64,000 nt of DNA, taken from NCBI RefSeq assembly GCF_964204645.1, contig NC_134032.1, forward strand, positions 11,960,275 to 12,024,274, given 5' to 3'. Origin of the DNA: Tubulanus polymorphus (Eukaryota > Nemertea > Palaeonemertea > Tubulaniformes > Tubulanidae). Positions 1-64,000 of the stretch are shown piece by piece (positions within the stretch are counted from its first letter, which is position 1; each line of letters opens with the position of its first letter). A program made the translations under genes and the position numbers. Under the pieces are notes generated by a model that ran no database searches, was not told the origin of the DNA, and saw only the letters and a list, made by a program, of their open reading frames with translations.

Positions 1-472
1 GATTTTATAAACGTGTATTATAACTTTAAAACAATATATTCAAACAATTGATCACACGACATTTTAGATTCTAAAACCAGAACGTGTAAACATGTTGAGA
101 CGGAAACAAGAACTCGCACATGACGCTGGTATAAGCATGGAAACAGGAGACAGAAAAATGTAACCAATCGTTCCCCCGTATCGTGTGTGTTTACGAAACG
201 CTAGATCTACGCAACTATGGCAATGCGAGGATTCACCGAGGTCGGTCTTCTGTGTTCAATCAACTTAAATTCTCAGTCTTATTTGATTATCAATCAAATC
301 GAACACAGATACGAAAATACACTCATATCATTTTGGAGGTGATTGTTTCGTAACATTTGATTCGGGAGTCATAGTTGACTGAAATTGAAAATCTCGGACT
401 GTTAGTCACGACATCTGGTGTCATAGCTGATGTTAATTTCCCCCGATTATCTGCTAGTGTCACATGACCTAC

Positions 473-610
473 CCGATTATTAGTTCCCCACTTGCCGTTA
501 AAGACCACACAACTTGAGTGACCGGAAAGGCTTAATCTGATACCGCTGCACCTGTTCGAGCACCCGCAGCCGACTATCACCTGACCATTCAGGCATTTCA
601 CAGAACTGTG
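473..610 (-). CDS. Candidate Cys-rich secreted-domain exon
   Basis: The open frame reads VKCLNGQVIVGCGCSNRC and goes on to SGHSSCVVFNGKW, five to six cysteines in 40 residues, then a possible donor CGG|GTAGGT at 472-471. The spacing looks like an extracellular disulphide domain. The acceptor is weak (no pyrimidine tract), so the left border is uncertain. It would fit a secreted protein begun by the signal-peptide exon at 1257-1380, but this link is only inferred. Confidence 0.3.
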
Positions 611-1256
611 CTCTCTATGTTTCTTTAATGAGGGTTTTCCTCGATAAACAGTGATGTTCCAACCTGTTAAAATGACATATCAAATCAATGAGGTCAAGCG
701 GGTTTACAGGTTCCAGCCTCAATAGGCCTACTGCATGAATAACGATCCATCGTCTTCTTAGCCTGAATGAATGAATCCTGAACGCTAGTTCTGCCACTCG
801 ACCAGCAATAGGTGGATAGGCCTACCTAGTAATTCCTGAGCCCTGGATGAAATATAGGATTCAAAATTTAGTCTAATTGGTAGAAAAGGGTATAATCGCA
901 TCAGAGAGTCTGGCGTTAATTTGTCTTAAAGCTCTAATTCCATACTCGTGTATATTGTCTCCCATAAGTATTCGGCCAGTTTTTCTAAGTTCACAGTTTG
1001 AATAAACGCAAGGTTATTTAGTTCATTTTGATAGAATTGTTGAATTGAATCCGAAACGATTTTAACTGATTTTTCAGAGCTGTGAAACGCGGGCACGAGT
1101 TGTGTAGATTAATCTTTAACTCGTTTGAAACTTCGACTAGATTTAAACTTATGCGTATATGAAACCTGGGCCGAGTCGCAGTTGCGAGTTCGACCCAATC
1201 TGAACGTTTGACAGAACGCATTGGATAAACTATTTTAAAATGTTGCGAAAACTTAC

Positions 1257-1380
1257 CTGTTAAATCAGCAGTCACCCATAAGCCCTTCTCAAATACTCCC
1301 TCCAAACTCAATACCGAGACGATCAACCAGTGAAAATAAAACACGCGAATAAACAACGCCAGCGAATATAACTGCCTCAT
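1257..1380 (-). CDS. Candidate first exon with signal peptide, unknown gene
   Basis: ATG at 1380 opens 41 codons. The first 26 residues form a hydrophobic, signal-peptide-like segment (LALFIRVFYFHWLIVSVLSL), followed by a polar stretch and a strong donor (ACAG|GTAAGT). No family can be named from so short a piece. The next exon must lie at lower coordinates; the Cys-rich exon near 0.5 kb is a possible partner. Confidence 0.35.
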
Positions 1381-2269
1381 ACTTTCACTTTAGTTGATTT
1401 TTCTAAGAATGGTTGGACGTTTTTTTAGACATAACTCGGTCAATTTGGGAGTTTATTCTAGTAATAGGTTTTAAACTGATCAGAACATCGAGACCTGCTT
1501 CGGGATGGCATATCGATTTCAAAGAAACACTACTGTTCATCGAAAGATCGCCAAAAGTCAATATTGAATCAGAATGACTTTCATAAAAATGCCAACTAAG
1601 GTTACTTCAACGATGGTCACCATTAAGCGATGGAGAACCAAGTTATTTTTTTCTAGAACGGTAGACAATTTCAAACTCTTCTACACCCTATAAGGAATGT
1701 CGAACATTTTTGAAGCGAAAGAAATCTGATGATTAAAAGGTGACATTTCTCTGCCATTTCACCGAATTCTGTGCTGACTTCATTACACTGATTACAACAA
1801 TCCGTCAAGACAGCGCAAAACTGTTTACATCCTGCTTGCTATGATACACCACCTTTTCGATCAGTTTAAGACTAATTTCAGATACGTATGTAACTACTTC
1901 CGAAATTGACCACGTTATGACAAAAAAAGATCATAAGGTAGAAACAGCTCTTACACAGCACGAACAAGTATCGCACATCTATAATGGAACACGATCACTG
2001 CTAAACTAATAGTCGACGACAACGTGAATTACTTTCGACATCTATCGAGTTTTTGTCGACAAAAACATCAACGTTACAGGTTTTTTTATTCATTCTCGTG
2101 TTTAGAAAATTGAGCCGATAGTTTTTACTTTTTCATGTTTTATGACGACTGTAACCATAGTTACATTGAAACCCAGCAAAAGCCCGATACCACACGGGTA
2201 TTGGCACAGCTTATATTTTTTGGATATGCCAAAACTGTTGCCTGGTATTAAATGCTTTTTTCCTTCTTC

Positions 2270-3225
2270 ACTGAAGCCAGAACCATCGCTCAAACATGCT
2301 GAAGCCTGGACCTGCACCTCTTCAGACAATCTGCAGTCTGGACCTGCGCCTCTCGGACATGCTGTAGCCTGGAACCACCCATTAGACATTCTGTACTAGC
2401 CTTGACCTGCACCTCCCAGACATTCTACAGTCTAAACTTGCACCTCTCGATACTCCAGTTCTGGGCCTGCACCTCTCAGACATTCTGCAGTCTGGACACC
2501 CAGGGCGGATTTAGACCGTGTCGACCGTGTCGCCCGACATGGTCGGAATTTTAAAGTGCCTTTTTATTTTTTCTCTGTATCAAAATCTGCCGTTGTAACC
2601 ACCTGAGATACACAGTAGATATTTTTCCTAAATATATAATCTATGATTCTTGACTAAATGCCTCTCAGAGATGCTCAGGAAGCTCTAAAATGAAAGTAAA
2701 ATTTCAAAAATTTTGGTGATATGCCTTTCCGCCCTAAATTAAGATGCCCTTTATATATATGCCCTTTTTATTGGTCGACATGGTCACAACATGCCCCTGG
2801 ATCCAGCCTGGGACCACCTGCACCTCCCGGACATGCTGTAGCAGGGAACCACCCCTCAGACATTCTGCGGTCTGGACCTGCACCTCTCGACACTGCGGTC
2901 TGGACCTGCACCTCTCAGACATTCTACAGTCTGGACCTGCACCTCTCAGACATTCTGCAGTCTTGACCTTCACCTCTCAGACATTCCGCAGTCTGGACCT
3001 GCACCTCTCAGATATTCAACAGTCTTGACCTGCACCTCTCAGACATTCTGCAGTCTGGACCTGCATCTCTCAGATATTCAACAGTCTTGACCTGCACCTC
3101 TCAGATATTCTGCAGTCTGGACCTGCATCTCTCAGACATTCTGCAGTCTGGACCTGCACCTCTCAGACATTCTGCAGTCTGGACCTGCACCTCTCAGACA
3201 TTCTACAGTCTGGACCTGCACAATG
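2270..3225. repeat. 31-bp minisatellite in two blocks
   Basis: GACATTCTGCAGTCTGGACC then TGCACCTCTCA, about 12 regular units at 2855-3225 and a degenerate block at 2270-2510, with a partial insert-like spacer between. Confidence 0.85.
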
Positions 3226-4562
3226 AGAATTCCACCAGTTTGTTCGGACCTGGCGTAGCGAAATAAGAGAAAAAGAAAAATTGGATTTCAAAACCTATTA
3301 TAGCACAACCGTTCTGATCAGTTTAAGACATATTCATGGAATATAGGCCTATAACTCCAAAAATTTACCGAGTTATGACCAAAAACGTTGAATCGTTCTC
3401 CGAAATAGAAACAACTCGACACGAATATAATCGTATTAATGCAACACGACCAATCCTTAACTAATATTCTACAACATTTATTATTCTACAACGTTTATTT
3501 ATTTCAAAAATTATCGATTTTTCGTCGACAAAATTATCCGCTTCAGATGTAATGATATATTAATTTCCAAATATCTGATAAATTGAGCCAATAATTGCAG
3601 TTGTCCGTGTTCGGGGCCGAGTGTAACCAAGGTAACAACGAACAGCCGATAAGTATTCGCAACTATTATGTTTGTGTGTGATGCCAAACAATTAAAGGCA
3701 TGGTTTTTGGTGTTTTTTTCTGAACTGTAGCCTTCACTTTCCGCACATTATGAAGCCTGGACTTGTACCTCTCGGATATAATAACAATCTCATATTTTCA
3801 CCTAAAAACAACTTAACTTTCAGGACGGCTACTTAAAACAGAAATTTCTAACGAGTTGTTATGTACTCAGTAGTATGTATAGTGGGTCCACTTAAATACA
3901 GAATTGACATTTCAATATTCTGCCTGCACTGGGCCCGATCAATTATTTATGCCAGTAGCACTGCTATCTCATACTGGTATTAATGATTCATCTAGCCCAG
4001 ATGAAAGATATGCCTAACTCGCCATTTTTCTGGAGATGAATTACTTTTCCTTATTCATTGTAGGCCGGATCCTACAAACTTCACAAAAACATTACAAATT
4101 TAAACGCATTTAGAAACTTTGATTTATAGAAAAAAAACGAAATTTCCAACTAGAAAATTTTTACGGGAGTGGGTTTATAGAAAGCGCTCCTGTATTGTAA
4201 CAGATTTGAAAATATCTATACAGCTGTTGTTTTTTTTCAATATCTTGGGTGGTTTTAAAGAGGAAGAAGCCAAGAATCAAATCAATACTTAGAAGACATA
4301 CACAGAAACTGTTTGATTTTACAACCGATCTAATAATCTCAATAAACTTCCCTGAATTATGGCCCTGGATTTTCAGGGGTTTTTTTTAAACAAAATCCTA
4401 CTGTCCCTGACATTTTTAAAGAAAAGAAAATTCCCTGGCTTTTTACCAGGTAAGCGCTGACCCTGTATTGAGATGAATATAAATTCAAAGTCGCAAAATT
4501 ATAACGGAGACGTTAAAGGTTAGGTTAATGAAAAAATCATTCAAACTTTCGCGGCGCGAAAC

Positions 4563-4747
4563 ATGTTAAGAATATGGGATTCGACCCGAAACGATGCAGC
4601 TACTCCGACAACAGATGGCGCGCGTAACGCACTAACTAGCGATAGTAGCCATTTTATTTTAAATTCTTTCAAAGAACGAATTCGGGATGAGTTTCTAACC
4701 GAATTCATCAAGATTACATTGAACCGACTGCCAAACTATTATCGCAG
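4563..4747 (+). CDS. Candidate first exon of the zinc-finger gene
   Basis: ATG opens 61 codons plus two bases, then a good donor (CGCAG|GTATGT). The second half reads as structured protein (FKERIRDEFLTEFIKITLNR). Phase 2 fits an acceptor at 5137-5138, whose exon then reads R-VKPEPK and meets TAA at 5158-5160 in frame, just before the ATG at 5164. Either this is the true N-terminus and the stop is a variant or error, or this exon belongs to another transcript form. Confidence 0.45.
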
Positions 4748-5138
4748 GTATGTAGAGCCATTTTTACTGAATGTTTTAAATGGGTGTAAGTAATTAGAGT
4801 CGGATCCAAAATATCGTTTAATTGCGGTAATTATTTCATCGATATGCGCGGCGATGATGGTTATCAAATTCAAATTCAATTTTAAAAATTTTATTGATTA
4901 ATGAACTGATGCTAGTCGATATATCATATTTGTGGTTTGAGGTGCAGAAGTGTCTCCAAGATCCAGCAAAAACAGGCCTAACAGGAATTGGAGCCACCCT
5001 CAAGCTTTGTTTGCGGCTCCGGGACTGTGTGGACGCAGTTTTGGTTTCCCCTCGGGCCTTGGCGCTCGCTGCTGAGTGGATTCGCTCCCCGAGTATAGCT
5101 ATGGTTTTTTCATGAATTGTTAGGTTTAATTTCAAGAG

Positions 5139-5275
5139 AGTAAAACCGGAACCGAAGTAAGAAATGGAACGAGAAGTAGGCGTCACCGATGGAATGGACG
5201 CAGCTGTCAGCGGGCCGATCATCAAGAGAATGGTCCTAAATTCCTCATCTTCCCCTAACAAGAAAAGACGAAAAT
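5139..5275 (+). CDS. Exon 2 of the zinc-finger gene, with in-frame stop
   Basis: 137 bp between AG at 5137-5138 and GT at 5276-5277. It joins both neighbours in phase: one base completes exon 1, and its last T plus GT of exon 3 makes a Cys codon. After the TAA at 5158-5160 the frame is open from ATG 5164 and ends in a basic NKKRRK stretch that could be a nuclear signal. Confidence 0.5.
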
Positions 5276-8200
5276 GTAAGCGGTAGATATAATTGAGTTC
5301 GGGCAAAATTATTATGTCTTAATAACTTATTCAGTGCATGTACACCGCAGTGCGGTGTGGATCGGAGATAGATTTTGTTCATTCACTGCAACGCGATGTA
5401 TTGATGTTATTAGTAATTAGTTTCTATCTCTATTGAAAGATGGCAGCACTTGACAAACAGAGCGAAATATAACATTACACTCCGGGTTTCTACGATTCCT
5501 CGATTCCTTAGAAACTCATAAACAGAAAATGCTTTTAAAGGTGCTTGAAACTCCTTTAATTTATAGGAAATGCCAAAATTCCTTTTTACAACTCCATCCC
5601 TTTTGAGAATTAGAAGTGTTTGTAATTGTATGGTAAACTATATGCCTAAATCGATTCTTTACCCAATTAGGTGGTTATCACATTAGAAATTGAGTTTGTA
5701 GCGTAAATGATAAGAATTAGCTTAGAAAACCACAGAACTAATGGTTTCACCCAGGTAAACGGTACCGATTTAAGGAGGATAGTAACTAACACTACTTCTT
5801 CAGTAATTGCGATATGAAAGTGACGCAGACGTTTCCTCGAAATTTGAAATTTTCTCCTTTATAACTCTGAAACTCCTTATATCCAGGAATGACTGATCTG
5901 TAGGAGATAAGATCCAATTCCACAGTTGTGAGTGCGATAAGCTATGAATAAAGTTAAAATTAGTCTATTCTCAATTGCCGTAGTAGAGGGGCAGTAGTAA
6001 AGTCTGTTATACAACACACTGTCCAGATTGGAGTTTTTAAGAATTTTCAAATCGTCGCCAGCTCTTTTATTAACTGGTCAGGGTTAAAAAGTTAAGTGAA
6101 AGGGTTAAAACGATTGCTTGTCTATTTTTACAGGTCGACCCACGGCCGAATCTGTATCGTCGATAGTCGACCGCGTCGTGAAGAGAGTCTGTACGAAAAT
6201 CACCGCCGAAGTTTCGATCAAAAAAGAACTCGAAGACGACGAGGACTACGACGACGGAGGTGGAGAGGATGCGGGAGACGATTCCGCGGCCAGACCCGCT
6301 GCCGATGCGGAGTCGGGGACGATGGACATCGACAATCTGGAAGTCGCCGCCTACACGGAGACCGTCAGCTGCGACGTATCGAATATCGTACGTGAGTACG
6401 TTTCGAAATATCGTTACGAGAAAACCAACGATGACATCCAAACATTGACGATCGAAATCAGTAATCACGGCGACGGTGCTGGCGGCGGCGATGATAACGA
6501 TGCCGGCAAACCGGTTGTAGTAAAGGAGGAAAAGAAGGATGAAACAGGTCGTTACCAGTGCGATGAATGCGCGGCTAGTTTCTGGTCGGCGCGAGCGTTC
6601 AATCAGCACGTGATTTTGAAGCATTCCGTCGTTAAAACGGAGGATGTCGCCGAAATTCCTCCGCCGCCTAAACGTGGTCGCGGAACATCGGCTCCGTCGA
6701 CCGCCGACGAGGAAAGCAGCGCGGATGAGAATGATGACGACGAAGAGGTAGGCGACAGTTCGGTGTTCTATTGCGATTTGTGTCCGTCGACGTTCGAAGA
6801 TTTGGCCGCGTTTCGCGCACATCTGTACGGGCAACACGGGCTCGAAACGATGGACGTCGATTTCCCGAACGCAAGCGATGACGAGGACGACGATAATGAT
6901 CGCGCCGATGATGATGATGGCGGCGGTGAGAAGGACGACGCGCCGATTCTGACGTGCGATTGGTGCGACGACGTACGCTGCAACACTATCGCCGAGCTGA
7001 AGTCGCATTTAAAGCGATGGCACGGCGACCGCTGTAACGAGTGCACGTACTGCGACGACGCGTTCTTCACGTCGGAGGATGCGTACGTCGAACACGTGAA
7101 ACGTGAGCACGCGCGCGAACCCAACCAGCGCGTGCTCCCGTGCAACTACTGCGACGCGAAATTCGCGACTCCGTCCGGCAAAGTGAAACACGCGAAGAAA
7201 GCCCACGCGGCGCGAATCGTCAAAGAGGAGGTCGACGTCGTAGCGCCTGCCAAGTCGGACGCGAAAACACCCGCCGACAAGAAGTTCGAATGTCAGTTTT
7301 GTGATTTCGTCTACATGAGTCGCAGCGGTTTGTGCAGTCACTTGAAGAAGGTCCACGCTAGCGAGTGCCACGCGTGCGACATCTGCGTGAAGGTGTTCCG
7401 CACGGCGGCGATCTACCGCGCGCACATGCGCGTCGAACACTCTGCGTTTCCGCGTAAAACGCTCCCGTGCGATTTCTGCCCGGCGAAATTCGCGAGCAAA
7501 ACCGGCCAGCTGAAGCACATGCGACGCGAGCACGCGAAATCGGTGCAAATGCGAATCATGCGCAAGCTGAACGCGCTGGAACGCGTTTACAAATGCGACT
7601 ACTGCGCGACGAAAGTTCAAAGCACGCAGGCGTTGAAACGGCATCTGTTCGCGCAGCATCCCGAAGCGGCGTACCGATGCGACCACTGCGACCGGTTGTA
7701 CGTCAGCCGCGAGCAGCTGGAGAAGCACCGCGTGAAACACCTCGTTAAAGCGTACAAGTGTCGGTTTTGCGCGACGACCTACGTCAGCAAGGACACGTTC
7801 CGCGCGCACATACGCAGCACGCACGTGCTCGACGGCTCCAAGTTTAAACTGGAGGAATTCATGCCCGAAAGCGAGGTCAAGGCCGCGGCCGCCGCGTCTG
7901 CTTATTCGTCGTCGTCGGAAACAGTGGATTGTACGCGATGCAGCAAGCGGTTTATAAACGCGCGCGTGTACGACGCTCACACGAGCAAGTGCCATCAAAC
8001 GCACGAGTGCCCGATTTGCGGCGTCGTCAAACGGCGTCTGTTCGACCTGAAAACGCACATCCGTCTGCACACGGAGGAGCGGCCGTACGTGTGCCACATC
8101 TGCGGCAACAAATTCCGCAGCGACACGATACTGAAATCGCACATACAGTTGCACGAAGCGCAGCGTCACCCGTGCGAAATATGTGGCAAGGAGTTCGCGA

Positions 8201-8697
8201 TGAAGTACTACTTGAAGCGCCATCTGAAGGTGCACGAACACAACGACAACAACACGTATCCGTATTATTGCCAAATCTGCGGCAAAGGCTTCAAAACCGT
8301 GCGCGGGTATAAACTGCACGTCGAGGGACACGACGAGGAGGCCGTCGCGCGCCGTCCGACGTTTACCTGCGACTTGTGCGGCAAAGTCCTCGGCTCGAAG
8401 TCGAGTTTGAAGCTGCATATGGTCATACATAAAGGTCTGAAGCCGCACGTTTGCGACGAATGCGGCACGGCGTTCACGCGCCTGCAAGAGTTGCAGCGAC
8501 ACAAAGAAATACACGACGACGGCAACATCTACGAGTGTTCGATCTGTTTGAAACAGTACCCGGTTATGGCTAAATTGCGGCGTCACCTGCAGACGTGCAG
8601 CGTCGACGGGCCGATCACGTTCACGTGCGAACACTGCGGAACGGAGTATAAGAATCAGTCGTCGCTTGCGAAACATTTGAAAAAGTGTAGCGGTTGA
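5164..8697 (+). CDS. Poly-C2H2 zinc-finger protein
   Basis: Nuclear DNA-binding protein by family; target unknown. Main exon 6134-8697 (TGA 8695-8697), joined in phase to an exon ending at 5275 with a GTAAGC donor; from the ATG at 5164 the product is about 891 residues. The N-terminal 140 residues are acidic, with lysine-centred motifs of SUMO-site type (IKKELED, VVKEEKK). About 20 C2H2 fingers follow from about 6553. The first eleven are widely spaced with long acidic or basic linkers; nine more (from the finger beginning VDCTRC near 7920) are closer, one pair joined by a canonical TEERPY linker. The last two fingers end in His-Cys (C2HC). No KRAB, BTB, ZAD or SCAN domain is seen in the window. 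Codon use is strongly CpG-rich, unlike the flanks. No orthologue recognised. Confidence 0.88.
5329..5475. mobile_element. TTAA-type MITE, copy 3 (truncated)
   Basis: TTCAGTGCATGTACACCGCA, GTGCGGTGT and the ATCTCTATTGAAAGATGGCA core match copy 2, but the right half and its end are missing. Lies in the intron before the zinc-finger exon. Confidence 0.65.
5490..5910. mobile_element. CAGGGTCCC-family MITE, copy 2 (degenerate ends)
   Basis: Same orientation and body as the 8.7-kb copy (AGGTGCTTGAAACTCC, CTAAATCGATTCTTTACCC, ATATCCAGGAATGACTGATC) but more diverged; termini largely lost. The two copies flank the main zinc-finger exon as direct repeats. Confidence 0.7.
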
Positions 8698-8715
8698 AAA
8701 CAAAAACTACATTTA

Positions 8716-9119
8716 CAGGGTCCCTACATCCCATAGAAATGGAATATGCTTTTAAAGGTGCTTGAAACTCCTTTATTTTGAACAAAATGCCCAAAATTCC
8801 TTTTTGCAACTCCTTCAATTTTGAGAAAATAGCCTATTAAGAAATTTTTGTCTAGTTTGTAGGTGTACAGTAGACTACCCCTAAATCGATACCGTTGGGT
8901 CCTTGATTTTTTTACCCGATAAGGAGGTTACCATATTAGAAACCAAGTGTAGTGAGTTAAGGATAGAAATTTGCTTACAAAACCACTGAGCTGCCAGTTT
9001 AGAAGAATAAACAATACCGATTTAGGAGGAGTCTACTGTAATTGGAATATACTTCAAACTTGAAATTTTCTCCTTAGAAACTACTTATATCCAGGAATGC
9101 CTGATCTGTAGGGACCCTG
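8716..9119. mobile_element. CAGGGTCCCTAC-ended MITE, copy 1
   Basis: 404 bp with terminal inverted repeats CAGGGTCCCTAC / GTAGGGACCCTG; body AGGTGCTTGAAACTCC and AAATTCCTTTTTGCAACTCC. Starts 19 bp after the zinc-finger stop codon, so it makes up the 3' UTR. Confidence 0.75.
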
Positions 9120-12100
9120 ATTAAATGTGGAATTATTGTTGAACTCGGTCTTTCTATTAAGATGTTGAATATTTCATAATGAAGTTTTCAGACATTATGA
9201 AGTTTAAGATAATCTAGATATTCGAGTTTTTGTATTAAGGTAATATGATGTATGAATGTGTTTGAATTTCTGTTATTGGTTATCAATGCCACAATGAGTA
9301 CCCCGCTCAACAAGTTAGTTCCTGTGTTCTCCAGCCATTTCATTTTTACACCCCCCCCTCCCTCTGAAAATCAGCCACCCCTCATAAGATGTATGCTACC
9401 CCTAGCAGAAATAGAAGATTATACTAAAGTCAAGCTTAAGTTTCTGTATTATTTTGGGGATTAAAAGCCTTGCTACTCAAGCAGCCACGTTGTCATTCAC
9501 TTAACAAAGAATGCTGCCTGTTTAGAATTCCAGCATATGGAGAACATTGGTTCCGCTAGATGGCATGCATATCAACGAGGCAACCCATTTAAAATCGAGT
9601 TCATCTAGATTTTAGATTTCTAGCCTGCCACTATAAAGAATTTCGCAAATCATTACATCCCTTGATGAACTCAGATTGATCTTTGAGCACGATTTCAATT
9701 CATTGTTCATTAAAATCGAGAAATAATGGATAGATAATAGATGAATCCGAGAAGAAATCCGGCATCGTTTTCTGAATGCACGCCTGATGGATCCTAACTC
9801 GCCACAGTCAAATGTAGACCTTATAATGTATAAAAGACAGGGGCGTTCATTTAGTGCATTTTGCTTAGATTAGGGAGAAGTGGCCTATTTTGTGACCTTA
9901 CGGTTTTTTTGTACAGAAAATTTCATGGATTCATGCGTAAATTTATTTCCAATGATTATGAATACGAAAGATGTTTGAATGTTATATAATGCTATGTTTA
10001 ATATTATCATCACGAAATTGTTTACTAAACGATTTACAAGGGGGAAGTTCGATTAAAAACTTGTCGTAGATTATTGAATGACCTCATTATTTGGTGGCTG
10101 GATAACGATTTTTGAAATAGATTATTTTGTATTTAATGAAAAAAAAAAATAAAGTCAACATTACCGTATTTATCATCAATGAATGGAATTTGTTTGACAT
10201 GATATTGGATTTCATCTTGAATTTACCCGTAAAATTTTTCTGAAGGACTCCTTTACCCCTCTGTTGTACTGTGGAACTGGTCTGGGCTGAACTTAGGCAT
10301 TGAGGCTGAATTTTCCAATAGGGCATAAGAAGGAAGTTTTGACTTACTGTACTGGTTGTCTGTGAACTAAGTGGACTTGTTAATATGTAGAAGTCAAGTA
10401 ACCATATATGAACCAATTGTCAAGTCAACCATAGAACTAAACATAATAGTTATTGACCTGAAAACCTTACAAGACTGTAAATATTGGATACTTCTGGTGT
10501 TGTATTCAACGAAGCATGTCCAGTTTTTGGTATCGAAAAAACGCTTCTTGGTCAAAGGAAAATCCCTAGAAAAGTTTTTAGCATTCAGTTCACTGCCGGG
10601 ACCAAGGCTGAGAGGTGCTGCTTGAAGGATGTGCTAGGACCGAGATATGCGATATACAACCAGAAAGAGCTGGGAACAAGTCCAGGGATTCGTAAAAACC
10701 TTCAGACACGCCACAGAAAACGTAGAGAAAATTGAGAAAACAATGAAATATGTTTGAAATATTTCTTAAATATTCATTTAATGTTTTGATTGTATTAATA
10801 TATTTATATCATATACATAATACACAGTTGTTGCAAGTTTCATCGAATTAATAACAAAAATATAAAAAAAAACAACCAACACAAAATTTGCAAACACAGT
10901 GTAATGGTAAAGTACATAGTCATGTAAAAGATTGATTGACAGGCAGCGGGCGGGGACGTCACAGAAGACAATCTGAAATAGGCACCATTCATCAAAGTAC
11001 TGCATGAAGCAAATTCAAGTAACGTATATGGGCTAAATTCTGTAACTATTTAACCTGTGCCAACTTACGCTTTTAGAAGCATAGCAGCATGTACAGTCGA
11101 GACATTACATCATAACTCTCTTCTCTTTGTGCAAATTTACATCAGCAAAATGGTGCATTCCATGGTATGTACCTTGTGAACGTACTTTATAGAATGGTCC
11201 CTATCAGAATTTTTCAAACCTATAAAACCAGATTGATTACGGATTTCTAGTAAATCATAATTTCACGCAAGGTTACGAACGCCAACCGGAGCTCGGCTAC
11301 AAGTCAGCCCTGGCAGGTCAGGGGCTATATGATACGTGAGCAAATATATTCACAAATTAAGGAAGACTGCAAAAGATCTACTGAGTGTATATGAATAATA
11401 TCAATAATTTAACAATCAACCTAATGAAGCCCAAGGCTATTTGCAGATTTAAGACCAGTGTAAAATCTTCGTTCCTGAGCCAACCATACGACATGAGATG
11501 ATAGCATCTCTGGATTGAAAAGGTGACTGCGTAGTGAGCTCAAGTTTCAGAGAACTATCCTTTCTTTTGACTACAAGCACACTAGGAAATTCAGAATTGC
11601 CCCCATCCACAATAGGTGGCGCTGCCTTTTCATATAATGAATCTTATCATAACTCGTATTGTCCCTCAAAGTTTTTTCACTGTAACAATACTACATACCA
11701 CTTTGACGTTATAAAATCAGCCAAATGCCAGTTAAAGAAGAACTGTTAAACAAAAATCGTGTTTTAAACAGTTTGTCAGAAATGATACCTTTCTTTAAAA
11801 AAAAAAAGATGTCATTGACTAGAATAAATTCGTTAAAAATGCGACTAAAAGTTGTAAAATTGAGTAAAATGCACATTGTCAGCTGTAAGGTTTGTTTTGA
11901 CTTTTAATCGACAAATCATCAACACAAGATTCGGATTCGTCCTGTCTCTAGTTTGTGTGGACACGCCCATAAATGTGTAAATTACACATTAATATGATTG
12001 ATTGACAGCTGTTTAAGCCAATTAGAGATGATTATCGATGATAGCTTGGAGTTGAGCTCATAATATGATTATTTAAATACTCGAATTTAATCGTACGCGC

Positions 12101-12830
12101 ACACGATTTCCAATACACAGTAGGAATATTCAGATTAACTCGCATGCCACAGTAAGAATTATCAGCCTTTATTACATACACATGCCACAGTCGGGAATTC
12201 TATCTAAATTCTCATCAGTGTCATTAATAAATATCATTAAGTGATTTCTACAGAAATCTAGAGTAATATGAGATATCCACATTTACATACCGGTAATGAT
12301 TTACATACAATTCCCCCCTCTGAGTTCAAGCTAGTGTCTGCATAACACACAGAAAAGTTCGCAAAGAAACTTATATATTTTTTCCAATCTGTGACTCTGT
12401 ACCGAGTTCTACAGTTCTGAGTTAGAATTTGACCCCATCAATACGACCGAATTGAACTACAGTAAAAGTCCTTTATAATGCCACTGTTGGGATCAATGGA
12501 AAACATGGCGTTATAATTAAATTTGCATTGAATAGAATGGTCGTTTCCTTGATTTTGGAGTTAGATGGGCCAAATTTGTTCTTGAAAAAATGTTGGTGTT
12601 AAGCAAGCAATGGCATTAAAAAGTATGGCATTATAACAGACTTTTACTGTAATTTCAACTCATCTCCGAGTTAACTCTAACTCACATCTGTGGAACCGGA
12701 TCCTGGAGTTTAAAGTAGAACGGCTGTAGCAGCCTCCACACCCCTACCCTATAATCTCAAGTTTAGCTCAGCTTAGAGAGAAGCCAATGCGCTGCCAGCA
12801 ATGTTCTTATACCCCGTCCCTCGCGCAAAC
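9120..12830. other. Gene-free interval with one doubtful ORF
   Basis: AT-rich sequence between the zinc-finger gene and the syntrophin stop codon. One 83-codon frame at 10484-10735 (plus; PVFGIEKTLLGQRKIPRKVF; basic C-terminus) looks protein-like but has no ATG, and a TAA lies two codons upstream with no acceptor between. Otherwise only a degenerate CCAGTTC repeat near 12400-12700. Confidence 0.5.
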
Positions 12831-12837
12831 GCGCTGA

Positions 12838-15800
12838 TCAAATGTTTCTCAGAAATGCTGGATCGACTGAGGCAAGTTTAGCAGATAAAAACGCATGCAT
12901 AGAAAACAATAAAGTCTGTAGATTTGTACATTCCAATTCCTGCAAAATACAACGAAATGAAATCTACATTTTTTTCCGAAATTACAACATCGATGGCCAC
13001 CCAGACCCAGATCATTCGAAGCATTGAGAATTAGAAGCATAAACGAAACAGTATAATGACTGCATTGTGAAATGGCTCGCAGCGCTTACGCTTCCGGTGA
13101 CAATAAAGGATTTTCTGATGTCAGAGGAAGATTTTACAGAGGTTGCCATCACTTCTGTATTCGCTATGATTCAATGATGGGATTCATAGTGACAGCCATC
13201 TTTTCCCGAAGGGTCTGCAGATCAAATTACTACATTTAACAAACGTCGGAGAAGGAGCTAAATTTTCTGAGAGGGATCGAAATTCACTTACCCTAATTTC
13301 AGTTTCTCTAGTGTTCATGTCCGTTATAAAATGTAGAGTGAGTTTATTTTTACCGTCGTCCGCCGAACCTTTCAACTGCGAGAACTTATAACTCCATAAA
13401 TAGCACTGAAAATACGTAGACGAATAGAGAATCAGATATAAACAACTCGAACGGACCGACTAATGGGCAGAAGACTGACTAATGGGTATAGGTCCGAGGT
13501 CAGTTGCTCAAAAGATTGTTAGAGTTGACTGGGGGATAGACACAATGGTTACAATACAATCTAAATCGTCACTGTTTCAACTATTCACTGGTTAACTCAT
13601 TTGGGCAAATGACCCCAGACTAATAAGTAAATGGTCTGACTAAGGCAGTTGCAATTAACAACAATTGGCGGATGAACTGACCAATTGACTGACCATTTGA
13701 CAGATGGACTGACCAAGTGTGCACTTGGAGGTCCTTGTTTATTGTGACATGAAAATCAGAACAGAAAAACTAAGAACTAAAGCCAAAATTTGTAGCTTCT
13801 TGACAGAAAAAAAACATGAAGCAATTGACTTATAGTAGTCCTAAGAACGAATATATTAACTGCAGGATTAAATGAAATGAACTCTATGTATTTGAGCTAA
13901 GTTCATTGGTGCATAACACAAAACTGGTAGACCCAGGTAATATTATAGGAATAAATCAGAATATTAATATGGTAAATGATTTTATTTAAGCGAATGGAAA
14001 AATTTGAAGAAAAAAATATTTCAACACAACAGATTTACTCTCGGCAGGGGCAGGGGAGAGAGGGATGGTGGTGGAATCAAACATACCTTCGAGTCAGTTT
14101 CCTTTGTGACAAAAACAATCAAATAAAAAAGAAAATAAAGTTTACTCCATGTCGAAGTGAAAATTGGGTGGTTGGGAATTTTCGAGCGAAACAGATTTTT
14201 TCAAAACCTCAAGTTTCGGACCATTGTCCATCGGCTGGAATTCGGACCCGAAGGCATCATGAGACCCTGCCACAGCACAAAACTCTGCCTGATTCACCAG
14301 ATTGTGCAAGTTAGATGTCATTATTAGCCAATCAGAAATCAGGTTTAATTTTAGCCCAGGTAAATTTCAATTTGCCTAAGCAATACAGGCAAACTGATAA
14401 ACGCAACTAGCACATGGGCTAATCAGGCAGGGGTTCCTTACTGTGTCTAAGTTTCGCGATGCCATCAGGTTCAAGAGAGGATGCGAGTTTCATGTTGATA
14501 CTTGATTCAAATTAGTTGGTAGAATTTAACTGCAGAAGGTTTCAAAATTCTATGAAAATATCTCTGCGCTACTGACAACTTGGGAAACTTGAGGTGACGA
14601 AAGACTAATGTTCATTCTCTGACCATAAAACAGGGATAACAAGAAACAAACTGATCATAATTACTGTGATTGCACAAAAATGTGACGTGAGTGAAAAATT
14701 AAATGAATGATGTTAATGGTATTTTGATTTGATGATGCCATAGGCGTATTTATGGACAAACCATCTCTTCCAGAAGGGTTTTTATCATTGCACACACATC
14801 AATTCGATGATGTCATAGTGAGTAGAGTGATGAGCAAAATGAAGCCCTGGTAAGTGAGGCCCACTAGATTGAAGCAATCGGCTGAAGTGAGTTTCTGTAG
14901 TGTGAAGCCCTGGCAAGTGAGGTTATAACTCTTACCCTGGATTCACTATCATACAATGAGAATCCTGACTGTAAGTCTAACGTGAGACCACAAATTCTGT
15001 TCCTCCAACTGCAGCCAAATGTTTTATTCTAAAAAACAAAAACCAAAAATTTTGAAATCTCTTTCAAAAGAATTTCGTAAAACTGGGTCACGGTTCCGAC
15101 TGTTACATGAATTCAAGTTTTCCCCAAATATTTCATGAGTTTTTTCCAATTTTTCACTGCAAATGAACAGATACCATCATACATTTTAAAGATACTGGTT
15201 GGATAAAGTTGATTTTCAAGAAAGATTGCTGAAAAAAGTTGCCAAAGGCAAATACTGTGAAGTGTAAAATGAGTTTAACAATTCCAGGATTAGAGGAAAA
15301 TTCATCAAATTCCCAAACCAGGAGATATAATTAAAAATTCTGGACCCAGTTCCACAGTTATAAGTTAAAGTCAACTCTAGAGTCAAAATCGATGTTTTAA
15401 CTCTGCAGTCAAATTCAACTCAGACTGTGGATCGGATCCTGAAGTTTTTCCTGATTCCCATGTACTGTGGGAACCATGCTGGCTCCAGAAAGGAAAAGAC
15501 CGCGTTAAAAACTCATATGAATGCGTTGACTAACCTTTAAATGCATAACTGCGAGATAATTCGCCCGGAACCAAGCTTTCTCGAAACGTAACATATCGTG
15601 ACGCGTTTCCACGCTGAGATAGAACGACTCTCCGCTTCCCGCTTGAATGATGTAACAATTGTTACGATCGTCCAATAATTCCGTGTCCTAACAATGAAAT
15701 ACAACGACGAACAAAATAAAGACAACTTTTAGCTAAGATATTTTTCAAAGATATTTATGTTTTTCTCTTCGTATGCAAGACGCATCGTAGCGGGTTGGTC

Positions 15801-18800
15801 TAGTAATGTGGTAAAAAGATGGAGGGGTCAGTCCACCAGGTTTACGCTATCCATGGATCTTCCCCCAGAAAAATTTACAGGATGGCTACATAAAGGAAAT
15901 AATTTCCTACATTATGAGATCATAAGTTTGGCAGAACCAGAGTTAATAAATCATCACATTGATGACGAACTCTCGAATTCTGACTTGGAAATAGAGATAA
16001 CTTGAATAGTGATGACTATGACACATAAAAAAAAGTCCAGCAATTCTTCGAGGGAAGTGGCTCTTTACAGGGGCTCTGCACTAACCCCTAAATCTATCAC
16101 ATGCCTGCAGTGAGAGCTCGGCACGTAAGATAATGTAGCATTACCCGACACTACTGCCCGCTCCTCTCTCCACTCTTACCTTCAATACTCTGAACATGGA
16201 TTCGTATACTTTGCATATAGTGTCACATTTCAACCAATCTCTCGTGCTCACCTGAAAATCAATGATCAAAATATGAACATAAATATATTAACCAGATCGT
16301 GGTTTTATACACAGGGGTTTGACACAACTTCATTTACCCCAGTATTTTCAATACATGTACATATTGTATATGTAACCTCTAGGATACATTGGGGGTACTG
16401 GGTAAGTTAAAGTTGTGTCAGTTCATGTGGTTGTGTATGAGAAATTTCATTTTCTTTAGGCCTGCATTTGAATTTCAATTGAAATGACGAAATCGAATCG
16501 AGTAGATATGATATATAAGTAGTAGGTGACTACAGGAGTCTTGGAGAGCGATGGAGAAGGTATTAATAATGGTGGATAAGTAAAAAAGAAATAAGGTTTG
16601 GCTGCATTTTACGAAGCAGTATTAGTGACTATCACCTATACCAAGTGTCTCTTATATATTCAGGCATAAATCTACGGCTTAATCTACATTTTGAAGTGTT
16701 TATAATGTACTTTTCATAAAGACTCTAATTGTAATATACTCCTATGCGTAAAGAAATTAGAATTTCTAAAATTTTTTCCGAAAATAGTAAATTTATTGTT
16801 GATTACCAATCTATACATGATATTCACATGTTTTGATTGGATTCGAGCGTTGTTCATTTGAATTTCACAATTTATCATGGATGAGCCAATAATACTGCTT
16901 TGTAAAGTAGCCCTGATTATCATGAATTATGCCACTACTCATGCTGTTGAGGGATTTTTTTAAAAACTACTTGAGCATGAATCCAGCCCTTTGGGTCAAA
17001 GTTAAAACTGGTCTGTCAAACCTGGGCCCCCCCGGGGCTTTAAATAAAGGTGGTCCATAAACTCAGCTGTAGGCGTTCAAGTTAAAACTGGTATTTACAA
17101 CCAGCCCCTGGACCTATAGTTTAAACTGGTCTTAAAAACCAGACACTAAGGATAAATTCAGAACCGGTCTGTAAAATTTGGCCAGGAGGTTACTTTATAG
17201 GTAGCCTCCGAGAAGTTGAAGAAGTTCCATGAATTGATTCGAGCAAGGAATTTCTAATTCTCATCAAGACACAAGGCGTTGTTCAAAAGTTAGTCATCCC
17301 TCGGTGGTTTGGGAGCGAGCAGGGTGGGACGCGAAATGATTAATAACAAAAAGGTTACCTACGGTTATAGTCGCTATAGCAAAAGTTATGCGTATATGTA
17401 TATATGTATATACACGGTATAGACGGCGGCAAGCAGTTTGAATATAGCCTAGTGGCGCCACGCCATGCTATAAAGTAGAAATAAACAAGCTTACAAGACT
17501 CACTGGCGGAGTTTCAAAGAAGTAGATATTCGAGCCCCTCATCGCGATGAACCGCGGTTTCCACGACGGCGACCCTGGTTTCACGTTCAGCAACGAGATC
17601 TTCTCCGCTGTCCAACACATGTGTATGATTTGGTCGTTCGGCAGCAGTAAACGATTGGACATTGTTATCTAGAGAAAAAAAAACACGACATAATATAACA
17701 TAATTATGACATACATATTTCTAACATATTTCATATAAGATTTATACATACAGCCAAACCCGTTTAATTCTGATTACTTGGGACCAACTTAATTCATCTG
17801 GTTTCTCAGAAATCCAGATTAAACATTGTATTTTACATACATTTATGTATTTACAATATACGATAGGCTTATCTGGATCAAATCAAAATCCAGATTAAAC
17901 TCACCTTAATCAAGCGGTCTTAACTGTATTCAAATTGCACAAACCTTACTGGAATGTGATCTTTTTGTATAGTTTTGTACATGTACATATTTCAAAGATA
18001 CAGGGTACTTTAAACACTATAGGCCTACATAACTTATACATATCATATGCATAATTCATTGCTATTTCAAGCATATTTCATACATAATCTATACATATTT
18101 TGTACATATTTTGCCAGAATATATTTTTCGTGGATACTTCAGGGAGGAAAGGGTAGATTTTGTACATAAAACTTAAGAGGTATACATAGCCCAGTGAGGG
18201 GTGATGGCGGCAGGGTAAGTGAGGGATACACAGCCCAGTGAGGGGGGAATGGCGGCGAGGTTGATGAGGGATTCACAGCCCAGTGAGGGGGTAGTGGTGG
18301 CGGGGTTGATGAGGGATTCACAGCCCAGTGAGGGGTGGTGGCGGCGGGTTTGATGAGGGATACACAGCCCAGTGAGGGGTGGTGGCGGAAGGGTTGATGA
18401 GGGATTCAAAGGCCAGTGAGGGGTGATGGCGGAAGGGTTGATGAGGGATTCACAGCCCAGTGAGGGGTGGTGGCGGAAGGGTTGATGAGGGATACACAGC
18501 CCAGTGAGGGGTAGTGGCGGCGGGGTTGATACTTACAGAATGATTATTTAGTGTTTGTATGTTGTTATTAATACAGCGAACCCATTCATTTAAATTGTCA
18601 TTATTATCACTGTGTATGACGCCTGTAGACGTTCCATCCATCGCTATCACTTCGAATCCATTCGTTCTAGAAAACCAGAAGTTAAAAACAAGTCTCAAAC
18701 GTGGTTTAGGATTTGACCCTTCAGGGGCTTCAGTGGCATTGTGAGTGCAGCAACTTCAGCGACAAAAGCTGCAGCAATAATTTACTCAATGACTTTTTTT

Positions 18801-21800
18801 TTCTTTGAATACCAGGTTTTTGATGAAACTGAAGTAAATTCATCGCAGCAACATATTAGAACCTGTCAAAAATTGGCAATTGGCCTCGGCAATCTAAAAT
18901 TGCTTCCAACGCACCTGGGCATTCTGCAACTGTTTTCACTGGTAGTTGCAAGGGCTCATTGGTCGCAGGGTCAGTGCAATGCTATTGTCGCTGGCCGTCA
19001 CAGAGAATGGCGTCCTAACGAGTTGCTTGCAGTCGCAAGGCCGACGACCTAAAAACCCGATGTTACATACCTTTGTTTATCAGACGTTGTATCGTACCAC
19101 GTGACGTGCGCGAAATGAAGTGGAATACAATGTAAATCTGCCCAATGTTTCTCTAGTTTCGGAGCGTCTTTTAATCCGGGCGGAACTTTCTACAACAGAA
19201 AAATAAACACATTTAGAAATTGGGATAAATCGCCGTGATTCGATGACGTCGCAGGGGTATTTAATGAAGGTATAGTCTTTTTTCGGGACTCGTTGTTCTT
19301 GACAGTATTCCTGAAGATGACTATTCGAACATAGTCTAAATGTTGAATAAACTACTGGCTCAAGCAAACGTTTTCGGACTTTAGGATAGGATATCATTTT
19401 TTCGTCATCATTGTGGGATTCTCTACATATCATCATCATCATAACATCGACATGGTGTTTAATCAATATTTAGTTGTTCTTACATTTCTGCCATCCTCAT
19501 CAATTACAATAGTGCCGTGATGACTGTTTCTATCTGCAAAAACAAGAAAGATTAATCAACAAATTACAATAGTGAAAACTAAATTTGTCTCAATTGCGGA
19601 ACTGTCTAGACGAACATTTCAACAGAGTTAAAATGTGATTCCAGAGTTAACTAATTGAAAATGAACAATCACAAGTATAGTAACTCATGATTCAAAATTA
19701 GAACTGAGCTGGGTCCAGATCCATATGTACATGTGAGTTGAATTTAAGTTCAAGTTAGTTAAGTTCCGATATTTGAACTCTGGAACCGGGTCCTGGGTCT
19801 TGGAATTAAATTATAGGGCTTGATCATAACTCTAAGGAGCCAAGCTTAACCTAGGTCACAGTGTCATGAAAATTTTTATTTTCATTCACGGAAAACCGTG
19901 GAACTGGATCCTATTCAGGACAGAGGCGCCGTCTGTCTTTTTCTCTCACACTTACTTAAACTCCTGGTCAGGAATAGTGAAGCGGGTCTGAAATGTTTAA
20001 CTGTGATCATCACATCTTCCCCGGCATCCCGCAAACACAATACTGCATTATCGTGATTATACTTCTCAATGTTAACACCATTCACCTAGAAGTGATCAAA
20101 ACACAGACATACAATTTCTACTTTAACATAAGGGAGTTCGAACCACCCAATGTCCAAAAAAGGCTGGGGCTCGTTGTACAGTCATGAGCCTTAGAATTAA
20201 GACAAGTCCGAGATCATATTGGTTCTATACCAAATCTAACAGCCCAGTATTAAGGATTTAAGACTATACTTCTTGACTTAACGGCCGAGGAGCAGTTTAA
20301 GAGCCTAATCATAATATCAAAGATGGTAGCGCCCATGAAAGCCATAGTGTTACAATAGCGAAGAGCTCCAACGCATGAAACTGGTATTTCCCTATTTTCT
20401 CTTTCAGTTAACGGATTTGGATCATCCTTTTCATGAGACAGTAAATATGTCTTACATATTCATTTCTGCAGTTGAAAATGTGTTTAAGGCCCTCCTCTTC
20501 GAGAAATTAAGCTATGTTATCGGTATTTTCTTCAAAATTTGAATACCGGTATTTGAATGAGACATTGAATCAGTGTAGCTTGCACGGCGCATTAAACATT
20601 AGGGTCTACCAAGACATCCAAAGTCAAAATTCTTGAAAACTCTTAACCCTTTCAGTGCTGACTAATCTATACCCTATAGTGCGGGAGATAATTTGAAAAT
20701 TTTGAAAAATTCCGCCCTAGTGTGTTGAATAACAGGAATACCACTAAAGTGCGTCTAAACCGTGGCGCAGTCTAAGTTACTAATATTTCACTATGTTTGA
20801 CAGGTGCTGCCATCTTTCAATAGAGATATAAACTAATTACTGATTATGTCAATACACCGCACTGCCGTGTTGACGCACTGAAAGGGTTAGGCCTAATAGA
20901 AGTTGATCGAAATTACCTTTGTAATGGCGTCGCCGACGAACAGTTGGCCGGTTTTATCGGCCGCCTGATCCTTGAATATTCGCGACACGAGAATCGGTAA
21001 ATGATGTTCGGCGCCACCTTTTATGCTCAAACCTAACCCTCCGATACGTTCTCTTTTCACCGTTACAGTCCGTTCCTACGGGTTGGAAAAATATGGACAA
21101 ATTTACAATTCGCACGAAAATATTTTATTAACATGGAGTTGGTTATAGGCCTATTATTGAATTGCGTATTGATAAAGAAACATGTGTTCGATAGCATAAT
21201 CCGAATCCCTGAGTTTTTCAGGTTTTTGTTAAAATTTGACAAGTTCCATGAGTTTTCACTGATTTTTTCAAGATGGTTCCTTGAATTTCTAAGTTTTTCC
21301 AGGTCAGTGGCAGAAACTGAGGGATAAACTTTGATCAAATCAGCCAATTCAAACAAGATACCGTGAAACTGGGGCCAGGGAAGATTTCATTGAATCCCTA
21401 AATTTCAGCCCATTACGTTGGAACTGGGGCCGGAGAAGACTAATATTAAACCTCCTACTTTTTATCAATTAATTGACTGCGAAACCGGGGCCGGGGTAGA
21501 CTATCTTCCATTAAATCTATCATCAATTTTAAACGATTATCGGCAGCAGAACCGGGGCCGGGTAGACTATCTTCCATTAAATCTACCGTCAATTTTTAAG
21601 CGATTATCGGACAGCGGAACCGCCGCAGATTTCAATCGACGATAGGAAAACTTCACGCTTGAAATGAAAGGAAGCTTCAAACCTCAATAACCAATCATAA
21701 CTCATCTGGAAACTGTGTTAAATTGATCGGAACCCGTCTAAAAAAAACCCACCGCCGCTCCTCGAGAACGAACGAACAGCGCGATTCAGCCAGTTACGCA

Positions 21801-24800
21801 TTACCATGGCAACCCTCGAGAGATAGAGAGAGAGAGAGGAGAAAGATCCGACTCGGGCAACGAAAGAACGAAAACGGCAGCAAACGCTTCCCGGAACAAT
21901 CACGCGCGGTCGTCGACGACGACGATGATGGACAGGACGGCAGACGGATTCAAAGAGAACGAACGAAATCTCTCCCGTCACTCGAGAATATCGAGATTTC
22001 ACAATACGCACCATCGATTGTGACTAAATCTTTCCTGGATGAATAACAAAAATTTAACCCCTTATTCGCAAAAAATGCGTTTTGAGATAAGGGAATGAAG
22101 TTATTCCTATTAACTAATATTTTACCACGAACTTGAACCAATTTTCTCAATTCATGTCAATAGGCTGATTCATGGAGACAGCCATCTTTGCTAGAAAATG
22201 CATATAGATCAATTTAAAGATACCATAAATGATGTCATAGGGTGATTTATGGAGACGGCCATCTTTGCTTGAATAGTGTATAGATCAATCTTGAGATATC
22301 ATAAATGATGTCATAGGGTGATTTATGGAGACGACCATCTTTTCTTGAAGGGTCTTCAAGAACTATTCGATGATGTCATAGGGAGAAAACAGGAGAAATC
22401 CCACAATAAATTCAGCCAAAACATGAAACCTGAATAGATGAGTATACATATTTGCGCAACGTTTCGGCTAAAGACTATTAGCCATCATCAGGCGTAGTGA
22501 TGTCATAGGGAGATTCATGGAGACCCAGTAACTCCCACAGAAGGGTCTCAAGATCAATTAAAGTGATTTATCGAGGCAACTTTCTTTTCTGGAAGGGTCT
22601 TCGATACCGCACTGATTCGATGATGTCATAGGGGGATTTACGGAGACTATCCTCTCTATACACGCAGCAGCGCTGGGACCTAGAACAGACGCCGAACTCG
22701 CAGGTATTTGACGGGAATTGATCTAAGAGATGATGGAAATACCGTGTAAAAACCAACAGGGACGGAACGCGTCCCGAATATCGGAGCTTTTGACGACGCT
22801 TTCCGTTCGTTATATATATACTGCTTCGGAACCGAAGACAAATCACCCCAAATACAAGTATCAGCACCGGTGATAGATGGGACCATTATACCTTACATTA
22901 GCGAGCAACAACCCTCCCTCTACCATCCCTTAACATCCACCATTAAACAGACAGCATTCTAACAATTGTTATTCATCTATCCGATACAGCGAATGGTTCC
23001 GCAGTCACAGGTTCGGACTATGGAGTTTTAAACTGATTTTTATCAAAACTTCATTCAAAAATCATTTTCCAGTTTCCACCCGTTTACAAGTCACGCTGAG
23101 TTTTACGTGATTTTTCCACGTAATCGCCACCAAAAATTCCCCGAGTAAATCAGAGAGATTTCTAGGTCTTAAATGTTACAATTTAATCATGTTTCATCGA
23201 GTGACGTATTGATCAAGAAACACGCGGTCGATAGCATTATCCCAGATTTTTGGTAAAATTTTTCACATTTCCCGAGTTTCCGCTGATTTTCTTCCGATTC
23301 CCAGAATTTTCCAGGTTTTTTCCAGGTCAGTGACCACGCTGTATAAACCTCCGAAGAGGGAAAGAAGGAATCTTTCTGAAACATCGGTGAAATCTTCGTC
23401 AATATTGTGCGTATATGTCACGTAGGCCTGAATGAAATTTCCAGAAAATGACCAGCTACGGTTTTGGCTGAAGATAGAATGGAGCTCGCTCCGAATTAAA
23501 CGAAGCCGAGCCGATAAATCCTATTTTAAAGATAAACGGCATCCATTAGAAGACTGGGACTAATTAAGAGGGGGAACAGGATGGCTAGAAAGCGCCGAGT
23601 TTACAATAGGTAATTGAATCTAGAGAGAGGTAAGTTATGGCCGAACTGAAGTCGACGCGACTGAGACAAACATCGGCGGCAATTTCTAAAACCATTTTCA
23701 CGAATGATTACACCGGCGAGACCCGACGATGAATTTTTGGTCCCATCGAGAAACTTTCGTTTTAAGCGGCCCATTGAAGCGATTATCGTCGAAATGTTTT
23801 ATTACCATAATTTGTGAAGATAATGGCTAATCCGGGCCGATAAGTTATCGTCGTTGTGAGAACCAGCCGGTGAGTAGTAACTGAGGGATGGGTAGTGGCT
23901 AAATAGGGGTACAACTGTACTTCCTGAGGACGCAATTCATGACCCTAGAATTAGATTACTTTAATTTTTAATCCAGGCCCGTACGTAGCTACTATGTCCG
24001 GTGGGTGTGAATTTAATTTGAACGTGGCACTTATTTTGATGGCATAGCTGGCAACAGCGAGTGCAGGGGCTCCTTCCTCAAGTTAATTTTGAAAATGCGA
24101 AGCGTTTTATATGAATTTGCGGCCAATGTAAGTGAATAGGTCATATAACTAGTTGCTGAAACATTAACGCAATCTAATAAATTTTCTTTGACAAAAAATA
24201 ACAGAACTCAGGATCTTGCATGGAGGTACGTTCCAACCCAATGCCCAGTAAACCTGTAGCCCTAGTACAATATCAACCAAAACTGTGGAACTAGGTCACA
24301 GGGTTTAGCAGACCAGGGGCCGGTTGCATAGTCATGGCTTAGACTTAAGACAAGTCTTAGACCAACTTAGTTCTATAGCCAATCTAACAACTTAAGACCA
24401 GTCTTAAGATTTAAGACCACTTTTTGACTTAAGTCACGACTGTGCAACTGGCCCCTGGGGCCAATTGCTGAAAAGTTAGTTAACTTTACATAGGGGTTAA
24501 TCTAGGACAGCAGAGGCATGTTATCATTACACGTCACACGAAATATCGAAAAAGGAATTCCGGGAAGAAATTCTCAACATTTCGCGCTAGAGAAAACAAC
24601 ACGATAGCAACACGGAAAGTTTCTTTTTTTTTATCAGCGCCGAACAGCGCGACAACTGCGGCGGGCGTTGTAACGGCAGGAAGAAGGAGCTAGATTTACC
24701 ATTTACTTATCGTGTGGTCGTAAACTGATAAGAGAGGATGACACATTCGAACGAAGAGACAAACTGAATTTCTGTAGATAAACTAATGAGGCTGAGAGAA

Positions 24801-25827
24801 ACAGCGAGCGAGCGAGAGACAGAGACAGAGGAAGACAGGAAATAAACTAGGTCTTATCACCAGAGTTTTATGATATATGAGATGAATGGAGGGATGTCTT
24901 TTTCTTTATCGTTGGATTAATGACCGTTGTTTTCAATCTATTTGAAAAATGAGTTTGTCACAGACGCGAGCATTAAATTGTGAAGAATGAACGCCCCCTA
25001 GTGGAAGCATAATGAATAATCAAAATGACACCCCCTGTTCGGAAAAATAGGGACTTAAGACGATTTGAACAAAGCCCTGGGGCCAGTTGCATAGTTGTGA
25101 CTTAAGTCCAAAAGTGGTCTTAAATCTTAAGACTGGTCTTAAGTTGTTAGATTGGCTATAGAACTAAGTTGGTCTTAAACTGGTCTTAAGTCAAAGCCAT
25201 GACTGTGCAACTGGCCCCAGAATTCGCTGGTCGAATAGGAACATACCACCAGAGTTCTACACGACAAACAAACCTCTGATGCCCTCTGTAGCGCATGAGG
25301 ATCACACTCCGACTAACAAAAACCCCTGGTTGTGAAATGATGAATTCAACCCGGAGACAAACAAACAAACGCCCCCTAGTGGTGAAAAGGTGACACTATG
25401 AAACGAAACCCGGTGAAGAATTGGTCAACTAAACCCCAAAACTAACTAACCGATGGTGGTAAAATTGTGAACTTAACCCGGAGACAAATGAACCAATGTC
25501 CCCTGGCATAGAATTGGTTACCTTACCCCTTTCACAAATATACCAAAGCCCCTAGTGGTGAAATTGTGACGCTGCTAATCTTACTGAAGACCCTTAACTA
25601 TGAAATAGTCAACCACTAACTGATACCCGCGACAACCTAACTAAAGCCCCCTGGTGGTGAAATAGTGAACTTACCCGTGAAACTCCTGAGTTTTCGACCT
25701 CGTCCGATGAGGAATGCACGTAGACGAGTTCTTCCTTTTTAATCGTCAGTGAATCTTCGGTTAAACACAGTTTGACAGGTTGAGGTCGTGTTTTACCATC
25801 GTGTACTACGACCATTCCTTGTTTCAA
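12838..25827 (-). CDS. SNTG: Gamma-syntrophin, first coding exon not found
   Basis: Syntrophins are dystrophin-complex adaptors at the membrane. Twelve phase-consistent exons, 5' to 3': 25675-25827, 20917-21075, 19956-20085, 19484-19533, 19071-19189, 18537-18666, 17504-17668, 16180-16251, 15535-15687, 14936-15028, 13292-13405, 12838-12939 (TGA at 12838-12840). They give 479 residues against about 517 in human SNTG1. Residues 1-51 match the N-terminal half-PH segment (QGMVVVHDG). The PDZ domain at about 52-145 has the ligand loop GLGLSIKGG, then [18 protein letters not shown] region spans about 165-377 ([24 protein letters not shown]). The C-terminal syntrophin-unique region has [16 protein letters not shown] and ends [17 protein letters not shown]. 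These marks, especially the KFSQLKGS block, favour the gamma class (SNTG1/2) over alpha/beta. The start exon, about a dozen codons ending in phase 0, should lie above 25.83 kb. Confidence 0.93.
18180..18530. repeat. 44-bp minisatellite next to syntrophin exon
   Basis: About eight units of CAGCCCAGTGAGGGGTGGTG followed by GCGGAAGGGTTGATGAGGGA. On the minus strand it begins only a few bases after the donor of exon 18537-18666. Confidence 0.85.
20647..20886. mobile_element. TTAA-flanked MITE (CCCTTTCAGTGC ends), copy 1
   Basis: 240 bp with ends CCCTTTCAGTGC / GCACTGAAAGGG, preceded by TTAA and followed by TTAG. A CCC...GGG element in TTAA sites is the hallmark of piggyBac-type transposition. 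No ORF, so non-autonomous. Its right end lies 30 bp from syntrophin exon 20917-21075. Confidence 0.75.
22160..22650. repeat. ~95-bp tandem repeat with GATGTCATAGGG
   Basis: Units hold GATGATGTCATAGGGTGATT, TATGGAGACGGCCATCTTT and a TGAAGGGTCTTCAAGA end. Three units at 22160-22390 and two more at 22490-22650, split by the hammerhead-like repeat. Solo relatives at 13170-13215 and 14730-14830. Confidence 0.75.
22440..22500 (-). ncRNA. Hammerhead-like core (CTGATGA...GAAACGTT)
   Basis: Minus strand: CTGATGA, T, then stem GGCTAA/TTAGCC with loop TAGTCT, then GAAACGTT. This is the order of the hammerhead ribozyme's conserved core (CUGAUGA, stem II, GAAA). Penelope-like retroelements are known to carry small hammerheads. 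Stem I, stem III and the cleavage site cannot be confirmed by eye, so activity is only a possibility. Confidence 0.35.
24313..24458. repeat. Palindromic GGGGCCAGTTGCA element
   Basis: 146-bp near-perfect palindrome; arms CCAGGGGCCGGTTGCATAGT / GCAACTGGCCCCTGG with GACTTAAG and GTCTTAAG inside. Other good copies at 25075-25220, 26536-26675, 27354-27498, 38715-38852, 60248-60390; degenerate ones at 20163-20300 and 29115-29400. Confidence 0.85.
25075..25220. repeat. Palindromic GGGGCCAGTTGCA element
   Basis: Same family as 24.31 kb; both ends CTGGGGCCAGTTGCA-like and well conserved. It lies upstream of syntrophin exon 3 in the large second intron. Confidence 0.85.
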
Positions 25828-26249
25828 CTGTCAAATATACAACATACAGAAAATACATATATTAGTTACGAGTCAAATTAGTTAATTATCAACTATCTTA
25901 ACTCAAGTCCTTAACTTAAGAACTGTGGACCCAGTTCCACAGTTGAAGTCAAATCCCTCGCTGAAGAACTGATCCATGAAACCCTGGATCCAATTCCACA
26001 GATAGATTAAGCGCCCAGAATCAAATAAGTTCATTTTCAATTATTTCAACTCAACATTGGACCCAGTTCAAAATGTGAGTTAGATTCGACTCCCAGAGTC
26101 AAATCAGTTCGTTTTCAATTGCTTTGACTCTAAGCCAAATTCCCTAACTGTGGAACCAGACTAGATGGAATGAGTAATAGTTTTAAATCTCCCAGCACCA
26201 GTTATAATGTTGAATGTACTAAAATCGTATGTTTCTTTGATGCTAATGA

Positions 26250-26300
26250 TATTTATTTTAGAACGTTTCGGCTCTCTGGCCTTCTTCGGCAGAATCATAG
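26250..26300 (-). repeat. GAAACGTT-type repeat terminus
   Basis: Minus strand: CTGCCGAAGAAGGCC, GAGA, GCCGAAACGTTCTAAAATAA. Same layout as the 22.45-kb copy (short hairpin, GAAACGTT, AT-rich tail) but without the CTGATGA box. Confidence 0.5.
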
Positions 26301-26535
26301 ATGGATTGAACTCAGTTCCACATTTGCGAGATTTGTTAGATTTGGTTGCATGAGTTTCCAACTAGAGTTAACTAGATTAGTAAGAGCTATCAGCTACTAG
26401 TCGATAGTAGCTTCATCAGGTAAATGAGTTATTTACCTGATGAAGCTACTATAGGTCTATTATACTAAGTAACGAAAGCTTCTCATACTTCTAATGAAAA
26501 AGCACTATTTGTCTGTACGTTTTACTGGTTCTAGA

Positions 26536-26675
26536 CCAGGGTCCGGTTACATAGACAGGGCTTAAGACCGGTCTAAGACAAACTTAGTTCGATAGCCAAT
26601 CTAACAACTTAAGACCAGTCTTAAGGTTTAAGACCACTTTTGGTCTTAAGTCTTGACAACGGAACCGACCCCAGG
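26536..26675. repeat. Palindromic GGGGCCAGTTGCA element
   Basis: Same family; immediately next to the expanded copy at 26.67-27.24 kb. Confidence 0.8.
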
Positions 26676-27245
26676 GGCCAGTTGCACAGTTGTGACTTAA
26701 TTCCAAAAGTGGTCTTAAATCGTAAGACCGGTCTTAAGTTGTTACATTGGCAATAGAACTAAGACAGCCTTAGACTGGTCTTAAGTTGTTAGATTGGCCA
26801 TAGAACTAAGATGAGCTTAGACTGGTCTTAAGTTGTTAGATTGGCCATAGAACTAAGACAGCCTTAGACTGGTCTTAAGTTGTTAGATTGGCCATAGAAC
26901 TAAGACAGCCTTAGACTGGTCTTAAGTTGTTAGATTGGCCATAGAACTAAGACAGCCTTAGACTGGTCTTAAGTTGTTAGATTGGCTATAGAACTAAGAC
27001 AGCCTTAGACTGGTCTTAAGTTGTAAGATTGGCTATAGAACTAAGACAGCCTTAGACTGATCTTAAGTTGTTGGATTGGCCATAGAACTAAGACAGCCTT
27101 AGACTTGTCTTAAGTTGTTAGATTGGCCATAGAACTAAGACAGCCTTAGACTGGTCTTAAGTTGTTAGATTGGCTATAGAACTAAGACAGCCTTAGACTG
27201 GTCTTAAGTTGTTAGATTGGTTATAGAACTATAAGTTGGTCTTAG
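26672..27245. repeat. Palindromic element with 47-bp internal expansion
   Basis: Starts as a normal copy (CCAGGGGCCAGTTGCACAGT) but its middle is multiplied: TTAGACTGGTCTTAAGTTGT followed by TAGATTGGCCATAGAACTAA and GACAGCC, about ten times with few changes. Confidence 0.9.
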
Positions 27246-27353
27246 ACTTGGTCACTTCCCAAGTTTCGTAGTAACCAGACGTGTTGCTTCTTTCTTTCTC
27301 TCGATCTGTCCCCTCCAGTCGAATCGACCTTTTCACGACATATGCAACCGGCC

Positions 27354-27498
27354 CCACGGTCTGGTTCCTCAGTTGAGACTTAAGTCCAAAAATGGTCTTA
27401 AATTTCAAGACTGGTCTTAAGTTGTTAGATTGGTTATAGAACTAAGATGGTCTTAGATTGGTCTTAAGTCTAAGCCATGACTATGGAACTGGGCCCAG
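27354..27498. repeat. Palindromic GGGCCAGTT element
   Basis: Same family; right end GAACTGGGCCCAGG. Confidence 0.75.
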
Positions 27499-27654
27499 GT
27501 TAACACGGCTCTGCTAGGACTCTACTCAAATTAGTTATCAATCGATTACTTTGACCGAATCGAGTCGAATTTCGATTCACAACTGTTCGGAACCGGCTCC
27601 CGTTGATTCTCCGGAATTCGAGAAATCTCGGCCGTCTTATCTCACAGCCCGCTG

Positions 27655-27831
27655 ATGGCACCGGCGAGCGCCGTCTTTGAAACAATTCAAACCGACGCCG
27701 ATGACAACCATCGCCGACGGCGATACGCGGAATAACGCGGTTGTCGTCGTTTCGCGCGACACCGACTGAATAAACATCCGCACGCGATAGAACTCGACGC
27801 AGCGCCCGAACCTAAAAATGAGACGACCGCT
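27655..27831 (-). other. CpG-rich block, possible exon or 5' region
   Basis: A CpG-dense block amid AT-rich repeats. Minus strand: acceptor-like TTTTTAG followed by an open frame (CVEFYRVRMFIQSVSRE; SPSAMVVIGVGLNCF) that stops at about 27.64 kb. It could be an exon of the gene with the 28.78-kb exon, though phases do not match well, or a CpG-rich promoter region of the minus-strand syntrophin. Not decidable here. Confidence 0.25.
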
Positions 27832-28299
27832 GCCATTATCGTTGTCATCGTCATTGTTGCAGTCGCCGACGGCGACCGAATCGCCCGTACACAATGAAAT
27901 CTTTACAAACTACTTTCGCTTGCGACAATAACGAACAATGTCGTGCACTATTAAGATTTTTACGAGGAGGAAAAAAATGACGTTCCGGTTCAGCCGACCC
28001 GGTTCAGAGTTCGTCTTGTTAGAAAAAAAAATGAACTCAAATCACGATTTTAACAATAGCCCGTGATACGTGAATAAAATCGTACGAGAAAAAGAGACGA
28101 TTTTCATTTTCGTCTCAACGCGCGGCTAAATAAAGGGAATAAAAACGAGGGGTGGTCCCGGGTCAGCCGGAGGGGTTTTATACGAACAAAAGAAACACTT
28201 TAGGAAATAACGTTAAACACTTCGATTGAATCAAAGCTCAGCAGGAAATAACAACTAACGTAACAAAAAGACTTTGAAATGCTTTCAGTTTCTTTTGGT

Positions 28300-28760
28300 G
28301 TTTGGGCAAAATGAACTTCGCCCGGTATTAAACATCTCCACAGTGGAACTGCACCAAAACAAGCTAAGCCCGCTCTTATCGTTTTGGCTGTGGAACTGGA
28401 TCAAAATAAGCTTAGCCCGGAGATATCTTCAATGGAATTGTACCAATACGAACTTAGCTTGGTCTTATCTTATGATATAACCTAAGTTTCTACTACAGTG
28501 GAATTGGACCAAAACAAGCTTAGCCTGATCTTATTGTAAGTCTTGACTGTGGAACTGAACAAAAACAAGCTAAGCCTGATCTTTTCTTAAGTCTTGACCG
28601 TGGAACTGAACAAAAACAAGCTTAGCCTGATCTAATCGTAAGTCTTGAGTGTGGAACTGAACAAAAACAAGCTAAGCCTGATCTTTTCTTAAGTCTTGAC
28701 CGTCGAACTGAACAAAAACAAGCTAAGCCTGATCTAATCTTTAGTCTTGACTGTGGATCT
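28300..28760. repeat. 51-bp minisatellite
   Basis: GTGGAACTGAACAAAAACAA then GCTAAGCCTGATC and TTTCTTAAGTCTTGACC, about six regular units at 28480-28760 and older ones to the left. Related to the CCAGTTCCACAG family. It ends right at the donor of the exon at 28782. Confidence 0.8.
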
Positions 28761-28781
28761 GGATATCTGGTGTCGACTTAC

Positions 28782-28985
28782 TTTAAGAGTATGATACCGA
28801 TGAGTATCGGCTGACAGTATGATCCACGATACCGAGTGTTTGATACATTCGCTCAAAGAGAGTAGATACTCCTCGTAACAATCGCTGCATTGTTTCGCCA
28901 ACAACGTAAACAGTTCCGATAAAACCGGCAAGTTCAGATCCTCGCACATCTTCAACGATTCGTATACCGCACCGATTTCACTCCG
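28782..28985 (-). CDS. Unidentified protein-coding exon
   Basis: A CpG-rich open frame rich in Leu, Cys and Ser (NLPVLSELFTLLAKQCSDC; SECIKHSVSWIILSADTH), ending in a strong phase-0 donor CTTAAA|GTAAGT. It reads as helical, real protein. Its upstream border is blurred by a repeat (ATTCCCGAATCGG) that also occurs near 29.31 kb. No family recognised. The next exon would lie below 28.7 kb; the phase would also allow joining to the syntrophin exon at 25827, but no syntrophin carries such a segment. Confidence 0.45.
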
Positions 28986-28989
28986 GTTA

Positions 28990-29345
28990 AATCCGGGGGC
29001 GCTCGGAGAGAATTCCCGAATCGGTAGAGACCAATCGAAACCAGCCAAACTCTACCGGTAACTTCTCAAATCAGATTACGCTATTCCGGAATAGGTAAAG
29101 CGTATTTCGGTTGCCCCGGAACAGAAGACTGGACTTAAGTCCAAAAGAGGTCTTAAATCTTAAAACCCACCTTAAGCTATTTGGTTAGCTATAGAACTGA
29201 GGCGCAAGGTCTCATTTTGTTCGTATTCCGGCCGCTTCTATCTGATTTACAGAATAAGCTATTGCGGAGTGGGTAGAGCGTTTTCCGGTCAAAACGAACG
29301 CGCCAGAAGAAAATTCCCGAATCGGTAGAGAGACAAATCGAAACC
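28990..29345. repeat. Two tRNA-related SINE-like units
   Basis: TTGCGGAGTGGGTAGAGCG (A-box-like) then GAAAATTCCCGAATCGGTAG at 29258-29330; the second element has a relative at 29005-29035 (GAATTCCCGAATCGGTAGAG), with ATAGGTAAAGCGT near 29090. Weak evidence for a tRNA origin. Confidence 0.35.
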
Positions 29346-30694
29346 TGCCGTTAACTGGTCTCAGACCGGTCTTAAATCCGAGCCATGACTGCGCCACTAG
29401 CCTCACAGGTAGGTCAACTGTATCCGCTAGAAAACCTGTCTATAACTGACTACGGTTATGGATGGACGTACAGTGGATACTGCTATACGTACAATGTTGA
29501 TCGAGTTTTCGTCGCCGTCGCGAGGTTTTTGAGTGTCGAGTCAACTTCTCCGCGAATGTTATAATATCTCGTATATAAAACGGTTACACGCGGCGGCGGC
29601 GACGACGATGAAGTCATATATTTTCAGATACTAAAGAACCACTTCTTCCTTCGTCGGTCGATATTCAACACTCGAAACTCCTCGGCGTAAAACTTGTATC
29701 TCTAGGGACCGTTCGCAAATATACAGATCGCGCCGAGCGTTTTTGACCCGGGCCAAACTCGGACCACACCGGATTTTGGTCTGGGTCAATCGTTCGCATT
29801 GGTGCCGAATGCAGTGACTATGTTTGACATATTTGGCACGCGACTAAAAATGTCGAACAACGCCCATGCCAAATTCTTGCACGCATCAAATTGAGAATCC
29901 TAACTGGTTAGGACTTGAACCTTTCCTCCAAGATGCTAGTCTCAGAGCCACAGAATAGAGGATGAAATATCCCTTTTTAACCGTCTGACTATAAAGAGGG
30001 CTGGTGAAATGCCAAAATCGCAAAAAAAAACATTCAACTCCGAAAAAGTGCCGTAGTTGTACGTCGAAGAGCGAGCCTGGTAGCATGCCAAAATCATGCG
30101 AAAAGTTTTATTCCATTTGTTAGAACAAAGTGCCGTACTTGTTTTATGTCCTGCAGCGCTCAAGATTTGTGAATAAAAAGATTTCTCGCGCGCTGGCTGC
30201 GAGTACTGTCGAGTCTGGTCTATCTCAGGATTATCAATAAAATTCTTCCCCTGCTCCCGACACCATGGACTCACAATCTTTTCAAGAGGGGGTTTTGCGA
30301 GATCGGATTGCGCTTAAAATTTTATTTACGCAAACGAAGAAAAAATAAACGGATATCAAATAAACTTGAAAAGCTGCCAGCTGAGAGTGAGGGAGAAGGG
30401 GGTAAAGCGGTAGGGAGGGTGAGATACGGGAACTGGGGAGAGAGGTGAGAGAAGAGAATGAAAGGAGAGGGATGTGTGAGACGAAGAATTAGTAGGAGAC
30501 AAGAATGGATGAACAGAGGCAATCTCTGAAAGTGGCAGCCGGGCAGGGCAAGATGAAAGAGGGATCAGAGACAGGGTTCATAGTAGTAGTATAGCAGTCA
30601 GTAAGCACATTGAAAGCAGTTTTTGAAATTGTTGGCGTTTTAAGGCTTTATAAAATTTTTTCAAAAGTAAGTGCTTTTGAGCATTTTGGAGACT

Positions 30695-30950
30695 AAGATA
30701 AAATCCCACTATTTACAGATTAAAAGAAATTTAAAAACCAGAATTATTTATTCAATCAAAAATATATAAAAGACACGACGTTTCGATCTCACCCTAGAGA
30801 TCATCGTCAGGTGTGATGATCTCTAGGGTCACACCTGACGATGATCTCTAGGGTGAGATCGAAACGTCGTGTCTTTTATATATTTTTGATTGAATAAATA
30901 ATTCTGGTTTTTAAATTTCTTTTAATCTGTAAATAGTGGGATTTCATCTT
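30695..30950. repeat. 256-bp near-perfect palindrome
   Basis: Arms 30695-30816 and 30829-30950 (122 bp each) around a 12-base loop. Each arm contains GATCGAAACGTCGTGTC and ATTGAATAAATAATT; the centre carries GACGATGATCTCTAGGG. The arm is one copy of the GAAACGT-type repeat also found at 22.45, 26.27 and 58.45 kb, here as a head-to-head pair. Confidence 0.9.
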
Positions 30951-31550
30951 ATTATCCGTTCACCACGTTTGAGTGTGGTTATCGTTCTACTTTGGAGACT
31001 TGTTACAAGTCCTGTAGTAACAGAGGGGATGAGGGAGGAGGCAGGGAGAGTGGAAGGGGGGGGTTATGTTTTCGCATGGACGCTCGGTATAAACCGCAAA
31101 ACCGTGCCGATGATGTTGTGTAAGTTCTCTCTGTTTAACAGATTCATTATAAATCTGTTCAACACACATTTATATAACATAACTACATGAATAAACAGCG
31201 TTTGATGTTTTAACCGGGGAACGCATTACCCCAGTTCCATCGAGTTGTGAGTTCCAATGAGTTCTGACGAGTTCCAGGAGATAAATCTTATTCGAACTCT
31301 AAGCACTGTCGAGCTCAAAAGTAATTAATAATTCATTCAGCCTAAAATCCATATGAAATATGCTCATCGCTTTATACACCATATCAAAAATACATCCTCT
31401 TTATTTGGATTATATATAAAAAGAGAGCATAGAAATAGAGAAAGTAAAACTGGTTTTGAATTAAAAGCTTTGATGAATAAATGGGTTTTGAGCTCAGATT
31501 TGTAGTGCTGCACCGGAAGTAATGTCTTATTGCCCAATATTTGGGTTTAA

Positions 31551-31836
31551 CCCTTTCAGTGCGTCTACACCGCAGTGCGGTGTATAAATCAGTGATAGAT
31601 TTTGCTAGTACACTGCACTGCGGTGTATTGATGTAATTAGTAATTTGTAATTATCTCTATTGAAAAATGGCAGAAAGTGTCAAACATAGTGAAATACTAG
31701 TAACTAACGATACACCGCACTGCGGTGTAGACGCACTTAGTGGTATTCCCATTGTTCAACCCACTAGGGTGGAATTTTTAGAATTTTCAAATTTTCTCCA
31801 GCACTATAGGGTATTAATTAGTCAGCACTGAAAGGG
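31551..31836. mobile_element. TTAA-flanked MITE, copy 2 (intact)
   Basis: 286 bp, same ends, with TTAA on both sides (31547-31550 and 31837-31840). Inverted relative to copy 1. Contains two ACACCGCACTGCGGTGT-type palindromes. Confidence 0.8.
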
Positions 31837-33235
31837 TTAATATGATATGACTAGAATTTAAGCTTCCAAGCGTACACCAAACTTCTATATACCTATAGCG
31901 CACAAATTTCTGCACTTCACAATAATGCACTGGGGCCCTTAGAACCCATTTTTTTAGCATCGTTTAGATACGATTCACAGTTCATTCAAGTGCCCTTGTT
32001 ATGCAGATTTATACGGTTGTAATTTAGCATCTGTTACGCAAGCATTAATTACCGCGCAATTACTAATGGTTCGTAAATTGCGTGTAATTTTCGTTAATTT
32101 ACGACGATCTTCGTTAAAAATGAGAGATACTACTGTTGTCTGCATTCGAGCAAAAAATATGTATGACTTAATCGCGATATCTGGAGAGCAGAAAATTTCA
32201 AAATCTCAGTTTATCGAAGACTACAATATCACACAATGTAATGATCTGTGTGCCTATGCACGAGGCTAACAATCCAGATGAAAGAAAACTCGATAAAGGA
32301 CGGAATTTGATCTCAGGGTATTGGATTATCTCCCATGATCAAATACTTGCACTTATGAATACTCTTAATAGTCATATACCCATTCTAATGATATTGAACT
32401 GAATATGATATGGATACTGAAGACTCGCAGAGAAGAAAATTCTATTTCCTGAAAATTTGTCCGGATAGAAAGAGGATTCGATTTCGATTGAGAGTTAAAA
32501 GCCGCGAACGCCACAAAAACGATTTGACCTGGACCAAATTGGCACGGATCAGGCCCCGAGTCAAATTTGGCCCGTGTCTAATAAGAGAGCGCATGTTCAC
32601 ACACGTAAACCACTCACTCGATACTAAACAATGCTTCAACCAAGAAAAGGACCAGTTCCCGAACCGCACACAATATTTTGACCGGTGCTAAAATTTGGCT
32701 CGGGCCTTGTCCTGGCCCAATTTGGCGCGAGCCAAAAATGCTTGTGTGATCACGGCAAAGCAAATTTGGCCCCAGCCACACTCATGTGATCGCGGCTATA
32801 TATAATAAAAAGTGATCTCAACGCGAACATGTATTTATCAATCTAAAGCAAACTATTGTGGTTAATTACGATTCTACAGTTTACATTGTATTGTTGTTAT
32901 TATGCATAGTTTTAGATAACCCCGGAATATCTCGTGGGGGTTTGTTTATCTTACATTCTCTCTCTCTCTATCTGCAGTTAGTTCTATGAGGAAATGCCTA
33001 CAGTCTCAGACGCCTGCCAGAATTTCACCCTTTAACAATGCAAACAAACAACATCATCGAAAAAAAAACCGGAGTCTTCCTAATTTTGTTCCTCATTGAC
33101 TATCAGGCCCTACGATTAATTCAGGGTCATCCCAAATTCAAAGCAAGAACCCGTAGTTCATAAGGTGTAACCAGGATTTTTGAAAAAATAAGGGGTCTTT
33201 GCAGCAAGATCCCACTTCACCGGGCATATAACCCG

Positions 33236-33358
33236 GGTCCAGTTCCACAGTTGTGAGTTAAGATTTGACTCCGATTTGACTCCGATTTGACTCTGAGTGA
33301 AAACGAACTAACTTTGACTTAGGGTTAACTCTAACTCACAACTGTGGAACTGGGTCCC
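33236..33358. repeat. Palindromic GGACCCAGTTCCACAGTT element
   Basis: Third family: GGTCCAGTTCCACAGTTGTG / CACAACTGTGGAACTGGGTC with TTTGACTC inside. Weaker copies at 15348-15442, 19700-19800, 25920-26160 and 59275-59335; an expanded one at 36.7-37.3 kb. Confidence 0.8.
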
Positions 33359-35519
33359 GAATTATTTTTAAGACTTCAAACGTAAATTGGTTCATACGTA
33401 AATCTATGGATCAAAACATTTAATTTCCCCCAATGCAAGGCCAGAATATCGAGTTATTCTTCTAGACAAAAGAAAATAAATTTTGCTCTCTTGATCTCTT
33501 TCGGTCAAAGATCGATTCTGCTACAATTCCGTGTTATTGCGATAGATATATTTATTTAACTACACAACAGTATTTATTACACCAAGTATTTATTAGTCGG
33601 AGGTAATCATACGTATACTCCTCATACTCCGGGCTCGAGGAGATGTTAGATTATTAGATAGCTATCGATTGACGGCTGATACCGAGGTCACAAACGGAAA
33701 GATTAATTCAGGGCAAGCGAATCGATACGGCGAAAAATATATCATTGATCGGTCGGGGTTGATATTCAGCGGTGTTAGTGGGTGGTATATATATACGCGC
33801 ACGCCATCGGAGAAAATATTTACCAATGACACGTACTTCAGTTATTGTAAGACCACGGTACAAGAACCAGAATAAGTTCATTGTCAATAGTTTTAACTCG
33901 TAAAGAGAGCGTGGTAAAATCGCAACAATTATGTGGAACTGGCGAAAATTTGTCTGACAACAATGTCCCAGATGGATACTTGATATATGTCAGTCATCCG
34001 CCCAGACTCTGAAGACATTCAATACTTAGTCGCAATTATCGCCCACACTTCAAATGTTCAAGAATACGCGCGGAGACATTTTTGATCGAAAATGAACCAC
34101 AAACACCAGACATTAGATATTTCATCAGCACACGCCCAAAGCTGATCGTCCACACTTCACGTGCGTCAGGGACTTCATATTTTTCATTGAAAGTGAACTA
34201 CAAAACACCAGGCATAAGACATCAGTGCACTTTGTCGATGTCAAACGGTGACGATCCAGACTTCACATCACATAACTATTGCAAATTTCTGAGGCAGTGG
34301 TTCCAGTGTGTATGAAGGGGGATGATAGGGGTGGTTCCAGGCTGAAGTGTATCTAAAGGGGGATGATAGGGGTTGTTCCAGGCTGCATTTCGATACCAGC
34401 AGATAGGGTCAGAAAAACATTTCAACAAATCCGAATTGACCGGTTATCCCTCGAGTTGTTACCGGATCCCAGAGTTGAGCGAGGGTAGTCTACTGTCTGC
34501 AGTAACCTCCACCCGTACTGACGAGGTAATACTTCTTACCACCATCATTCAGTGCATAGAAATAAATACAACATGATAAGTCAGATAAGTCTTATCCTTG
34601 CATGCTTATCAACAGCTATAAACTCACACAGGTGAGTGAATGTATATATAAATTATTGTAACAATCAAAATTCTCCTATTTCGACCGAAGTCTTCGATCT
34701 CAGAGTCGTAAATTACAATTTTCACGATAAAACTATGTTCCTAAAAACAGATCCCCTAAAACAGAGAGGTGTGGATCCCGCCTCAGTTTGTGAGTACTGC
34801 TCAAATTCTCCCCTCACCTGAAAAAATTTCAAGATTTAACTATCTACAGATGCAATCTAAGCGTTTGCACGCATGTCAAATTTAATTTTCCACATATACT
34901 AAATAAGCGGATCCCATTACATTTGAGGTTCATTCATCCACAAGTGCTGCCTATACGGTAGGCTGCATCTACCTTGGCAGAATATCGACTTTCAAAAACG
35001 AAAGCTTTTTCGAAAGGTCAAAAAAATGCACCCGAAAATGATGAACTGACTGATGAAACATTCGCAACGTTTTGTTTTTATAAAAAGAAAAAAAATAACA
35101 GACCCCCGCCCTCCTGAAAATGAATTTCGACTCACCATGATTTCTGGTGAAGGCTACGTACACGCGCGTGTATGTATTACGTGAGTATAGGATGAGTTGT
35201 TGTAACTAAAGTCGAACCGCTGAGGAGTAAAATCCATTAACCGCATCCATCCCGACGCTGCCGTATCCCATCATCAACTGACGCTGCTCGAGTGAGTGAG
35301 ATGAATGTGTACCCCCCTCTCTTTTAAAACTCTCATTCGCTCCGTGCTCACTGACTGACTGACTGACTGTCTGTGGTAATGTATCGATAGATCTATTGTT
35401 ATCGACCGAACGAGAAACAAGCTGTTAAAGAGTTCAGAGCGCCGGGCAGATACCGAGAACTGAGAGCGGGTAATAGAGTCCTGGGCGGATTGATTTTTAC
35501 CCGGGAAGTCACCTCAGTC

Positions 35520-35875
35520 AGGACGGTGATACTGATTCTGAGACAAACAGTGTGGAGCATATGGAGTCTGGAGTAGACAAACAGTTACAGTGTGGGGCAG
35601 GTGGAGTCTTGAGCAGATAGTTACAGTATGGGCAGGTGGAGTCTTGAGCTGATAGTTACAGTATGGGGCAGGCGGAGTCTTGAGCTGATAGTTACAGTAT
35701 GGGGCAGGTGGAGTCTTGTGTAGCCAGATAGTTACAGTATAGGGCATGTGGAGTCTTGAGCTGATAGTTACAGTATGGGGCAGGTTGAGTCTGGAGCAGA
35801 TAGTTACAGTATGGGGCAGGTGGAGTCTTGTGTAGCCAGATAGTTACAGTATAGGGCAGGTGGACACCAGGGAAC
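35520..35875. repeat. 36-bp minisatellite
   Basis: About nine units of GTGGAGTCTTGAGCTGATAG followed by TTACAGTATGGGGCAG; two units carry a TGTAGCCAG variant. Confidence 0.85.
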
Positions 35876-36714
35876 AGAGACAGCAAGATTGAGTCGAAGA
35901 TGTTAATACGACGGTGATAGGGTCCAAGACAGAAACTCGACGAAGATAGTTTTAAGGCTTACAGAATCCAAGACAAACCTGTCCCAGCTATGGAGAAAGG
36001 TTGGTAGACTTGAGTCTGGAGCAAAGGATAGTTCTAGGGAGACACACGAGATATGATCTCAAGCAAGAGAATGGAGGCATCCAAAACAACTGACTGCATC
36101 TATGAGAAACAAGAATTCCATTGCGGTCCAAACCGATGGATTTTGACCAAACCGACGACAGAGTGGATCGCAATTTAACAACAATAGTCAAATCTAAAGT
36201 TTGATTCTAAAACTGACTGATTTCCAATACCAGACAGAAAGAGAGAGAGATAGAGAAGGGGGAACAGATGGTGAGTGTTCGTACATTCAACAAGCCCTCT
36301 TTAATTTCGCTAATTGCTTTCCCTTGAATTGAACTGCACTTTTGCAAACAATCGAATTCACGTGAGAAAACTCAAGGAGAGAAGAGAGAAGAGAGAGAGA
36401 GAAGGGAAGAAATGACCTCTATTGTAAACACCTGGTCTTCTACAACCGATAATTGGATAAATTCTACAATATGACACGAAGGGTTACATTGTTAAAACGC
36501 ACGTGTGTTGATAGGAAATTATAATTCGTTTCCGGGATTCGAAACGAAAAATAACGAACGCGAATTCAACCTGAAACGTCCGCGGCCTGCGACTACGACA
36601 ATAGCGACAATACGGCTACAGAAATCTGAACATTCCTCGGTAAATAACTAATAATAATACCATTTATTTATAGTTTCTCGTTCTTCGGGAAAACACTGTG
36701 GGGATTTTATGACA

Positions 36715-37320
36715 TGGACCCAGAGTTGAATTAAACCCACACAACTGTGGAACTGAGTCCACAGTCGAATTAAACCCGGACAACTGTGGAACTGGGTCCA
36801 GAGTAGAATAAACTCACACAGCTGTGGAACTGGGTTCAGAGTCAAATTAAACCCACACAGCTATGGAACTGGGTCCAGAGTCAAATTAAACCCACACAAT
36901 TGTAGAACTGGGTTTAGAGTCAAATTAGACCCACGCAACTGTGAAACTGGGTCCAGAGTCAAATTGAACCCATATAACCGTGGAACTGGATCTACAGTCG
37001 AATCTAACCTTACATTGCTGTGGAACTGAGTCCAGAGTGGAATTAAAACAACACAGCTCAGCTGTAGAACTGGATCCAGTCAAATTAAACCAATAGGCCT
37101 ATAACTGTGGAACTGAATCCACAGTCAAATTAGGCTGAAACCCACACAGCCATGGAAATAGATCCAGAGTAAAATCTATGAGCAATCATCGCTCATCTAT
37201 TAAAGCCACACAACTGTGGAACTGGGTCTACAGTCAAATAGCCCACAAACAACTGTCAATACTCAAATGAAACCAACACAAAACTGTGGAACTGGATGGC
37301 GGAGTCGAAATGAAACCACA
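36715..37320. repeat. 39-bp minisatellite derived from the CCAGTTCCACAG family
   Basis: About 14 units of ACACAGCTGTGGAACTGGGT followed by CCAGAGTCAAATTAAACCC; units diverge to the right. Confidence 0.85.
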
Positions 37321-38714
37321 GATACCCGGTGGTACGTGACATTTCAATCAAATACGATCCACGCTGTCAGACGCAAATAATTTAACCCTCGATCGCGTCA
37401 AATGAATATAAATTCGCCATTTCTTGAAATCCCCCTGTCGAAGATATTCCACCTGATAGAGAGGGGGTCGACAATGAAAAATGCCTCCAATAATCACCGC
37501 CGGTAAAAGTCTCCATGGCAACCAAACTATAAAACAATTTGCGTTAATGCTGCAGGAATCCGTGTTGTCTGTTTGTTATGCGGGCGTCTGATTTCTAGGT
37601 CGACGGGGATTGTCTTAAATCGTCCCGGATTCCGGTCGGTTGGTCGGTCGGTCGGTCGATCGGTCTGAAATATCTAAATCTGTACTATACATATTTAGCC
37701 AGGGGTGGATCCAGACAGGAGCTCAAGGAGCACGTGTTCCCCAGGAATTTGAATAGAGGGGCCTAGTTGTAAACTCATACTGGGTACATGAATACACGCG
37801 TTATGGACGCAAAGTCCTTGAGGGGGTTTTGGGCCCCGAGAAAATTTTGAAAAAATTGATCACTTTCCGAGCACTTGAAGTGATAGAACATCATTGACCG
37901 ACGTTAATTTTCCACCGTATGCGTAACCAGGTTTCTAAAATGTTATCTTGGCAAAAAAAAGGGGGGACCCGGGCCACTTTGGATCCAACCCCGCTCTCGT
38001 CGCAATCAGCGATGAGTTCGGTAGCTGGTCACAAGATCTCACTTCTAGTACCGCAGTAGTTTATGTGATCGCCCCTCCCGCCTCGAACCCTCAGCTTTAT
38101 CTAATAAAAGTATAGTAATAATATGTCCATTAAACAAACATAATTTTCCCCAACACGAACAGAGACAAGGGTCTCTATATTGAGCAACTCCCTCTCTCTC
38201 CTCTCTTTTTAAGTGTTTTCATCGGTTATAACCGATAAAGATCAATATTACATTTCATATCAATAAAATTCACCCCGCTACGAGGAAATATTTCAATATT
38301 AGTTCGTTTGCCTCTCAAGCCTTCTCTTCCCCCTTTCTCCTCCCTCCTCTCTCTTCCCCCTTTCTCTTTCCTCCTCTCTCCATTCCCCCTTTCTCTTCCC
38401 TCACCATCTCTTCCCTTTTGTCTTCCTTCAACTTGCCATCTCTCGTAAGAGGGGCTTTCTCCACTCGCGTCTCCTCTACTTTTTGTCATTGAGTTTCGGT
38501 CAAAACATTTTCTATTTTTTGCGGTCTTTGACGGGAGCATCGAACAAGGACGAGTAACAAAAACGGAGAGCACGAAGCCAAAACTGCGGTCTGGAAAATT
38601 TTGAAATTTCAGTCAGGCACCGAGAGTGAAATGGATGTAATCGTTTAAGACTTGATGAGGAATAAATATTGAATTGAACTGAATTAGAGAGAATATAAGC
38701 CCGGCGGATACAGA

Positions 38715-38852
38715 CCAGGGGCCGGTTCCATAGTCGTGACTTGTGTGACCAAATGTGGTCTTAAACCTCAAGACTGGTCTTAAGTTGGCTATAGAACTAA
38801 GTTTGTCTTAGACCAGTCTTAAGTCTAAGCCCTGTCTATGGAACTGGCCCTA
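38715..38852. repeat. Palindromic GGGGCCGGTTCCA element
   Basis: Same family, ends CCAGGGGCCGGTTCCATAGT / GGAACTGGCCCTAG. Confidence 0.8.
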
Positions 38853-40281
38853 GTCCCCCCTAAATTTTGTGGAAACATTTTTAGGAAAAACTTTTCAAAG
38901 AAATGTGCATTATTTCCTCATGACAGCCATCAAATAGCCATGGAGAACACCGAAAAAATTCAAAACATTAGCGCTCGCCGCATTGGGGTACCCTTTGTGA
39001 ATACTTACGTGCCCTTCAGAACCCTGGTCCCCCACCTTCCAAAAAACCTGGCTCCGCCCTTCGAAGCGTATAGGCGCAAGTCTATATAAATTGTGACCAA
39101 GAGCGCAGCGCGTTACTTGCGCCCCCGTTCGAATCAGTCAGTCCCAAGGGTCTCGCCTTCATACCTAGACCTCCCTGATAATAAATAATGCTGAAATAAA
39201 AATTTTTGGGAGGGGGGTACGAAAGTGCAATAGCGCCATGATTTTTCTGCCTCGCGTTCCCTCACCACTCGTTCTCTCTTTTTCTCTCAGCCGAGTACTT
39301 ATCAATATCGACGTCGAGCTTTCATCAGCCGTTCAAACAAACTCGACAGAAATTTAACGACGAAATGAAAAGTTCGGTACAAAAATGATGGCCGAGTCGA
39401 GCGCGCGCGCGTAATTATATAACACTCCACAAAACCCTCGTAATCGACGTTCGACTATTTACAACCGTACTCGGCGAAAAAAGAATTTTAAATGTCAATG
39501 CCACGCGTGCGCGCGATGATGATCGTTGTTGGCATTTCGCCAGAAATTTCTCAACCGCGGGTTTTAGAAATAAACACAGCGAGATGGCCTTCTAACGGCG
39601 TTATATTTGAATGCAAAAATTTGTAATAATAAACGCAGATTATAACCTAATCCTCACGTGCGAATAAGCATCTCGGAGGTTCGCTGTATTCAGTACGGTT
39701 TACACTTTCTTTTGAATTTAATACGCAAAGCTGCTATAACTGCACACAAGTATTCAACCAGCGCTTAGGGGCTAAAACGACAGGGGCTTGTATTTGAAGT
39801 GTGGGGTGAATAGTAGCTTGGGTCATCCAGTAGGACTATCCCAGTACTATGGATTAGGCCCCGATACCAAAAATACTTCATGTATTTTTGATTATATGTT
39901 ACTGGACAATCGAGCTTTTTTTCACCTTGAGAGTCCCTTAGTCAGTAGGCCTGTCTGTGGTTTAGTTTCACGATCGGATATTTTTGCAGATATAAGCCCA
40001 TCTGATTATAAAAGCTTACCACCAACGATTAGGTAACTAACTGGAACCCCTGTGCTTTAGACTTTTTCAGTTCTCCATTAAGAAATGACTGTCTATAGAC
40101 TCAAATCCACAGTAAAAAAAGCGAAAATCTATTCTGAATATCAACAAGTTAATGTTCATTAAAAGCTCCAAATTTCCACGTTTTTGACTTAATACAGTTT
40201 TGAGAAACTTAAGACATTGCTAAGTTATTGACTCGATGAAAACAAACTACAGTCCAGTCATTGACAAGATTAGAGGTGGGC

Positions 40282-40829
40282 CTAATGTCTATTTATTAAT
40301 TGATGAGACCTGTTTTTCTTGGATATTTTGCTTACTTTTTGGGGTACATACCTCATTTATGTCTTAACAGAATGCCAAAAATCGCGGACAGCAACTGAAT
40401 ATCCGATATATTTCCAGTTCTGTACCAATTAGATGGATTGGCAAAAAGACTCCTTAAGTCCAGTTGAATGAGAGAGAAAATCCTCCATTTTGTGAAATTT
40501 CTTGAATTTTTACATTGTCATTATGCCTACGAAATGAAGTTATATTTCTTGTGGGGTCTCAACAACTAAATCAGGGTGGCGTAGGCATGGTAACAATGTT
40601 CAAATCCAAGAAATTTGACAAAATGGAGGATTCTCTCTCTCATTCAACTGGACTTAAGGAGTCTTTTTGCCAATCCATCTAATTGATACAGAACTGGAAA
40701 TATATCGGATATTCAGTTGTTGTCCGCGATTTTTGGCATTCTGTTAAGACATAAATGAGGTATGTACCCCAAAAAGTAAGCAAAATATCCAAGAAAAACA
40801 GGTCTCATCAATTAATAAATAGACATTAG
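40282..40829. mobile_element. Foldback element with 249-bp arms
   Basis: Arms 40282-40530 and 40581-40829 are near-perfect reverse complements (ends CTAATGTCTATTTATTAATT / complement) around a 50-bp spacer. No ORF of note. Equal arm length and high identity mean a recent insertion or strong constraint on the hairpin. Confidence 0.85.
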
Positions 40830-40843
40830 CTGTTAGAAGCACA

Positions 40844-40980
40844 GGGCCCAGTTTCACGAAAAAGTTTAGCCTAAGCCTAAGTCGGTTAAGTTTGAAATGT
40901 TGTCTTCATTGAAGAAATGAAGTTACCAATAGCGATTAGACCAAAAATTAGAGCTGAACTTTTTTGTGAAACTGGACCCA
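40844..40980. repeat. Palindromic CCCAGTTTCAC element
   Basis: Second family: ends GGGCCCAGTTTCACGAAAAA / TTTTTTGTGAAACTGGACCC. Directly follows the 40.28-40.83 kb foldback. Other copies at 59105-59227, 60494-60597, 62185-62319. Confidence 0.75.
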
Positions 40981-41286
40981 GTTCCACACAGTCACAATGA
41001 GACAACGGACTACATACAGCGAACATGATTAGTGGGGCCGAGGGGAACCTTAAAAATCTTATTCTTATTCAAACATTTTCACTGAGCACAGACAAATATA
41101 TGAATAATCGTAGACATCTATATAATCTTTCTGATGACTAACACAAAAATAGTATGGATAAATTTAGACGAGTCATTCAATAAAATTGAATTTATATTTG
41201 GTAAAAATAAGCCGATTTTCTCTAATTCCAGTAAATTCTAGAAAGTTTTGGAGCGATTGCAGAACTCCGTGTCGATCTAAACTTAC

Positions 41287-41346
41287 CTCCGGTTCAACTA
41301 AATCCATTTTGGGCTTTTGCAACGGCGCATAAAACCGCCTTAACTC
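41287..41346 (-). CDS. Isolated 20-codon exon, gene unknown
   Basis: Strong acceptor (TTTGTTTTCAG) and donor (GAG|GTAAGT) enclose 60 bp in phase 0 reading ELRRFYAPLQ then KPKMDLVEPE. Short, but both sites are near consensus and the peptide is plausible. It may belong to a minus-strand gene that also owns the 28.78-kb exon, with very long introns. No homologue recognised. Confidence 0.45.
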
Positions 41347-41399
41347 CTGAAAACAAACCAAACCCACTCGGGTTCAGCTGTCAAAATCAGACATTCATA

Positions 41400-44300
41400 A
41401 TAATGACGTATTAGTTACAATAGACGTAGATAGATGGCGACTGCAGAAGGTTGAAAGCTTGTTTCGGGTCGATTTTGACAGATCCAAAATGGCGGATTTT
41501 TTAATCGTATTTAGGCCTGCTGTGTCTGGACTTCTATAAAATAGTCATACTGGTAATATAAGTCGTATTGGTTTTGCCGACAGACCAGCTGGTGGGATTT
41601 GAAAAAAAGGCAGTAAATTGCAAGAATAAAACAGAGGCTCGTATCAGGAGTAGGTAGTGTTAAAATGTGTTAAAGTGTAAATAATCTGTTAATCCAGTGT
41701 GTATTATGTATATAAAATAACAGACACTGGATAAACAGATTGTTTTTACACCAAAAACTATGTGATATGAGCCCATGTGGAATAAAATACCGTTGAGATC
41801 CACACGGTGGAAACTGACCAGGAGTTGCTTTATAGAAATCTAAAACTTAACTAACTAAACGAATGACAAATATTTATTCTCATACAACAATTATACAGAA
41901 TGCCAGGTATGCTCAGGGAATTAGAATGCAAAAAATTCCAAAACACGTGGACTTTCAAAACCAACTAGTCCAACGAGAGTTTATACGCCCATGGTCCAAC
42001 CATAGACTATAAAACAAACAAGGCTATGGCCTAACACCATGGACTCTAATAGTCCGTGGCCCCCGCACTAAAACCAGAGATAAACCTGGCCATTACTCTG
42101 GAAAGCGTAGGATTAAGTAATCGATCTGATTTACATTTTATACATTATCTTATTTTCACATATCAAATTATCTACATAGCTTATTTTCTCAAATTTTGAT
42201 AGTACAATTTCATACATGACAAACTTTAGTTACATGTAAGGTATTTCAAAGTTTTTACATGTGATACATTTCCACTACAGTTGATTTATACATTTGCATC
42301 AATAGGAAAATAACAAAAATACACAGAGAATTGTAAACTTTGATCCATAAAACACTGAAAATTGGACTAGTCTGAAAGTCTGAGATTATGAATTTGACAA
42401 TTCATGAGGTCAATATAACTGCCACTTGTTAATCATTCATAAAATATGAATTGATCATATCAACTGTTCAAATGACATTGTAAGAGATTTAGGACATATC
42501 TTGTCAATTATCAAGAAAATGCTCAACTATATTAGGACCTTCATAAATCAGTGTTTTATGAACAATTGACATGAACATGTTGTTTCATCCCCACAACAAC
42601 AATAAGGCCCATACCTAAACGACAGGTATTTATTTATGTACGTATGTCATTTACAAACACATGACCTGTATTTCAAAAGTTTCCAACATAAAAACATTAA
42701 AACCGCAGATAAAACCACAAATCCAAACTGGAAAGTTTAAGATTAACGATCGAAACAGTCTTTGATTAGATTTTCATTAACATTATTTGACAAGATAACT
42801 AGAGCTTTGCCACCTTTTCCTTAGTCTTTAAGAGGTTTTCAGACATTTATCAAATTGGTTATTTTCTCAAATTTCACATTTTATGCAAAATACTTAGGAA
42901 GTATTTTCTTTTATGCATTTAACAAGACAAATCGAGTATATAACATTTAACAAGACAAATCGAGTATATAGTATTTAACAAGACAAATCGAGTATATAGA
43001 TATTGTTCAACTGTCAATTTGAATACAGCAAGGGCAATTACTCATAATAAATTGCTTAGATATCTATAATTAAGTAAGCTTCAATTACTTTTCGAGGTGC
43101 TTCTTGTGCAGATGTTGCTGGACCCGACTTTGTTAAACCATGATTTTAGAGTCCATGGTTCATATAGCTAGCACAATTAACTGATTAACACTGTTCATAC
43201 ATCCTCATTTATCAAGAGACTGTTCCAAATCAAATCATGAACCATTGGAAGCACCAGTGGAAATATTGCTATAAAACTACTAAACTGAAAATTTCAACAT
43301 GAATGACGAACATGTTTGTCGTTTTATTCTTACACAACACTTATACCCTATATACCCTGCTATTATTAAAAAGTTATTTAAAAACAGTTAAAAATAAAAA
43401 CATACATTACAGCTACAAATTCACTCACTCTGGAAAGCATTATGTTACCTAATTCATCTTAATTATTACAAGCAAACTAAAAACACTGCCAAATTTTCTT
43501 GTCTTTCAAACATTATCAACTATCTTATTTCCACATATGTTACATTTGAAAGAAAGCAGGATCTGATCTAAGCACGAGTCCAATTGCCCGATAAAAGTTA
43601 ATTTTCATCAGGGCAAGTAGATTATCATTATCACTTGTCCACCGGGCTGTTTAATCCTATGTCTCAAAGCTTTTATCCCACTCGATGCAAGGGATGATTG
43701 TGTCACGATCGGACTGTTCATGTAGGGCAAGTTGATTTTTGAGGGGCAAGCAATATCACAGATATGCTTGCCCCGTGTTCAAGTGGCTTCTATTTCTTAG
43801 ATCAAACCCTGCAAAGTATTATGAAGGTTTTCCTCCTGATTATTTAAGATAATTCCAGCATCATCATTCGTGTCCATATATTTCAGTGTTTAAGCCGATA
43901 TTCAAAATGAAGCTAGGACAATTGACCAATTAGCACTGTATCCTCAAGTTATCAAGAAACTGCTCCTCTATTTTCGACAGGGCCTTAATCAAATCAGTAA
44001 TCATGAACCACTGAAAAGCACCGCAGTGGAATTGTTTCTATAAAACTACTAAAACACTGAATAGTTTCTACATGAATGATGAAAATGTACACATCGTTTT
44101 ATTCTCACAACAATAATATCTTAATCGAGGAATCATCATGCAAGTTCCTAATTTACAAACGCATGAACTGTATTTCAATAACTGTCTCCAGCATTAAAAC
44201 TATAGATGAAACATACAGATTCACTGTGTAATTCTTATCAATTAATCAGTCTTCATTTCATTTTCATTAACATTACTTTCACTAGAAAACTAGAATTTTG

Positions 44301-44880
44301 TCAACCTTGCCCTAACTTAAGTATTCTGACGTTTTTTCTTCCAGCTTCGAAAAGATCAACATAATTGTACAATCGATAACTAATCAATAAACCAATAACT
44401 TAATAGCTTAGTAGTTAATAGTTTATAGCTGTTTTACATTCCTTTTAAAAATGAATTTGAATTAATGGAGCTTAGCTTTTATTAAGAAGGACTTTTCTGT
44501 CACATTGCAAAACACATCTTTTTACAAACTCAATGTAAAATAGTTTCCTCTATATTGAAATATTCAAACGTAGAGTTCCTTTCTCAGGCCGAAGGAACCT
44601 AAATATCTAACTATTTTCAATATTCGACTCAACAACTATTTCATACTCCATTCCATGCAATCAGGTAAATTTTTTAAACTATGTTACCTATCAGACTGGT
44701 CTGAAAAAGGGTGATATTAGTAAAAAAAATCAATACTTTACTACAGAGGTCTTTGCCGCTGCTAGATCTCAGTGCTAGATCTCAGAGATAAACCATTGTC
44801 TTTGCTGCTTCGGTGTTTATCCTGAATCAGATTTTATAAGATAATCCATTGTCTATGCTACGCGAATCAGTTTTTATAAG
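41400..44880. other. AT-rich region with ~750-bp degenerate repeats
   Basis: No exon seen. Blocks sharing TAAAACTACTAAAA, an ACATGAATGACGA-like stretch and TTTTATTCTCACAACA recur near 42.5, 43.27 and 44.04 kb, suggesting three old tandem copies. Confidence 0.5.
42930..43005. repeat. Three tandem copies of a ~28-bp unit
   Basis: ACAAGACAAATCGAGTATAT three times in a row with ATTTA spacers, in an AT-rich gene-free stretch. Confidence 0.75.
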
Positions 44881-44888
44881 ATACACTA

Positions 44889-45085
44889 TCATCTCTGCTG
44901 CTCCTGATAAAATGTTTTATAGAAATCAACCACCGATTGTAGAAGAATCCATCGTTGAGTGATTAATCCGTCGCTGGCTCCTAAACTCCTCATCTGGGCT
45001 ACTGCAGTTTTCATCTGCAAATGGGTCAATGGGTATTTGTCTGCTTGTGTCTTCTTCAGGCCATTATTTCTGGGATGTAGTTTGA
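44889..45085 (-). CDS. Terminal exon of an unidentified minus-strand gene
   Basis: Acceptor TTGTTTCAG at 45094-45086, then 65 codons to TGA at 44889. The protein reads THLQMKTAVAQMRSLGASDG then LITQRWILLQSVVDFYKTFY; amphipathic helices, no family recognised. A decayed second copy lies at about 49540-49700 with frameshifts, so this is the better-preserved copy. It lies downstream of the coiled-coil exon array on the same strand and probably ends that gene. Confidence 0.5.
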
Positions 45086-45435
45086 CTGAAACAAAGTGAA
45101 GAAAGCAAAACATTTTAGACAGATTTATCATAACTTACATGTCATTTCAAATTACAAGCCACCGTGTTTTTCACTTAGTTAATATGGTTATTTCCAAAAT
45201 AAGAATTAGGTTCATTGACGTCAATTGCCGATTTAAACCCCAAAAAATAATTGCAGTAGTAGGACTAGTTCATCAATGTTTAAGCTTGGAGTACTCATTT
45301 GAAAAATTTATTACTCCAAGGTGTAAGACTAGTAAAGATAAAAGTTCTAAGATCAGCCATGTGGACAGGTAAATAGATTTCGATAATAATCACTTATCAA
45401 ATGATATTCATATGAGGCCTGAAATTTCTATATAC

Positions 45436-45533
45436 CGGTAATTTCCATCTAATGAGTTTGATTCTTCTGTGGGTTGTTCAAATCTGTAGATTTCAGATGA
45501 GTAGTTGATTTTAAGCTGGTCTCTTTCTTTTAG
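45436..45533 (-). CDS. Coiled-coil exon, best-preserved unit of the array
   Basis: Acceptor TTGCAG, then an uninterrupted frame LKERDQLKINYSSEIYRFEQ followed by PTEESNSLDGNYR; heptad-like spacing of Leu, Ile and Phe. The units at 50.0-53.2 kb encode the same pattern (QLEINYSSKIDRLEQ) but with stops or shifts. The donor used here (CCG|GTATAT) is weak and its phase does not fit the terminal exon, so the right border is uncertain. Confidence 0.45.
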
Positions 45534-45737
45534 CTGCAATGAGTAAATAAATATATCCTGTAATCACGACATTTAGAAATCATCGTAATAACTCCATGTA
45601 TATCAAGTTACCTTTTATGATTGCTGGTTTCATCATCGACGAGGATCTCCTAAGTCGGTTGGTTTCTGTGCACTGTTCTCTAATCGGCAGATTTTTGATT
45701 AGTTGTTGACCTCAAGCTCTCATTTGACTTTTCGAGT

Positions 45738-45860
45738 TAGTGTCCCTTACAAACCTACCACACCTGCCGGGAGCGAAACGGCGGTTTTTTTTTTTTAAAT
45801 CGGAAATCGAAGTACAGATATAGTTGCGTGATTGGCGGTCGTTTTTACAGATCTTTTTTT
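45738..45860 (+). repeat. Interspersed repeat (GTGTCCCTTACAAACC family), copy 1
   Basis: Begins AGTGTCCCTTACAAACC, then CACACCTGCCGGGAGCGAAA and a GAAGTACAGATATAGTTG core. Further copies at 54095-54475 (tail repeated four times) and 59895-60010, inside EFHC1 intron 3. Confidence 0.7.
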
Positions 45861-46059
45861 TTAAGTCCAAGAACATAATTGGTAATTTGGTTCCAGTTCA
45901 TTCAAACAATCTTTTATTCTGCCTAATTCTGATTTTGGAAAACTATATTACAAGGTTGAAGATAATTTTACAATATTTGGTCTTTTTTTATGTAACTAGT
46001 CCGAAAGTTTACAATGTTTAATAAATTTGTTTAACTTCAATTTTTTTGGTCGTTTTCAC

Positions 46060-46680
46060 CGTTTAAATAGTCGAAGCACATATTAAGTGACTGATTGGGG
46101 TTAACTTTTTTTCTGCCTAATTTAATACATCGAGATTTTGGAAATAACTATATTTTACAATATTTGGTCTTGTTTTCATGTAACTAGTCCGAAAGTTTAC
46201 AAGGTTGAATAATTTTATCTATTTTTTTTCTGCCTAATTTAATACATCGAGATTTTGGAAATAACTATATTTTACAATATTTGGTCTTTTTTTCATGTAA
46301 CTAGTCCGAAAGTTTACAAGGTTGAATAATTTTATCTATTTTTTTCTGCCTAATTTAATACATCGAGATTTTGGAAATAACTATATTTTACAATATTTGG
46401 TCTTTTTTTCATGTAACTAGTCCGAAAGTTTACAAGGTTGAATAATTTTATCTATTTTTTTCTGCCTAATTTAATACATCGAGATTTTGGAAATAACTAT
46501 ATTTTACAATATTTGGTCTTTTTTTCATGTAACTAGTCCGAAAGTTTACAAGGTTGAATAATTTTATCTATCTTTTTCTGCCTAATTTAATACATCGAGA
46601 TTTTGGAAGTAACTATATTTTACAATATTTGGTCTTTTTTTCATGTAACTAGTCCGAAAGTTTTCAAGGTGGGAGAATTT
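46060..46680. repeat. 116-bp tandem repeat, about five copies
   Basis: TTCTGCCTAATTTAATACAT recurs at about 46111, 46228, 46344, 46460 and 46576, giving a 116-bp period with very few differences. A single related copy with CAATATTTGGTCTTTTTTTC is at 54320-54390 and an older one at 45860-46020. Confidence 0.85.
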
Positions 46681-46699
46681 TGTCTAACTTTAATTTTTT

Positions 46700-49225
46700 T
46701 GTCATTTTCACCGTTTAAATTTGTCTAATTTTTTAAAGTTTATTGTTTTTTTTCCTCGAGTATGTCTGAAATCGAAGTACATAATTGGGAAATTCGATTC
46801 CGGTTCATTCAAACTATCTTCCAATCAGTCTGAAACGGCAAGCTGAAGAAAAGAGCAGAACCTTTTGAGCAGAAAATCCTTTCGAATATCACTGATCATA
46901 ATTATCATGTCAATTCATATATAAGATCAGCAATGTGGATCGATACGTAGATTTTAATAATAGTCTTAAATGATATTTATGAAATTCAACTCATATAGTA
47001 ATTCATCTATATTCTAAATATCTAAGCAATGGTTGATTATTATAATTTAACAACAATTCAACTAAAGCATCTATAGTCATCTCTAGGAATACCAGAGTTA
47101 CAACAAATTTAGTAATGCATAATCAATCTTATCAAATCGTTTTTGAACTGTTTTCTCTTTTATCTTCTTGAAATTCTTGATGTGTCTTTTATTGAAACCC
47201 AGGCCCATCATACAGTGCAAACGTGCTAGTAATATTGGCCTATATATATTTCGATTGTCAGCTAAACCATGTTCGTATTATCAAATTTCCTTCATCGTCA
47301 GTTAAGAGATGTTTTCTACCCACAGATGGCAACATCTGTACCCAGTGAATGGTATTCTAATCCATTTCATTAATTCTAAATATTGCTCCTAATATATACA
47401 ATGATTTTGTAATTATGATAATATAACTAACTGAAGAGTGAGTGCGCTGCCAGCATTGAGCACACTGATCCTATAAGTAACATGGTTCTACAGATTTAAG
47501 AAACCTTGAATCATTCCCACAACTCGACAAATCCAGAATTCTGCAAAGCCTCAAAGATTAAATAAATAACACGCACAAGAGACAGAGTTAAAACATACCC
47601 AGTATTCTTTATATATCAATCAATATTAAATGATAGTTGTCTTTTCAACCCCTATGGTTTAGATTTGAGCACTTTTAACTTATATGAAGACGCTGAATTA
47701 GATACCTAATCAATTAGTTAAATGATAATGTCCTAGCTATAACTGAAATTGTCTCGGACAATATTTTATATGGGGCTTGAAATTTCTACACGAGAAGAAT
47801 TTCAGATCTGGTACAAATTTGAATTAATCACTATTTGAACTGCTAATTTTGCATCAGAGCTTTTGATACCTAGCTTAACTAACCCAGAATCCCCCAAAAC
47901 CTAACTGATTCAACAGATCCTACACACACATGTGGCCCAGTTAGACGCAGATGACATTGCGCGATACAGTCGTCTCATCCACTGTGCAATTTTGAATAAG
48001 TTTCACTTATATTCATTACATTGAATTAATTTTAATTAAATTCTAGGTATCTAAGCGAACCATTAATTAGTAATCATACTAGCTATATTTTAATTGTCAG
48101 TTGAACAATATTTATATGGAGCCTGAAAATCTACATGAGTAGAATTTCAGATGTGGTGAATTTGTCACTATTTGAGTTCATCGGAAATTAAAGATAAAAA
48201 AGCATATTTTTAGTGGTAAATTAGAAATTCCCTTAGCCGAATGGCTATATAATCTTTATTTCCCATATATAGTACACTGTGTATAAGGACCAAAAGACCT
48301 TGTTATGACCGGACCTCCCTGGTGCGGTGCGAGTCATGATGCTAGAAAATAGTTTGAAGGAGAGGGGTTAGTAAAAGAGAGCTATTAGCAAGAGGAGTAA
48401 GACCTAAATTTAGGATATCCTGTCAGAATAAGGCTTTCAATCTGACATACACAGTGAAATTGAAATATTCCCCCTTCCAAATCCAGGAATGTATTTGTGC
48501 ACAGATTCGATCGGAAGTAAATCTGCGTTAAATTATTTTGGCAATACGGTATGTATCAAAACTAATACAGCTGTATGAAGACACCATAGGTTCACTTACA
48601 GATAAATAAATGTGCTCAGATACATATGTATCAACTACATTTTAAATGTCCATGGAATTAGAAATAATTTCACATAACAATTGAATTAACCTTAATCTAT
48701 CTAAGTAATACATTAATGAGTAATTCATCTTAGATTCTAATTTTCAGTTAAACTATATCTAATATGCGTCACTTGACACACAGTATGGCTTTTAGATATT
48801 AATTGAATCAGTTAGGTTTGAGTGAATTTTACCAATAATGAAAAGCATGGCTAGTCGACGTAAGCGCGGCAGTTGGCGATACAGAACTGATCAGTCAATG
48901 AGACTGATTCACTTATAGATGTGCTCAAATATATTATATATTTCAGCTATATTTCAATAAATATTTATAATATAAAAAGTTTTTGATCTAACATCAAATA
49001 TTGAATTCATCTTATATTGTGAATATCTAAGCCATTTTTCCTGGCTGTGTGCTAATTGTCAGTCAAACAACAATTATCATGCGTCGCCCAAAACAAGACG
49101 CAGTGTTTCAGGAATGAATTAAATCAATTAAAGCTTCGGTTTATTCTGGATTTATCAAAGTGTTGAGACCAAATCACTGTTTCATAAAGACCCGTAGTCC
49201 ATAGTTATAGTCTTATCTTTATTAT
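46700..49225. other. AT-rich region with degenerate ~600-bp repeats
   Basis: No exon seen. A motif of TATCTAAG, ATTAATGAGTAATTCAT-like sequence and TAATTTTCAGTTAAAC-like sequence recurs near 47.0, 48.05, 48.7 and 49.03 kb. It lies between the two copies of the terminal exon and probably belongs to the same tandemly duplicated locus. Confidence 0.45.
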
Positions 49226-49539
49226 TCAACTCAACAACTATTTTCATACTAGATTCCACGCAATCAGGTAGATTTTGTGCACTATTATACCCATCAGACC
49301 TGTTTGAAAAAGGGAGAAAAACTCGATACTTTACTACAGAAGTCTGCTATTGTCTTTGCCGCTCCTGGATATCAGTGTTTATCAGATGCACTATTGTTTA
49401 TGCTGCTCCTTAAATCATAAGATACACTATTGTCTATGCTACTTCTAAAAAAATGTTTATCCTGAATCAGTGTTTATAAGATAATCCATTAGCATTGTTG
49501 TGCGAATTAGTGTTTATAAGATACACTATTGCTGCTCCT

Positions 49540-49700
49540 AATAAAATGTTTTATAGAAATCAATCCCCGATTGTAGAAGAATCCATCATGAGTGATTAAT
49601 CCGTCGCTGGCTCCTCAACTTATCACCTGGGCTTCTGCAGTTTTTCATCTACTAGTGAGTGTCTTCTTCAAACCATTATTTCCGAGATGTAGTTTGGCTG
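49540..49700 (-). pseudogene. Decayed copy of the 44.9-kb terminal exon
   Basis: Part of a direct duplication: about 49230-49990 matches 44620-45450, including non-coding flanks. It still has a TGTTTCAG acceptor and a GASDGLIT-like core, but an 18-base segment and single bases are missing, so the frame breaks. Confidence 0.55.
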
Positions 49701-51100
49701 AAACAAAGTGAAGAAAGTAAAACATTTCAGACTGATTCATCATAATTTACACGTCATTTCAAATTACAAGCCAACCAGTTTTTCACTAAGTAAAATTCAT
49801 TGGTGTCAATTGCCGATTTAAACCCCAATAATCAATTGCAGAAGTAGGACTAGTTCATCACTGTTTACGACTGGTAAAGATAAAAGATCAGCCATGTGGA
49901 CTGGTAAATAGATTTTGATGATAGACACTCCAAAAATGGTAGTCATATAAGGCCTGAAATTTCTATATACCGGTAATTTCATGTATATCAACTTACCTTT
50001 AAAGATTGCTGGGTTCAGTTCTGGCCTCTTCTGTGCCCTGTTCCAGTCGGTCGATTTTGGACGAGTAGTTGATCTCAAGCTGGGCTTTTTCTTATAGTTG
50101 AAACTTAGCTGCAATCATTAAAAGAAGATATCCTGTAATCACAAAATATTTCATATAGAACTAATGGAAATAATTCCATGAATATCAAGTTACCTTTTAT
50201 TATTGCTATGTTCGTTATTGGTGTGGATCAATTATCTAATTTGGTTGGCGATTTTTGACGAGAAGTTGATCTCAAGCTGGGTTTTTTCAAAACTTTAAAT
50301 TTAGCTGCAACGATTAAAAGAAGATATCTTGCAATGACTAAATATTTCATATAGAATTTATCAATAATTCGTTAAAAAATCAACTTACATTTCAAGTTTG
50401 CTGGGTTCAGTATCATTTAGAATGTTCTCAGTTGGTTGATGCGATCCAAGCTTCGATAATTCTATGGGCTGAGCTAATCTGTAGATATTTGATGAGTATT
50501 TATTGATCTAAAGCTGGGCAGTTTCATGTAGATAGGATCTAGCTGAAATGCACAAAAAAAAGATATTCTGTAATCACAAAATATTTCATATAGAACTAAT
50601 AAAAATAATTCCATGAATATCAAGTTACTTTTTATGATTGCTTTGTTCGTTATCGGCGCGGATCAATCATCTAAGTTGATTGGTTGGTGAGTTTGATTTT
50701 AGTTGGCATCAACTTTGCGCTGTTACAATAGGTAAATTTTGGACAAGTAGTTGATCTCAAGCTGGGCTTTTTCTTATAGTTGAAACTTAGCTGCAATCAT
50801 TAAAAGAAGATATCCTGTTATCACAAAACATTTCATTTAAAATTAATCGCAATAATTACATGTATAGCAAGTTACCTTTTATGATTGTTTGGTTCGTTAT
50901 CGGTATGATAATTCGTTATCGGCGCGGATTTCTAGTTTGCGTCATCTGTGCGTTGTTCCGGTTTTGGTTGATTTTAGACAAGTAGTTGATCTCAAGCTGG
51001 GTTTTTCATATAGTTTAAATTTAGCTGCAATGATTAAAAGAAGATATCCTGTCATGACAATATTTCATATAGAATTTATCATAATAATTTCCATAAAATA

Positions 51101-53010
51101 ATTGCCCATGGGCCAAGAGTAGATTCGGTCCCGATTAGAGAAATGATCGCACCAGCCACTTCACCAACAATTCAGTCAGTAAAACTAATAACGTACACGC
51201 ACGGCAACAGTAAGTAGGCCTCTACACATAACTACTGTTGCCGAGCGCATGTTTGTCAGCAACCGATCATTAAAATACATACACATCGTAGTAGTAGATA
51301 CAAAATCAGTGTTGCAATGAATACACATTGAAATGCAATACACGACTATAAGTAAAACAGGCACTGAACGTTATTATGATTCACCCCACTACCAATCACG
51401 CCAGACCAGTCGAATGAGATTATCATCACCCCCCCTATACTTATACATCATTTTTGGACTATTTGGAAAATTGATATTTTCAATACTGAAATCCGCAGGG
51501 AATTCTCATCTCTGATATCAAGTTACCTTTTATGATTGCTTGGTTTGTTATCAGCTTGGATAATTTCAGTTGGTTCGGTTGATTCTCCTTGTTTCATCTG
51601 TGCGTTGTAACAGTTGGTCAATTTTGGACGAGTAGTTGATCTCAAGCTGGGTTTTTTCATATAGTTGAAATTAAGCTGCAATGATAAATAGAAGATATCC
51701 TGTAATAACAAAATATTTCATATAGAATTTATCATAATAATTTCCATAAAAAATCAACTTACATTTCAAGTTTGCTGGGTTCAGTATCGTTTAGAATGTT
51801 CTCAGTTGAATGATGCCGTCCAAGCTTGGATTATTCTGTGGGCTGAGCTAATCTGTAGATATTTGATGGGTATTTGATCTAAAGCTGGGCAGTTTCATAT
51901 AGATAGCATCTAGCTGAAATGCACAAAAAAAGATATCCTGTAATCACAAAATATTTCATATAGAACTAATCAAAATAATTAGATGAATATCTCGTTACTT
52001 TTTATGATTGATTTCTTCGTTATTGGTATGGATCAATCATCTAAGTTGATTGGTTGATGAGTTTGATTTTAGTTGGCATCAACTTTGCGCTGTTACAGTT
52101 GGTCAATTTTGGACGAGTAGTTGATCTCAAGCTGGGCTTTTTCTAATAGTTTAAACTTAGCTGCAATCATTAAAAGAAGATATCCTGTTATCACAAAACA
52201 TTTCATTTAAAATTAATCAAAATAATTACATGTATATCAAGTTACCTTTTATGATTGTTTGGTTCGTTATCGGTATGGTAATTCGTTATCGGCGCGGCAT
52301 TCTAGTTGGCGTCATCTGTGCGTTGTTCCAGTTGGTCGAATTTAGACGAGTAGTTGATCTCAAGCTGGGTTTTTCATATAGTTTAAATTTAGCTGCAATG
52401 ATTAAAAGAAGATATCCAGTAATGACAAAATATTTCATATAGAATTTATCATAATAATTTCCATAAAATAATTGCCCATGGGCCAAGAGGTTTACCGCAG
52501 CCTTCTGAGATATGAGATGCTTGATAAAGTTCAAATTGCATCAAATATTTGTAAGGTACGAGTAGATTCGGTCCCGATTAGAGAAATGATCCGAAACGCG
52601 AACCCAACACAGAGCCCCGGTACCGCGTCAGCCACTTTCCGACAATTCTGTCAGTTAAACTTATAACATTTGGGCATGGCAACAGTAAGTAGGCCTATAT
52701 ACATAACTACTGTTGCCGCGCGCGTGTCTGTCCGCAACCGAGCGATAAAATACATACACATGGTAGTAGTAGATACAAAATCAGTGTTGCAATGAATAAG
52801 CATTGAAATGCAATACGCGACGATACGTAAAACAGACACTCACTGAACCTTATTATGATTAACAATTGCGCCAGACCAGTTGAATGAGATCATGATCACC
52901 CCCCCCCCCCCCCCCCCCAATGCTTATACATCATTTTTGGACTATTTGGAAAATTGATATTTTTCAATACTGAAATCCGCAGGGAATTCTCATCTCTGAT
53001 ATCAAGTTAC
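51101..53010. repeat. 1.38-kb segmental tandem duplication
   Basis: Sequence from about 51101 (ATTGCCCATGGGCCAAGAG) reappears from about 52469 with few changes up to the exon unit at 53.0 kb. The second copy has about 70 extra bases after 52490 and a poly-C tract in place of a short C run. Confidence 0.7.
52898..52918 (+). repeat. Poly-C tract
   Basis: About 20 C in a row; the duplicated copy at 51430 has only six. Length may be unreliable in the assembly. Confidence 0.85.
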
Positions 53011-54094
53011 CTTTTATGATTGCTTGGTTCGTTATCGGCTTGGATCATTTCAGTTGGTTGGGTTGATGAGTTTGATTCTACTTGGTTTCATGTGTGCATT
53101 GTAACAGTTGGTCAATTTTGGACGAGTAGTTCATCTCAAGCTGGGCTTTTTCGTATAGTTGAAATTTAGCTGCAATGATTAAAAGAAGATATCCTGTAAT
53201 GACAAAAATATTTAATTTAGAATTTATCATAATAATTTCCATAAATAATATACCTAGAATAGCCTACTCGGTTATATTCGTAACACTGAACAAATTATAA
53301 GCGAACATACGATACGAAGTCGAATGAAATGCTCGCCATTTTGTTTTGGGTTCCACATTGGGTTTTCCCAATGGGCTTTCCCAATTACATCAGAAGTTCC
53401 TGGAATTTCCGGTATATCCAACAAACAGCCAATCACATTCAATGTAGCTCAGGTAACAAGGTCAACTCAGATAAATAGAAGCGAGAAAATTTTGGGGGTT
53501 GATAAAGTGAGGACCCGTAGGTCGAAAAGTACATCGAGATGAGTCGCAAAATAACGGCAACACTTCCAGGAAGGATTGAACTTTTATATATTTCAATTCC
53601 AAGTATGCAAATTCTCATATATGAAAACGTGCCATTACTTAGTGCTAAAAAGCAGGGTTTTTATGTGTTTTTCAAGAATAAGTCCCCTAAAAATAACTTG
53701 ATCACTATGAAATTTTTATGGGCTCGAGAACTCATTATAAGCCAAACCATGACACCAAAAATCAACACTATTGGTTCAACAGCCAATGTTTGTGCCTTGT
53801 TGACACACCGGTACTCTATTCATTTTCAATGAAAACTGCTTCTCCAGACCATTTGCATAGGCAAACCTACAGTTCGCCAAAAATCAACTTTCATTTCAAG
53901 TTTGCTGGGTTCAGTATCGGTTAAAATGTTCTAAGTTCGTATCAAATATCAAATTACCTTTTATGATGGCTGGGTTCATTATCAGAGGATCTCCTAAGTT
54001 AGTTGGTTGAGTTTCATCCAAATTGGCCCCTTCTGTGCACTGTTCTCTAATCGGCAGATCTTAGTTGATGAGCTCTCGTTCGACTTTTTGAGTT

Positions 54095-54475
54095 GGTGTA
54101 CCTTACGATCGTGACACACCTGCCAGGAGTGAAACAGGCAGGAATTGAAATACAGATATAGTTGTGTGATCGTCGGTCGATTTTACATCATTTTTTTTCG
54201 GAATCGAAGTACAGATATAGTTGTGTGATCGTCGTTCGATTTTACATCATTTTTTTTCGGAATCGACGTACAGATATAGTTGTGTGATCATCGGTCGATT
54301 TTACATAATTTTTTTTCGATAATTTTACAATATTTGGTCTTTTTTTCATGTAGTCCGAAAGTTTACAAGGTTGAAGATAATTTTGTCTAATTTTTTTTTT
54401 CGAAATCGAAGTACAGATATAGTTGTGTGATCGTCGGTCGATTTTACATGATTTTTTTCGGAATCGAAGTACTTC
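54095..54475 (+). repeat. Same interspersed repeat, copy 2 with repeated tail
   Basis: CACACCTGCCAGGAGTGAAA then about four tandem copies of a roughly 70-bp tail holding GAAGTACAGATATAGTTG and a TCGGTCGATTTTACAT end. Confidence 0.65.
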
Positions 54476-54582
54476 TTTGTCTTCTTGGGTTTCGTCGAAG
54501 CTGAATGTGAGAAAAAGAAAAACATTTTGTAGTCACACATTTCTTCATCATTAATCCTAATTTACATGGGTATCAACTTAAC

Positions 54583-54666
54583 TTTCAAGATTGCCGAGTT
54601 CAGTATTTTTTTCGGCATCTTCTGTAGTCGCCTTCTAGCATCTTCTTCTTCAACTTCTTGGGAGTC
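54583..54666 (-). CDS. Candidate exon upstream of the coiled-coil array
   Basis: Strong acceptor (TTTCATTTCAG), 28 open codons in phase 0 (DSQEVEEEDARRRLQKMPKK then ILNSAILK), then donor GAAA|GTTAAG. Charged and helix-prone. Its 3' portion is homologous to the ends of the array units, so it seems to be an earlier exon of the same gene. Confidence 0.4.
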
Positions 54667-54974
54667 CTGAAATGAAAAAAAGAGAAGAGCGATGAAAACC
54701 TGGTACGGAAAAAAACTAATGTCTGAAAGCTTTTCAGCTCTCCGTCGTCGGTCACATGCCGAGAACACCAGACAATGAGCCAGCCAGGAATATACTGTCC
54801 TCTACACGCCCTCACACAGAACGCGAAAACCAGAATGACAACGCCTCACATTCCCCATCTAACTGCAGGATGTACTGGGCGACGTCAGTAACTGACACAC
54901 CTGTAAAATTGCACGAAACACAAATAGCGCAGTACAACCAGCTTGACCGGGCGAGATTCAGGATCTCAACTAGC

Positions 54975-55250
54975 ACTCAAAAGCGTGACAAGAGACTTCA
55001 TCCACTGACCGAGGTTGTCACAAGGACACAATGAAACTAGCACTCACAAGCCGACAAGAGACTTCATCCACTGACCGGGGTTGTCACAAGGACACAATGA
55101 AAACTAGCAATCAAACTAGAAATCAAAGAGCGTGACAGTAGAATCATCCCTCAGCCGACTCAGAATACCAGAAACAAAGAGCGTGACAGTAGAATCATCC
55201 CTCATCCGGGCGGTCACAAGGACACAATGAATGCTAGTAGCGTGACAATC
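54975..55250. repeat. Tandem repeats abutting the LINE remnant
   Basis: Two copies of a unit with AGAGACTTCATCCACTGACC and GTTGTCACAAGGACACAATG, then two copies of GCGTGACAGTAGAATCATCC. They lie at the 3' side of the LINE remnant, where LINEs often carry tandem tails. Confidence 0.6.
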
Positions 55251-55520
55251 CAGTATAACCGCTCCATTTGTATCCCGCGCAATCCCACAGATATGCCCGT
55301 CATTGACATCACTCAGCACACTTTGTAGATAGGTGGGGGCAGTGAGGCCTCGATATCCTGGTTTTCGTGTTCTGTATGAGGGCTTGTAGGGGGCAGAATT
55401 TCCTGACTGACTCTTTGTCTGACATCCTCGACACGTGACCGGCGAAGGAGAGCTGACGCCTTCGGACATTAGTTTTGTTCCAGCAAACGTTGAAATTTGA
55501 CAGAGAAATCGGCCCTGAAA
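55250..55520 (-). mobile_element. Decayed LINE 3' ORF end
   Basis: Minus-strand frames give RRRQLSFAGHVSRM and, after a frameshift, YKPSYRTRKPGYRG and IARDTNGAVILDCHA. These match the conserved order at the C-terminus of many non-LTR retrotransposon ORF2 proteins (the RRRLRFAGH, GxRxxGRP and NDRxxWRxxVxDCxA blocks). The reverse transcriptase itself is not present; a 5'-truncated, frameshifted remnant. Clade not assigned. Confidence 0.65.
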
Positions 55521-55617
55521 AAAATAACGGATTAGACCCTGAAAAAAAGAACGGATTAATAAACACGGAACAGTACAGGACAGTACAGAGACGAACAGTA
55601 ACACATAAAACATAAAG

Positions 55618-55698
55618 ACGTCGTTCCTCAGGAAGCAGGAACAGGAGCAGGAGCGGGAGCGCAGCGAAAATCGCCAGGAGGAGAATCCACGGTAGCAT
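55618..55698 (-). CDS. Possible first exon with signal anchor
   Basis: ATG at 55698 opens MLPWILLLAIFAALPLLLLF followed by LLPEERR: a strong signal anchor with a positive stop. It could start the minus-strand gene whose later exons are at 54.6-44.9 kb. No convincing donor is seen right after it, and a LINE remnant occupies the sequence just downstream. Confidence 0.3.
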
Positions 55699-55911
55699 GT
55701 TCACAGTGTGAGAGAGCTGAGGTGAATGGCCTATGCTTGTGTACACCGTGGTCAGCCGGTGACGTATTCAATAGCGCGTATAAATGATATCAACAACTCT
55801 GAAAAACCGCAATTGTGTCTCTATTGTTGAATGGTTTTACATTATGAAAGGTTCCACTGCCTGGTTGAATACGCGCCAGTAGTCAGCTGAACAATATAGT
55901 TGAGGAACCTT

Positions 55912-56590
55912 AAGGCCTTTTTATGAACCAGCAAAATCGAAATAGATTAGCTATTTAGATTATATAGCCGATTAGTGTCAATTAGCATAACCGGGTATGT
56001 TGGTTGATAAAAACGCCATGTATAAATTATTCAATTATGGCCTACTCAGCAGCGACTTCTACCGAGAACACCATAGGCCTTTTTATGAACACTCGATTAG
56101 TATATTCGAGTATGCAAAACGTTTTTATGAGCATGGATTATGTCATAATCCGTCATTTTTATGAACATTGGTTATCATAATCGATTAGCATACTCAGCAT
56201 ACTCGCTCGGCGAGCAAGTATGCCGATTATCTAATCCAACCGATATGGTGTTCTCGGTAGAAGTCGCTGCTGAGTAGGCCATAATTGAATAATTTATACC
56301 TGGCGTTTTTATCAACCAACATACCCGGTTATGCTAATTGACACTAATCGGCTATATAATCTAAATAGCTAATCTATTTCGATTTTGCTGGTTCATAAAA
56401 AGGCCTCATATCGGTTGGATTAATTAGATAATCGGCATAGGCCTACTTGCTCGCCGAGCGAGTATGCTGAGTATGCTAATCGATTATGATAACCAATGTT
56501 CATAAAAATGACGGATTATGACATAATCTATGCTCATAAAAACGTTTTGCATACTCGAATATACTAATCGAGTGTTCATAAAAAGGCCTT
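55912..56590. repeat. Interlocked double inverted repeat (A B A' B')
   Basis: A = 55912-56073, B = 56075-56246, A' = 56247-56406 is the reverse complement of A, and B' = 56407-56590 the reverse complement of B (with two short insertions). All four blocks begin or end with GGCCTTTTTATGAA or its complement. Arms are near identical. No ORF. Probably a foldback/MITE-type element, possibly two nested insertions. Confidence 0.85.
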
Positions 56591-56869
56591 TAATAAGGCC
56601 ATATGAAATAGATTACTTGATTCCCAACAGCTACTTCCGAATTTATCAGCCGCCGCCAGTTTTTTTTTCTTAAATTCTAGAATAATTTATAAATTATACC
56701 GACCGATAGCACTTCAGTTAAAGATTCACACCAACAGGTCTTCATATCATAGAAACCGCGTAAACATTTACTAATGGAATTAGCTTATTAGTCACAACTA
56801 CGTTTAAATACAAGGACAGTTCATGCACTCCGAGATAACTAACTCACATCATGGCCACGAGGAAAGCGG

Positions 56870-57035
56870 TCTATTTGAGTCATTGGGGGAAAACCCTAAT
56901 TTCTAAATGCCTATTTCTCAAAATTGAAGGAGTTTCGATCAAGCACCTTTTAATAGCTTTTTCAGTTTAAAAGGAGTCTTTTAGGAATCAAGGACATGGG
57001 GACCCTAAGGAATCAAGGAGTCATATGGGGACCCA
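56870..57035. mobile_element. CAGGGTCCC-family MITE, copy 3 (reversed fragment)
   Basis: Inverted relative to the other copies: GGGGACCCTAAGG end, AAGCACCTTTTAATAGC and TCAAAATTGAAGGAG body. Partial. Confidence 0.55.
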
Positions 57036-57737
57036 TAATTATTTTTATGTTGTTAGTAAAGGCGTCGCGCCCGCTGATACTGATCCTTAACAACAGCCAA
57101 TTCAATGTTTATCGGAACTCTATAGTGGATAAATAAACAACATCAACACAAAATATTTCTGTGATATTTTGAATTTATTTGCAGTTTAAATTTAGCGCCA
57201 TTCTCGCGAGATTGTCAACAACCCGGAAGTAAAATCCAAGCCAGTTTACAAGACCTGTGCTGTGGACTGAATGAAATAAAAAGGGAATACGCATTTTCGG
57301 GCCCTTTGGCTTTGGCTTTGCTTTCCTGTCCAGGTTGTGAAGATATAAGGTTGAGACTCGAACACCGCGTAAACAACACCAACTCAATAACCAAAACCAA
57401 AAAAACTATGTTATTAATTTAAATTTCATACTTTATTTGATTTAGAAAGAGGCTTCGTGTGGATAACCCAATGTGGAAATGGAATTTAGCGCTGAAGCGC
57501 GGCCTTGGTTTATTGAACGGAACACTTCGGCAGTTTCCGCCAGAATAACCGAGTCCGAGGATCACGTTTTTCATAAAACACAAATAGTATGTCAAATTCC
57601 CATAATAATAAAATTTAATAGATATAATGATTTAGATTTCAGTTAAGGTTTATTTCGTAGAAAATTTTTTTCGGTTTTAAAATGGTTTTGGATATATTTA
57701 TTTACACTCAGCAGGGTGGTAGAGATTAACTGTTTCG

Positions 57738-57751
57738 GTACCCATAGCGAC
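57738..57751 (+). promoter_or_regulatory. X-box-like RFX site upstream of EFHC1
   Basis: GTACCCATAGCGAC matches 13 of 14 positions of the X-box consensus RYYNYYATRRNRAC and lies 103 bp before the EFHC1 ATG. RFX factors are known to drive ciliary genes through X-boxes within a few hundred bases of the start, so the position suits the gene. A single motif match; not proof of binding. Confidence 0.5.
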
Positions 57752-57853
57752 GGTTCCTAACAACTACCAGCACCACACTGTACTGCCGAATCCTGTTAGC
57801 ATAGCGCTCAAAAATATCGAATAAACAACTTTTCTCGACGAGGACACTCCGCG

Positions 57854-60800
57854 ATGGAAGGTTTACCTGTTTTACCCGGCAATAGTTTCAGAGATCCAAC
57901 GGTAAGTCTTCAGAAATTAAGTTTTTAGCAGATTCGATGAATCAAATTAAATCAAATTGAATTTTATTCCTTCTCTTTGACTGACTTCGTTCTTGTGATC
58001 TGTTCACTGATTGTTTTGACTCCCGCGTTCCACAAATGTAGTAATTTAATATGAATCTGGATCCTACCCCTTCCCCAGCCCAGGTAGGGCAGGAGGCCCT
58101 TGGTGTGGGTCGGTCAGTACTAACTAACTACATCATTCGCTGATGATGCACTGACACTGACTGTCGCTGTTTGTCTATGTAACAATGAATCTCGTCACTA
58201 CTATGCGCATGCGTGAAAGAATTGATTAAGGGTAAGATGATATAGAGGGGCTAGATGAAATAGATTTCATCAAACTTGCAGTTGCGTTCTGTGGCTCAGT
58301 GGGTAAAGCACTGGACCAGCGTTGGGCATAGATAGGACTATTTTTGGTAGTAGTCGAATGAAACACTCTAATCCGTGTACACTGTAGATAATCAATGAAG
58401 TCCCACAATTCAAATTTTATATGAAATGATTTATTAAAACGAAACCACAACATTTCGGCTGTCGGACTCCCGTAATCACAGCTATTTCACTCTGTTTACG
58501 GGCCCTGTAATTGAAGAGGCGGCCAAATTAATAAAGCCTGAATAACTTGTGCTTTGATTTGACCTGTTTGTACTTGTTGTGCGTATTGTTTTAGTTTCGC
58601 GAACTGTTACTTTCACAAGTCTTCGAAAGCCCGTCTAAACTAAGCTTACAATTAGGTTACCGGTACTAACTTATTCGGAATTGAATTTGCATTTTTCAGC
58701 AAACCAAATACCACCGATCTCAAACACTCGGATACAAGAATGGATATGCGTTGCCACGGTACCCGACAGTCGGAGTGGGCGGCGTCCCGCTACAGTATAA
58801 CCAAATCAGTCAACAGGAACTCGACGAATTAGCCAATTATCAACCGACTTTGACGTACGGACAGGCAAAACAAGCCCCGCCCGAGGATTTCGTACCCGCG
58901 CACGTCGCCTGGGATAAAAAGGTGCCGATTTCTCCTTTTCGATGTTTTAACTCTGAAATCGAATAAAGTCTAAAACAAGTTTTTTTTTCGTGATATTTCC
59001 TTTGATGTTTGCGTTGTCGCGATAATATGGAAGAAAGGAAAACAAGTCTGAACTTCTCCCCAGGGCCTGGTTCCATTGTTGTGAGTTAACTCAAGAGTTG
59101 AAATCTGGGTTCAGTTTCACAAAAAAAAATTAAACTCAAATTTTTGGTGTAATTGTTATGTTTTCAATGAGGACAACAATTCAAACTTAACCGTTTTAGG
59201 CTTGAACTTTTTCGTGAAACTGTCCCCGCGGGGCCGGTTGCGTAGTCATGGCTGGTCCCAGTTCATTTTCTATGTTTTGACTTTTTTACTCTTTGAGTCA
59301 AATTTGACTCAGAACTGTGGAACTGGATCCGGGACATTTTTATCTTTGAATGATTGATGTTTTTTTTTTTTGTAAAGGTTTTGATGTTCCACGGATATTT
59401 CAAGATGACCGTCCACGAATCGCCGGACGAATTTTATCGCGTTCGACCCGTGAAAATTTATTACTATCTCGAAGACGACAGCATCGCCGTCATCGAACCA
59501 AACGTCGAAAACAGCGGCATGCCACAAGGTGATAATAATTTAATCGAGTTTATGTATATTTCAAACGTAACATCTTATTTGCGAGACTTAAGATGAAATC
59601 AGTCACTTTCGAAGTTGTGATTGCTGGTGCCTCCTCTACTGGGACCAAGAATTTTTTCACGATTTATTTTGACCAAATCTGGTATTGGACCCAGTATTAT
59701 TTTTAAAGTTCGCTTGGCCAAAAACATTTCTCAGATTTTTGAATTTGATAAATGCCGAGTGAACTGGGCTTTTCTCCAATACTCAGTTTGTTTCTATACC
59801 ATGTGCATAAAACATTACATAAGAATATGAATGATTATGTAAGTAATATACTTTTTTATTATTTGGTTGGTAAATTTTGTTTGATTTTCTGATTGAGTGT
59901 CCCTTACAAACCCACCACACCTGCCGGGAGCGAAACAGGGGGTTTGATTTTGAAATCGGAAATCGAAGTACAGATATAGTTGTGTGATCGACCGGTCGAG
60001 TTTACATATTTTTTTGTTTAAATTACTTTTTTTAATGTACCAACTGGACAACTATTTCAATTATCATTTTTTTCTTTTTAATTTTCTCAAAGGTAAACTG
60101 ATAAAACGTCAGAGGCTGCCAAAGAACGATCAGGGAGATCACTGGCACTGGAAAGACATCAACTTACAGCAGAACGTTACGTTTTATGGCAAGATTTTCA
60201 GAGTAACAAACTGCGACCAGTTCACCCGCGTAAGTTCATTTTCAACACCAGGGGCCAGTTGCACAGTCGTGACTTAAGTCCAAAAGTGGTCTTAAATCTT
60301 AAGACTGGTCGTAAGTTGTAAGATTGGCTATAGAGCTAAGTTGGTCTTAGACTGGTCTTAAGTCTAAGCCATGACTATGCAACTGGCCCCATATGCTTTG
60401 AAGCTCTCATAATGTATCCACTAGCTGTGTTAAAATTTGAAGTTGTATCTCAATCTATCCGGATTGTGATCAGTTACTGCTCATGTTATTTTACCAGTTT
60501 CACAAAAAGGATTAAGGCCTAAATCGATTAAAGATAAAGTGAATTAATGAAGAAATTAAATCGATTGAGTCAAATCGTTTTGTGAAACTGGGCCCTGACA
60601 TGAAAAAATGTGAAATACTTGCAGTTCTTCTATCTGACCCCTGCTAAGTTATCAGTTTTAAAACTTTGCCTCTATCATAGAAAATTTATTGCGTATCAAT
60701 TGCTTAGACCCGATGATAATCAGATTTTAGCTATCAGGATTTCGTTCTTGGAATTTTCTAGGATTTCCTGGAAGCGGAGGGCATCATCGTGAACGACCCG

Positions 60801-63800
60801 GAGTCGGAGCCCACCGATCCGTACGACAGCAAACGTAAAGACGACGCCGAATTGAAGACGTTCACGACGAAAACAAGTTTCGATAAATTGAAACAGTTCA
60901 TCGAATTGGATCGAAAAGTTTTACGATTTTTCTGTCTGTGGGACGATCGAGAAAGCATGTTCGGAGAAATGAGACCTTTCATATTACACGTAAGTTGTTG
61001 CTGTACCACCAGATGGCGTAAATGATAGTTGACAGGATACTCACTCGCCACGAATAAAATCCTCCATTGCCCTAGTAGTGATATCGTTTTGTACACTAGC
61101 ACACCTGGTGGATCTTCACGTGCCACAAATAGAATCCTCTATTGCCCCAGTAGTGATAAGATAAGAGGTTATTACTCTCCAACCATTTCCATGGTACGTG
61201 GAGGAAAAAAATTATTTTGTTTGCGAATATTTACATATCGAGAGAAAAATAAAAAGATTTTAAAAACTTAACGAGGTTATTTACTGTATATACAAATACA
61301 GTGTACTATTTACAATTGACAGACTACAGGAGAGATCTATATACATCGAAACTATCTTTGATAAATTGTGCTAATAGTGATATGCTGCACACTAGCGCAC
61401 CTGGTGGATCCTCACCCGCCACAAGTGGAATCCTCTATTGCCGCAGTAATTAATATCCTAATGTACCTGGTGGATCCTCACTTGTGGAATCCGGAAAAGA
61501 TGAAATCTTATTTGAACCCTCTTTCTCTTTGTTTCAGTACTACCTGGTCGACGACACTCTCGAGATCCGAGACGTCCACGAACCGAACGACGGCCGCGAT
61601 CCGTTCCCCGTGCTCATTACGAGACACAAAGTTCCGAAAGATCGTTACAACGTCGATTCGTCGTTCCCGGGAATCGTCATGGAGTTGACCGATCACGAAA
61701 TCAAAGAGCAATATTTCACGCCGAAAGATTTCATGGTCGGCGTAACGTTCAATTTGTACGGCAGACGGTTCCTGATTTACGATTGCGACAAATTCACGAA
61801 GGCGTTTTATTACCATAATTTCAACATTACCGATTTCCCGACGGTCGAAGTGAAGGGACTCGCAAAAGAACTGCCCAAAATGGTAAGTTAAAGATTATCA
61901 TAGAGCATAGGGAATGGGTCAATCTTGTAGGAAATAGCTTATGTTTCTGGAAATAGCTAGGAATGGGTTAATGTTCCAGGAAATAGCTAGGAGGCAGTCA
62001 ATATTGAAAGGATAGCTAGGAATAGTGTGGGTCAATGTTGTAGGGAATAGCTTGGAGGGGTTTGGCGTTACATGATTTGAAAAGCCGAGATATATCTGAA
62101 AATGTAGATTCTTGAGATCCCAGAACAACAATCAAATAATAGAAAACTAAAATGAAATTAAAGTACTTTTTTATGAAAGCCAGTGCCCAGTTTCACAGGA
62201 AAGTTCATCTCAAAGTTTTGGTGTGATTGCCATTGGTTACTTCATCTCTTCAATGACGAGAACAATTATTCAAACTTAACCGTTTTAGGCTTAACACTTT
62301 TTCGTGAAACTGGGCCCAGGGCATAGTTTAGAAAGGTTTTTTGCTATTCCCCAGTGAAATTTTATTCTTTTCCTAAGACTTCCAAAAAAAACATTCTCTT
62401 TTTATCTCGAAAGGAAATTTCACAGTACAACGGCTACGGGTCGATGGAAGATTCAATGCAGTCGTGTTTATCATTGGTGCCTCAACCACCGAAAAAAGAT
62501 TTCATAAAATCCCTCGAAAATGACCACAAAATTCTGCGCTTCGAAGCGATAATGGTGCGTATATGAAACATTCAAAACAAGTTGTTAGAGATGTTCGAGT
62601 AATCGAAGCATTTTTTGAAATAAAAAAAAAAATTCTTTAATTTTAGGATTCGATTAAACCGGATCACAAGGGCAGACGGTTTATCATATCGTATCATCTA
62701 GCCGACGATATGTTAGGTATTTACGAACCGCCGGTGCGAAACTCAGGAATAATCGGCGGTAAATTCCTCGAGAAAACTCGCGTGGCGAAACGTGGCAGCA
62801 CACCGGAAAATCCGTGTTTCTACGGACCAGACGATTTCAAAATAGGAGCGTCGATCGATGTATTCCAACACAGGTATGTCGAGAATTCGAACAAGCCGAA
62901 AAAGTCCTTCTTAGTACTTCTTTTTACCCTGGCCTTACCACTGGAAACCCTTAGGGGTTAATATGAAGTTTGGAAGTTTCAATGAAAGTTTTATATTTAC
63001 AGATTCACGATAACTGACGCTGACGAATATGTATTAACGTATATGTTAGAACATTCGAACCAGTTCTCGCCGGATACAATAAGGTAGGCGCTTTATTTCG
63101 AGTCAAAATCGTGATAAATAGGAGATATGGACATCGAGATAGGATAGATAGACGAGAGGGTGGGTGGTGTAGTAAGAAGGAGAGTGGTGGAGAAAAGAGG
63201 AATGGGAAAGTATCACAGAACAGGAAAATAAGTGGAGGGGAGCGGGGGGGAGATAAGTGAGAAAGTGCATGAGAGAGAGCTTCTCGGTGAGACTGGGGAA
63301 TAACAACTGACGTGATAGACTTAAGGGTAAAGTTAATCTGATTTTATACACAGGTCACTGCAAGAAAAACACAACAGACCAACTGAGGGTAAAGAGCCTA
63401 AGAAAGGAGGACCGATGAAAGTCACTCGACAGTAAGTTTTAAAAATACTTCATATCCCCTTCATGTCCCAAATATGGGAATTAGTTGAAACATGGTCCCT
63501 GTAGTATGGTGGTACGTTCACTTTTAACAAAGGTCCATTTTCATTTAGAAAAATTACCCATGAAATATGAAGGAAAAGATTGGGAAAGTTTAGCTTTCGT
63601 GGGAACAATGTTTTTAATAAACAGATCATTTCGCAATGTTGAAATATATGCAATGATGATTTGTTTTTTCAGAGAAGGAGATTTAGGACGGTTAGTCGCC
63701 GAAGTGAAGAGTCAACTGAAGAAAATGGCCATTACGGATAAAAGTCGATTCGACGAGATGTTCTTACGATATAACTCCGACCGAATGGGTTTCATCGATC

Positions 63801-64000
63801 GCGAACATTTAAAAGATATGTGTCAACAATTACAACTACCCGGAGATTCAGACGTCCTCGACGTGGTGAGTTAAAATTCAGATACCACCTCCACCTCCCC
63901 ACACTTCGGTACCTGATATCTTTATTAATTGTAGTAGTTTGCACCAAGATTAAAGGGTAATTAATTAGGCATTGAAAATGGTGGTTTGATAGAAAATGAA
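57854..64000 (+). CDS. EFHC1: EFHC1 (myoclonin-1) orthologue, 3' end outside window
   Basis: EFHC1 is a microtubule inner protein of ciliary doublets. Eleven exons with matching phases: 57854-57901, 58700-58921, 59378-59528, 60093-60229, 60762-60989, 61538-61882, 62414-62554, 62647-62873, 63003-63083, 63354-63431, 63673-63865; all have AG/GT borders. They encode 617 residues. The start [12 protein letters not shown] is the family's conserved N-terminus. Three DM10 domains lie at about 91-200, 235-360 and 412-530; each ends in the typical motif ([27 protein letters not shown]). GRDPFP and NSGIIGG are EFHC1-type signatures; EFHC2 differs there. The EF-hand region starts near residue 570 with an incomplete Ca-binding loop ([10 protein letters not shown]). 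Human EFHC1 has 640 residues, so only one short C-terminal exon should be missing; none is seen in 63866-64000. Introns carry several palindromic elements. Confidence 0.95.
58285..58325 (+). repeat. tRNA-like A-box, SINE fragment
   Basis: GTGGCTCAGTGGGTAAAGCA followed by CTGGACCAGCG is a typical tRNA 5' half with a Pol III A box. No good B box or acceptor stem follows, so a tRNA-derived SINE remnant rather than a tRNA gene. In EFHC1 intron 1. Confidence 0.45.
58430..58505 (-). repeat. GAAATGTT-type repeat terminus in EFHC1 intron 1
   Basis: Minus strand: a GCTGTGATTACGGG stem side, GACAGCCGAAATGTTG, then GTTTCGTTTTAATAAATCA. Related to the copies at 22.45, 26.27 and 30.8 kb. Confidence 0.45.
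59105..59227. repeat. CCCAGTTTCAC element, EFHC1 intron 2
   Basis: Ends GGTTCAGTTTCAC / GTGAAACTGTCCC with an AACCGTTTTAGGCTT core shared with the 62.2-kb copy. Confidence 0.7.
59895..60010 (+). repeat. Same interspersed repeat, copy 3 in an EFHC1 intron
   Basis: Starts AGTGTCCCTTACAAACC, ends after CGGTCGAGTTTACAT; close to the 45.7-kb copy. Lies about 80 bp before exon 4. Confidence 0.7.
60248..60390. repeat. Palindromic GGGGCCAGTTGCA element in EFHC1 intron 4
   Basis: Same family, CCAGGGGCCAGTTGCACAGT to GCAACTGGCCCC; begins about 18 bp after the exon 4 donor. Confidence 0.85.
60494..60597. repeat. CCCAGTTTCAC element, EFHC1 intron 4
   Basis: Ends ACCAGTTTCACAAAAAGG / TTTTGTGAAACTGGGCCC; AATCGATT repeated in both arms. 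Confidence 0.75.
62185..62319. repeat. CCCAGTTTCAC element, EFHC1 intron 6
   Basis: Ends GCCCAGTTTCACAGGAAAG / CACTTTTTCGTGAAACTGGGC; lies about 95 bp before exon 7. Confidence 0.75.

Follow-up and report, generated by a model that had tools for sequence, protein, structure and literature searches.

Organization of the locus

The window, by which we mean the whole 64,000-nt stretch of DNA that was analyzed, carries on its minus strand a repeated unit of about 235 bp. A profile search returned 12 matches, of which 10 are near full length (49985-53214) and two are partial, so that the repetition noted in the preliminary description is real. Their placement on one strand was confirmed by the core CAGCTTGAGATCAACTACTCGTCCAAAATTGACCAACTG, which has 11 matches on the minus strand with 0-12 mismatches, none on the plus strand, and none in 20 shuffles of the region's sequence. 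The acceptor- and donor-like borders that had been described are also present, each full unit in the window being preceded by CAG and followed by GT. Units are spaced at about 195-250 bp, and the array is interrupted twice (about 51110-51490 and 52480-52975) and internally duplicated (50244-51119 recurs as 51613-52489, 92%). Nearly all of the units carry stops in the reading frame originally quoted for them.

The terminal segment, correctly described as having one good and one broken copy, lies open at 44892-45083 and broken at 49474-49761, both within a duplication of approximately 1 kb (44612-45625 versus 49214-50207, 69%). The array does not span 44889-54666 as had been proposed: the profile search found no units at 45.9-49.2 kb, an interval that instead holds a 116-bp repeat in five copies. 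The features of the locus are as follows.

41851..56896, minus strand: dispersed-repeat copy (mosaic), with blocks co-linear with copy A (C3:6165838-6176691) at 74-95%
44892..45083, minus strand: open terminal segment, KLHPRNNGL...YQEQQR and a stop, 64 codons; 100% self match, with 19 further near full-length copies
45450..45571, minus strand: lone degenerate unit preceding the open terminal segment; profile match, E 6.2e-9
46106..46686, no strand: distinct tandem repeat (116 bp x 5.0; 98% matches), found in type I copies as well
49474..49761, minus strand: broken terminal segment, first copy; matches to the terminal segment and profile
49985..53214, minus strand: non-coding array, 10 units of near full length bordered by CAG and GT; profile
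53937..54137, minus strand: degenerate partial unit; profile match, E 8.5e-11
54582..54666, minus strand: acidic segment resembling an exon (DSQEVEEEDARRR...); copies A, B and C each have a homologous block
55309..55698, minus strand: small ORF starting MLPWILLLAIFAALPLLLLFLLPEERRLYVLC (MLPWILLLAIF...); first ~30 codons open in 23/23 copies sampled
55914..56587, no strand: insert in the 5' part of the copy; the flanking blocks, split here, are contiguous in other copies

Beyond the insert, which is unrelated, the 5' part of the copy resumes at 56588-56896. The acidic segment aligns between copies A and C (4995-5286 and 4597-4883, respectively) and between copy A (4828-5286) and the window. The predicted product of the small ORF looks like a membrane anchor.

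A repeat dispersed across the genome

We searched the genome (268 Mb in 77 contigs) for each part of this ensemble. The terminal segment has at least 128 matches and the unit at least 246, in both cases on nearly all large contigs, with many of the units in arrays that adjoin terminal segments. The small ORF, situated 10 kb upstream in the window, has at least 40 genomic copies at 93-97% DNA identity, and the block past the terminal segment likewise has at least 40. Among the 128 terminal-segment matches, 20 are near full length, with 86-100% amino-acid identity. The 5' and 3' parts of the repeat pair at 7-14 kb apart on the same strand at many sites, and the window is co-linear with copies A (C3), B (C4) and C (C6). 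The preliminary description had named, as grounds for its refutation, a core dispersed through the genome without linkage to the terminal exon; half of this holds, the core being indeed dispersed genome-wide but in company with the terminal segment.

Individual copies differ in their content. In copy A an open terminal segment is accompanied by a single degenerate unit, copy C combines a broken terminal segment with about 13 units, and the window copy has an open and a broken terminal segment in succession. The window is not alone in this double arrangement, since two terminal-segment matches lie 4.4-5.8 kb apart on one strand at at least six other loci found in the genome search:

C9:1843086 and 1847461, one strand: paired terminal segments
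C9:12550687 and 12555297, one strand: paired terminal segments
C9:15158212 and 15162869, one strand: paired terminal segments
C6:22401192 and 22406329, one strand: paired terminal segments
C11:11357287 and 11362264, one strand: paired terminal segments
C10:1973648 and 1979440, one strand: paired terminal segments

The double layout may be the older form. The window copy belongs to a dispersed repeat of about 10-15 kb, of which the genome has more than 100 decaying copies.

No termini common to the family were found; the 5' and 3' ends vary between copies, and the copy ends at both sides contain nested repeats. Two candidate ends were discarded. The palindrome AGGGCC...GGCCCT was rejected because homology runs past it in several copies, and a 92-bp satellite preceding the C6 copy was dropped as a 5' end because it is a separate high-copy repeat. 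This satellite has at least 194 matches (for example, C6:803201-803945) and also abuts one 5' end of the dispersed repeat; on C12, one TXNL1 intron has a 25-bp piece of it at its start.

Capture of a TXNL1-like gene fragment

In the copies on C6 and C12, exons encoding a PITH domain (E 4.4e-15 and 5e-7), together with their introns, lie 1.9-3.3 kb upstream of the small ORF, and direct reading shows them followed by a last exon ending ...GKKGESH and a stop. PITH exons are found in about nine dispersed copies, several of them with stops. A thioredoxin exon stands in front of the C12 copy alone, so that C12 holds the complete TXNL1-like gene (named for its thioredoxin-plus-PITH architecture and from general knowledge of the family); the other copies are most likely derived from its 3' half plus downstream DNA. 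The introns between the PITH exons are kept in the dispersed copies, so that DNA or unspliced RNA, and not spliced RNA, was the source of the spread; a processed retrogene or a LINE-copied mRNA does not fit for the same reason. The window copy stops short of the PITH exons, as does copy A.

Mutator-like ends at some copies

Copy A lies between the inverted repeats TAGACTGGTYGCC and GGCRACCAGTCTA with a perfect 9-bp target duplication, CACTGCCTG, and is bounded by TAGACTGGTCGCC and GGCAACCAGTCTA ends. On C10 (about 6187947-6188031), a 74-bp miniature with TAGACTGGTYGCC inverted repeats is flanked by a target duplication of 10 bp, and in a longer relative the target duplication matches at 7/9 positions. 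Ends of the TAGACTGGTYGCC type number 213 genome-wide, some of them in tandem at C10:13835171-13835682, and Mutator-type transposase domains occur in the genome. Target duplications of 8-10 bp are the known range for Mutator-like elements (PMC5225508). All of this, together with the intron-bearing piece of a host gene in the longest copies, favors a Pack-MULE-like account in which a Mutator-like element captured a host segment and amplified it, an alternative that concerns the mobilizing mechanism only. As the mechanism for this family we consider it unlikely: the point at which inverted repeat and module meet in copy A was found in no other copy, copy B joins the inverted repeat at a different position, nine other copies extend upstream past the position of A's junction without having it, and a search of the window copy for a Mutator-like inverted repeat found none. 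Since every copy has a junction of its own, TAGACTGGTYGCC was rejected as a family-wide common end; Mutator-like activity moved or enclosed some of the copies.

No transposase was present inside any repeat copy that was read. On C5, ORFs with a FLYWCH zinc finger and a MULE domain (the latter match just below the Pfam cut-off) stand side by side on one strand at 11758.4-11760.2 kb, between two elements with TAGACTGGT ends (11757.7-11761.3 kb). A further locus, C10:11707188, was rejected as an autonomous member, having no second matching end and no tie to the module there. The dispersed repeat may have been moved in trans by the enzyme of another transposon, a Mutator-like transposase being the putative mover of at least copy A and rolling-circle transposition a candidate for the remaining copies.

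Units and terminal segment evolve without coding constraint

We examined whether any part of the repeat bears the marks of protein-coding sequence. The putative exon lengths of 137 full units fall about equally into the three classes modulo 3 (42/51/44), 113 of these units are closed in all frames, and 63 of 320 indels are divisible by three, below the one third mark. This shows that the units are non-coding and free of protein-coding constraint. Their splice borders are nearly constant (CAG in 133/137, GT in 136/137), with conservation of 0.99-1.00 against means of 0.87 for the exon and 0.95 for the intron side, a constancy that may in part be a product of the search and alignment procedure.

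The terminal ORF is open in 17 of the 20 near full-length copies. Its changes across 19 copies comprise 26 non-synonymous, 6 synonymous and 2 stop changes, set against a neutral expectation of 66/28/6%, which shows that it evolves neutrally, without protein-coding constraint. The 1.5 kb around it diverges evenly from the consensus, by about 1-2%, with no conserved island. The terminal ORF has no match in Pfam or PDB; the core peptide quoted in the preliminary description also gave no match when searched alone, a query too short for the purpose.

The small ORF is the only part of the repeat with hints of coding constraint. In 23 copies we counted 5 synonymous and 4 non-synonymous distinct changes, and all length changes are in frame, yet they fall largely inside a CTCCTG repeat. 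The unusually constant unit borders and the small ORF, open in every copy sampled, leave room for some expression-related constraint. A further reading is a mobile element carrying its own spliced, variable-length exon array, in which the units would be genuine exons in a transcript, either element-encoded or non-coding, unit number would set transcript length, and splice signals rather than codons would be under selection; on the sequence evidence we regard this as a long shot.

Three observations, namely the open small ORF with its balance of synonymous and non-synonymous changes and its in-frame length changes, the kept splice borders and the mostly open terminal segments, could also be read as a genuine multi-exon gene family, with a membrane anchor, a coiled-coil exon array and a terminal exon, that has spread and mostly died, leaving a few live members. 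This reading is improbable given the lack of frame in the units, the neutral terminal ORF without recognizable domain, and introns and intergenic DNA that are no less conserved than the supposed exons. The exon array of a single gene serving alternative splicing or length variation, as first proposed from the tandem AG- and GT-bordered units on one strand, is refuted in its single-locus form and has practically no chance of being correct, as the same ensemble occurs at more than 100 dispersed sites, the units maintain no frame and the terminal ORF is neutral. Mutually exclusive splicing does use tandem exon arrays, for example in Dscam, and these resemble the present repeat in that splice-bordered, exon-like units follow one another in tandem on one strand; unlike them, the present units lose frame and the whole ensemble is dispersed.

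A long, decaying and apparently non-autonomous repeat

The window very probably contains, on its minus strand, a decaying copy of a long, apparently non-autonomous dispersed repeat (about 10-15 kb) that has non-coding exon-like units and whose longest copies include a TXNL1-like fragment. Those copies that were read at length show the inner order small ORF (MLPW...), acidic exon-like block, tandem units and terminal segment, with a variable number of units per copy, from 1 to about 13 of ~235-237 bp each, and the longest copies extend 5' into the PITH exons and introns of the TXNL1-like gene. Unequal exchange may alter the number of units. Of the earlier suggestion of a non-coding array seeded by an exon, the non-coding character stands, and the unit may have originated from a real exon.

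In kind the finding is ordinary: tandem units inside a dispersed repeat that is long, mosaic and mostly decaying and that has captured part of a gene. It illustrates a trap for gene prediction, since tandem repeats within a dispersed element can pass convincingly for an exon array. As a further example from animals, it shows the 3' half of a conserved gene spread to many sites together with its introns and more than 10 kb of flanking DNA.

Tandem-unit arrays form part of Helitron-type elements in molluscs (PMC5139131). These satellite-bearing elements and the Drosophila DINE-1/Helentrons (PMC4067079) are dispersed and non-autonomous, like the present repeat. The present units differ in being exon-like with splice borders, and the element differs in being long and carrying a TXNL1-like part. 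Pack-MULEs are Mutator-like elements with host gene fragments (PMC5225508, PMC6446971), and the present family likewise has an intron-containing host fragment and at least one copy in inverted repeats with a 9-bp target duplication, where 8-10 bp is typical. It differs from Pack-MULEs in that most copies have no common inverted repeats and the dispersed stretch exceeds 10 kb.

Other features of the window

An intronless ORF of 862 amino acids with many C2H2 zinc fingers lies on the plus strand at 6109-8697, and has on either side (5525-5904 and 8742-9112) a direct copy, at 66%, of a sequence that recurs in a TXNL1 intron. Within the repeat copy, an inverted repeat (54707-54933 versus 55258-55481, 74%) has, in translations of both strands, a common motif like AGHV.RM.DKE that appears reminiscent of the end of a LINE reverse transcriptase. 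Exons of a DM10-domain gene (EFHC-like) adjoin the repeat copy on the opposite, plus strand at 58685-64000.
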